Assembly (NCBI GenBank): GCA_037783545.1
Contig: JBBELK010000623.1
Coordinates: 1-64,000 of the forward strand
Length of the DNA: 64,000 nt
Origin: Henricia sp. BOLD:AAB3569
Taxonomy: Eukaryota; Echinodermata; Asteroidea; Spinulosida; Echinasteridae
Direction: 5' to 3'
This document shows positions 1 to 64,000 of this stretch, one piece after another (position 1 is the stretch's first letter; every line of letters starts with the position of its first letter). Below the pieces are notes generated by a model, which was not told the origin of the DNA, did not search any database, and saw only the letters and a list, made by a program, of their open reading frames with translations. The translations under genes and the position numbers were made by a program.

Positions 1-651
1 GTCAATTTTTTATGACAAATGCGCAATATAGAGAGTTTAGGGCATGCAAAATTTGAAGTTCGTCGGAACATTTTTCGACCTCCAAATTTGCCGACGTTTG
101 GACCACACTTTGACCAAATTGCCGAGCCAAACTGCGGTGCGTTAACGACAGTCCGAATGACTGAGCATGCGCACAACTCAGGAGTACCCCAAAGAGGTGT
201 GTACAGACAGCCACGGTTTGCGTGAGAGCAGTCAGGAAGCCTCAACCCAGTTTTTTCTAAACTTTGAAATTTCTCTGCCATTTCCTGGCGAAAGTCTGTC
301 AATTTTTGATGACAAGTGCGCAATATAGAGAGTTTAGGGCATGCAAAATTTGAAGTTCGTCGGAACATTTTTCGACCTCCAAATTTGCCGACGTTTGGAC
401 CACACTTTGACCAAATTGCCGAGCCAAACTGCGGTGCGTTAACGACAGTCCGAATGACTGAGCATGCGCACAACTCAGGAGTACCCCAAAGAGGTGTGTA
501 CAGACAGCCACGGTTTGCGTGAGAGCAGTCAGGAAGCCTCAACCCAGTTTTTTCTAAACTTTGAAATTTCTCTGCCATTTCCCGGCGAAAGTCTGTCAAT
601 TTTTTATGACAAGTGCGCAATATAGAGAGTTTAGGGCATGCAAAATTTGAA

Positions 652-663
652 GTTCGTCGGAAC
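652..663 (+). other. Partial resemblance to the CENP-B box
   Basis: The usual monomer reads GTTCGTCGGAAC here, and two variants (near 20002 and 62700) read GTTCGTTGGAAC. The vertebrate CENP-B box begins with a pyrimidine, then TTCGTTGGAA, a purine and CGGG. The variants therefore match ten contiguous core bases, but the essential CGGG half is replaced by ATTT. A functional box is not supported. It may be chance, or a site for an unrelated pogo-derived protein. Confidence 0.25.
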
Positions 664-690
664 ATTTTTCGACCTCCAAATTTGCCGACG
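655..690. other. Inverted repeat CGTCGG / CCGACG in the monomer
   Basis: CGTCGG at 655-660 is the reverse complement of CCGACG at 685-690, with a 24-base AT-rich spacer. The right arm lies within the SINE target duplication, so every SINE insertion adds another CCGACG arm. The stem is short and its structural relevance is unproven. Confidence 0.45.
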
Positions 691-733
691 TTTGGACCAC
701 ACTTTGACCAAATTGCCGAGCCAAACTGCGGTG

Positions 734-764
734 CGTTAACGACAGTCCGAATGACTGAGCATGC
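734..764. other. Cluster of short palindromes inside each monomer
   Basis: The self-complementary octamer CGTTAACG lies at 734-741. It is followed by a 5-bp inverted repeat, CAGTC (743-747) and GACTG (753-757), around the 5-base loop CGAAT, and then by GCATGC at 759-764. A second GCATGC is at 636-641. The cluster is present in nearly every full monomer and is kept in all 146-bp half monomers. It could be a protein-binding or fold-back site, or simply have been carried along by homogenisation. The sequence does not decide this. Confidence 0.6.
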
Positions 765-3700
765 GCACAACTCAGGAGTACCCCAAAGAGGTGTGTACAG
801 ACAGCCACGGTTTGCGTGAGAGCAGTCAGGAAGCCTCAACCCAGTTTTTTCTAAACTTTGAAATTTCTCTGCCATTTCCCGGCGAAAGTCTGTCAATTTT
901 TTATGACAAGTGCGCAATATAGAGAGTTTAGGGCATGCAAAATTTGAAGTTCGTCGGAACATTTTTCGACCTCCAAATTTGCCGACGTTTGGACCACACT
1001 TTGACCAAATTGCCGAGCCAAACTGCGGTGCGTTAACGACAGTCCGAATGACTGAGCATGCGCACAACTCAGGAGTACCCCAAAGAGGTGTGTACAGACA
1101 GCCACGGTTTGCGTGAGAGCAGTCAGGAAGCCTCAACCCAGTTTTTTCTAAACTTTGAAATTTCTCTGCCATTTCCCGGCGAAAGTCTGTCAATTTTTTA
1201 TGACAAATGCGCAATATAGAGAGTTTAGGGCATGCAAAATTTGAAGTTCGTCGGAACATTTTTCGACCTCCAAATTTGCCGACGTTTGGACCACACTTTG
1301 ACCAAATTGCCGAGCCAAACTGCGGTGCGTTAACGACAGTCCGAATGACTGAGCATGCGCACAACTCAGGAGTACCCCAAAGAGGTGTGTACAGACAGCC
1401 ACGGTTTGCGTGAGAGCAGTCAGGAAGCCTCAACCCAGTTTTTTCTAAACTTTGAAATTTCTCTGCCATTTCCTGGCGAAAGTCTGTCAATTTTTTATGA
1501 CAAGTGCGCAATATAGAGAGTTTAGGGCATGCAAAATTTGAAGTTCGTCGGAACATTTTTCGACCTCCAAATTTGCCGACGTTTGGACCACACTTTGACC
1601 AAATTGCCGAGCCAAACTGCGGTGCGTTAACGACAGTCCGAATGACTGAGCATGCGCACAACTCAGGAGTACCCCAAAGAGGTGTGTACAGACAGCCACG
1701 GTTTGCGTGAGAGCAGTCAGGAAGCCTCAACCCAGTTTTTTCTAAACTTTGAAATTTCTCTGCCATTTCCCGGCGAAAGTCTGTCAATTTGTTATGACAA
1801 GTGCGCAATATAGAGAGTTTAGGGCATGCAAAATTTGAAGTTCGTCGGAACATTTTTCGACCTCCAAATTTGCCGACGTTTGGACCACACTTTGACCAAA
1901 TTGCCGAGCCAAACTGCGGTGCGTTAACGACAGTCCGAATGACTGAGCATGCGCACAACTCAGGAGTACCCCAAAGAGGTGTGTACAGACAGCCACGGTT
2001 TGCGTGAGAGCAGTCAGGAAGCCTCAACCCAGTTTTTCTAAACTTTGAAATTTCTCTGCCATTTCCCGGCGAAAGTCTGTCAATTTTTTATGACAAGTGC
2101 GCAATATAGAGAGTTTAGGGCATGCAAAATTTGAAGTTCGTCGGAACATTTTTCGACCTCCAAATTTGCCGACGTTTGGACCACACTTTGACCAAATTGC
2201 CGAGCCAAACTGCGGTGCGTTAACGACAGTCCGAATGACTGAGCATGCGCACAACTCAGGAGTACCCCAAAGAGGTGTGTACAGACAGCCACGGTTTGCG
2301 TGAGAGCAGTCAGGAAGCCTCAACCCAGTTTTTTCTAAACTTTGAAATTTCTCTGCCATTTCCCGGCGAAAGTCTGTCAATTTGTTATGACAAGTGCGCA
2401 ATATAGAGAGTTTAGGCCATGCAAAATTTGAAGTTCGTCGGAACATTTTTCGACCTCCAAATTTGCCGACGTTTGGACCACACTTTGACCAAATTGCCGA
2501 GCCAAACTGCGGTGCGTTAACGACAGTCCGAATGACTGAGCATGCGCACAACTCAGGAGTACCCCAAAGAGGTGTGTACAGACAGCCACGGTTTGCGTGA
2601 GAGCAGTCAGGAAGCCTCAACCCAGTTTTTTCTAAACTTTGAAATTTCTCTGCCATTTCCCGGCGAAAGTCTGTCAATTTTTTATGACAAGTGCGCAATA
2701 TAGAGAGTTTAGGGCATGCAAAATTTGAAGTTCGTCGGAACATTTTTCGACCTCCAAATTTGCCGACGTTTGGACCACACTTTGACCAAATTGCCGAGCC
2801 AAACTGCGGTGCGTTAACGACAGTCCGAATGACTGAGCATGCGCACAACTCAGGAGTGCCCCAAAGAGGTGTGTACAGACAGCCACGGTTTGCGTGAGAG
2901 CAGTCAGGAAGCCTCAACCCAGTTTTTTCTAAACTTTGAAATTTCTCTGCCATTTCCCGGCGAAAGTCTGTCATTTTTTTATGACAAGTGCGCAATATAG
3001 AGAGTTTAGGGCATGCAAAATTTGAAGTTCGTCGGAACATTTTTCGACCTCCAAATTTGCCGACGTTTGGACCACACTTTGACCAAATTGCCGAGCCAAA
3101 CTGCGGTGCGTTAACGACAGTCCGAATGACTGAGCATGCGCACAACTCAGGAGTACCCCAAAGAGGTGTGTACAGACAGCCACGGTTTGCGTGAGAGCAG
3201 TCAGGAAGCCTCAACCCAGTTTTTTCTAAACTTTGAAATTTCTCTGCCATTTCCCGGCGAAAGTCTGTCAATTTGTTATGACAAGTGCGCAATATAGAGA
3301 GTTTAGGGCATGCAAAATTTGAAGTTCGTCGGAACATTTTTCGACCTCCAAATTTGCCGACGTTTGGACCACACTTTGACCAAATTGCCGAGCCAAACTG
3401 CGGTGCGTTAACGACAGTCCGAATGACTGAGCATGCGCACAACTCAGGAGTACCCCAAAGAGGTGTGTACAGACAGCCACGGTTTGCGTGAGAGCAGTCA
3501 GGAAGCCTCAACCCAGTTTTTTCTAAACTTTGAAATTTCTCTGCCATTTCCCGGCGAAAGTCTGTCAATTTGTTATGACAAGTGCGCAATATAGAGAGTT
3601 TAGGGCATGCAAAATTTGAAGTTCGTCGGAACATTTTTCGACCTCCAAATTTGCCGACGTTTGGACCACACTTTGACCAAATTGCCGAGCCAAACTGCGG

Positions 3701-6700
3701 TGCGTTAACGACAGTCCGAATGACTGAGCATGCGCACAACTCAGGAGTACCCCAAAGAGGTGTGTACAGACAGCCACGGTTTGCGTGAGAGCAGTCAGGA
3801 AGCCTCAACCCAGTTTTTTCTAAACTTTGAAATTTCTCTGCCATTTCCCGGCGAAAGTCTGTCAATTTTTTATGACAAGTGCGCAATATAGAGAGTTTAG
3901 GGCATGCAAAATTTGAAGTTCGTCGGAACATTTTTCGACCTCCAAATTTGCCGACGTTTGGACCACACTTTGACCAAATTGCCGAGCCAAACTGCGGTGC
4001 GTTAACGACAGTCCGAATGACTGAGCATGCGCACAACTCAGGAGTACCCCAAAGAGGTGTGTACAGACAGCCACGGTTTGCGTGAGAGCAGTCAGGAAGC
4101 CTCAACCCAGTTTTTTCTAAACTTTGAAATTTCTCTGCCATTTCCCGGCGAAAGTCTGTCAATTTTTTATGACAAGTGCGCAATATAGAGAGTTTAGGGC
4201 ATGCAAAATTTGAAGTTCGTCGGAACATTTTTCGACCTCCAAATTTGCCGACGTTTGGACCACACTTTGACCAAATTGCCGAGCCAAACTGCGGTGCGTT
4301 AACGACAGTCCGAATGACTGAGCATGCGCACAACTCAGGAGTACCCCAAAGAGGTGTGTACAGACAGCCACGGTTTGCGTGAGAGCAGTCAGGAAGCCTC
4401 AACCCAGTTTTTTCTAAACTTTGAAATTTCTCTGCCATTTCCCGGCGAAAGTCTGTCAATTTTTTATGACAAGTGCGCAATATAGAGAGTTTAGGGCATG
4501 CAAAATTTGAAGTTCGTCGGAACATTTTTCGACCTCCAAATTTGCCGACGTTTGGACCACACTTTGACCAAATTGCCGAGCCAAACTGCGGTGCGTTAAC
4601 GACAGTCCGAATGACTGAGCATGCGCACAACTCAGGAGTACCCCAAAGAGGTGTGTACAGACAGCCACGGTTTGCGTGAGAGCAGTCAGGAAGCCTCAAC
4701 CCATTTTTTTCTAAACTTTGAAATTTCTCTGCCATTTCCCGGCGAAAGTCTGTCAATTTGTTATGACAAGTGCGCAATATAGAGAGTTTAGGGCATGCAA
4801 AATTTGAAGTTCGTCGGAACATTTTTCGACCTCCAAATTTGCCGACGTTTGGACCACACTTTGACCAAATTGCCGAGCCAAACTGCGGTGCGTTAACGAC
4901 AGTCCGAATGACTGAGCATGCGCACAACTCAGGAGTACCCCAAAGAGGTGTGTACAGACAGCCACGGTTTGCGTGAGAGCAGTCAGGAAGCCTCAACCCA
5001 GTTGTTTCTAAACTTTGAAATTTCTCTGCCATTTCCCGGCGAAAGTCTGTCAATTTTTTATGACAAGTGCGCAATATAGAGAGTTTAGGGCATGCAAAAT
5101 TTGAAGTTCGTCGGAACATTTTTCGACCTCCAAATTTGCCGACGTTTGGACCACACTTTGACCAAATTGCCGAGCCAAACTGCGGTGCGTTAACGACAGT
5201 CCGAATGACTGAGCATGCGCACAACTCAGGAGTACCCCAAAGAGGTGTGTACAGACAGCCACGGTTTGCGTGAGAGCAGTCAGGAAGCCTCAACCCAGTT
5301 TTTTCTAAACTTTGAAATTTCTCTGCCATTTCCCGGCGAAAGTCTGTCAATTTTTTATGACAAGTGCGCAATATAGAGAGTTTAGGGCATGCAAAATTTG
5401 AAGTTCGTCGGAACATTTTTCGACCTCCAAATTTGCCGACGTTTGGACCACACTTTGACCAAATTGCCGAGCCAAACTGCGGTGCGTTAACGACAGTCCG
5501 AATGACTGAGCATGCGCACAACTCAGGAGTACCCCAAAGAGGTGTGTACAGACAGCCACGGTTTGCGTGAGAGCAGTCAGGAAGCCTCAACCCAGTTTTT
5601 TCTAAACTTTGAAATTTCTCTGCCATTTCCCGGCGAAAGTCTGTCAATTTTTTATGACAAGTGCGCAATATAGAGAGTTTAGGGCATGCAAAATTTGAAG
5701 TTCGTCGGAACATTTTTCGACCTCCAAATTTGCCGACGTTTGGACCACACTTTGACCAAATTGCCGAGCCAAACTGCGGTGCGTTAACGACAGTCCGAAT
5801 GACTGAGCATGCGCACAACTCAGGAGTACCCCAAAGAGGTGTGTACAGACAGCCACGGTTTGCGTGAGAGCAGTCAGGAAGCCTCAACCCAGTTTTTTCT
5901 AAACTTTGAAATTTCTCTGCCATTTCCCGGCGAAAGTCTGTCAATTTTTTATGACAAGTGCGCAATATAGAGAGTTTAGGGCATGCAAAATTTGAAGTTC
6001 GTCGGAACATTTTTCGACCTCCAAATTTGCCGACGTTTGGACCACACTTTGACCAAATTGCCGAGCCAAACTGCGGTGCGTTAACGACAGTCCGAATGAC
6101 TGAGCATGCGCACAACTCAGGAGTACCCCAAAGAGGTGTGTACAGACAGCCACGGTTTGCGTGAGAGCAGTCAGGAAGCCTCAACCCAGTTTTTTCTAAA
6201 CTTTGAAATTTCTCTGCGATTTCCCGGCGAAAGTCTGTCAATTTGTTATGACAAGTGCGCAATATAGAGAGTTTAGGGCATGCAAAATTTGAAGTTCGTC
6301 GGAACATTTTTCGACCTCCAAATTTGCCGACGTTTGGACCACACTTTGACCAAATTGCCGAGCCAAACTGCGGTGCGTTAACGACAGTCCGAATGACTGA
6401 GCATGCGCACAACTCAGGAGTACCCCAAAGAGGTGTGTACAGACAGCCACGGTTTGCGTGAGAGCAGTCAGGAAGCCTCAACCCAGTTTTTTCTAAACTT
6501 TGAAATTTCTCTGCGATTTCCCGGCGAAAGTCTGTCAATTTGTTATGACAAGTGCGCAATATAGAGAGTTTAGGGCATGCAAAATTTGAAGTTCGTCGGA
6601 ACATTTTTCGACCTCCAAATTTGCCGACGTTTGGACCACACTTTGACCAAATTGCCGAGCCAAACTGCGGTGCGTTAACGACAGTCCGAATGACTGAGCA

Positions 6701-8556
6701 TGCGCACAACTCAGGAGTACCCCAAAGAGGTGTGTACAGACAGCCACGGTTTGCGTGAGAGCAGTCAGGAAGCCTCAACCCAGTTTTTTCTAAACTTTGA
6801 AATTTCTCTGCCATTTCCCGGCGAAAGTCTGTCAATTTTTTATGACAAGTGCGCAATATAGAGAGTTTAGGGCATGCAAAATTTGAAGTTCGTCGGAACA
6901 TTTTTCGACCTCCAAATTTGCCGACGTTTGGACCACACTTTGACCAAATTGCCGAGCCAAACTGCGGTGCGTTAACGACAGTCCGAATGACTGAGCATGC
7001 GCACAACTCAGGAGTACCCCAAAGAGGTGTGTACAGACAGCCACGGTTTGCGTGAGAGCAGTCAGGAAGCCTCAACCCAGTTTTTTCTAAACTTTGAAAT
7101 TTCTCTGCCATTTCCCGGCGAAAGTCTGTCATTTTTTTATGACAAGTGCGCAATATAGAGAGTTTAGGGCATGCAAAATTTGAAGTTCGTCGGAACATTT
7201 TTCGACCTCCAAATTTGCCGACGTTTGGACCACACTTTGACCAAATTGCCGAGCCAAACTGCGGTGCGTTAACGACAGTCCGAATGACTGAGCATGCGCA
7301 CAACTCAGGAGTACCCCAAAGAGGTGTGTACAGACAGCCACGGTTTGCGTGAGAGCAGTCAGGAAGCCTCAACCCAGTTTTTTCTAAACTTTGAAATTTC
7401 TCTGCCATTTCCCGGCGAAAGTCTGTCAATTTGTTATGACAAGTGCGCAATATAGAGAGTTTAGGGCATGCAAAATTTGAAGTTCGTCGGAACATTTTTC
7501 GACCTCCAAATTTGCCGACGTTTGGACCACACTTTGACCAAATTGCCGAGCCAAACTGCGGTGCGTTAACGACAGTCCGAATGACTGAGCATGCGCACAA
7601 CTCAGGAGTACCCCAAAGAGGTGTGTACAGACAGCCACGGTTTGCGTGAGAGCAGTCAGGAAGCCTCAACCCAGTTTTTTCTAAACTTTGAAATTTCTCT
7701 GCCATTTCCCGGCGAAAGTCTGTCAATTTTTTATGACAAGTGCGCAATATAGAGAGTTTAGGGCATGCAAAATTTGAAGTTCGTCGGAACATTTTTCGAC
7801 CTCCAAATTTGCCGACGTTTGGACCACACTTTGACCAAATTGCCGAGCCAAACTGCGGTGCGTTAACGACAGTCCGAATGACTGAGCATGCGCACAACTC
7901 AGGAGTACCCCAAAGAGGTGTGTACAGACAGCCACGGTTTGCGTGAGAGCAGTCAGGAAGCCTCAACCCAGTTTTTTCTAAACTTTGAAATTTCTCTGCC
8001 ATTTCCCGGCGAAAGTCTGTCAATTTTTTATGACAAGTGCGCAATATAGAGAGTTTAGGGCATGCAAAATTTGAAGTTCGTCGGAACATTTTTCGACCTC
8101 CAATTTTGCCGACGTTTGGACCACACTTTGACCAAATTGCCGAGCCAAACTGCGGTGCGTTAACGACAGTCCGAATGACTGAGCATGCGCACAACTCAGG
8201 AGTACCCCAAAGAGGTGTGTACAGACAGCCACGGTTTGCGTGAGAGCAGTCAGGAAGCATCAACCCAGTTTTTTCTAAACTTTGAAATTTCTCTGCCATT
8301 TCCCGGCGAAAGTCTGTCAATTTGTTATGACAAGTGCGCAATATAGAGAGTTTAGGGCATGCAAAATTTGAAGTTCGTCGGAACATTTTTCGACCTCCAA
8401 ATTTGCCGACGTTTGGACCACACTTTGACCAAATTGCCGAGCCAAACTGCGGTGCGTTAACGACAGTCCGAATGACTGAGCATGCGCACAACTCAGGAGT
8501 ACCCCAAAGAGGTGTGTACAGACAGCCACGGTTTGCGTGAGAGCAGTCAGGAAGCA

Positions 8557-8702
8557 GTTTGGACCACACTTTGACCAAATTGCCGAGCCAAACTGCGGTG
8601 CGTTAACGACAGTCCGAATGACTGAGCATGCGCACAACTCAGGAGTACCCCAAAGAGGTGTGTACAGACAGCCACGGTTTGCGTGAGAGCAGTCAGGAAG
8701 CC
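8557..8702 (+). repeat. 146-bp half monomer 1
   Basis: The preceding monomer stops at GAAGCA and the sequence resumes at GTTTGGACC, skipping 151 bp of the monomer. The final A of GAAGCA matches a monomer variant, GAAGCATCAACCC, present one monomer upstream near 8257, so no filler base is needed. This copy is isolated, about 20 kb from the other twelve. Confidence 0.95.
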
Positions 8703-9066
8703 TCAACCCAGTTTTTTCTAAACTTTGAAATTTCTCTGCCATTTCCCGGCGAAAGTCTGTCAATTTTTTATGACAAGTGCGCAATATAGAGAGTTTAGGG
8801 CATGCAAAATTTGAAGTTCGTCGGAACATTTTTCGACCTCCAAATTTGCCGACGTTTGGACCACACTTTGACCAAATTGCCGAGCCAAACTGCGGTGCGT
8901 TAACGACAGTCCGAATGACTGAGCATGCGCACAACTCAGGAGTACCCCAAAGAGGTGTGTACAGACAGCCACGGTTTGCGTGAGAGCAGTCAGGAAGCCT
9001 CAACCCAGTTTTTTCTAAACTTTGAAATTTCTCTGCCATTTCCCGGCGAAAGTCTGTCAATTTTGT

Positions 9067-9365
9067 ATGACAAGTGCGCAATATAGAGAGTTTAGGGCAT
9101 GCAAAATTTGAAGTTCGTCGGAATATTTTTCGACCTCCAAATTTTCCGACGTTTGGACCACACTTTGACCAAATTGCCGAGCCAAACTGCGGTGCGTTAA
9201 CGACAGTCCGAATGACTGAGCATGCGCACAACTCAGGAGTACCCCCAAAGAGGTGTGTACAGACAGCCACGGTTTGCGTGAGAGCAGTCAGGAAGCCTCA
9301 ACCCAGTTTTTTTATAAACTTTGAAATTTCTCTGCCATTTTCCGGCGAAAGTCTGTCAATTTTTT
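9067..9365 (+). repeat. 299-bp variant monomer (type V), copy 1
   Basis: This monomer carries a linked set of changes: GTATG before the start, GGAATATTTTT, AATTTTCCGACG, five cytosines in ACCCCCAAAG, a seven-thymine run followed by ATAAAC, and TTTTCCGGCG. The extra C and T make it 299 bp. The same combination occurs five more times, all in the 29-39 kb domain. Confidence 0.9.
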
Positions 9366-11045
9366 ATGACAAGTGCGCAATATAGAGAGTTTAGGGCATG
9401 CAAAATTTGAAGTTCGTCGGAACATTTTTCGACCTCCAAATGTGCCGACGTTTGGACCACACTTTGACCAAATTGCCGAGCCAAACTGCGGTGCGTTAAC
9501 GACAGTCCGAATGACTGAGCATGCGCACAACTCAGGAGTACCCCAAAGAGGTGTGTACAGACAGCCACGGTTTGCGTGAGAGCAGTCAGGAAGCCTCAAC
9601 CCAGTTTTTTCTAAACTTTGAAATTTCTCTGCCATTTCCCGGCGAAAGTCTGTCAATTTTTTATGACAAGTGCGCAATATAGAGAGTTTAGGGCATGCAA
9701 AATTTGAAGTTCGTCGGAACATTTTTCGACCTCCAAATTTGCCGACGTTTGGACCACACTTTGACCAAATTGCCGAGCCAAACTGCGGTGCGTTAACGAC
9801 AGTCCGAATGACTGAGCATGCGCACAACTCAGGAGTACCCCAAAGAGGTGTGTACAGACAGCCACGGTTTGCGTGAGAGCAGTCAGGAAGCCTCAACCCA
9901 GTTTTTTCTAAACTTTGAAATTTCTCTGCCATTTCCCGGCGAAAGTCTGTCAATTTTTTTATGACAAGTGCGCAATATAGAGAGTTTAGGGCATGCAAAA
10001 TTTGAAGTTCGTCGGAACATTTTTCGACCTCCAAATTTGCCGACGTTTGGACCACACTTTGACCAAATTGCCGAGCCAAACTGCGGTGCGTTAACGACAG
10101 TCCGAATGACTGAGCATGCGCACAACTCAGGAGTACCCCAAAGAGGTGTGTACAGACAGCCACGGTTTGCGTGAGAGCAGTCAGGAAGCCTCAACCCAGT
10201 TTTTTCTAAACTTTGAAATTTCTCTGCCATTTCCCGGCGAAAGTCTGTCAATTTTTTTATGACAAGTGCGCAATATAGAGAGTTTAGGGCATGCAAAATT
10301 TGAAGTTCGTCGGAACATTTTTCGACCTCCAAATTTGCCGACGTTTGGACCACACTTTGACCAAATTGCCGAGCCAAACTGCGGTGCGTTAACGACAGTC
10401 CGAATGACTGAGCATGCGCACAACTCAGGAGTACCCCAAAGAGGTGTGTACATACAGCCACGGTTTGCGTGAGAGCAGTCAGGAAGCCTCAACCCAGTTT
10501 TTTCTAAACTTTGAAATTTCTCTGCCATTTCCCGGCGAAAGTCTGTCAATTTTTTATGACAAGTGCGCAATATAGAGAGTTTAGGGCATGCAAAATTTGA
10601 AGTTCGTCGGAACATTTTTCGACCTCCAAATTTGCCGACGTTTGGACCACACTTTGACCAAATTGCCGAGCCAAACTGCGGTGCGTTAACGACAGTCCGA
10701 ATGACTGAGCATGCGCACAACTCAGGAGTACCCCAAAGAGGTGTGTACAGACAGCCACGGTTTGCGTGAGAGCAGTCAGGAAGCCTCAACCCAGTTTTTT
10801 CTAAACTTTGAAATTTCTCTGCCATTTCCCGGCGAAAGTCTGTCAATTTTTTTATGACAAGTGCGCAATATAGAGAGTTTAGGGCATGCAAAATTTGAAG
10901 TTCGTCAGAACATTTTTCGACCTCCAAATTTGCCGACGTTTGGACCACACTTTGACCAAATTGCCGAGCCAAACTGCGGTGCGTTAACGACAGTCCGAAT
11001 GACTGAGCATGCGCACAACTCAGGAGTACCCCAAAGAGGTGTGTA

Positions 11046-11175
11046 CAGACAGCCACGGTTTGCGTGAGAGCAGTCAGGAAGCCTCAACCCAGTTTTTTCT
11101 AAACTTTGAACAGACAGCCACGGTTTGCGTGAGAGCAGTCAGGAAGCCTCAACCCAGTTTTTTCTAAACTTTGAA
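11046..11175 (+). repeat. 65-bp tandem duplication within a monomer, copy 1
   Basis: The 65 bases at 11046-11110, from CAGACAGCC to CTTTGAA, are repeated immediately at 11111-11175. The sequence after the second copy has the variants TTTATCTGCC and TTCCAGGCG. The duplication marks the 1552-bp HOR. Confidence 0.95.
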
Positions 11176-12597
11176 ATTTATCTGCCATTTCCAGGCGAAA
11201 GTCTGTCAATTTTTTATGACAAGTGCGCAATATAGAGAGTTTAGGGCATGCAAAATTTGAAGTTCGTCGGAACATTTTTCGACCTCCAAATTTGCCGACG
11301 TTTGGACCACACTTTGACCAAATTGCCGAGCCAAACTGCGGTGCGTTAACGACAGTCCGAATGACTGAGCATGCGCACAACTCAGGAGTACCCCACAGAG
11401 GTGTGTACAGACAGCCACGGTTTGCGTGAGAGCAGTCAGGAAGCCTCAACCCAGTTTTTTCTAAACTTTGAAATTTCTCTGCCATTTCCCGGCGAAAGTC
11501 TGTCAATTTTTTTATGACAAGTGCGCAATATAGAGAGTTTAGGGCATGCAAAATTTGAAGTTCGTCGGAACATTTTTCGACCTCCAAATTTGCCGACGTT
11601 TGGACCACACTTTGACCAAATTGCCGAGCCAAACTGCGGTGCGTTAACGACAGTCCGAATGACTGAGCATGCGCACAACTCAGGAGTACCCCAAAGAGGT
11701 GTGTACAGACAGCCACGGTTTGCGTGAGAGCAGTCAGGAAGCCTCAACCCAGTTTTTTCTAAACTTTGAAATTTCTCTGCCATTTCCCGGCGAAAGTATG
11801 TCAATTTTTTTATGACAAGTGCGCAATATAGAGAGTTTAGGGCATGCAAAATTTGAAGTTCGTCGGAACATTTTTCGACCTCCAAATTTGCCGACGTTTG
11901 GACCACACTTTGACCAAATTGCCGAGCCAAACTGCGGTGCGTTAACGACAGTCCGAATGACTGAGCATGCGCACAACTCAGGAGTACCCCAAAGAGGTGT
12001 GTACAGACAGCCACGGTTTGCGTGAGAGCAGTCAGGAAGCCTCAACCCAGTTTTTTCTAAACTTTGAAATTTCTCTGCCATTTCCCGGCGAAAGTCTGTC
12101 AATTTTTTATGACAAGTGCGCAATATAGAGAGTTTAGGGCATGCAAAATTTGAAGTTCGTCGGAACATTTTTCGACCTCCAAATTTGCCGACGTTTGGAC
12201 CACACTTTGACCAAATTGCCGAGCCAAACTGCGGTGCGTTAACGACAGTCCGAATGACTGAGCATGCGCACAACTCAGGAGTACCCCAAAGAGGTGTGTA
12301 CAGACAGCCACGGTTTGCGTGAGAGCAGTCAGAAAGCCTCAACCCAGTTTTTTCTAAACTTTGAAATTTCTCTGCCATTTCCCGGCGAAAGTCTGTCAAT
12401 TTTTTATGACAAGTGCGCAATATAGAGAGTTTAGGGCATGCAAAATTTGAAGTTCGTCAGAACATTTTTCGACCTCCAAATTTGCCGACGTTTGGACCAC
12501 ACTTTGACCAAATTGCCGAGCCAAACTGCGGTGCGTTAACGACAGTCCGAATGACTGAGCATGCGCACAACTCAGGAGTACCCCAAAGAGGTGTGTA

Positions 12598-12727
12598 CAG
12601 ACAGCCACGGTTTGCGTGAGAGCAGTCAGGAAGCCTCAACCCAGTTTTTTCTAAACTTTGAACAGACAGCCACGGTTTGCGTGAGAGCAGTCAGGAAGCC
12701 TCAACCCAGTTTTTTCTAAACTTTGAA
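12598..12727 (+). repeat. 65-bp tandem duplication within a monomer, copy 2
   Basis: It has the same endpoints as copy 1, exactly 1552 bp downstream, with the same following variants. Identical breakpoints mean common descent. Confidence 0.95.
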
Positions 12728-14149
12728 ATTTATCTGCCATTTCCAGGCGAAAGTCTGTCAATTTTTTATGACAAGTGCGCAATATAGAGAGTTTAGGGCA
12801 TGCAAAATTTGAAGTTCGTCGGAACATTTTTCGACCTCCAAATTTGCCGACGTTTGGACCACACTTTGACTAAATTGCCGAGCCAAACTGCGGTACGTTA
12901 ACGACAGTCCGAATGACTGAGCATGCGCACAACTCAGGAGTACCCCAAAGAGGTGTGTACAGACAGCCACGGTTTGCGTGAGAGCAGTCAGGAAGCCTCA
13001 ACCCAGTTTTTTCTAAACTTTGAAATTTCTCTGCCATTTCCCGGCGAAAGTCTGTCAATTTTTTTATGACAAGTGCGCAATATAGAGAGTTTAGGGCATG
13101 CAAAATTTGAAGTTCGTCGGAACATTTTTCGACCTCCAAATTTGCCGACGTTTGGACCACACTTTGACCAAATTGCCGAGCCAAACTGCGGTGCGTTAAC
13201 GACAGTCCGAATGACTGAGCATGCGCACAACTCAGGAGTACCCCAAAGAGGTGTGTACAGACAGCCACGGTTTGCGTGAGAGCAGTCAGGAAGCCTCAAC
13301 CCAGTTTTTTCTAAACTTTGAAATTTCTCTGCCATTTCCCGGCGAAAGTATGTCAATTTTTTTATGACAAGTGCGCAATATAGAGAGTTTAGGGCATGCA
13401 AAATTTGAAGTTCGTCGGAACATTTTTCGACCTCCAAATTTGCCGACGTTTGGACCACACTTTGACCAAATTGCCGAGCCAAACTGCGGTGCGTTAACGA
13501 CAGTCCGAATGACTGAGCATGCGCACAACTCAGGAGTACCCCAAAGAGGTGTGTACAGACAGCCACGGTTTGCGTGAGAGCAGTCAGGAAGCCTCAACCC
13601 AGTTTTTTCTAAACTTTGAAATTTCTCTGCCATTTCCCGGCGAAAGTCTGTCAATTTTTTATGACAAGTGCGCAATATAGAGAGTTTAGGGCATGCAAAA
13701 TTTGAAGTTCGTCGGAACATTTTTCGACCTCCAAATTTGCCGACGTTTGGACCACACTTTGACCAAATTGCCGAGCCAAACTGCGGTGCGTTAACGACAG
13801 TCCGAATGACTGAGCATGCGCACAACTCAGGAGTACCCCAAAGAGGTGTGTACAGACAGCCACGGTTTGCGTGAGAGCAGTCAGAAAGCCTCAACCCAGT
13901 TTTTTCTAAACTTTGAAATTTCTCTGCCATTTCCCGGCGAAAGTCTGTCAATTTTTTATGACAAGTGCGCAATATAGAGAGTTTAGGGCATGCAAAATTT
14001 GAAGTTCGTCAGAACATTTTTCGACCTCCAAATTTGCCGACGTTTGGACCACACTTTGACCAAATTGCCGAGCCAAACTGCGGTGCGTTAACGACAGTCC
14101 GAATGACTGAGCATGCGCACAACTCAGGAGTACCCCAAAGAGGTGTGTA

Positions 14150-14279
14150 CAGACAGCCACGGTTTGCGTGAGAGCAGTCAGGAAGCCTCAACCCAGTTTT
14201 TTCTAAACTTTGAACAGACAGCCACGGTTTGCGTGAGAGCAGTCAGGAAGCCTCAACCCAGTTTTTTCTAAACTTTGAA
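14150..14279 (+). repeat. 65-bp tandem duplication within a monomer, copy 3
   Basis: It has the same endpoints, again 1552 bp downstream. The next monomer shares ACTAAATTGCC and GGTACGTT with the one after copy 2 but adds GACATCC near 14388. Confidence 0.95.
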
Positions 14280-17200
14280 ATTTATCTGCCATTTCCAGGC
14301 GAAAGTCTGTCAATTTTTTATGACAAGTGCGCAATATAGAGAGTTTAGGGCATGCAAAATTTGAAGTTCGTCGGAACATTTTTCGACATCCAAATTTGCC
14401 GACGTTTGGACCACACTTTGACTAAATTGCCGAGCCAAACTGCGGTACGTTAACGACAGTCCGAATGACTGAGCATGCGCACAACTCAGGAGTACCCCAA
14501 AGAGGTGTGTACAGACAGCCACGGTTTGCGTGAGAGCAGTCAGGAAGCCTCAACCCAGTTTTTTCTAAACTTTGAAATTTCTCTGCCATTTCCCAGCGAA
14601 AGTCTGTCAATTTTTGTATGACAAGTGCGCAATATAGAGAGTTTAGGGCATGCAAAATTTGAAGTTCGTAGGAACATTTTTCGACCTCCAAATTTGCCGA
14701 CGTTTGGACCACACTTTGACCAAATTGCCGAGCCAAACTGCGGTGCGTTAACGACAGTCCGAATGACTGAGCATGCGCACAACTCAGGAGTACCCCAAAG
14801 ATGTGTGTACAGACAGCCACGGTTTGCGTGAGAGCAGTCAGGAAGCCTCAACCCAGTTTTTTCTAAACTTTGAAATTTCTCTGCCATTTCCCGGCGAAAG
14901 TCTGTCAATTTTTTATGACAAGTGCGCAATATAGAGAGTTTAGGGCATGCAAAATTTGAAGTTCGTCGCAACATTTTTCGACCTCCAAATTTGCCGACGT
15001 TTGGACCACACTTTGACCAAATTGCCGAGCCAAACTGCGGTGCGTTAACGACAGTCCGAATGACTGAGCATGCGCACAACTCAGGAGTACCCCAAAGAGG
15101 TGTGTACAGACAGCCACGGTTTGCGTGAGAGCAGTCAGGAAGCCTCAACCCAGTTTTTTCTAAACTTTGAAATTTCTCTGCCATTTCCCGGCGAAAGTCT
15201 GTCAATTTTTTATGACAAGTGCGCAATATAGAGAGTTTAGGGCATGCAAAATTTGAAGTTCGTCGGAACATTTTTCGACCTCCAAATTTGCCGACGTTTG
15301 GACCACACTTTGACCAAATTTCCGAGCCAAACTGCGGTGCGTTAACGACAGTTCAAATGACGGAGCATGCGCACAACTCAGGAGTACCCCAAAGAGGTGT
15401 GTACAGACAGCCACGGTTTGCGTGAGAGCAGTCAGGAAGCCTCAACCCAGTTTTTTCTAAACTTTGAAATTTCTCTGCCATTTCCCGGCGAAAGTCTGTC
15501 AATTTTTTATGACAAGTGCGCAATATAGAGAGTTTAGGGCATGCAAAATTTGAAGTTCGTCGGAACATTTTTCGACCTCCAAATTTGCCGACGTTTGGAC
15601 CACACTTTGACCAAATTGCCGAGCCAAACTGCGGTGCGTTAACGACAGTCCGAATGACTGAGCATGCGCACAACTCAGGAGTACCCCAAAGAGGTGTGTA
15701 CAGACAGCCACGGTTTGCGTGAGAGCAGTCAGGAAGCCTCAACCCAGTTTTTTCTAAACTTTGAAATTTCTCTGCCATTTCCCGGCGAAAGTCTGTCAAT
15801 TTTTTATGACAAGTGCGCAATATAGAGAGTTTAGGGCATGCACAATTTGAAGTTCGTCGGAAAATTTTTCGACCTCCAAATTTGCCGACGTTTGGACCAC
15901 ACTTTGACCAAATTGCCGAGCCAAACTGCGGTGCGTTAACGACAGTCCGAATGACTGAGCATGCGCACAACTCAGGAGTACCCCAAAGAGGTGTGTACAG
16001 ACAGCCACAGTTTGCGTGAGAGCAGTCAGGAAGCCTCAACCCAGTTTTTTCTAAACTTTGAAATTTCTCTGCCATTTCCCGGCGAAAGTCTGTCAATTTT
16101 TTATGACAAGTGCGCAATATAGAGAGTTTAGGGCATGCAAAATTTGAAGTTCGTCGGAACATTTTTCGACCTCCAAATTTGCCGACGTTTGGACCACACT
16201 TTGACCAAATTGCCGAGCCAAACTGCGGTGCGTTAACGACAGTCCGAATGACTGAGCATGCGCACAACTCAGGAGTACCCCAAAGAGGTGTGTACAGACA
16301 GCCACGGTTTGCGTGAGAGCAGTCAGGAAGCCTCAACCCAGTTTTTTCTAAACTTTGAAATTTCTCTGCCATTTCCCGGCGAAAGTCTGTCAATTTTTTA
16401 TGACAAGTGCGCAATATAGAGAGTTTAGGGCATGCAAAATTTGAAGTTCGTCGGAACATTTTTCGACCTCCAAATTTGCCGACGTTTGGACCACACTTTG
16501 ACCAAATTGCCGAGCCAAACTGCGGTGCGTTAACGACAGTCCGAATGACTGAGCATGCGCACAACTCAGGAGTACCCCAAAGAGGTGTGTACAGACAGCC
16601 ACGGTTTGCGTGAGAGCAGTCAGGAAGCCTCAACCCAGTTTTTTCTAAACTTTGAAATTTCTCTGCCATTTCCCGGCGAAAGTCTGTCAATTTTTTATGA
16701 CAAGTGCGCAATATAGAGAGTTTAGGGCATGCACAATTTGAAGTTCGTCGGAAAATTTTTCGACCTCCAAATTTGCCGACGTTTGGACCACACTTTGACC
16801 AAATTGCCGAGCCAAACTGCGGTGCGTTAACGACAGTCCGAATGACTGAGCATGCGCACAACTCAGGAGTACCCCAAAGAGGTGTGTACAGACAGCCACA
16901 GTTTGCGTGAGAGCAGTCAGGAAGCCTCAACCCAGTTTTTTTCTAAACTTTGAAATTTCTCTGCCATTTCCCGGCGAAAGTCTGTCAATTTTTTATGACA
17001 AGTGCGCAATATAGAGAGTTTAGGGCATGCAAAATTTGAAGTTCGTCGGAACATTTTTCGACCTGCAAATTTGCCGACGTTTGGACCACACTTTGACCAA
17101 ATTGCCGAGCCAAACTGCGGTGCGTTAACGACAGTCCGAATGACTGAGCATGCGCACAACTCAGGAGTACCCCAAAGAGGTGTGTACAGACAGCCACGGT

Positions 17201-19742
17201 TTGCGTGAGAGCAGTCAGGAAGCCTCAACCCAGTTTTTTCTAAACTTTGAAATTTCTCTGCCATTTCCCGGCGAAAGTCTGTCAATGTTTTATGACAAGT
17301 GCGCAATATAGAGAGTTTAGGGCATGCAAAGTTTGAAGTTCGTCGGAACATTTTTCGACCTCCAAATTTGCCGACGTTTGGACCACACTTTGACCAAATT
17401 GCCGAGCCAAACTGCGGTGCGTTAACGACAGTCCGAATGACTGAGCATGCGCACAACTCAGGAGTACCCCAAAGATGTGTGTACAGACAGCCACGGTTTG
17501 CGTGAGAGCAGTCAGGAAGCCTCAACCCAGTTTTTTCTAAACTTTGAAATTTCTCTGCCATTTCCCGGCGAAAGTCTGTCAATTTTTTATGACAAGTGCG
17601 CAATATAGAGAGTTTAGGGCATGCAAAATTTGAAGTTCGTCGGAACATTTTTCGACCTCCAAATTTGCCGACGTTTGGACCACACTTTGACCAAATTGCC
17701 GAGCCAAACTGCGGTGCGTTAACGACAGTCCGAATGACTGAGCATGCGCACAACTCAGGAGTACCCCAAAGAGGTGTGTACAGACAGCCACGGTTTGCGT
17801 GAGAGCAGTCAGGAAGCCTCAACCCAGTTTTTCCTAAACTTTGAAATTTCTCTTCCATTTCCCGGCGAAAGTCTGTCAATTTTTTATGACAAGTGCGCAA
17901 TATAGAGAGTTTAGGCCATGCAAAATTTGAAGTTCGTCGGAACGTTTTTCGACCTCCAAATTTGCCGACGTTTGGACCACACTTTGACCAAATTGCCGAG
18001 CCAAACTGCGGTGCGTTAACGACAGTCCGAATGACTGAGCATGCGCACAACTCAGGAGTACCCCAAAGAGGTGTGTACAGACAGCCACGGTTTGCATGAG
18101 AGCAGTCAGGAAGCCTCAACCCAGTTTTTTCTAAACTTTGAAATTTCTCTGCCATTTCCCGGCGAAAGTCTGTCAATTTTTTATGACAAGTGCGCAATAT
18201 AGAGAGTTTAGGGCATGCAAAATTTGAAGTTCGTCGGAACATTTTTCGACCTCCAAATTTGCCGACGTTTGGACCACACTTTGACCAAATTGCCGAGCCA
18301 AACTGCGGTGCGTTAACGACAGTCCGAATGACTGAGCATGCGCACAACTCAGGAGTACCCCAAAGAGGTGTGTACAGACAGCCACAGTTTGCGTGAGAGC
18401 AGTCAGGAAGCCTCAACCCAGTTTTTTCTAAACTTTGAAATTTCTCTGCCATTTCCCGGCGAAAGTCTGTCAATGTTTTATGACAAGTGCGCAATATAGA
18501 GAGTTTAGGGCATGCAAAGTTTGAAGTTCGTCGGAACATTTTTCGACCTCCAAATTTGCCGACGTTTGGACCACACTTTGACCAAATTGCCGAGCCAAAC
18601 TGCGGTGCGTTAACGACAGTCCGAATGACTGAGCATGCGCACAACTCAGGAGTACCCCAAAGATGTGTGTACAGACAGCCACGGTTTGCGTGAGAGCAGT
18701 CAGGAAGCCTCAACCCAGTTTTTTCTAAACTTTGAAATTTCTCTGCCATTTCCCGGCGAAAGTCTGTCAATTTTTTATGACAAGTGCGCAATATAGAGAG
18801 TTTAGGGCATGCAAAATTTGAAGTTCGTCGGAACATTTTTCGACCTCCAAATTTGCCGACGTTTGGACCACACTTTGACCAAATTGCCGAGCCAAACTGC
18901 GGTGCGTTAACGACAGTCCGAATGACTGAGCATGCGCACAACTCAGGAGTACCCCAAAGAGGTGTGTACAGACAGCCACGGTTTGCGTGAGAGCAGTCAG
19001 GAAGCCTCAACCCAGTTTTTTCTAAACTTTGAAATTTCTCTGCCATTTCCCGGCGAAAGTCTGTCAATTTTTTATGACAAGTGCGCAATATAGAGAGTTT
19101 AGGGCATGCAAAATTTGAAGTTCGTCGGAACATTTTTCGACCTCCAAATTTGCCGACGTTTGGACCACACTTTGACCAAATTGCCGAGCCAAACTGCGGT
19201 GCGTTAACGACAGTCCGAATGACTGAGCATGCGCACAACTCAGGAGTACCCCAAAGAGGTGTGTACAGACAGCCACGGTTTGCGTGAGAGCAGTCAGGAA
19301 GCCTCAACCCAGTTTTTTTCTAAACTTTGAAATTTCTCTGCCATTTCCCGGCGAAAGTCTGTCAATTTTTTATGACAAGTGCGCAATATAGAGAGTTTAG
19401 GGCATGCACAATTTGAAGTTCGTCGGAAAATTTTTCGACCTCCAAATTTGCCGACGTTTGGACCACACTTTGACCAAATTGCCGAGCCAAACTGCGGTGC
19501 GTTAACGACAGTCCGAATGACTGAGCATGCGCACAACTCAGGAGTACCCCAAAGAGGTGTGTACAGACAGCCACAGTTTGCGTGAGAGCAGTCAGGAAGC
19601 CTCAACCCAGTTTTTTCTAAACTTTGAAATTTCTCTGCCATTTCCCGGCGAAAGTCTGTCAATTTTTTATGACAAGTGCGCAATATAGAGAGTTTAGGGC
19701 ATGCAAAATTTGAAGTTCGTCGGAACATTTTTCGACCTGCAA

Positions 19743-19768
19743 ATTTGCCGACGTTGACCAAATTGCCG
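19743..19768 (+). repeat. 13-bp deletion in a monomer
   Basis: The usual GACGTTTGGACCACACTTTG is shortened to GACGTTG before ACCAAATTG, a loss of 13 bases. The lost stretch is bounded by short TTTG repeats, so replication slippage or a short-homology deletion is likely. It is seen once only and therefore has not spread. Confidence 0.85.
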
Positions 19769-20843
19769 AGCCAAACTGCGGTGCGTTAACGACAGTCCGA
19801 ATGACTGAGCATGCGCACAACTCAGGAGTACCCCAAAGAGGTGTGTACAGACAGCCACGGTTTGCGTGAGAGCAGTCAGGAAGCCTCAACCCAGTTTTTT
19901 CTAAACTTTGAAATTTCTCTGCCATTTCCCGGCGAAAGTCTGTCAATGTTTTATGACAAGTGCGCAATATAGAGAGTTTAGGGCATGCAAAGTTTGAAGT
20001 TCGTTGGAACATTTTTCGACCTCCAAATTTGCCGACGTTTGGACCACACTTTGACCAAATTGCCGAGCCAAACTGCGGTGCGTTAACGACAGTCCGAATG
20101 ACTGAGCATGCGCACAACTCAGGAGTACCCCAAAGATGTGTGTACAGACAGCCACGGTTTGCGTGAGAGCAGTCAGGAAGCCTCAACCCAGTTTTTTTCT
20201 AAACTTTGAAATTTCTCTGCCATTTCCCGGCGAAAGTCTGTCAATTTGTTATGACAAGTGCGCAATATAGAGAGTTTAGGGCATGCAAAATTTGAAGTTC
20301 GTCGGAACATTTTTCGACCTCCAAATTTGCCGACGTTTGGACCACACTTTGACCAAATTGCCGAGCCAAACTGCGGTGCGTTAACGACAGTCCGAATGAC
20401 TGAGCATGCGCACAACTCAGGAGTACCCCAAAGAGGTGTGTACAGACAGCCACGGTTTGCGTGAGAGCAGTCAGGAAGCCTCAACCCAGTTTTTCCTAAA
20501 CTTTGAAATTTCTCTTCCATTTCCCGGCGAAAGTCTGTCAATTTTTTATGACAAGTGCGCAATATAGAGAGTTTAGGGCATGCAAAATTTGAAGTTCGTC
20601 GGAACATTTTTCGACCTCCAAATTTGCCGACGTTTGGACCACACTTTGACCAAATTGCCGAGCCAAACTGCGGTGCGTTAACGACAGTCCGAATGACTGA
20701 GCATGCGCACAACTCAGGAGTAGCCCAAAGAGGTGTGTACAGACAGCCACGGTTTGCATGAGAGCAGTCAGGAAGCCTCAACCCAGTTTTTTCTAAACTT
20801 TGAAATTTATCTGCCATTTCCCGGCGAAAGTCTGTCAATTTTT

Positions 20844-22027
20844 TATGACAAGTGCGCAATATAGAGAGTTTAGGGCATGCAAAATTTGAAGTTCGTCGGA
20901 ACATTTTTCGACCTTCAAATTTGCCGACGTTTGGACCACACTTTGACCAAATTTCCGAGCCAAACTGCGGTGCGTTAACGACAGTCCGAATGACTGAGCG
21001 CGCACAACTCAGGAGTACCCCAAAGAGGTGTGTACAGACAGCCACGGTTTGCGTTAGAGCAGTCAGGAAGCCTCAACCCAGTTTTTTCTAAACTTTGAAA
21101 TTTCTCTGCCATTTCCCGGCGAAAGTCTGTCAATCTTTTATGACAAGTGCGCAATATAGAGAGTTTAGGGCATGCAAAATTTGAAGTTCGTCGGAACATT
21201 TTTCGACCTCCAAATTTGCCGACGTTTGGACCACACTTTGACCAAATTGCCGAGCCAAACTGCGGTGCGTTAACGACAGTCCGAATGACTGAGCATGCGC
21301 ACAACTCAGGAGTACCCCAAAGAGGTGTGTACAGACAGCCACGGTTTGCGTGAGAGCAGTCAGGAAGCCTCAACCCAGTTTTTTCTAAACTTTGAAATTT
21401 CTCTGCCATTTCCCGGCGAAAGTCTGTCAATTTTTTATGACAAGTGCGCAATATAGAGAGTTTAGGGCATGCAAAATTTGAAGTTCGTCGGAACATTTTT
21501 CGAACTTCAAATTTGCCGACGTTTGGACCACACTTTGACCAAATTTCCGAGCCAAACTGCGGTGCGTTAACGACAGTCCGAATGACTGAGCGCGCACAAC
21601 TCAGGAGTACCCCAAAGAGGTGTGTACAGACAGCCACGGTTTGCGTTAGAGCAGTCAGGAAGCCTCAACCCAGTTTTTTCTAAACTTTGAAATTTCTCTG
21701 CCATTTCCCGGCGAAAGTCTGTCAATCTTTTATGACAAGTGCGCAATATAGAGAGTTTAGGGCATGCAAAATTTGAAGTTCGTCGGAACATTTTTCGACC
21801 TCCAAATTTGCCGACGTTTGGACCACACTTTGACCAAATTGCCGAGCCAAACTGCGGTGCGTTAACGACAGTCCGAATGACTGAGCATGCGCACAACTCA
21901 GGAGTACCCCAAAGAGGTGTGTACAGACAGCCACGGTTTGCGTGAGAGCAGTCAGGAAGCCTCAACCCAGTTTTTTCTAAACTTTGAAATTTCTCTGCCA
22001 TTTCCCGGCGAAAGTCTGTCAATTTTT
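20844..22027. repeat. 592-bp dimer present twice in tandem
   Basis: Two copies of a two-monomer unit lie next to each other, about 20844-21435 and 21436-22027. Both carry the same 2-bp loss that turns GAGCATGCGC into GAGCGCGC (near 20998 and 21590), the same GCGTTAGAGC and CAATCTTTTATG variants, and a TTC in place of CTC or TCC in the FR-like CGACCTCC region. The 2-bp loss explains 592 rather than 594 bp and destroys one GCATGC site. A doublet with matching private changes is a clear recent duplication. Confidence 0.85.
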
Positions 22028-22612
22028 TATGACAAGTGCGCAATATAGAGAGTTTAGGGCATGCAAAATTTGAAGTTCGTCGGAACATTTTTCGACCTCC
22101 AAATTTGCCGACGTTTGGACCACACTTTGACCAAATTGCCGAGCCAAACTGCGGTGCGTTAACGACAGTCCGAATGACTGAGCATGCGCACAACTCAGGA
22201 GTACCCCAAAGAGGTGTGTACAGACAGCCACGGTTTGCGTGAGAGCAGTCAGGAAGCCTCAACCCAGTTTTTTCTAAACTTTGAAATTTCTCTGCCATTT
22301 CCCGGCGAAAGTCTGTCAATGTTTTATGACAAGTGCGCAATATAGAGAGTTTAGGGCATGCAAAGTTTGAAGTTCTTTGGAACATTTTTCGACCTCCAAA
22401 TTTGCCGACGTTTGGACCACACTTTGACCAAATTGCCGAGCCAAACTGCGGTGCGTTAACGACAGTCCGAATGACTGAGCATGCGCACAACTCAGGAGTA
22501 CCCCAAAGATGTGTGTACAGACAGCCACGGTTTGCGTGAGAGCAGTCAGGAAGCCTCAACCCAGTTTTTTCTAAACTTTGAAATTTCTCTGCCATTTCCC
22601 CGCGAAAGTCTG

Positions 22613-25600
22613 TCAATTTTTATGACAAGTGCGCAATATAGAGAGTTTAGGGCATGCAAAATTTGAAGTTCGTCGGAACATTTTTCGACCTCCAAATTTG
22701 CCGACGTTTGGACCACACTTTGACCAAATTGCCGAGCCAAACTGCGGTGCGTTAACGACAGTCCGAATGACTGAGCATGCGCACAACTCAGGAGTACCCC
22801 AAAGAGGTGTGTACAGACAGCCACGGTTTGCGTGAGAGCAGTCAGGAAGCCACAACCCAGTTTTTTCTAAACTTTGAAATTTCTCTGCCATTTCCCGGCG
22901 AAAGTCTGTCAATTTTTTATGACAAGTGCGCAATATAGAGAGTTTAGGGCATGCAAAATTTGAAGTTCGTCGGAACATTTTTCGACCTCCAAATTTGCCG
23001 ACGTTTGGACCACACTTTGACCAAATTGCCGAGCCAAACTGCGGTGCGTTAACGACAGTCCGAATGACTGAGCATGCGCACAACTCAGGAGTACCCCAAA
23101 GAGGTGTGTACAGACAGCCACGGTTTGCGTGAGAGCAGTCAGGAAGCCTCAACCTAGTTTTTTCTAAACTTTGAAATTTCTCTGCCATTTCCCGGCGAAA
23201 GTCTGTCAATTTTTATGACAAGTGCGCAATATAGAGAGTTTAGGGCATGCAAAATTTGAAGTTCGTCGGAACATTTTTCGACCTCCAAATTTGCCTACGT
23301 TTGGACCACACTTTGACCAAATTGCCGAGCCAAACTGCGGTGCGTTAACGACAGTCCGAATGACTGAGCATGCGCACAACTCAGGAGTACCCCAAAGAGG
23401 TGTGTACAGACAGCCACGGTTTGCATGAGAGCAGTCAGGAAGCCTCAACCCAGTTTTTTCTAAACTTTGAAATTTCTCTGCCATTTCCCGGCGAAAGTCT
23501 GTCAATTTTTTATGACAAGTGCGCAATATAGAGAGTTTAGGGCATGCAAAATTTGAAGTTCGTCGGAACATTTTTCGACCTCCAAATTTGCCGACGTTTG
23601 GACCACACTTTGACCAAATTGCCGAGCCAAACTGCGGTGCGTTAACGACAGTCCGAATGACTGAGCATGCGCACAACTCAGGAGTACCCCAAAGAGGTGT
23701 GTACAGACAGCCACGGTTTGCGTGAGAGCAGTCAGGAAGCCTAAACCCAGTTTTTTCTAAACTTTGAAATTTCTCTGCCATTTCCCGGCGAAAGTCTGTC
23801 AATTTTTTTATGACAAGTGCGCAATATAGAGAGTTTAGGGCATGCAAAATTTGAAGTTCGTCGGAACATTTTTCGACCTCCAAATTTGCCGACGTTTGGA
23901 CCACACTTTGACCAAATTGCCGAGCCAAACTGCGGTGCGTTAACGACAGTCCGAATGACTGAGCATGCGCACAACTCAGGAGTACACCAAAGAGGTGTGT
24001 ACAGACAGCCACGGTTTGCGTGAGAGCAGTCAGGAAGCCTCAACCCAGTTTTTTCTAAACTTTGAAATTTCTCTGCCATTTCCCGGCGAAAGTCTGTCAA
24101 TTTTTTATGACAAGTGCGCAATATAGAGAGTTTAGGGCATGCAAAATTTGAAGTTCGTCGGAACATTTTTCGACCTCCAAATTTGCCGACGTTTGGACCA
24201 CACTTTGACCAAATTGCCGAGCCAAACTGCGGTGCGTTAACGACAGTCCGAATGACTGAGCATGCGCACAACTCAGGAGTACCCCAAAGAGGTGTGTACA
24301 GACAGCCACGGTTTGCGTGAGAGCAGTCAGGAAGCCTCAACCCAGTTTTTTCTAAACTTTGAAATTTCTCTGCCATTTCCCGGCGAAAGTCTGTCAATTT
24401 TTTATGACAAGTGCGCAATATAGAGAGTTTAGGGCATGCAAAATTTGAAGTTCGTCGGAACATTTTTCGACCTCCAAATTTGCCGACGTTTGGACCACAC
24501 TTTGACCAAATTGCCGAGCCAAACTGCGGTGCGTTAACGACAGTCCGAATGACTGAGCATGCGCACAACTCAGGAGTACCCCAAAGAGGTGTGTACAGAC
24601 AGCCACGGTTTGCGTGAGAGCAGTCAGGAAGCCTCAACCCAGTTTTTTTCTAAACTTTGAAATTTCTCTGCCATTTCCCGGCGAAAGTCTGTCAATTTTT
24701 TATGACAAGTGCGCAATATAGAGAGTTTAGGGCATACAAAATTTGAAGTTCGTCGGAACATTTTTCGACCTCCAAATTTGCCGACGTTTGGACCACACTT
24801 TGACCAAATTGCCGAGCCAAACTGCGGTGCGTTAACGACAGTCCGAATGACTGAGCATGCGCACAACTCAGGAGTACCCCAAAGAGGTGTGTACAGACAG
24901 CCACGGTTTGCGTGAGAGCAGTCAGGAAGCCTCAACCCAGTTTTTTCTAAACTTTGAAATTTCTCTGCCATTTCCCGGCGAAAGTCTGTCAATTTTTTAT
25001 GACAAGTGCGCAATATAGAGAGTTTAGGGCATGCAAAATTTGAAGTTCGTCGGAACATTTTTCGACCTCCAAATTTGCCGACGTTTGGACCACACTTTGA
25101 CCAAATTGCCGAGCCAAACTGCGGTGCGTTAACGACAGTCCGAATGACTGAGCATGCGCACAACTCAGGAGTACCCCAAAGAGGTGTGTACAGACAGCCA
25201 CGGTTTGCGTGAGAGCAGTCAGGAAGCCTCAACCCAGTTTTTTCTAAACTTTGAAATTTCTCTGCCATTTCCCGGCGAAAGTCTGTCAATTTTTTATGAC
25301 AAGTGCGCAATATAGAGAGTTTAGGGCATGCAAAATTTGAAGTTCGTCGGAACATTTTTCGACCTCCAAATTTGCCGACGTTTGGACCACACTTTGACCA
25401 AATTGCCGAGCCAAACTGCGGTGCGTTAACGACAGTCCGAATGACTGAGCATGCGCACAACTCAGGAGTACCCCAAAGAGGTGTGTACAGACAGCCACGG
25501 TTTGCGTGAGAGCAGTCAGGAAGCCTCAACCCAGTTTTTTCTAAACTTTGAAATTTCTCTGCCATTTCCCGGCGAAAGTCTGTCAATTTTTTATGACAAG

Positions 25601-27310
25601 TGCGCAATATAGAGAGTTTAGGGCATGCAAAATTTGAAGTTCGTCGGAACATTTTTCGACCTCCAAATTTGCCGACGTTTGGTCCACACTTTGACCAAAT
25701 TGCCGAGCCAAACTGCGGTGCGTTAACGACAGTCCGAATGACTGAGCATGCGCACAACTCAGGAGTACCCCAAAGAGGTGTGTACAGACAGCCACGGTTT
25801 GCGTGAGAGCAGTCAGGAAGCCTCAACCCAGTTTTTTCTAAACTTTGAAATTTCTCTGCCATTTCCCGGCGAAAGTCTGTCAATTTTTTATGACAAGTGC
25901 GCAATATAGAGAGTTTAGGGCATGCAAAATTTGAAGTTCGTCGGAACATTTTTCGACCTCCAAATTTGCCGACGTTTGGTCCACACTTTGACCAAATTGC
26001 CGAGCCAAACTGCGGTGCGTTAACGACAGTCCGAATGACTGAGCATGCGCACAACTCAGGAGTACCCCAAAGAGGTGTGTACAGACAGCCACGGTTTGCG
26101 TGAGAGCAGTCAGGAAGCCTCAACCCAGTTTTTTCTAAACTTTGAAATTTCTCTGCCATTTCCCGGCGAAAGTCTGTCAATTTGTTATGACAAGTGCGCA
26201 ATATAGAGAGTTTAGGGCATGCAAAATTTGAAGTTCGTCGGAACATTTTTCGACCTTCAAATTTGCCGACGTTTGGACCACACTTTGACCAAATTGCCGA
26301 GCCAAACTGCGGTGCGTTAACGACAGTCCGAATGACTGAGCATGCGCACAACTCAGGAGTACCCCAAAGAGGTGTGTACAGACAGCCACGGTTTGCGTGA
26401 GAGCAGTCAGGAGGCCTCAACCCAGTTTTTTTCTAAACTTTGAAATTTCTCTGCCATTTCCCGGCGAAAGTCTGTCAATTTTTTATGACAAGTGCGCAAT
26501 ATAGAGAGTTTACGGCATGCAAAATTTGAAGTTCGTCGGAACATTTTTCGACCTCCAAATTTGCCGACGTTTGGACCACACTTTGACCAAATTGCCGAGC
26601 CAAACTGCGGTGCGTTAACGACAGTCCGAATGACTGAGCATGCGCACAACTCAGGAGTACCCCAAAGAGGTGTGTACAGACAGCCACGGTTTGCGTGAGA
26701 GCAGTCAGGAAGCCTCAACCCAGTTTTTTTCTAAACTTTGAAATTTCTCTGCCATTTCCCGGCGAAAGTCTGTCAATTTTTTATGACAAGTGCGCAATAT
26801 AGAGAGTTTAGGGCATGCAAAATTTGAAGTTCGTCGGAACATTTTTCGACCTCCAAATTTGCCGACGTTTGGACCACACTTTGACCAAATTGCCGAGCCA
26901 AACTGCGGTGCGTTAACGACAGTCCGAATGACTGAGCATGCGCACAACTCAGGAGTACCCCAAAGAGGTGTGTACAGACAGCCACGGTTTGCGTGAGAGC
27001 AGTCAGGAAGCCTCAACCCAGTTTTTTCTAAACTTTGAAATTTCTCTGCCATTTCCCGGCGAAAGTCTGTCAATTTTTTATGACAAGTGCGCAATATAGA
27101 GAGTTTAGGGCATGCAAAATTTGAAGTTCGTCGGAACATTTTTCGACCTCCAAATTTGCCGACGTTTGGACCACACTTTGACCAAATTGCCGAGCCAAAC
27201 TGCGGTGCGTTAACGACAGTCCGAATGACTGAGCATGCGCACAACTCAGGAGTACCCCAAAGAGGTGTGTACAGACAGCCACGGTTTGCGTGAGAGCAGT
27301 CAGGAAGCCT
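22613..27310. repeat. Subarray E: plain monomers
   Basis: Ordinary monomers fill this stretch, with isolated substitutions and thymine-run changes (five thymines before the ATG near 22617 and 23213, seven before CTAAAC at several places). Two neighbours share GGTCCACAC (near 25681 and 25978), a local one-monomer duplication. No longer period is obvious. No gene is seen. Confidence 0.8.
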
Positions 27311-29095
27311 CAACCCAGTTTTTTTCTAAACTTTGAAATTTCTCTGCCATTTCCCGGCGAAAGTCTGTCAATTTTTTATGACAAGTGCGCAATATAGAGA
27401 GTTTAGGGCATGCAAAATTTGAAGTTCGTCGGAACATTTTTCGACCTCCAAATTTGCCGACGTTTGGACCACACTTTGACCAAATTGCCGAGCCAAACTG
27501 CGGTGCGTTAACGACAGTCCGAATGACTGAGCATGCGCACAACTCAGGAGTACCCCAAAGAGGTGTGTACAGACAGCCACGGTTTGCGTGAGAGCAGTCA
27601 GGAAGCATCAACCCAGTTTTTTTCTAAACTTTGAAATTTCTCTGCCATTTCCCGGCGAAAGTCTGTCAATTTTTTTATGACAAGTGCGCAATATAGAGAG
27701 TTTAGGGCATGCAAAATTTGAAGTTCGTCGGAACATTTTTCGACCTCCAAATTTGCCGACGTTTGGACCACACTTTGACCAAATTGCCGAGCCAAACTGC
27801 GGTGCGTTAACGACAGTCCGAATGACTGAGCATGCGCACAACTCAGGAGTACCCCAAAGAGGTGTGTACAGACAGCCACGGTTTGCGTGAGAGCAGTCAG
27901 GAAGCCTCAACCCAGTTTTTTCTAAACTTTGAAATTTCTCTGCCATTTCCCGGCGAAAGTCTGTCAATTTTTTATGACAAGTGCGCAATATAGAGAGTTT
28001 AGGGCATGCAAAATTTGAAGTTCGTCGGAACATTTTTCGACCTCCAAATTTGCCGACGTTTGGACCACACTTTGACCAAATTGCCGAGCCAAACTGCGGT
28101 GCGTTAACGACAGTCCAAATGACTGAGCATGCGCACAACTCAGGAGTACCCCAAAGAGGTGTGTACAGACAGCCACGGTTTGCGTGAGAGCAGTCAGGAA
28201 GCCTCAACCCAGTTTTTTTCTAAACTTTGAAATTTCTCTGCCATTTCCCGGCGAAAGTCTGTCAATTTGTTATGACAAGTGCGCAATATAGAGAGTTTAG
28301 GGCATGCAAAATTTGAAGTTCGTCGGAACATTTTTCGACCTCCAAATTTGCCGACGTTTGGACCACACTTTGACCAAATTGCCGAGCCAAACTGCGGTGC
28401 GTTAACGACAGTCCGAATGACTGAGCATGCGCACAACTCAGGAGTACCCCAAAGAGGTGTGTACAGACAGCCACGGTTTGCGTGAGAGCAGTCAGGAAGC
28501 CTCAACCCAGTTTTTTCTAAACTTTGAAATTTCTCTGCCATTTCCCGGCGAAAGTCTGTCAATTTTTTATGACAAGTGCGCAATATAGAGAGTTTAGGGC
28601 ATGCAAAATTTGAAGTTCGTCGGAACATTTTTCGACCTCCAAATTTGCCGACGTTTGGACCACACTTTGACCAAATTGCCGAGCCAAACTGCGGTGCGTT
28701 AACGACAGTCCGAATGACTGAGCATGCGCACAACTCAGGAGTACCCCAAAGAGGTGTGTACAGACAGCCACGGTTTGCGTGAGAGCAGTCAGGAAGCCTC
28801 AACCCAGTTTTTTCTAAACTTTGAAATTTCTCTGCCATTTCCCGGCGAAAGTCTGTCAATTTTTTATGACAAGTGCGCAATATAGAGAGTTTAGGGCATG
28901 CAAAATTTGAAGTTCGTCGGAACATTTTTCGACCTCCAAATTTGCCGACGTTTGGACCACACTTTGACCAAATTGCCGAGCCAAACTGCGGTGCGTTAAC
29001 GACAGTCCGAATGACTGAGCATGCGCACAACTCAGGAGTACCCCAAAGAGGTGTGTACAGACAGCCACGGTTTGCGTGAGAGCAGTCAGGAAGCA

Positions 29096-29241
29096 GTTTG
29101 GACCACACTTTGACCAAATTGCCGAGCCAAACTGCGGTGCGTTAACGACAGTCCGAATGACTGAGCATGCGCACAACTCAGGAGTACCCCAAAGAGGTGT
29201 GTACAGACAGCCACGGTTTGCGTGAGAGCAGTCAGGAAGCC
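29096..29241 (+). repeat. 146-bp half monomer 2
   Basis: The breakpoint GAAGCA/GTTTGG is identical to the other half monomers, so all descend from one deletion. It lies inside the first 2971-bp unit and is followed by a monomer start with seven thymines. Confidence 0.95.
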
Positions 29242-29606
29242 TCAACCCAGTTTTTTTCTAAACTTTGAAATTTCTCTGCCATTTCCCGGCGAAAGTCTGT
29301 CAATTTTTTATGACAAGTGCGCAATATAGAGAGTTTAGGGCATGCAAAATTTGAAGTTCGTCGGAACATTTTTCGACCTCCAAATTTGCCGACGTTTGGA
29401 CCACACTTTGACCAAATTGCCGAGCCAAACTGCGGTGCGTTAACGACAGTCCGAATGACTGAGCATGCGCACAACTCAGGAGTACCCCAAAGAGGTGTGT
29501 ACAGACAGCCACGGTTTGCGTGAGAGCAGTCAGGAAGCCTCAACCCAGTTTTTTCTAAACTTTGAAATTTCTCTGCCATTTCCCGGCGAAAGTCTGTCAA
29601 TTTTGT

Positions 29607-29905
29607 ATGACAAGTGCGCAATATAGAGAGTTTAGGGCATGCAAAATTTGAAGTTCGTCGGAATATTTTTCGACCTCCAAATTTTCCGACGTTTGGACCA
29701 CACTTTGACCAAATTGCCGAGCCAAACTGCGGTGCGTTAACGACAGTCCGAATGACTGAGCATGCGCACAACTCAGGAGTACCCCCAAAGAGGTGTGTAC
29801 AGACAGCCACGGTTTGCGTGAGAGCAGTCAGGAAGCCTCAACCCAGTTTTTTTATAAACTTTGAAATTTCTCTGCCATTTTCCGGCGAAAGTCTGTCAAT
29901 TTTTT
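29607..29905 (+). repeat. 299-bp variant monomer (type V), copy 2
   Basis: It carries all the type V changes and lies between half monomers 2 and 3. Confidence 0.9.
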
Positions 29906-30135
29906 ATGACAAGTGCGCAATATAGAGAGTTTAGGGCATGCAAAATTTGAAGTTCGTCGGAACATTTTTCGACCTCCAAATTTGCCGACGTTTGGACCAC
30001 ACTTTGACCAAATTGCCGAGCCAAACTGCGGTGCGTTAACGACAGTCCGAATGACTGAGCATGCGCACAACTCAGGAGTACCCCAAAGAGGTGTGTACAG
30101 ACAGCCACGGTTTGCGTGAGAGCAGTCAGGAAGCA

Positions 30136-30281
30136 GTTTGGACCACACTTTGACCAAATTGCCGAGCCAAACTGCGGTGCGTTAACGACAGTCCGAATGA
30201 CTGAGCATGCGCACAACTCAGGAGTACCCCAAAGAGGTGTGTACAGACAGCCACGGTTTGCGTGAGAGCAGTCAGGAAGCC
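30136..30281 (+). repeat. 146-bp half monomer 3
   Basis: The breakpoint is the same as in the other copies. It closes the first 2971-bp higher-order unit and lies 1040 bp after half monomer 2. Confidence 0.95.
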
Positions 30282-32066
30282 TCAACCCAGTTTTTTCTAA
30301 ACTTTGAAATTTCTCTGCCATTTCCCGGCGAAAGTCTGTCAATTTTTTATGACAAGTGCGCAATATAGAGAGTTTAGGGCATGCAAAATTTGAAGTTCGT
30401 CGGAACATTTTTCGACCTCCAAATTTGCCGACGTTTGGACCACACTTTGACCAAATTGCCGAGCCAAACTGCGGTGCGTTAACGACAGTCCGAATGACTG
30501 AGCATGCGCACAACTCAGGAGTACCCCAAAGAGGTGTGTACAGACAGCCACGGTTTGCGTGAGAGCAGTCAGGAAGCATCAACCCAGTTTTTTTCTAAAC
30601 TTTGAAATTTCTCTGCCATTTCCCGGCGAAAGTCTGTCAATTTTTTTATGACAAGTGCGCAATATAGAGAGTTTAGGGCATGCAAAATTTGAAGTTCGTC
30701 GGAACATTTTTCGACCTCCAAATTTGCCGACGTTTGGACCACACTTTGACCAAATTGCCGAGCCAAACTGCGGTGCGTTAACGACAGTCCGAATGACTGA
30801 GCATGCGCACAACTCAGGAGTACCCCAAAGAGGTGTGTACAGACAGCCACGGTTTGCGTGAGAGCAGTCAGGAAGCCTCAACCCAGTTTTTTCTAAACTT
30901 TGAAATTTCTCTGCCATTTCCCGGCGAAAGTCTGTCAATTTTTTATGACAAGTGCGCAATATAGAGAGTTTAGGGCATGCAAAATTTGAAGTTCGTCGGA
31001 ACATTTTTCGACCTCCAAATTTGCCGACGTTTGGACCACACTTTGACCAAATTGCCGAGCCAAACTGCGGTGCGTTAACGACAGTCCAAATGACTGAGCA
31101 TGCGCACAACTCAGGAGTACCCCAAAGAGGTGTGTACAGACAGCCACGGTTTGCGTGAGAGCAGTCAGGAAGCCTCAACCCAGTTTTTTTCTAAACTTTG
31201 AAATTTCTCTGCCATTTCCCGGCGAAAGTCTGTCAATTTGTTATGACAAGTGCGCAATATAGAGAGTTTAGGGCATGCAAAATTTGAAGTTCGTCGGAAC
31301 ATTTTTCGACCTCCAAATTTGCCGACGTTTGGACCACACTTTGACCAAATTGCCGAGCCAAACTGCGGTGCGTTAACGACAGTCCGAATGACTGAGCATG
31401 CGCACAACTCAGGAGTACCCCAAAGAGGTGTGTACAGACAGCCACGGTTTGCGTGAGAGCAGTCAGGAAGCCTCAACCCAGTTTTTTCTAAACTTTGAAA
31501 TTTCTCTGCCATTTCCCGGCGAAAGTCTGTCAATTTTTTATGACAAGTGCGCAATATAGAGAGTTTAGGGCATGCAAAATTTGAAGTTCGTCGGAACATT
31601 TTTCGACCTCCAAATTTGCCGACGTTTGGACCACACTTTGACCAAATTGCCGAGCCAAACTGCGGTGCGTTAACGACAGTCCGAATGACTGAGCATGCGC
31701 ACAACTCAGGAGTACCCCAAAGAGGTGTGTACAGACAGCCACGGTTTGCGTGAGAGCAGTCAGGAAGCCTCAACCCAGTTTTTTCTAAACTTTGAAATTT
31801 CTCTGCCATTTCCCGGCGAAAGTCTGTCAATTTTTTATGACAAGTGCGCAATATAGAGAGTTTAGGGCATGCAAAATTTGAAGTTCGTCGGAACATTTTT
31901 CGACCTCCAAATTTGCCGACGTTTGGACCACACTTTGACCAAATTGCCGAGCCAAACTGCGGTGCGTTAACGACAGTCCGAATGACTGAGCATGCGCACA
32001 ACTCAGGAGTACCCCAAAGAGGTGTGTACAGACAGCCACGGTTTGCGTGAGAGCAGTCAGGAAGCA

Positions 32067-32212
32067 GTTTGGACCACACTTTGACCAAATTGCCGAGCCA
32101 AACTGCGGTGCGTTAACGACAGTCCGAATGACTGAGCATGCGCACAACTCAGGAGTACCCCAAAGAGGTGTGTACAGACAGCCACGGTTTGCGTGAGAGC
32201 AGTCAGGAAGCC
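32067..32212 (+). repeat. 146-bp half monomer 4
   Basis: The breakpoint is the same. It is the 2971-bp-shifted partner of half monomer 2, in the second higher-order unit. Confidence 0.95.
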
Positions 32213-32576
32213 TCAACCCAGTTTTTTCTAAACTTTGAAATTTCTCTGCCATTTCCCGGCGAAAGTCTGTCAATTTTTTATGACAAGTGCGCAATATAGA
32301 GAGTTTAGGGCATGCAAAATTTGAAGTTCGTCGGAACATTTTTCGACCTCCAAATTTGCCGACGTTTGGACCACACTTTGACCAAATTGCCGAGCCAAAC
32401 TGCGGTGCGTTAACGACAGTCCGAATGACTGAGCATGCGCACAACTCAGGAGTACCCCAAAGAGGTGTGTACAGACAGCCACGGTTTGCGTGAGAGCAGT
32501 CAGGAAGCCTCAACCCAGTTTTTTCTAAACTTTGAAATTTCTCTGCCATTTCCCGGCGAAAGTCTGTCAATTTTGT

Positions 32577-32875
32577 ATGACAAGTGCGCAATATAGAGAG
32601 TTTAGGGCATGCAAAATTTGAAGTTCGTCGGAATATTTTTCGACCTCCAAATTTTCCGACGTTTGGACCACACTTTGACCAAATTGCCGAGCCAAACTGC
32701 GGTGCGTTAACGACAGTCCGAATGACTGAGCATGCGCACAACTCAGGAGTACCCCCAAAGAGGTGTGTACAGACAGCCACGGTTTGCGTGAGAGCAGTCA
32801 GGAAGCCTCAACCCAGTTTTTTTATAAACTTTGAAATTTCTCTGCCATTTTCCGGCGAAAGTCTGTCAATTTTTT
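32577..32875 (+). repeat. 299-bp variant monomer (type V), copy 3
   Basis: It carries all the type V changes and lies between half monomers 4 and 5, shifted 2970 bp from copy 2. Confidence 0.9.
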
Positions 32876-33105
32876 ATGACAAGTGCGCAATATAGAGAGT
32901 TTAGGGCATGCAAAATTTGAAGTTCGTCGGAACATTTTTCGACCTCCAAATTTGCCGACGTTTGGACCACACTTTGACCAAATTGCCGAGCCAAACTGCG
33001 GTGCGTTAACGACAGTCCGAATGACTGAGCATGCGCACAACTCAGGAGTACCCCAAAGAGGTGTGTACAGACAGCCACGGTTTGCGTGAGAGCAGTCAGG
33101 AAGCA

Positions 33106-33251
33106 GTTTGGACCACACTTTGACCAAATTGCCGAGCCAAACTGCGGTGCGTTAACGACAGTCCGAATGACTGAGCATGCGCACAACTCAGGAGTACCCC
33201 AAAGAGGTGTGTACAGACAGCCACGGTTTGCGTGAGAGCAGTCAGGAAGCC
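33106..33251 (+). repeat. 146-bp half monomer 5
   Basis: The breakpoint is the same. It is the 2970-bp-shifted partner of half monomer 3 and closes the second unit. It is followed by a monomer marked ATATACAGAG. Confidence 0.95.
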
Positions 33252-33845
33252 TCAACCCAGTTTTTTCTAAACTTTGAAATTTCTCTGCCATTTCCCGGCG
33301 AAAGTCTGTCAATTTTTTATGACAAGTGCGCAATATACAGAGTTTAGGGCATGCAAAATGTGAAGTTCGTCGGAACATTTTTCGACCTCCAAATTTGCCG
33401 ACGTTTGGACCACACTTTGACCAAATTGCCGAGCCAAACTGCGGTGCGTTAACGACAGTCCGAATGACTGAGCATGCGCACAACTCAGGAGTACCCCAAA
33501 GAGGTGTGTACAGACAGCCACGGTTTGCGTGAGAGCAGTCAGGAAGCCTCAACCCAGTTTTTTCTAAACTTTGAAATTTCTCTGCCACTTCCCGGCGAAA
33601 GTCTGTCATTTTTTTATGACAAGTGCGCAATATAGAGAGTTTAGGGCATGCAAAATTTGAAGTTCGTCGGAACATTTTTCGACCTCCAAATTTGCCGACG
33701 TTTGGACCACACTTTGACCAAATTGCCGAGCCAAACTGCGGTGCGTTAACGACAGTCCGAATGACTGAGCATGCGCACAACTCAGGAGTACCCCAAAGAG
33801 GTGTGTACAGACAGCCACGGTTTGCGTGAGAGCAGTCAGGAAGCA

Positions 33846-33991
33846 GTTTGGACCACACTTTGACCAAATTGCCGAGCCAAACTGCGGTGCGTTAACGACA
33901 GTCCGAATGACTGAGCATGCGCACAACTCAGGAGTACCCCAAAGAGGTGTGTACAGACAGCCACGGTTTGCGTGAGAGCAGTCAGGAAGCC
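33846..33991 (+). repeat. 146-bp half monomer 6
   Basis: The breakpoint is the same. It lies 740 bp after the previous half monomer, that is two full monomers plus one half. Confidence 0.95.
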
Positions 33992-34355
33992 TCAACCCAG
34001 TTTTTTCTAAACTTTGAAATTTCTCTGCCATTTCCCGGCGAAAGTCTGTCAATTTTTTATGACAAGTGCGCAATATAGAGAGTTTAGGGCATGCAAAATT
34101 TGAAGTTCGTCGGAACATTTTTCGACCTCCAAATTTGCCGACGTTTGGACCACACTTTGACCAAATTGCCGAGCCAAACTGCGGTGCGTTAACGACAGTC
34201 CGAATGACTGAGCATGCGCACAACTCAGGAGTACCCCAAAGAGGTGTGTACAGACAGCCACGGTTTGCGTGAGAGCAGTCAGGAAGCCTCAACCCAGTTT
34301 TTTCTAAACTTTGAAATTTCTCTGCCATTTCCCGGCGAAAGTCTGTCAATTTTGT

Positions 34356-34654
34356 ATGACAAGTGCGCAATATAGAGAGTTTAGGGCATGCAAAATTTGA
34401 AGTTCGTCGGAATATTTTTCGACCTCCAAATTTTCCGACGTTTGGACCACACTTTGACCAAATTGCCGAGCCAAACTGCGGTGCGTTAACGACAGTCCGA
34501 ATGACTGAGCATGCGCACAACTCAGGAGTACCCCCAAAGAGGTGTGTACAGACAGCCACGGTTTGCGTGAGAGCAGTCAGGAAGCCTCAACCCAGTTTTT
34601 TTATAAACTTTGAAATTTCTCTGCCATTTTCCGGCGAAAGTCTGTCAATTTTTT
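34356..34654 (+). repeat. 299-bp variant monomer (type V), copy 4
   Basis: It carries all the type V changes and lies between half monomers 6 and 7. Confidence 0.9.
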
Positions 34655-34884
34655 ATGACAAGTGCGCAATATAGAGAGTTTAGGGCATGCAAAATTTGAA
34701 GTTCGTCGGAACATTTTTCGACCTCCAAATTTGCCGACGTTTGGACCACACTTTGACCAAATTGCCGAGCCAAACTGCGGTGCGTTAACGACAGTCCGAA
34801 TGACTGAGCATGCGCACAACTCAGGAGTACCCCAAAGAGGTGTGTACAGACAGCCACGGTTTGCGTGAGAGCAGTCAGGAAGCA

Positions 34885-35030
34885 GTTTGGACCACACTTT
34901 GACCAAATTGCCGAGCCAAACTGCGGTGCGTTAACGACAGTCCGAATGACTGAGCATGCGCACAACTCAGGAGTACCCCAAAGAGGTGTGTACAGACAGC
35001 CACGGTTTGCGTGAGAGCAGTCAGGAAGCC
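34885..35030 (+). repeat. 146-bp half monomer 7
   Basis: The breakpoint is the same. It lies 1039 bp after half monomer 6 and is again followed by the ATATACAGAG-marked monomer. Confidence 0.95.
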
Positions 35031-35691
35031 TCAACCCAGTTTTTTCTAAACTTTGAAATTTCTCTGCCATTTCCCGGCGAAAGTCTGTCAATTTTTTATG
35101 ACAAGTGCGCAATATACAGAGTTTAGGGCATGCAAAATGTGAAGTTCGTCGGAACATTTTTCGACCTCCAAATTTGCCGACGTTTGGACCACACTTTGAC
35201 CAAATTGCCGAGCCAAACTGCGGTGCGTTAACGACAGTCCGAATGACTGAGCATGCGCACAACTCAGGAGTACCCCAAAGAGGTGTGTACAGACAGCCAC
35301 GGTTTGCGTGAGAGCAGTCAGGAAGCCTCAACCCAGTTTTTTCTAAACTTTGAAATTTCTCTGCCACTTCCCGGCGAAAGTCTGTCATTTTTTTATGACA
35401 AGTGCGCAATATAGAGAGTTTAGGGCATGCAAAATTTGAAGTTCGTCGGAACATTTTTCGACCTCCAAATTTGCCGACGTTTGGACCACACTTTGACCAA
35501 ATTGCCGAGCCAAACTGCGGTGCGTTAACGACAGTCCGAATGACTGAGCATGCGCACAACTCAGGAGTACCCCAAAGAGGTGTGTACAGACAGCCACGGT
35601 TTGCGTGAGAGCAGTCAGGAAGCCTCAACCCAGTTTTTTCTAAACTTTGAAATTTCTCTGCCATTTCCCGGCGAAAGTCTGTCAATTTTGT

Positions 35692-35990
35692 ATGACAAGT
35701 GCGCAATATAGAGAGTTTAGGGCATGCAAAATTTGAAGTTCGTCGGAATATTTTTCGACCTCCAAATTTTCCGACGTTTGGACCACACTTTGACCAAATT
35801 GCCGAGCCAAACTGCGGTGCGTTAACGACAGTCCGAATGACTGAGCATGCGCACAACTCAGGAGTACCCCCAAAGAGGTGTGTACAGACAGCCACGGTTT
35901 GCGTGAGAGCAGTCAGGAAGCCTCAACCCAGTTTTTTTATAAACTTTGAAATTTCTCTGCCATTTCCCGGCGAAAGTCTGTCAATTTTTT
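35692..35990 (+). repeat. 299-bp variant monomer (type V), copy 5
   Basis: It carries the type V changes except the last one, reading TTTCCCGGCG near 35965. It is a mosaic with the common monomer, as expected from gene conversion or an exchange inside the monomer. Confidence 0.88.
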
Positions 35991-36220
35991 ATGACAAGTG
36001 CGCAATATAGAGAGTTTAGGGCATGCAAAATTTGAAGTTCGTCGGAACATTTTTCGACCTCCAAATTTGCCGACGTTTGGACCACACTTTGACCAAATTG
36101 CCGAGCCAAACTGCGGTGCGTTAACGACAGTCCGAATGACTGAGCATGCGCACAACTCAGGAGTACCCCAAAGAGGTGTGTACAGACAGCCACGGTTTGC
36201 GTGAGAGCAGTCAGGAAGCA

Positions 36221-36366
36221 GTTTGGACCACACTTTGACCAAATTGCCGAGCCAAACTGCGGTGCGTTAACGACAGTCCGAATGACTGAGCATGCGCACA
36301 ACTCAGGAGTACCCCAAAGAGGTGTGTACAGACAGCCACGGTTTGCGTGAGAGCAGTCAGGAAGCC
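36221..36366 (+). repeat. 146-bp half monomer 8
   Basis: The breakpoint is the same. It lies 1336 bp after half monomer 7. The intervening unit looks like the preceding 1779-bp segment with one 443-bp step (monomer plus half monomer) lost. Confidence 0.95.
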
Positions 36367-38448
36367 TCAACCCAGTTTTTTCTAAACTTTGAAATTTCTC
36401 TGCCATTTCCCGGCGAAAGTCTGTCAATTTTTTATGACAAGTGCGCAATATACAGAGTTTAGGGCATGCAAAATGTGAAGTTCGTCGGAACATTTTTCGA
36501 CCTCCAAATTTGCCGACGTTTGGACCACACTTTGACCAAATTGCCGAGCCAAACTGCGGTGCGTTAACGACAGTCCGAATGACTGAGCATGCGCACAACT
36601 CAGGAGTACCCCAAAGAGGTGTGTACAGACAGCCACGGTTTGCGTGAGAGCAGTCAGGAAGCCTCAACCCAGTTTTTTCTAAACTTTGAAATTTCTCTGC
36701 CACTTCCCGGCGAAAGTCTGTCATTTTTTTATGACAAGTGCGCAATATAGAGAGTTTAGGGCATGCAAAATTTGAAGTTCGTCGGAACATTTTTCGACCT
36801 CCAAATTTTCCGACGTTTGGACCACACTTTGACCAAATTTCCGAGCCAAACTGCGGTGCGTTAACGACAGTCCGAATGACTGAGCATGCACACAACTCAG
36901 GAGTACCCCCAAAGAGGTGTGTACAGACAGCCACGGTTTGCGTGAGAGCAGTCAGGAAGCCTCAACCCAGTTTTTTTCTAAACTTTGAAATTTCTCTGCC
37001 ATTTCCCGGCGAAAGTCTGTCAATTTTTTATGACAAGTGCGCAATATAGAGAGTTTAGGGCATGCAAAATTTGAAGTTCGTCGGAACATTTTTCGACCTC
37101 CAAATTTGCCGACGTTTGGACCACACTTTGACCAAATTGCCGAGCCAAACTGCGGTGCGTTAACGACAGTCCGAATGACTGAGCATGCGCACAACTCAGG
37201 AGTACCCCAAAGAGGTGTGTACAGACAGCCACGGTTTGCGTGAGAGCAGTCAGGAAGCCTCAACCCAGTTTTTTTCTAAACTTTGAAATTTCTCTGCCAT
37301 TTCCCGGCGAAAGTCTGTCAATTTTTTATGACAAGTGCGCAATATAGAGAGTTTAGGGCATGCAAAATTTGAAGTTCGTCGGAACATTTTTCGACCTCCA
37401 AATTTGCCGACGTTTGGACCACACTTTGACCAAATTGCCGAGCCAAACTGCGGTGCGTTAACGACAGTCCGAATGACTGAGCATGCGCACAACTCAGGAG
37501 TACCCCAAAGAGGTGTGTACAGACAGCCACGGTTTGCGTGAGAGCAGTCAGGAAGCCTCAACCCAGTTTTTTCTAAACTTTGAAATTTCTCTGCCATTTC
37601 CCGGCGAAAGTCTGTCAATTTGTTATGACAAGTGCGCAATATAGAGAGTTTAGGGCATGCAAAATTTGAAGTTCGTCGGAACATTTTTCGACCTCCAAAT
37701 TTGCCGACGTTTGGACCACACTTTGACCAAATTGCCGAGCCAAACTGCGGTGCGTTAACGACAGTCCGAATGACTGAGCATGCGCACAACTCAGGAGTAC
37801 CCCAAAGAGGTGTGTACAGACAGCCACGGTTTGCGTGAGAGCAGTCAGGAAGCCTCAACCCAGTTTTTTCTAAACTTTGAAATTTCTCTGCCATTTCCCG
37901 GCGAAAGTCTGTCAATTTTTTATGACAAGTGCGCAATATAGAGAGTTTAGGGCATGCAAAATTTGAAGTTCGTCGGAACATTTTTCGACCTCCAATTTTG
38001 CCGACGTTTGGACCACACTTTGACCAAATTGCCGAGCCAAACTGCGGTGCGTTAACGACAGTCCGAATGACTGAGCATGCGCACAACTCAGGAGTACCCC
38101 AAAGAGGTGTGTACAGACAGCCACGGTTTGCGTGAGAGCAGTCAGGAAGCATCAACCCAGTTTTTTCTAAACTTTGAAATTTCTCTGCCATTTCCCGGCG
38201 AAAGTCTGTCAATTTTGTATGACAAGTGCGCAATATAGAGAGTTTAGGGCATGCAAAATTTGAAGTTCGTCGGAACATTTTTCGACCTCCAAATTTGCCG
38301 ACGTTTGGACCACACTTTGACCAAATTGCCGAGCCAAACTGCGGTGCGTTAACGACAGTCCGAATGACTGAGCATGCGCACAACTCAGGAGTACCCCAAA
38401 GAGGTGTGTACAGACAGCCACGGTTTGCGTGAGAGCAGTCAGGAAGCA

Positions 38449-38594
38449 GTTTGGACCACACTTTGACCAAATTGCCGAGCCAAACTGCGGTGCGTTAACG
38501 ACAGTCCGAATGACTGAGCATGCGCACAACTCAGGAGTACCCCAAAGAGGTGTGTACAGACAGCCACGGTTTGCGTGAGAGCAGTCAGGAAGCC
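38449..38594 (+). repeat. 146-bp half monomer 9
   Basis: The breakpoint is the same. The monomer before it carries GAAGCATCAACCC near 38150, exactly as half monomer 1 does near 8257. The pair are 29,892 bp apart. Confidence 0.95.
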
Positions 38595-38958
38595 TCAACC
38601 CAGTTTTTTCTAAACTTTGAAATTTCTCTGCCATTTCCCGGCGAAAGTCTGTCAATTTTTTATGACAAGTGCGCAATATAGAGAGTTTAGGGCATGCAAA
38701 ATTTGAAGTTCGTCGGAACATTTTTCGACCTCCAAATTTGCCGACGTTTGGACCACACTTTGACCAAATTGCCGAGCCAAACTGCGGTGCGTTAACGACA
38801 GTCCGAATGACTGAGCATGCGCACAACTCAGGAGTACCCCAAAGAGGTGTGTACAGACAGCCACGGTTTGCGTGAGAGCAGTCAGGAAGCCTCAACCCAG
38901 TTTTTTCTAAACTTTGAAATTTCTCTGCCATTTCCCGGCGAAAGTCTGTCAATTTTGT

Positions 38959-39257
38959 ATGACAAGTGCGCAATATAGAGAGTTTAGGGCATGCAAAATT
39001 TGAAGTTCGTCGGAATATTTTTCGACCTCCAAATTTTCCGACGTTTGGACCACACTTTGACCAAATTGCCGAGCCAAACTGCGGTGCGTTAACGACAGTC
39101 CGAATGACTGAGCATGCGCACAACTCAGGAGTACCCCCAAAGAGGTGTGTACAGACAGCCACGGTTTGCGTGAGAGCAGTCAGGAAGCCTCAACCCAGTT
39201 TTTTTATAAACTTTGAAATTTCTCTGCCATTTTCCGGCGAAAGTCTGTCAATTTTTT
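38959..39257 (+). repeat. 299-bp variant monomer (type V), copy 6
   Basis: It carries all the type V changes and lies between half monomers 9 and 10. It is the 29,892-bp-shifted partner of copy 1. Partial type V monomers, with ATTTTCC and five cytosines only, follow near 36731, 40441, 41480 and 42519. Confidence 0.9.
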
Positions 39258-39487
39258 ATGACAAGTGCGCAATATAGAGAGTTTAGGGCATGCAAAATTT
39301 GAAGTTCGTCGGAACATTTTTCGACCTCCAAATTTGCCGACGTTTGGACCACACTTTGACCAAATTGCCGAGCCAAACTGCGGTGCGTTAACGACAGTCC
39401 GAATGACTGAGCATGCGCACAACTCAGGAGTACCCCAAAGAGGTGTGTACAGACAGCCACGGTTTGCGTGAGAGCAGTCAGGAAGCA

Positions 39488-39633
39488 GTTTGGACCACAC
39501 TTTGACCAAATTGCCGAGCCAAACTGCGGTGCGTTAACGACAGTCCGAATGACTGAGCATGCGCACAACTCAGGAGTACCCCAAAGAGGTGTGTACAGAC
39601 AGCCACGGTTTGCGTGAGAGCAGTCAGGAAGCC
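39488..39633 (+). repeat. 146-bp half monomer 10
   Basis: The breakpoint is the same. It lies 1039 bp after half monomer 9. Confidence 0.95.
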
Positions 39634-39930
39634 TCAACCCAGTTTTTTCTAAACTTTGAAATTTCTCTGCCATTTCCCGGCGAAAGTCTGTCAATTTGTT
39701 ATGACAAGTGCGCAATATAGAGAGTTTAGGGCATGCAAAATTTGAAGTTCGTCGGAACATTTTTCGACCTCCAAATTTGCCGACGTTTGGACCACACTTT
39801 GACCAAATTGCCGAGCCAAACTGCGGTGCGTTAACGACAGTCCGAATGACTGAGCATGCGCACAACTCAGGAGTACCCCAAAGAGGTGTGTACAGACAGC
39901 CACGGTTTGCGTGAGAGCAGTCAGGAAGCA

Positions 39931-40076
39931 GTTTGGACCACACTTTGACCAAATTGCCGAGCCAAACTGCGGTGCGTTAACGACAGTCCGAATGACTGAG
40001 CATGCGCACAACTCAGGAGTACCCCAAAGAGGTGTGTACAGACAGCCACGGTTTGCGTGAGAGCAGTCAGGAAGCC
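39931..40076 (+). repeat. 146-bp half monomer 11
   Basis: The breakpoint is the same. It lies only 443 bp after half monomer 10, the minimal spacing of one monomer plus one half. Confidence 0.95.
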
Positions 40077-40969
40077 TCAACCCAGTTTTTTCTAAACTTT
40101 GAAATTTCTCTGCCATTTCCCGGCGAAATTCTGTCAATTTTTTATGACAAGTGCGCAATATAGAGAGTTTAGGGCATGCAAAATTTGAAGTTCGTCGGAA
40201 CATTTTTCGACCTCCAAATTTGCCGACGTTTGGACCACACTTTGACCAAATTGCCGAGCCAAACTGCGGTGCGTTAACGACAGTCCGAATGACTGAGCAT
40301 GCGCACAACTCAGGAGTACCCCAAAGAGGTGTGTACAGACAGCCACGGTTTGCGTGAGAGCAGTCAGGAAGCCTCAACCCAGTTTTTTCTAAACTTTGAA
40401 ATTTCTCTGCCATTTCCCGGCGAAAGTCTGTCAATTTTTTATGACAAGTGCGCAATATAGAGAGTTTAGGGCATGCAAAATTTGAAGTTCGTCGGAACAT
40501 TTTTCGACCTCTAAATTTTCCGACGTTTGGACCACACTTTGACCAAATTGCCGAGCCAAACTGCGGTGCGTTAACGACAGTCCGAATGACTGAGCATGCG
40601 CACAACTCAGGAGTACCCCCAAAGAGGTGTGTACAGACAGCCACGGTTTGCGTGAGAGCAGTCAGGAAGCCTCAACCCAGTTTTTTTCTAAACTTTGAAA
40701 TTTCTCTGCCATTTCCCGGCGAAAGTCTGTCAATTTTTTATGACAACTGCGCAATATAGAGAGTTTAGGGCATGCAAAATTTGAAGTTCGTCGGAACATT
40801 TTTCGACCTCCAAATTTGCCGACGTTTGGACCACACTTTGACCAAATTGCCGAGCCAAACTGCGGTGCGTTAACGACAGTCCGAATGACTGAGCATGCGC
40901 ACAACTCAGGAGTACCCCAAAGAGGTGTGTACAGACAGCCACGGTTTGCGTGAGAGCAGTCAGGAAGCA

Positions 40970-41115
40970 GTTTGGACCACACTTTGACCAAATTGCCGAG
41001 CCAAACTGCGGTGCGTTAACGACAGTCCGAATGACTGAGCATGCGCACAACTCAGGAGTACCCCAAAGAGGTGTGTACAGACAGCCACGGTTTGCGTGAG
41101 AGCAGTCAGGAAGCC
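40970..41115 (+). repeat. 146-bp half monomer 12
   Basis: The breakpoint is the same. It lies 1039 bp after half monomer 11. The preceding monomer has a private ACAACTGCGC change near 40744. Confidence 0.95.
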
Positions 41116-42008
41116 TCAACCCAGTTTTTTCTAAACTTTGAAATTTCTCTGCCATTTCCCGGCGAAAGTCTGTCAATTTTTTATGACAAGTGCGCAATAT
41201 AGAGAGTTTAGGGCATGCAAAATTTGAAGTTCGTCGGAACATTTTTCGACCTCCAAATTTGCCGACGTTTGGACCACACTTTGACCAAATTGCCGAGCCA
41301 AACTGCGGTGCGTTAACGACAGTCCGAATGACTGAGCATGCGCACAACTCAGGAGTACCCCAAAGAGGTGTGTACAGACAGCCACGGTTTGCGTGAGAGC
41401 AGTCAGGAAGCCTCAACCCAGTTTTTTCTAAACTTTGAAATTTCTCTGCCATTTCCCGGCGAAAGTCTGTCAATTTTTTATGACAAGTGCGCAATATAGA
41501 GAGTTTAGGGCATGCAAAATTTGAAGTTCGTCGGAACATTTTTCGACCTCCAAATTTTCCGACGTTTGGACCACACTTTGACCAAATTGCCGATCCAAAC
41601 TGCGGTGCGTTAACGACAGTCCGAATGACTGAGCATGCACACAACTCAGGAGTACCCCCAAAGAGGTGTGTACAGACAGCCACGGTTTGCGTGAGAGCAG
41701 TCAGGAAGCCTCAACCCAGTTTTTATCTAAACTTTGAAATTTCTCTGCCATTTCCCGGCGAAAGTCTGTCAATTTTTTATGACAAGTGCGCAATATAGAG
41801 AGTTTAGGGCATGCAAAATTTGAAGTTCGTCGGAACATTTTTCGACCTCCAAATTTGCCGACGTTTGGACCACACTTTGACCAAATTGCCGAGCCAAACT
41901 GCGGTGCGTTAACGACAGTCCGAATGACTGAGCATGCGCACAACTCAGGAGTACCCCAAAGAGGTGTGTACAGACAGCCACGGTTTGCGTGAGAGCAGTC
42001 AGGAAGCA

Positions 42009-42154
42009 GTTTGGACCACACTTTGACCAAATTGCCGAGCCAAACTGCGGTGCGTTAACGACAGTCCGAATGACTGAGCATGCGCACAACTCAGGAGTAC
42101 CCCAAAGAGGTGTGTACAGACAGCCACGGTTTGCGTGAGAGCAGTCAGGAAGCC
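42009..42154 (+). repeat. 146-bp half monomer 13, the last one
   Basis: The breakpoint is the same. It lies 1039 bp after half monomer 12. No half monomer follows, and the first SINE begins about 1.35 kb downstream, so the two domain markers do not overlap. Confidence 0.95.
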
Positions 42155-43500
42155 TCAACCCAGTTTTTTCTAAACTTTGAAATTTCTCTGCCATTTCCCG
42201 GCGAAAGTCTGTCAATTTTTTATGACAAGTGCGCAATATAGAGAGTTTAGGGCATGCAAAATTTGAAGTTCGTCGGAACATTTTTCGACCTCCAAATTTG
42301 CCGACGTTTGGACCACACTTTGACCAAATTGCCGAGCCAAACTGCGGTGCGTTAACGACAGTCCGAATGACTGAGCATGCGCACAACTCAGGAGTACCCC
42401 AAAGAGGTGTGTACAGACAGCCACGGTTTGCGTGAGAGCAGTCAGGAAGCCTCAACCCAGTTTTTTCTAAACTTTGAAATTTCTCTGCCATTTCCCGGCG
42501 AAAGTCTGTCAATTTTTTATGACAAGTGTGCAATATAGAGAGTTTAGGGCATGCAAAATTTGAAGTTCGTCGGAACATTTTTCGACCTCCAAATTTTCCG
42601 ACGTTTGGACCACACTTTGACCAAATTGCCGAGCCAAACTGCGGTGCGTTAACGACAGTCCGAATGACTGAGCATGCACACAACTCAGGAGTACCCCCAA
42701 AGAGGTGTGTACAGACAGCCACGGTTTGCGTGAGAGCAGTCAGGAAGCCTCAACCCAGTTTTTTTCTAAACTTTGAAATTTCTCTGCCATTTCCCGGCGA
42801 AAGTCTGTCAATTTTTTATGACAAGTGCGCAATATAGAGAGTTTAGGGCATGCAAAATTTGAAGTTCGTCGGAACATTTTTCGACCTCCAAATTTGCCGA
42901 CGTTTGGACCACACTTTGACCAAATTGCCGAGCCAAACTGCGGTGCGTTAACGACAGTCCGAATGACTGAGCATGCGCACAACTCAGGAGTACCCCAAAG
43001 AGGTGTGTACAGACAGCCACGGTTTGCGTGAGAGCAGTCAGGAAGCCTCAACCCAGTTTTTTTCTAAACTTTGAAATTTCTCTGCCATTTCCCGGCGAAA
43101 GTCTGTCAATTTTTTATGACAAGTGCGCAATATAGAGAGTTTAGGGCATGCAAAATTTGAAGTTCGTCGGAACATTTTTCGACCTCCAAATTTGCCGACG
43201 TTTGGACCACACTTTGACCAAATTGCCGAGCCAAACTGCGGTGCGTTAACGACAGTCCGAATGACTGAGCATGCGCACAACTCAGGAGTACCCCAAAGAG
43301 GTGTGTACAGACAGCCACGGTTTGCGTGAGAGCAGTCAGGAAGCCTCAACCCAGTTTTTTCTAAACTTTGAAATTTCTCTGCCATTTCCCGGCGAAAGTC
43401 TGTCAATTTTTTTATGACAAGTGCGCAATATAGAGAGTTTAGGGCATGCAAAATTTGAAGTTCGTCCGAACATTTTTCGACCTCTAAATTTGCCGACGTT

Positions 43501-43792
43501 GTTGTTGTTGTTGTTGTTGTATGTTTTATGGCATCTTCGGCAACTATAGGCCCTTTATGCCATCAACTATACGGTTTTAGCTTTAACTATACTATATTAT
43601 CAACTTGAGATGACGAAGAAGGAGTTGCAGTTTTAGAAGTGGGAGGAAAACCCCCAGAGAAATGCCCCAGGGGAAAACCCACGCGGTCAAGTAGGGACTG
43701 CAAACCCAATCCACATACACGCCCCGGATTCGAACCCGGGACCCCAGAGGTGAAAGGCGAGGAAAGAACCCGTACGCCAACCCGACCGCCCC
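43501..43792 (-). mobile_element. tRNA-derived SINE, copy 1
   Basis: This 292-bp element on the minus strand interrupts a monomer. Its 5' end (at 43792) begins GGGGCGGTCGGG and contains a tRNA-like Pol III promoter: box A TGGCGTACGGG at 43769-43779 and box B GGTTCGAATCC at 43726-43736. A body with GTGGGTTTTCC and CCTCCCAC motifs follows, then an AT-rich part and a (CAA)n tail of about seven units, seen as GTT repeats at 43498-43520. The 13-bp target duplication ATTTGCCGACGTT lies at 43488-43500 and 43793-43805, although the last TT may belong to the tail. It has no coding capacity, as expected of a SINE, and would depend on a partner LINE. The family cannot be named from this sequence; the body motif resembles those in the middle of several metazoan tRNA-SINEs. 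Confidence 0.88.
43726..43779 (-). promoter_or_regulatory. Internal Pol III promoter (boxes A and B) of SINE copy 1
   Basis: Box A (43769-43779) matches the tRNA consensus at ten of eleven positions and starts 13 bases from the element's 5' end. Box B (43726-43736) is a perfect GGTTCGAATCC. The 32-base gap between them is normal for a tRNA promoter. CCCGG before and CCGGG after the box B region could still form a T-arm-like stem. Transcription would run leftward through the SINE and then into the satellite. Confidence 0.8.
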
Positions 43793-44996
43793 ATTTGCCG
43801 ACGTTTGGACCACACTTTGACCAAATTGCCGAGCCAAACTGCGGTGCGTTAACGACAGTCCGAATGACTGAGCATGCGCACAACTCAGGAGTACCCCAAA
43901 GAGGTGTGTACAGACAGCCACGGTTTGCGTGAGAGCAGTCAGGAAGCCTCAACCCAGTTTTTTCTAAACTTTGAAATTTCTCTGCCATTTCCCGGCGAAA
44001 GTCTGTCAATTTTTTATGACAAGTGCGCAATATAGAGAGTTTAGGGCATGCAAAATTTGAAGTTCGTGGGAACATTTTTCGACCTCCAAATTTGCCGACG
44101 TTTGGACCACACTTTGACCAAATTGCCGAGCCAAACTGCGGTGCGTTAACGACAGTCCGAATGACTGAGCATGCGCACAACTCAGGAGTACCCCAAAGAG
44201 GTGTGTACAGACAGCCACGGTTTGCGTGAGAGCAGTCAGGAAGCCTCAACCCAGTTTTTTTCTAAACTTTGAAATTTCTCTGCCATTTCCCGGCGAAAGT
44301 CTGTCAATTTTTTATGACAAGTGCGCAATATAGAGAGTTTAGGGCATGCAAAATTTGAAGTTCGTCGGAACATTTTTCGACCTCCAAATTTGCCGACGTT
44401 TGGACCACACTTTGACCAAATTGCCGAGCCAAACTGCGGTGCGTTAACGACAGTCCGAATGACTGAGCATGCGCACAACTCAGGAGTACCCCAAAGAGGT
44501 GTGTACAGACAGCCACGGTTTGCGTGAGAGCAGTCAGGAAGCCTCAACCCAGTTTTTTTCTAAACTTTGAAATTTCTCTGCCATTTCCCGGCGAAAGTCT
44601 GTCAATTTTTTATGACAAGTGCGCAATATAGAGAGTTTAGGGCATGCAAAATTTGAAGTTCGTCGGAACATTTTTCGACCTCCAAATTTGCCGACGTTTG
44701 GACCACACTTTGACCAAATTGCCGAGCCAAACTGCGGTGCGTTAACGACAGTCCGAATGACTGAGCATGCGCACAACTCAGGAGTACCCCAAAGAGGTGT
44801 GTACAGACAGCCACGGTTTGCGTGAGAGCAGTCAGGAAGCCTCAACCCAGTTTTTTCTAAACTTTGAAATTTCTCTGCCATTTCCCGGCGAAAGTCTGTC
44901 AATTTTTTTATGACAAGTGCGCAATATAGAGAGTTTAGGGCATGCAAAATTTGAAGTTCGTCCGAACATTTTTCGACCTCTAAATTTGCCGACGTT

Positions 44997-45288
44997 GTTG
45001 TTGTTGTTGTTGTTGTATGTTTTATGGCATCTTCGGCAACTATAGGCCCTTTATGCCATCAACTATACGGTTTTAGCTTTAACTATACTATATTATCAAC
45101 TTGAGATGACGAAGAAGGAGTTGCAGTTTTAGAAGTGGGAGGAAAACCCCCAGAGAAATGCCCCAGGGGAAAACCCACGCGGTCAAGTAGGGACTGCAAA
45201 CCCAATCCACATACACGCCCCGGATTCGAACCCGGGACCCCAGAGGTGAAAGGCGAGGAAAGAACCCGTACGCCAACCCGACCGCCCC
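44997..45288 (-). mobile_element. tRNA-derived SINE, copy 2
   Basis: By eye it is identical to copy 1 and lies 1496 bp further on. The target duplication is at 44984-44996 and 45289-45301. The left flank again has GTCCGAACA and CCTCTAAATT, so it was copied together with its flanking monomers. Confidence 0.88.
45222..45275 (-). promoter_or_regulatory. Internal Pol III promoter of SINE copy 2
   Basis: The box A and box B sequences and spacing are identical to those of copy 1. Confidence 0.78.
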
Positions 45289-46492
45289 ATTTGCCGACGT
45301 TTGGACCACACTTTGACCAAATTGCCGAGCCAAACTGCGGTGCGTTAACGACAGTCCGAATGACTGAGCATGCGCACAACTCAGGAGTACCCCAAAGAGG
45401 TGTGTACAGACAGCCACGGTTTGCGTGAGAGCAGTCAGGAAGCCTCAACCCAGTTTTTTCTAAACTTTGAAATTTCTCTGCCATTTCCCGGCGAAAGTCT
45501 GTCAATTTTTTATGACAAGTGCGCAATATAGAGAGTTTAGGGCATGCAAAATTTGAAGTTCGTGGGAACATTTTTCGACCTCCAAATTTGCCGACGTTTG
45601 GACCACACTTTGACCAAATTGCCGAGCCAAACTGCGGTGCGTTAACGACAGTCCGAATGACTGAGCATGCGCACAACTCAGGAGTACCCCAAAGAGGTGT
45701 GTACAGACAGCCACGGTTTGCGTGAGAGCAGTCAGGAAGCCTCAACCCAGTTTTTTTCTAAACTTTGAAATTTCTCTGCCATTTCCCGGCGAAAGTCTGT
45801 CAATTTTTTATGACAAGTGCGCAATATAGAGAGTTTAGGGCATGCAAAATTTGAAGTTCGTCGGAACATTTTTCGACCTCCAAATTTGCCGACGTTTGGA
45901 CCACACTTTGACCAAATTGCCGAGCCAAACTGCGGTGCGTTAACGACAGTCCGAATGACTGAGCATGCGCACAACTCAGGAGTACCCCAAAGAGGTGTGT
46001 ACAGACAGCCACGGTTTGCGTGAGAGCAGTCAGGAAGCCTCAACCCAGTTTTTTCTAAACTTTGAAATTTCTCTGCCATTTCCCGGCGAAAGTCTGTCAA
46101 TTTTTTTATGACAAGTGCGCAATATAGAGAGTTTAGGGCATGCAAAATTTGAAGTTCGTCCGAACATTTTTCGACCTCCAAATTTTCCGACGTTTGGACC
46201 ACACTTTGACCAAATTGCCGAGCCAAACTGCGGTGCGTTAACGACAGTCCGAATGACTGAGCATGCGCACAACTCAGGAGTACCCCAAAGAGGTGTGTAC
46301 AGACAGCCACGGTTTGCGTGAGAGCAGTCAGGAAGCCTCAACCCAGTTTTTTTCTAAACTTTGAAATTTCTCTGCCATTTCCCGGCGAAAGTCTGTCAAT
46401 TTTCTATGACAAGTGCGCAATATAGAGAGTTCAGGGCATGCAAAATTTGAAGTTCGTCGGAACATTTTTCGACCTCTAAATTTGCCGACGTT

Positions 46493-46784
46493 GTTGTTGT
46501 TGTTGTTGTTGTATGTTTTATGGCATCTTCGGCAACTATAGGCCCTTTATGCCATCAACTATACGGTTTTAGCTTTAACTATACTATATTATCAACTTGA
46601 GATGACGAAGAAGGAGTTGCAGTTTTATAAGTGGGAGGAAAACCCCCAGAGAAATGCCCCAGGGGAAAACCCACGCGGTCAAGTAGGGACTGCAAACCCA
46701 ATCCACATACACGCCCCGGATTCGAACCCGGGACCCCAGAGGTGAAAGGCGAGGAAAGAACCCGTACGCCAACCCGACCGCCCC
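46493..46784 (-). mobile_element. tRNA-derived SINE, copy 3
   Basis: It has the same length, site and orientation. One substitution at 46628 (T where the others have G on the plus strand) is the only difference I see among the six copies. The target duplication is at 46480-46492 and 46785-46797. The left flank has TTCTATGAC and GAGTTCAGGG, which it shares with copy 4 but not with copies 1 and 2. Confidence 0.88.
46718..46771 (-). promoter_or_regulatory. Internal Pol III promoter of SINE copy 3
   Basis: The boxes are identical to copy 1. This copy's single substitution (46628) lies outside the promoter. Confidence 0.78.
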
Positions 46785-49700
46785 ATTTGCCGACGTTTGG
46801 ACCACACTTTGACCAAATTGCCGAGCCAAACTGCGGTGCGTTAACGACAGTCCGAATGACTGAGCATGCGCACAACTCAGGAGTACCCCAAAGAGGTGTG
46901 TACAGACAGCCACGGTTTGCGTGAGAGCAGTCAGGAAGCCTCAACCCAGTTTTTTCTAAACTTTGAAATTTCTCTGCCATTTCCCGGCGAAAGTCTGTCA
47001 ATTTTTTATGACAAGTGCGCAATATAGAGAGTTTAGGGCATGCAAAATTTGAAGTTCGTCGGAACATTTTTCGACCTCCAAATTTGCCGACGTTTGGACC
47101 ACACTTTGACCAAATTGCCGAGCCAAACTGCGGTGCGTTAACGACAGTCCGAATGACTGAGCATGCGCACAACTCAGGAGTACCCCAAAGAGGTGTGTAC
47201 AGACAGCCACGGTTTGCGTGAGAGCAGTCAGGAAGCCTCAACCCAGTTTTTTCTAAACTTTGAAATTTCTCTGCCATTTCCCGGCGAAAGTCTGTCAATT
47301 TGTTATGACAAGTGCGCAATATAGAGAGTTTAGGGCATGCAAAATTTGAAGTTCGTCGGAACATTTTTCGACCTCCAAATTTGCCGACGTTTGGACCACA
47401 CTTTGACCAAATTGCCGAGCCAAACTGCGGTGCGTTAACGACAGTCCGAATGACTGAGCATGCGCACAACTCAGGAGTACCCCAAAGAGGTGTGTACAGA
47501 CAGCCACGGTTTGCGTGAGAGCAGTCAGGAAGCCTCAACCCAGTTTTTTCTAAACTTTGAAATTTCTCTGCCATTTCCCGGCGAAAGTCTGTCAATTTTT
47601 TATGACAAGTGCGCAATATAGAGAGTTTAGGGCATGCAAAATTTGAAGTTCGTCGGAACATTTTTCGACCTCCAAATTTGCCGACGTTTGGACCACACTT
47701 TGACCAAATTGCCGAGCCAAACTGCGGTGCGTTAACGACAGTCCGAATGACTGAGCATGCGCACAACTCAGGAGTACCCCAAAGAGGTGTGTACAGACAG
47801 CCACGGTTTGCGTGAGAGCAGTCAGGAAGCCTCAACCCAGTTTTTTCTAAACTTTGAAATTTCTCTGCCATTTCCCGGCGAAAGTCTGTCAATTTGTTAT
47901 GACAAGTGCGCAATATAGAGAGTTTAGGGCATGCAAAATTTGAAGTTCGTCGGAACATTTTTCGACCTCCAAATTTGCCGACGTTTGGACCACACTTTGA
48001 CCAAATTGCCGAGCCAAACTGCGGTGCGTTAACGACAGTCCGAATGACTGAGCATGCGCACAACTCAGGAGTACCCCAAAGAGGTGTGTACAGACAGCCA
48101 CGGTTTGCGTGAGAGCAGTCAGGAAGCCTCAACCCAGTTTTTTTCTAAACTTTGAAATTTCTCTGCCATTTCCCGGCGAAAGTCTGTCAATTTTTTATGA
48201 CAAGTGCGCAATATAGAGAGTTTAGGGCATGCAAAATTTGAAGTTCGTCGGAACATTTTTCGACCTCCAAATTTGCCGACGTTTGGACCACACTTTGACC
48301 AAATTGCCGAGCCAAACTGCGGTGCGTTAACGACAGTCCGAATGACTGAGCATGCGCACAACTCAGGAGTACCCCAAAGAGGTGTGTACAGACAGCCACG
48401 GTTTGCGTGAGAGCAGTCAGGAAGCCTCAACCCAGTTTTTTCTAAACTTTGAAATTTCTCTGCCATTTCCCGGCGAAAGTCTGTCAATTTTTTATGACAA
48501 GTGCGCAATATAGAGAGTTTAGGGCATGCAAAATTTGAAGTTCGTCGGAACATTTTTCGACCTCCAAATTTGCCGACGTTTGGACCACACTTTGACCAAA
48601 TTGCCGAGCCAAACTGCGGTGCGTTAACGACAGTCCGAATGACTGAGCATGCGCACAACTCAGGAGTACCCCAAAGAGGTGTGTACAGACAGCCACGGTT
48701 TGCGTGAGAGCAGTCAGGAAGCCTCAACCCAGTTTTTTCTAAACTTTGAAATTTCTCTGCCATTTCCCGGCGAAAGTCTGTCAATTTGTTATGACAAGTG
48801 CGCAATATAGAGAGTTTAGGGCATGCAAAATTTGAAGTTCGTCGGAACATTTTTCGACCTCCAAATTTGCCGACGTTTGGACCACACTTTGACCAAATTG
48901 CCGAGCCAAACTGCGGTGCGTTAACGACAGTCCGAATGACTGAGCATGCGCACAACTCAGGAGTACCCCAAAGAGGTGTGTACAGACAGCCACGGTTTGC
49001 GTGAGAGCAGTCAGGAAGCCTCAACCCAGTTTTTTCTAAACTTTGAAATTTCTCTGCCATTTCCCGGCGAAAGTCTGTCAATTTTTTATGACAAGTGCGC
49101 AATATAGAGAGTTTAGGGCATGCAAAATTTGAAGTTCGTCGGAACATTTTTCGACCTCCAAATTTGCCGACGTTTGGACCACACTTTGACCAAATTGCCG
49201 AGCCAAACTGCGGTGCGTTAACGACAGTCCGAATGACTGAGCATGCGCACAACTCAGGAGTACCCCAAAGAGGTGTGTACAGACAGCCACGGTTTGCGTG
49301 AGAGCAGTCAGGAAGCCTCAACCCAGTTTTTTCTAAACTTTGAAATTTCTCTGCCATTTCCCGGCGAAAGTCTGTCAATTTTTTATGACAAGTGCGCAAT
49401 ATAGAGAGTTTAGGGCATGCAAAATTTGAAGTTCGTCGGAACATTTTTCGACCTCCAAATTTGCCGACGTTTGGACCACACTTTGACCAAATTGCCGAGC
49501 CAAACTGCGGTGCGTTAACGACAGTCCGAATGACTGAGCATGCGCACAACTCAGGAGTACCCCAAAGAGGTGTGTACAGACAGCCACGGTTTGCGTGAGA
49601 GCAGTCAGGAAGCCTCAACCCAGTTTTTTCTAAACTTTGAAATTTCTCTGCCATTTCCCGGCGAAAGTCTGTCAATTTGTTATGACAAGTGCGCAATATA

Positions 49701-51256
49701 GAGAGTTTAGGGCATGCAAAATTTGAAGTTCGTCGGAACATTTTTCGACCTCCAAATTTGCCGACGTTTGGACCACACTTTGACCAAATTGCCGAGCCAA
49801 ACTGCGGTGCGTTAACGACAGTCCGAATGACTGAGCATGCGCACAACTCAGGAGTACCCCAAAGAGGTGTGTACAGACAGCCACGGTTTGCGTGAGAGCA
49901 GTCAGGAAGCCTCAACCCAGTTTTTTCTAAACTTTGAAATTTCTCTGCCATTTCCCGGCGAAAGTCTGTCAATTTTTTATGACAAGTGCGCAATATAGAG
50001 AGTTTAGGGCATGCAAAATTTGAAGTTCGTCGGAACATTTTTCGACCTCCAAATTTGCCGACGTTTGGACCACACTTTGACCAAATTGCCGAGCCAAACT
50101 GCGGTGCGTTAACGACAGTCCGAATGACTGAGCATGCGCACAACTCAGGAGTACCCCAAAGAGGTGTGTACAGACAGCCACGGTTTGCGTGAGAGCAGTC
50201 AGGAAGCCTCAACCCAGTTTTTTCTAAACTTTGAAATTTCTCTGCCATTTCCCAGCGAAAGTCTGTCAATTTGTTATGACAAGTGCGCAATATAGAGAGT
50301 TTAGGGCATGCAAAATTTGAAGTTCGTCGGAACATTTTTCGACCTCCAAATTTGCCGACGTTTGGACCACACTTTGACCAAATTGCCGAGCCAAACTGCG
50401 GTGCGTTAACGACAGTCCGAATGACTGAGCATGCGCACAACTCAGGAGTACCCCAAAGAGGTGTGTACAGACAGCCACGGTTTGCGTGAGAGCAGTCAGG
50501 AAGCCTCAACCCAGTTTTTTTCTAAACTTTGAAATTTCTCTGCCATTTCCCGGCGAAAGTCTGTGAATTTTTTATGACAAGTGCGCAATATAGAGAGTTT
50601 AGGGCATGCAAAATTTGAAGTTCGTCGGAACATTTTTCGACCTCCAAATTTGCCGACGTTTGGACCACACTTTGACCAAATTGCCGAGCCAAACTGCGGT
50701 GCGTTAACGACAGTCCGAATGACTGAGCATGCGCACAACTCAGGAGTACCCCAAAGAGGTGTGTATAGACAGCCACGGTTTGCGTGAGAGCAGTCAGGAA
50801 GCCTCAACCCAGTTTTTTCTAAACTTTGAAATTTCTCTGCCATTTCCCGGCGAAAGTCTGTCAATTTGTTTATGACAAGTGCGCAATATAGAGAGTTTAG
50901 GGCATGCAAAATTTGAAGTTCGTCCGAACATTTTTCGACCTCCAAATTTTCCGACGTTTGGACCACACTTTGACCAAATTGCCGAGCCAAACTGCGGTGC
51001 GTTAACGACAGTCCGAATGACTGAGCATGCGCACAACTCAGGAGTACCCCAAAGAGGTGTGTACAGACAGCCAGGGTTTGCGTGAGAGCAGTCAGGAAGC
51101 CTCAACCCAGTTTTTTTCTAAACTTTGAAATTTCTCTGCCATTTCCCGGCGAAAGTCTGTCAATTTTCTATGACAAGTGCGCAATATAGAGAGTTCAGGG
51201 CATGCAAAATTTGAAGTTCGTCGGAACATTTTTCGACCTCTAAATTTGCCGACGTT

Positions 51257-51548
51257 GTTGTTGTTGTTGTTGTTGTATGTTTTATGGCATCTTCGGCAAC
51301 TATAGGCCCTTTATGCCATCAACTATACGGTTTTAGCTTTAACTATACTATATTATCAACTTGAGATGACGAAGAAGGAGTTGCAGTTTTAGAAGTGGGA
51401 GGAAAACCCCCAGAGAAATGCCCCAGGGGAAAACCCACGCGGTCAAGTAGGGACTGCAAACCCAATCCACATACACGCCCCGGATTCGAACCCGGGACCC
51501 CAGAGGTGAAAGGCGAGGAAAGAACCCGTACGCCAACCCGACCGCCCC
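51257..51548 (-). mobile_element. tRNA-derived SINE, copy 4
   Basis: It is identical to copy 1. The target duplication is at 51244-51256 and 51549-51561. The left flank carries the same TTCTATGAC, GAGTTCAGGG and CCTCTAAATT set as copy 3, 4764 bp upstream. It opens the first 2386-bp unit. Confidence 0.88.
51482..51535 (-). promoter_or_regulatory. Internal Pol III promoter of SINE copy 4
   Basis: The box A and box B sequences and spacing are identical to those of copy 1. Confidence 0.78.
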
Positions 51549-53642
51549 ATTTGCCGACGTTTGGACCACACTTTGACCAAATTGCCGAGCCAAACTGCGG
51601 TGCGTTAACGACAGTCCGAATGACTGAGCATGCGCACAACTCAGGAGTACCCCAAAGAGGTGTGTACAGACAGCCACGGTTTGCGTGAGAGCAGTCAGGA
51701 AGCCTCAACCCAGTTTTTTTCTAAACTTTGAAATTTCTCTGCCATTTCCCGGCGAAAGTCTGTCAATTTTTTTATGACAAGTGCGCAATATAGAGAGTTT
51801 AGGGCATGCAAAATTTGAAGTTCGTCGGAACATTTTTCGACCTCCAAATTTGCCGACGTTTGGACCACACTTTGACCAAATTGCCGAGCCAAACTGCGGT
51901 GCGTTAACGACAGTCCGAATGACTGAGCATGCGCACAACTCAGGAGTACCCCAAAGAGGTGTGTACAGACAGCCACGGTTTGCGTGAGAGCAGTCAGGAA
52001 GCCTCAACCCAGTTTTTTCTAAACTTTGAAATTTCTCTGCCATTTCCCGGCGAAAGTCTGTCAATTTTTTATGACAAGTGTGCAATATAGAGAGTTTAGG
52101 GCATGCAAAATTTGAAGTTCGTCGGAACATTTTTCGACCTCCAAATTTGCCGACGTTTGGACCACACTTTGACCAAATTGCCGAGCCAAACTGCGGTGCG
52201 TTAACGACAGTCCGAATGACTGAGCATGCGCACAACTCAGGAGTACCCCAAAGAGGTGTGTACAGACAGCCACGGTTTGCGTGAGAGCAGTCAGGAAGCC
52301 TCAACCCAGTTTTTTCTAAACTTTGAAATTTCTCTGCCATTTCCCGGCGAAAGTCTGTCAATTTTTTATGACAAGTGCGCAATATAGAGAGTTTAGGGCA
52401 TGCAAAATTTGAAGTTCGTCGGAACATTTTTCGACCTCCAAATTTGCCGACGTTTGGACCACACTTTGACCAAATTGCCGAGCCAAACTGCGGTGCGTTA
52501 ACGACAGTCCGAATGACTGAGCATGCGCACAACTCAGGAGTACCCCAAAGAGGTGTGTACAGACAGCCACGGTTTGCGTGAGAGCAGTCAGGAAGCCTCA
52601 ACCCAGTTTTTTCTAAACTTTGAAATTTCTCTGCCATTTCCCGGCGAAAGTCTGTCAATTTGTTATGACAAGTGCGCAATATAGAGAGTTTAGGGCATGC
52701 AAAATTTGAAGTTCGTCGGAACATTTTTCGACCTCCAAATTTGCCGACGTTTGGACCACACTTTGACCAAATTGCCGAGCCAAACTGCGGTGCGTTAACG
52801 ACAGTCCGAATGACTGAGCATGCGCACAACTCAGGAGTACCCCAAAGAGGTGTGTACAGACAGCCACGGTTTGCGTGAGAGCAGTCAGGAAGCCTCAACC
52901 CAGTTTTTTCTTAACTTTGAAATTTCTCTGCCATTTCCCGGCGAAAGTCTGTCAATTTTTTATGACAAGTGCGCAATATAGAGAGTTTAGGGCATGCAAA
53001 ATTTGAAGTTCGTCGGAACATTTTTCGACCTCCAAATTTGCCGACGTTTGGACCACACTTTGACCAAATTGCCGAGCCAAACTGCGGTGCGTTAACGACA
53101 GCCCGAATGACTGAGCATGCGCACAACTCAGGAGTACCCCAAAGAGGTGTGTACAGACAGCCACGGTTTGCGTGAGAGCAGTCAGGAAGCCTCAACCCAG
53201 TTTTTTCTAAACTTTGAAATTTCTCTGCCATTTCCCGGCGAAAGTCTGTCAATTTTTTATGACAAGTGCGCAATATAGAGAGTTTAGGGCATGCAAAATT
53301 TGAAGTTCGTCGGAACATTTTTCGACCTCCAAATTTGCCGACGTTTGGACCACACTTTGACCAAATTGCCGAGCCAAACTGCAGTGCGTTAACGACAGCC
53401 CGAATGACTGAGCATGCGCACAACTCAGGAGTACCCCAAAGAGGTGTGTACAGACAGCCACGGTTTGCGTGAGAGCAGTCAGGAAGCCTCAACCCAGTTT
53501 TTTCTAAACTTTGAAATTTCTCTGCCATTTCCCGGCGAAAGTCTGTCAATTTGTTATGACAAGTGCGCAATATAGAGAGTTTAGGGCATGCAAAATTTGA
53601 AGTTCGTCGGAACATTTTTCGACCTCCAAATTTGCCGACGTT

Positions 53643-53934
53643 GTTGTTGTTGTTGTTGTTGTATGTTTTATGGCATCTTCGGCAACTATAGGCCCTTTAT
53701 GCCATCAACTATACGGTTTTAGCTTTAACTATACTATATTATCAACTTGAGATGACGAAGAAGGAGTTGCAGTTTTAGAAGTGGGAGGAAAACCCCCAGA
53801 GAAATGCCCCAGGGGAAAACCCACGCGGTCAAGTAGGGACTGCAAACCCAATCCACATACACGCCCCGGATTCGAACCCGGGACCCCAGAGGTGAAAGGC
53901 GAGGAAAGAACCCGTACGCCAACCCGACCGCCCC
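53643..53934 (-). mobile_element. tRNA-derived SINE, copy 5
   Basis: It is identical to copy 1. The target duplication is at 53630-53642 and 53935-53947. The left flank has the common CCTCCAAATT form and GTTATGAC, unlike copies 1-4, which implies an exchange or conversion event next to the element. Confidence 0.88.
53868..53921 (-). promoter_or_regulatory. Internal Pol III promoter of SINE copy 5
   Basis: The box A and box B sequences and spacing are identical to those of copy 1. Confidence 0.78.
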
Positions 53935-55935
53935 ATTTGCCGACGTTTGGACCACACTTTGACCAAATTGCCGAGCCAAACTGCGGTGCGTTAACGACAG
54001 TCCGAATGACTGAGCATGCGCACAACTCAGGAGTACCCCAAAGAGGTGTGTACAGACAGCCACGGTTTGCGTGAGAGCAGTCAGGAAGCCTCAACCCAGT
54101 TTTTTTCTAAACTTTGAAATTTCTCTGCCATTTCCCGGCGAAAGTCTGTCAATTTTTTTATGACAAGTGCGCAATATAGAGAGTTTAGGGCATGCAAAAT
54201 TTGAAGTTCGTCGGAACATTTTTCGACCTCCAAATTTGCCGACGTTTGGACCACACTTTGACCAAATTGCCGAGCCAAACTGCGGTGCGTTAACGACAGT
54301 CCGAATGACTGAGCATGCGCACAACTCAGGAGTACCCCAAAGAGGTGTGTACAGACAGCCACGGTTTGCGTGAGAGCAGTCAGGAAGCCTCAACCCAGTT
54401 TTTTCTAAACTTTGAAATTTCTCTGCCATTTCCCGGCGAAAGTCTGTCAATTTTTTATGACAAGTGCGCAATATAGAGAGTTTAGGGCATGCAAAATTTG
54501 AAGTTCGTCGGAACATTTTTCGACCTCCAAATTTGCCGACGTTTGGACCACACTTTGACCAAATTGCCGAGCCAAACTGCGGTGCGTTAACGACAGTCCG
54601 AATGACTGAGCATGCGCACAACTCAGGAGTACCCCAAAGAGGTGTGTACAGACAGCCACGGTTTGCGTGAGAGCAGTCAGGAAGCCTCAACCCAGTTTTT
54701 TCTAAACTTTGAAATTTCTCTGCCATTTCCCGGCGAAAGTCTGTCAATTTTTTATGACAAGTGCGCAATATAGAGAGTTTAGGGCATGCAAAATTTGAAG
54801 TTCGTCGGAACATTTTTCGACCTCCAAATTTGCCGACGTTTGGACCACACTTTGACCAAATTGCCGAGCCAAACTGCGGTGCGTTAACGACAGTCCGAAT
54901 GACTGAGCATGCGCACAACTCAGGAGTACCCCAAAGAGGTGTGTACAGACAGCCACGGTTTGCGTGAGAGCAGTCAGGAAGCCTCAACCCAGTTTTTTCT
55001 AAACTTTGAAATTTCTCTGCCATTTCCCGGCGAAAGTCTGTCAATTTGTTATGACAAGTGCGCAATATAGAGAGTTTAGGGCATGCAAAATTTGAAGTTC
55101 GTCGGAACATTTTTCGACCTCCAAATTTGCCGACGTTTGGACCACACTTTGACCAAATTGCCGAGCCAAACTGCGGTGCGTTAACGACAGTCCGAATGAC
55201 TAAGCATGCGCACAACTCAGGAGTACCCCAAAGAGGTGTGTACAGACAGCCACGGTTTGCGTGAGAGCAGTCAGGAAGCCTCAACCCAGTTTTTTCTTAA
55301 CTTTGAAATTTCTCTGCCATTTCCCGGCGAAAGTCTGTCAATTTTTTATGACAAGTGCGCAATATAGAGAGTTTAGGGCATGCAAAATTTGAAGTTCGTC
55401 GGAACATTTTTCGACCTCCAAATTTGCCGACGTTTGGACCACACTTTGACCAAATTGCCGAGCCAAACTGCGGTGCGTTAACGACAGCCCGAATGACTGA
55501 GCATGCGCACAACTCAGGAGTACCCCAAAGAGGTGTGTACAGACAGCCACGGTTTGCGTGAGAGCAGTCAGGAAGCCTCAACCCAGTTTTTTCTAAACTT
55601 TGAAATTTCTCTGCCATTTCCCGGCGAAAGTCTGTCAATTTTTTATGACAAGTGCGCAATATAGAGAGTTTAGGGCATGCAAAATTTGAAGTTCGTCGGA
55701 ACATTTTTCGACCTCCAAATTTGCCGACGTTTGGACCACACTTTGACCAAATTGCCGAGCCAAACTGCAGTGCGTTAACGACAGCCCGAATGACTGAGCA
55801 TGCGCACAACTCAGGAGTACCCCAAAGAGGTGTGTACAGACAGCCACGGTTTGCGTGAGAGCAGTCAGGAAGCCTCAACCCAGTTTTTTCTAAACTTTGA
55901 AATTTCTCTGCCATTTCCCGGCGAAAGTCTGTCAA

Positions 55936-57732
55936 TTTTTTATGACAAGTGCGCAATATAGAGAGTTTAGGGCATGCAAAATTTGAAGTTCGTCGGAACA
56001 TTTTTCGACCTCCAAATTTGCCGACGTTTGGACCACACTTTGACCAAATTGCCGAGCCAAACTGCGGTGCGTTAACGACAGTCCGAATGACTGAGCATGC
56101 GCACAACTCAGGAGTACCCCCAAAGAGGTGTGTACAGACAGCCACGGTTTGCGTGAGAGCAGTCAGGAAGCCTCAACCCAGTTTTTTTCTAAACTTTGAA
56201 ATTTCTCTGCCATTTCCCGGCGAAAGTCTGTCAATTTTTTATGACAAGTGCGCAATATAGAGAGTTTAGGGCATGCAAAATTTGAAGTTCGTGGGAACAT
56301 CTTTCGACCTCCAAATTTGCCGACGTTTGGACCACACTTTGACCAAATTGCCGAGCCAAACTGCGGTGCGTTAACGACAGTCCGAATGACTGAGCATGCG
56401 CACAACTCAGGAGTACCCCAAAGAGGTGTGTACAGACAGCCACGGTTTGCGTGAGAGCAGTCAGGAAGCCTCAACCCAGTTTTTACTAAACTTTGAAATT
56501 TCTCTGCCATTTCCCGGCGAAAGTCTGTCAATTTTTTATGACAAGTGCGCAATATAGAGAGTTTAGGGCATGCAAAATTTGAAGTTCGTCGGAACATTTT
56601 TCGACCTCCAAATTTGCCGACGTTTGGACCACACTTTGACCAAATTGCCGAGCCAAACTGCGGTGCGTTAACGACAGTCCGAATGACTGAGCATGCGCAC
56701 AACTCAGGAGTACCCCAAAGAGGTGTGTACAGACAGCCACGGTTTGCGTGAGAGCAGTCAGGAAGCCTCAACCCAGTTTTTTCTAAACTTTGAAATTTCT
56801 CTGCCATTTCCCGGCGAAAGTCTGTCAATTTTTTATGACAAGTGCGCAATATAGAGAGTTTAGGGCATGCAAAATTTGAAGTTCGTCGGAACATTTTTCG
56901 ACCTCCAAATTTGCCGACGTTTGGACCACACTTTGACCAAATTGCCGAGCCAAACTGCGGTGCGTTAACGACAGTCCGAATGACTGAGCATGCGCACAAC
57001 TCAGGAGTACCCCCAAAGAGGTGTGTACAGACAGCCACGGTTTGCGTGAGAGCAGTCAGGAAGCCTCAACCCAGTTTTTTTCTAAACTTTGAAATTTCTC
57101 TGCCATTTCCCGGCGAAAGTCTGTCAATTTTTTATGACAAGTGCGCAATATAGAGAGTTTAGGGCATGCAAAATTTGAAGTTCGTGGGAACATCTTTCGA
57201 CCTCCAAATTTGCCGACGTTTGGACCACACTTTGACCAAATTGCCGAGCCAAACTGCGGTGCGTTAACGACAGTCCGAATGACTGAGCATGCGCACAACT
57301 CAGGAGTACCCCAAAGAGGTGTGTACAGACAGCCACGGTTTGCGTGAGAGCAGTCAGGAAGCCTCAACCCAGTTTTTACTAAACTTTGAAATTTCTCTGC
57401 CATTTCCCGGCGAAAGTCTGTCAATTTTTTATGACAAGTGCGCAATATAGAGAGTTTAGGGCATGCAAAATTTGAAGTTCGTCGGAACATTTTTCGACCT
57501 CCAAATTTGCCGACGTTTGGACCACACTTTGACCAAATTGCCGAGCCAAACTGCGGTGCGTTAACGACAGTCCGAATGACTGAGCATGCGCACAACTCAG
57601 GAGTACCCCAAAGAGGTGTGTACAGACAGCCACGGTTTGCGTGAGAGCAGTCAGGAAGCCTCAACCCAGTTTTTTCTAAACTTTGAAATTTCTGTGCCAT
57701 TTCCCGGCGAAAGTCTGTCAATTTTTTATGAC
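55936..57732. repeat. 893-bp trimer duplicated in tandem
   Basis: The rare CATCTTTCG (near 56299 and 57192) and TTTTTACTAAAC (near 56480 and 57373) recur 893 bp apart, as does a monomer with five cytosines (ACCCCCAAAG). The unit is three monomers with two extra bases, from the extra cytosine and an extra thymine. Confidence 0.75.
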
Positions 57733-59510
57733 AAGTGCGCAATATAGAGAGTTTAGGGCATGCAAAATTTGAAGTTCGTCGGAACATTTTTCGACCTCCA
57801 AATTTGCCGACGTTTGGACCACACTTTGACCAAATTGCCGAGCCAAACTGCGGTGCGTTAACGACAGTCCGAATGACTGAGCATGCGCACAACTCAGGAG
57901 TACCCCAAAGAGGTGTGTACAGACAGCCACGGTTTGCGTGAGAGCAGTCAGGAAGCCTCAACCCAGTTTTTTCTAAACTTTGAAATTTCTCTGCCATTTC
58001 CCGGCGAAAGTCTGTCAATTTTTTATGACAAGTGCGCAATATAGAGAGTTTAGGGCATGCAAAATTTGAAGTTCGTCGGAAAATTTTTCGACCTCCAAAT
58101 TTGCCGACGTTTGGACCACACTTTGACCAAATTGCCGAGCCAAACTGCGGTGCGTTAACGACAGTCCGAATGACTGAGCATGCGCACAACTCAGGAGTAC
58201 CCCAAAGAGGTGTGTACAGACAGCCACGGTTTGCGTGAGAGCAGTCAGGAAGCCTCAACCCAGTTTTTTCTAAACTTTGAAATTTCTCTGCCATTTCCAG
58301 GCGAAAGTCTGTCAATTTTTTATGACAAGTGCGCAATATAGAGAGTTTAGGGCATGCAAAATTTGAAGTTCGTGGGAACATTTTTCGACCTCCAAATTTG
58401 CCGACGTTTGGACCACACTTTGACCAAATTGCCGAGCCAAACTGCGGTGCGTTAACGACAGTCCGAATGACTGAGCATGCGCACAACTCAGGAGTACCCC
58501 AAAGAGGTGTGTACAGACAGCCACGGTTTGCGTGAGAGCAGTCAGGAAGCCTCAACCCAGTTTTTTCTAAACTTTGAAATTTCTGTGCCATTTCCCGGCG
58601 AAAGTCTGTCATTTTTTTATGACAAGTGCGCAATATAGAGAGTTTAGGGCATGCAAAATTTGAAGTTCGTCGGAACATTTTTCGACCTCCAAATTTGCCG
58701 ACGTTTGGACCACACTTTGACCAAATTGCCGAGCCAAACTGCGGTGCGTTAACGACAGTCCGAATGACTGAGCATGCGCACAACTCAGGAGTACCCCAAA
58801 GAGGTGTGTACAGACAGCCACGGTTTGCGTGAGAGCAGTCAGGAAGCCTCAACCCAGTTTTTTCTAAACTTTGAAATTTCTCTGCCATTTCCCGGCGAAA
58901 GTCTGTCAATTTTTTATGACAAGTGCGCAATATAGAGAGTTTAGGGCATGCAAAATTTGAAGTTCGTCGGAAAATTTTTCGACCTCCAAATTTGCCGATG
59001 TTTGGACCACACTTTGACCAAATTGCCGAGCCAAACTGCGGTGCGTTAACGACAGTCCGAATGACTGAGCATGCGCACAACTCAGGAGTACCCCAAAGAG
59101 GTGTGTACAGACAGCCACGGTTTGCGTGAGAGCAGTCAGGAAGCCTCAACCCAGTTTTTTCTAAACTTTGAAATTTCTCTGCCATTTCCCGGCGAAAGTC
59201 TGTCAATTTTTTATGACAAGTGCGCAATATAGAGAGTTTAGGGCATGCAAAATTTGAAGTTCGTGGGAACATTTTTCGACCTCCAAATTTGCCGACGTTT
59301 GGACCACACTTTGACCAAATTGCCGAGCCAAACTGCGGTGCGTTAACGACAGTCCGAATGACTGAGCATGCGCACAACTCAGGAGTACCTCAAAGAGGTG
59401 TGTACAGACAGCCACGGTTTGCGTGAGAGCAGTCAGGAAGCCTCAACCCAGTTTTTTCTAAACTTTGAAATTTCTCTGCCATTTCCCGGCGAAAGTCTGT
59501 CATTTTTTTA
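57727..59510. repeat. 891-bp trimer duplicated in tandem
   Basis: Monomers marked by GGAAAATTTTT (near 58079 and 58970) and by GTGGGAACA (near 58373 and 59264) recur exactly 891 bp apart in the same order. One copy has a private CCGATG change near 58998. This is a further local trimer HOR. Confidence 0.75.
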
Positions 59511-62481
59511 TGACAAGTGCGCAATATAGAGAGTTTAGGGCATGCAAAATTTGAAGTTCGTCGGAACATTTTTCGACCTCCAAATTTGCCGACGTTTGGA
59601 CCACACTTTGACCAAATTGCCGAGCCAAACTGCGGTGCGTTAACGACAGTCCGAATGACTGAGCATGCGCACAACTCAGGAGTACCCCAAAGAGGTGTGT
59701 ACAGACAGCCACGGTTTGCGTGAGAGCAGTCAGGAAGCCTCAACCCAGTTTTTTCTAAACTTTGAAATTTCTCTGCCATTTCCCGGCGAAAGTCTGTCAA
59801 TTTTTTATGACAAGTGCGCAATATAGAGAGTTTAGGGCATGCAAAATTTGAAGTTCGTCGGAACATTTTTCGACCTCCAAATTTGCCGACGTTTGGACCA
59901 CACTTTGACCAAATTGCCGAGCCAAACTGCGGTGCGTTAACGACAGTCCGAATGACTGAGCATGCGCACAACTCAGGAGTACCCCAAAGAGGTGTGTACA
60001 GACAGCCACGGTTTGCGTGAGAGCAGTCAGGAAGCCTCAACCCAGTTTTTTCTAAACTTTGAAATTTCTCTGCCATTTCCCGGCGAAAGTCTGTCAATTT
60101 TTTATGACAAGTGCGCAATATAGAGAGTTTAGGGCATGCAAAATTTGAAGTTCGTGGGAACATTTTTCGACCTCCAAATTTGCCGACGTTTGGACCACAC
60201 TTTGACCAAATTGCCGAGCCAAACTGCGGTGCGTTAACGACAGTCCGAATGACTGAGCATGCGCACAACTCAGGAGTACACCAAAGAGGTGTGTACAGAC
60301 AGCCACGGTTTGCGTGAGAGCAGTCAGGAAGCCTCAACCCAGTTTTTTCTAAACTTTGAAATTTCTCTGCCATTTCCCGGCGAAAGTCTGTCAATTTTTT
60401 ATGACAAGTGCGCAATATAGAGAGTTTAGGGCATGCAAAATTTGAAGTTCGTGGGAACATTTTTCGACCTCCAAATTTGCCGACGTTTGGACCACACTTT
60501 GACCAAATTGCCGAGCCAAACTGCGGTGCGTTAACGACAGTCCGAATGACTGAGCATGCGCACAACTCAGGAGTACCCCAAAGAGGTGTGTACAGACAGC
60601 CACGGTTTGCGTGAGAGCAGTCAGGAAGCCTCAACCCAGTTTTTTCTAAACTTTGAAATTTCTCTGCCATTTCCCGGCGAAAGTCTGTCAATTTGTTATG
60701 ACAAGTGCGCAATATAGAGAGTTTAGGGCATGCAAAATTTGAAGTTCGTCGGAACATTTTTCGACCTCCAAATTTGCCGACGTTTGGACCACACTTTGAC
60801 CAAATTGCCGAGCCAAACTGCGGTGCGTTAACGACAGTCCGAATGACTGAGCATGCGCACAACTCAGGAGTACCCCAAAGAGGTGTGTACAGACAGCCAC
60901 GGTTTGCGTGAGAGCAGTCAGGAAGCCTCAACCCAGTTTTTTCTAAACTTTAAAATTTCTCTGCCATTTCCCGGCGAAAGTCTGTCAATTTTTTATGACA
61001 AGTGCGCAATATAGAGAGTTTAGGGCATGCAAAATTTGAAGTTCGTCGGAACATTTTTCGACCTCTAAATTTGCCGACGTTTGGACCACACTTTGACCAA
61101 ATTGCCGAGCCAAACTGCGGTGCGTTAACGACAGTCCGAATGACTGAGCATGCGCACAACTCAGGAGTACCCCAAAGAGGTGTGTACAGACAGCCACGGT
61201 TTGCGTGAGAGCAGTCAGGAAGCCTCAACCCAGTTTTTTCTAAACTTTGAAATTTCTCTGCCATTTCCCGGCGAAAGTCTGTCAATTTTTTATGACAAGT
61301 GCGCAATATAGAGAGTTTAGGGCATGCAAAATTTGAAGTTCGTCGGAACATTTTTCGACCTCCAAATTTGCCGACGTTTGGACCACACTTTGACCAAATT
61401 GCCGAGCCAAACTGCGGTGCGTTAACGACAGTCCGAATGACTGAGCATGCGCACAACTCAGGAGTACCCCAAAGATGTGTGTACAGACAGCCACGGTTTG
61501 CGTGAGAGCAGTCAGGAAGCCTCAACCCAGTTTTTTCTAAACTTTGAAATTTCTCTGCCATTTCCCGGCGAAAGTCTGTCAATTTTTTATGACAAGTGCG
61601 CAATATAGAGAGTTTAGGGCATGCACAATTTGAAGTTCGTCGGAACATTTTTCGACCTCCAAATTTGCCGACGTTTGGACCACACTTTGACCAAATTGCC
61701 GAGCCAAACTGCGGTGCGTTAACGACAGTCCGAATGACTGAGCATGCGCACAACTCAGGAGTACCCCAAAGAGGTGTGTACAGACAGCCACGGTTTGCGT
61801 GAGAGCAGTCAGGAAGCCTCAACCCAGTTTTTTTCTAAACTTTGAAATTTCTCTGCCATTTCCCGGCGAAAGTCTGTCATTTTTTTATGACAAGTGCGCA
61901 ATATAGAGAGTTTAGGGCATGCAAAATTTGAAGTTCGTCGGAACATTTTTCGACCTCCAAATTTGCCGACGTTTGGACCACACTTTGACCAAATTGCCGA
62001 GCCAAACTGCGGTGCGTTAACGACAGTCCGAATGACTGAGCATGCGCACAACTCAGGAGTACCCCAAAGAGGTGTGTACAGACAGCCACGGTTTGCGTGA
62101 GAGCAGTCAGGAAGCCTCAACCCAGTTTTTTCTAAACTTTGAAATTTCTCTGCCATTTCCCGGCGAAAGTCTGTCAATTTTGTATGACAAGTGCGCAATA
62201 TAGAGAGTTTAGGGCATGCAAAATTTGAAGTTCGTGGGAACATTTTTCGACCTCCAAATTTGCCGACGTTTGGACCACACTTTGACCAAATTGCCGAGCC
62301 AAACTGCGGTGCGTTAACGACAGTCCGAATGACTGAGCATGCGCACAACTCAGGAGTACCCCAAAGAGGTGTGTACAGACAGCCACGGTTTGCGTGAGAG
62401 CAGTCAGGAAGCCTCAACCCAGTTTTTTTCTAAACTTTGAAATTTATCTGCCATTTCCCGGCGAAAGTCTGTCAATTTTTT

Positions 62482-62653
62482 ATGACAAGTGCGCAATATA
62501 GAGAGTTTAGGGCATGCAAAATTTGAAGTTCGTCGGAACATTTTTCGACCTCCAAATTTGCCGACGTTTGGACCAGTCAGGAAGCCTCAACCCAGTTTTT
62601 TCTAAACTTTGAAATTTCTCTGCCATTTCCCGGCGAAAGTCTGTCAATTTTTT
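62482..62653 (+). repeat. 172-bp monomer with a 125-bp internal deletion
   Basis: The monomer runs to GTTTGGACCA at 62575 and resumes at GTCAGGAAG from 62576, removing 125 bp. The bases CA are shared by both ends, a 2-bp microhomology. It removes exactly the palindrome-bearing part that the 146-bp half monomers keep. It is seen once only. Confidence 0.9.
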
Positions 62654-63334
62654 ATGACAAGTGCGCAATATAGAGAGTTTAGGGCATGCAAAATTTGAAG
62701 TTCGTTGGAACATTTTTCGACCTCCAAATTTGCCGACGTTTGGACCACACTTTGACCAAATTGCCGAGCCAAACTGCGGTGCGTTAACGACAGTCCGAAT
62801 GACTGAGCATGCGCACAACTCAGGAGTACCCCAAAGAGGTGTGTACAGACAGCCACGGTTTGCGTGAGAGCAGTCAGGAAGCCTCAACCCAGTTTTTTCT
62901 AAACTTTGAAATTTCTCTGCCATTTCCCGGCGAAAGTCTGTCAATTTTTTATGACAAGTGCGCAATATAGAGAGTTTAGGGCATGCAAAATTTGAAGTTC
63001 GTCGGAACATTTTTCGACCTCCAAATTTGCCGACGTTTGGACCACACTTTGACCAAATTGCCGAGCCAAACTGCGGTGCGTTAACGACAGTCCGAATGAC
63101 TGAGCATGCGCACAACTCAGGAGTACCCCAAAGAGGTGTGTACAGACAGCCACGGTTTGCGTGAGAGCAGTCAGGAAGCCTTAACCCAGTTTTTTCTAAA
63201 CTTTGAAATTTCTCTGCCATTTCCCGGCGAAAGTCTGTCAATTTTTTATGACAAGTGCGCAATATAGAGAGTTTAGGGCATGCAACATTTGAAGTTCGTC
63301 GGAACATTTTTCGACCTCCAAATTTGCCGACGTT

Positions 63335-63626
63335 GTTGTTGTTGTTGTTGTTGTATGTTTTATGGCATCTTCGGCAACTATAGGCCCTTTATGCCATCAA
63401 CTATACGGTTTTAGCTTTAACTATACTATATTATCAACTTGAGATGACGAAGAAGGAGTTGCAGTTTTAGAAGTGGGAGGAAAACCCCCAGAGAAATGCC
63501 CCAGGGGAAAACCCACGCGGTCAAGTAGGGACTGCAAACCCAATCCACATACACGCCCCGGATTCGAACCCGGGACCCCAGAGGTGAAAGGCGAGGAAAG
63601 AACCCGTACGCCAACCCGACCGCCCC
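63335..63626 (-). mobile_element. tRNA-derived SINE, copy 6
   Basis: It is identical to copy 1. The target duplication is at 63322-63334 and 63627-63639. The left flank has CCTCCAAATT and a private GCAACATTTG. It is separated from copy 5 by 9.7 kb of SINE-free monomers. Confidence 0.88.
63560..63613 (-). promoter_or_regulatory. Internal Pol III promoter of SINE copy 6
   Basis: The box A and box B sequences and spacing are identical to those of copy 1. Confidence 0.78.
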
Positions 63627-64000
63627 ATTTGCCGACGTTTGGACCACACTTTGACCAAATTGCCGAGCCAAACTGCGGTGCGTTAACGACAGTCCGAATG
63701 ACTGAGCATGCGCACAACTCAGGAGTACCCCAAAGAGGTGTGTACAGACAGCCACGGTTTGCGTGAGAGCAGTCAGGAAGCCTCAACCCAGTTTTTTCTA
63801 AACTTTGAAATTTCTCTGCCATTTCCCGGCGAAAGTCTGTCAATTTTTTGTGACAAGTGCGCAATATAGAGAGTTTAGGGCATGCAAAATTTGAAGTTCG
63901 TCGGAACATTTTTCGACCTCCAAATTTGCCGACGTTTGGACCACACTTTGACCAAATTGCCGAGCCAAACTGCGGTGCGTTAACGACAGTCCGAATGACT

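Follow-up and report, generated by a model that had tools for sequence, protein, structure and literature searches.

The SINE copies that interrupt a 297-bp satellite of Henricia sp. very probably descend from one SINE insertion into one monomer, which would then have been multiplied by the satellite's own unequal exchange. An earlier note on this DNA had read the copies as one insertion amplified by the satellite array, and that reading was supported by a single insertion site, by private changes in the SINE and by shared flanking haplotypes.

The window, the whole 64-kb stretch that was analysed (1..64000, + strand; from a genome of 740.7 Mb), was found to be a 297-bp satellite array throughout by TRF, BLAST of the monomer and a monomer variant table. 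Monomer boundaries were set by BLAST and gave 203 monomer starts, on which the variant table was based; plain monomers differed by 2.4 substitutions per 297 bp. The array was broken only by six SINEs and by partial monomer duplications or deletions. With the satellite, as written, taken as the plus strand, all six SINEs were on the minus strand; they were inserted after monomer position 98, and were 292 bp long and bordered on both sides by ATTTGCCGACGTT; the 13-bp target duplication corresponds to monomer positions 86-98. Copy 1 (43501..43792) was placed between target duplications at 43488-43500 and 43793-43805. Copy 2 (44997..45288) was identical to it and lay within the second 1496-bp unit of a tandem duplication, and copy 3 (46493..46784) differed from it by one substitution, at position 136 of the + strand insert. 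Copies 4 (51257..51548), 5 (53643..53934, within the second 2386-bp unit of a tandem duplication) and 6 (63335..63626) were identical to the first two. The earlier note's description of a common orientation, length, 13-bp duplication and insertion point was thus accurate for 6/6 window copies, as was its count of five identical SINEs and one with a substitution, and its range of 43488-63639 was delimited by the outer target duplications. Words of 12 bases from the SINE were found nowhere else in the window on either strand.

The SINE belongs to a dispersed, apparently tRNA-like family. Exact 17-base heads lacking the preceding T of the satellite were found 1399 times (backwards control, 0). 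The length of 292 bp is within the size used to define a SINE (a short dispersed repeat, about 100-600 bp), and the 3' tail is a simple (AAC)n. A putative internal pol III promoter was recognised from sequence matches to the A and B box consensus (A box 10/11 at SINE position 14; B box 11/11 at position 57). No tRNA was detected in the SINE by ARAGORN at the default threshold or as an Rfam tRNA match; Rfam matches were discarded as evidence, none being at the gathering score. Exact patterns, two from the SINE and one from the satellite in viral contigs and one from the SINE in prokaryote genome contigs, gave no match, as expected of these collections, and the SINE was assigned to no named family.

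Thirty dispersed loci were fetched by taking loci with an exact head in order of contig number from the lowest, rather than at random. All 30 matched the SINE, four of them only partially (L034, L037, L045, L050). Duplication-like repeats were present at 23/30 loci, two being doubtful (L034, L052), and no target-duplication-like repeat was found at 7/30. These target duplications differed from one another, barring three loci in one common larger repeat. Several independent retrotranspositions, each into a favoured 13-bp target of the satellite monomer, would account for the one site seen throughout, and the target ends in GTT, which is able to pair with the AAC tail. This explanation was rejected because the target duplications of the dispersed copies were unrelated to the satellite site: a target preference shared by dispersed copies, which the earlier note had named as contrary evidence, was seen at 0/23 loci with repeats. 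With 12 GTT/AAC sites per monomer (both strands counted), the chance of six independent GTT/AAC insertions sharing one site is, by arithmetic, about (1/12)^5 = 4e-6; without any site rule it would be far below 4e-6. We regard independent insertion as scarcely credible.

The satellite copies were drawn from an identity-ranked search (40 of 483 candidates scored) and from a list of private-signature matches. Sixty-one SINE anchors were located in satellite loci; eight were too close to the locus end and were left out, and the 53 complete copies that remained were joined by 20/20 further copies from the private-signature list. For two of the 53, one of them C838:34465, where the upstream monomer was irregular, the tail-side satellite flank was read separately. 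All 73 copies with readable flanks (the window's six included) shared the same monomer site and orientation across 12 satellite contigs, although these contigs may include alternative haplotypes of one array, so that copy numbers and sharing between contigs are possibly inflated. The SINE-satellite junction read CGGCAAATGGGGCGGTCGGG and the empty, SINE-free site AATTTGCCGACGTTTGGACCAC. Mapping of insertion point, orientation and flanking variants, as the earlier note had proposed, thus gave one site and one orientation on the 12 contigs, and the other monomer positions or orientations by which its reading might have failed were absent among the 73.

The satellite SINEs departed from the dispersed family in two changes, namely an extra A at SINE position 246 and C for T at 270. 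The exact strings with these changes were present in 6/6 window copies, numbered 53 and 54 across satellite loci L009-L028 and occurred in 0/30 dispersed loci, so that the comparison with SINEs outside the satellite, also proposed earlier, set the two groups apart. In a column tally, A at 246 was recorded for three dispersed loci and C at 270 for two, but these cases (L031, L037, L051; L043, L045) were explained by misaligned bases where sequence was deleted or truncated, or by a substitution, and neither private string was present. A 34-base pattern spanning both changes gave 174 exact matches in the assembly (backwards control, 0); the 100 private-signature matches listed were all within 11 contigs, and the copies fetched from each had satellite flanks. 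Among the 53 satellite copies, the mean difference between SINE bodies was 0.48 in 274 bases, and the GTT tract had seven units in 44 and another length in 9. Not all copies were full length, bodies being 12-13 bp shorter in 5/20 of the further copies. The two private changes, and a tail that is for the most part constant, argue against independent insertion as well. Together with the shared flanking haplotypes, the two changes show descent of the satellite SINEs from one insertion.

Repeated identical blocks could also be generated by collapsed or copied reads. Assembly is difficult over long stretches of near-identical satellite, the contigs with SINEs were 71-473 kb long, and 20/20 short samples from four of them were satellite. 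Such an assembly artefact is nevertheless very improbable, since on many contigs the units could be told apart by tail length and by phased single-base variants, and separate contigs concurred on the insertion site.

The flanks of the SINEs record how the insertion was multiplied. A 1496-bp SINE-bearing higher-order unit was tandemly repeated at 42695..46054 (+ strand), with an exact match of 1864 bp at lag 1496. A 2386-bp SINE-bearing unit was duplicated in tandem at 51242..54466 (+ strand), with 839 bp of exact match at lag 2386, beyond which the same order of variant monomers continued to 55930. The variant 65G>C was found in 4/203 monomers, those of copies 1 and 2 and those directly preceding copies 3 and 4; from this distribution, copies 1 and 2 are read as a hybrid monomer, in which the left part of the preceding monomer would be followed by 83T and the SINE. 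Tandem duplication and a hybrid monomer in the flanking variants are as expected of unequal exchange, and the shared haplotypes and duplicated units again argue against independent insertion.

Left and right flanks of the SINE monomers were mosaics. Copy 4 combined the left-flank haplotype of copy 3 with the right-flank haplotype of copy 5, and copy 5 carried 9T>G, which is unpredicted by simple duplication from copy 4. The left flank of copy 6, a 243C>T monomer and then 50A>C ([243C>T][50A>C SINE]), was found again downstream within C623 and on C1068, and the order [90G>T][10C 38C SINE ...250+T] was found again on C969 and C1068. Left haplotypes 10C38C/83T and 50C each occurred both with and without 250+T at the right, and copies 5 and 6 had few flank variants in common with copies 1-4, differing on the left side. 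These features would also be produced if one insertion had spread mainly by gene conversion into empty monomers at constant monomer number. As the main route this is unlikely, because whole multi-monomer SINE units were tandemly repeated, which requires a gain of monomers. Spread by excised circles, amplified by rolling circle and reinserted in arrays, would fit the local runs of SINE-bearing units and their presence on 12 satellite contigs; it is improbable, as neighbouring SINEs were spaced from 1196 to 9692 bp apart on C623 (between 43501 and 83311, read without gaps), unlike a run of a single unit.

Under multiplication by unequal exchange, the SINE is a structural marker moved by exchange among several local higher-order units, because only 6/203 monomers of the window carried it and their flanks were mosaic. 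Within the window, the SINE-bearing units formed short local runs and no homogeneous array. The SINE-containing satellite subfamily of the earlier note therefore stands as an amplified single insertion but not as one clean subfamily.

Variants free of transposons were multiplied in the same array (146-bp duplication, 13 times; 65-bp duplication, 3 times; 2-bp deletion, twice). A common internal duplication of 146 bp was carried by 13 monomers of the window (443 or 444 bp long), twelve of them in 28855..42210 (+ strand; monomer variant table) and the 13th at 8316; this duplication is a non-transposon structural variant multiplied as the SINE was. At 10842..14308 (+ strand; TRF, variant table and lag matches), one 65-bp internal duplication recurred in three monomers, which belonged to a 1552-bp higher-order unit. 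Repeats of monomer type exceeded all 500 shuffles at lags 4, 5 and 9, a weak signal; lag 3 equalled the largest shuffle and the remaining lags were not above it.

In the proposed course of events, a single copy of the dispersed tRNA-like SINE would have inserted once in one 297-bp monomer. Target-primed reverse transcription is the probable route: the satellite strand, once nicked, would end in ...ACGTT, and the AAC repeats at the end of the SINE would pair with its last three bases. Unequal exchange (out-of-register crossing over between near-identical monomers, with tandem duplication of segments) would then have multiplied the SINE monomer together with those next to it, and the SINE flanks would have been reshuffled as monomers exchanged sequence. 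We infer both this insertion chemistry and the role of crossing over, in preference to conversion or circle reinsertion, as main driver; part of what was seen could also have come from gene conversion tracts or reinserted circles.

Another tandem array (C62) carried a SINE of its own, located at a single site in 11/11 copies. Its site differed from that described above, a further point against independent insertion into a preferred target. It is conceivable, if rather unlikely, that the SINE is more than a neutral passenger and that, through its putative pol III promoter and its GTT tract within an array otherwise uniform, it favours exchange or is itself retained; SINE capture followed by tandem amplification would then be recurrent in this genome, with C62 as a second independent case. 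An insertion marked privately in one monomer makes satellite exchange directly readable (units duplicated, places of crossover, spread between contigs), and natural tags of this kind can serve to measure satellite turnover.

The copying of one transposon insertion by recombination of a repeat array has precedents in other genomes. In bovine 1.711b, a satellite unit and an inserted element were amplified together, as here, the element and the satellite both being different. In rye, pSc200/pSc250 arrays have adjacent transposable elements, and tandem repeats and transposons are described as co-expanding by recombination (PMC4857426). This recombination-driven co-expansion is as in Henricia, but the rye elements flank the arrays and, in the account cited, no single insertion is traced by its target duplication. 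A full-length SINE, RUDI, likewise splits a monomer of the DTHS3 satellite in the clam Donax trunculus; unlike here, the published description concerns one fragment without a target duplication and describes no amplification (PMC5139131). Satellite 1 of Xenopus laevis and Hy/Pol III of Hydromantes also hold SINE-type sequence inside a tandem array, but are presented as derived from it, the SINE-like sequence being the origin of the unit, whereas here it is a late passenger in few monomers (PMC9659126, PMC6947457). The Henricia case is like that of human K111 and K222, endogenous retroviruses in the CER:D22Z3 and pCER:D22Z8 centromeric repeats. K111 is reported to lie within a centromeric repeat, to have a single target duplication (GAATTC) and to be present in many centromeric regions, and the expansion of K222 is attributed to pericentromere recombination, with K222/K111 recombinants that have exchanged flanks (PMC4425911). 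According to that source, the human element is a provirus followed by PCR and sequencing, whereas here the insert is a 292-bp SINE and the higher-order units were read at sequence level.

The entire window consisted of satellite with a 297-bp unit (203 monomer starts; TRF, BLAST of the monomer and the monomer variant table). Six 292-bp SINE inserts (copies 1 – 6, all on the minus strand) started at 43501, 44997, 46493, 51257, 53643 and 63335, and ATTTGCCGACGTT bordered every one of them on both sides. Five of the six were identical and the third differed by one substitution. The earlier note had described six 292-bp SINEs at one satellite base with one 13-bp target duplication, of which five looked identical and one carried a single substitution, and this description was borne out. 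In minus-strand orientation, the insert matched the consensus at 11/11 for the B box and at 10/11 for an A-box-like motif, and ended in AAC repeats. ARAGORN called no tRNA in the insert at its default threshold and none of the Rfam matches attained the gathering score; the element is therefore most safely called a 'tRNA-like SINE'.

Outside the satellite, the SINE forms a genuine dispersed family in this genome (740.7 Mb, 2104 contigs). Its head, preceded by any base except the satellite's T, had 1399 exact genome matches (backwards control, 0); dispersed heads, among the matches listed, were all on contigs C1 – C62. The first 30 such loci were fetched, and the SINE was present in 30/30 (longest match 82 – 99% identity), with partial matches at four: L034 (39 bases), L037, L045 and L050. 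No satellite sequence was matched in these loci (3017 bases each, E up to 1e-3). Target-duplication-like repeats were found at 23/30 (two doubtful, L034 and L052) and not at the other 7, and the satellite insertion site was not among the 23. Loci L033, L044 and L048 (C2 and C6) had one common site because the SINE there lies within a larger dispersed repeat; when the SINE was masked, pairs of these loci aligned along one flank over 886 – 1199 bp at 96 – 98%.

The SINEs in the satellite go back to a single insertion. They differed from dispersed copies by an extra A at SINE position 246 and by C replacing T at 270. Exact strings for these private changes occurred in 6/6 window copies, 53 and 54 times in the satellite loci L009 – L028, and in 0/30 dispersed loci. 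The usual family string at 246 was found in 23/30 dispersed loci and those at 270, in two forms, in 18/30 and 5/30; all were absent from the window and L009 – L028. A column tally of the dispersed loci gave A at 246 in three and C at 270 in two, and on inspection these five were rejected as private changes, each reflecting misalignment beside a deletion or truncation, or else a substitution. Across the genome, a 34-base pattern combining the two changes matched 174 times (control, 0); in contig order, the first 100 of these places start at C265.

Complete satellite copies lay at one site in 53/53 cases, with identical 274-bp bodies in 44/53, a GTT tract of 7 units in 44/53 and a mean pairwise difference of 0.48 bases. 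At C838:34465 the upstream monomer was irregular and the site was confirmed by separate reading of the tail-side satellite flank; at C1068:168043 a later insert splits the SINE tail, and the tail-side satellite flank, read separately, gave the same site. Further copies from five contigs (two new) were at this site in 20/20, five having bodies 12 – 13 bp shorter. With the private changes in satellite copies and in 0/30 dispersed loci, and 73/73 copies with readable flanks at one site, the earlier proposal of one insertion amplified by the satellite was upheld. Satellite copies were sampled by an identity-favouring search (40/483 candidates scored) and through the private signature; such sampling could have overlooked a SINE in the satellite that belongs to a different subfamily and lies at a different site. 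Both haplotypes may be represented among the contigs. Four consecutive satellite copies on C331 (L089 – L092) had bodies 13 bp shorter than most, apparently a derived form multiplied locally. One of the 73 copies had its GTT tail split by an insert of ~2.9 kb (L025:3154-6036, on C1068) with 17-bp terminal inverted repeats, CAGTCAGTCCGCAGCGC.

Monomer variants, typed with the SINE removed in script, were phased. Monomers of copies 1 and 2 carried 5+T, 65G>C and 83C>T, those of copies 3 and 4 carried 10C, 38C and 83T, that of copy 5 carried 9T>G and that of copy 6 50A>C. Within the window, 5+T (15 monomers), 9T>G (24) and 250+T (36) lay within or adjoining stretches of T, where mutation may be unusually frequent or sequencing errors may be favoured. 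The 83C>T change was present in 4/6 SINE monomers versus 2/197 others (Fisher p 3e-6, monomers being non-independent), and probably arose or was acquired after SINE insertion, since none of the other listed satellite copies carried it in the left flank. The 4/203 monomers with 65G>C were those of copies 1 and 2 and the immediate predecessors of copies 3 and 4. This pattern is most simply explained by a one-monomer unequal exchange falling in the interval from 65 to 83, which would fuse the preceding monomer to a SINE monomer. Tandem units measured 1496 bp (copies 1 – 2) and 2386 bp (copies 4 – 5). On C969 and C1068 the order [90G>T][10C 38C SINE, 250+T] occurred in copies lacking 83C>T. The order [243C>T][50A>C SINE] recurred within the window's contig and was present on C1068. 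Left and right flank haplotypes were reassorted among satellite copies, and from such sequence patterns we infer crossing over in the satellite.

Internal duplications of 146 bp (13 monomers) and 65 bp (3) and a 2-bp deletion (2), each with a single breakpoint, were repeated in the window; the array therefore multiplies other structural variants too. Higher-order units on the 443-bp monomer with the 146-bp duplication occupied 28855 – 42210 (lags 1039, 1336, 1779 and 2971). In contrast to the remaining window, positions 1 – 8315 held 28 monomers of 296 – 297 bp without a structural variant. A second tandem array (C62:849355-912646; L059, L080 – L088) had its own SINE at a different site, with the head-side flank CACATAAATGT common to 11/11 copies and the private change at 246 absent from 10 fetched loci. 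In the completely read part of this array the unit measured 5716 bp; subrepeats were of 225, 438 and 663 bp.

According to PMC4425911, K111 lies in a centromeric repeat with a GAATTC duplication, K222 expansion is attributed to pericentromere recombination, and K222/K111 recombinants have exchanged flanks; the satellite SINE here follows the same logic. Satellites from SINE-like elements are tabulated in PMC9659126 and PMC6947457, and one SINE within a satellite monomer is reported in PMC5139131. Given these precedents, SINE-satellite amplification is a process of an already known kind.
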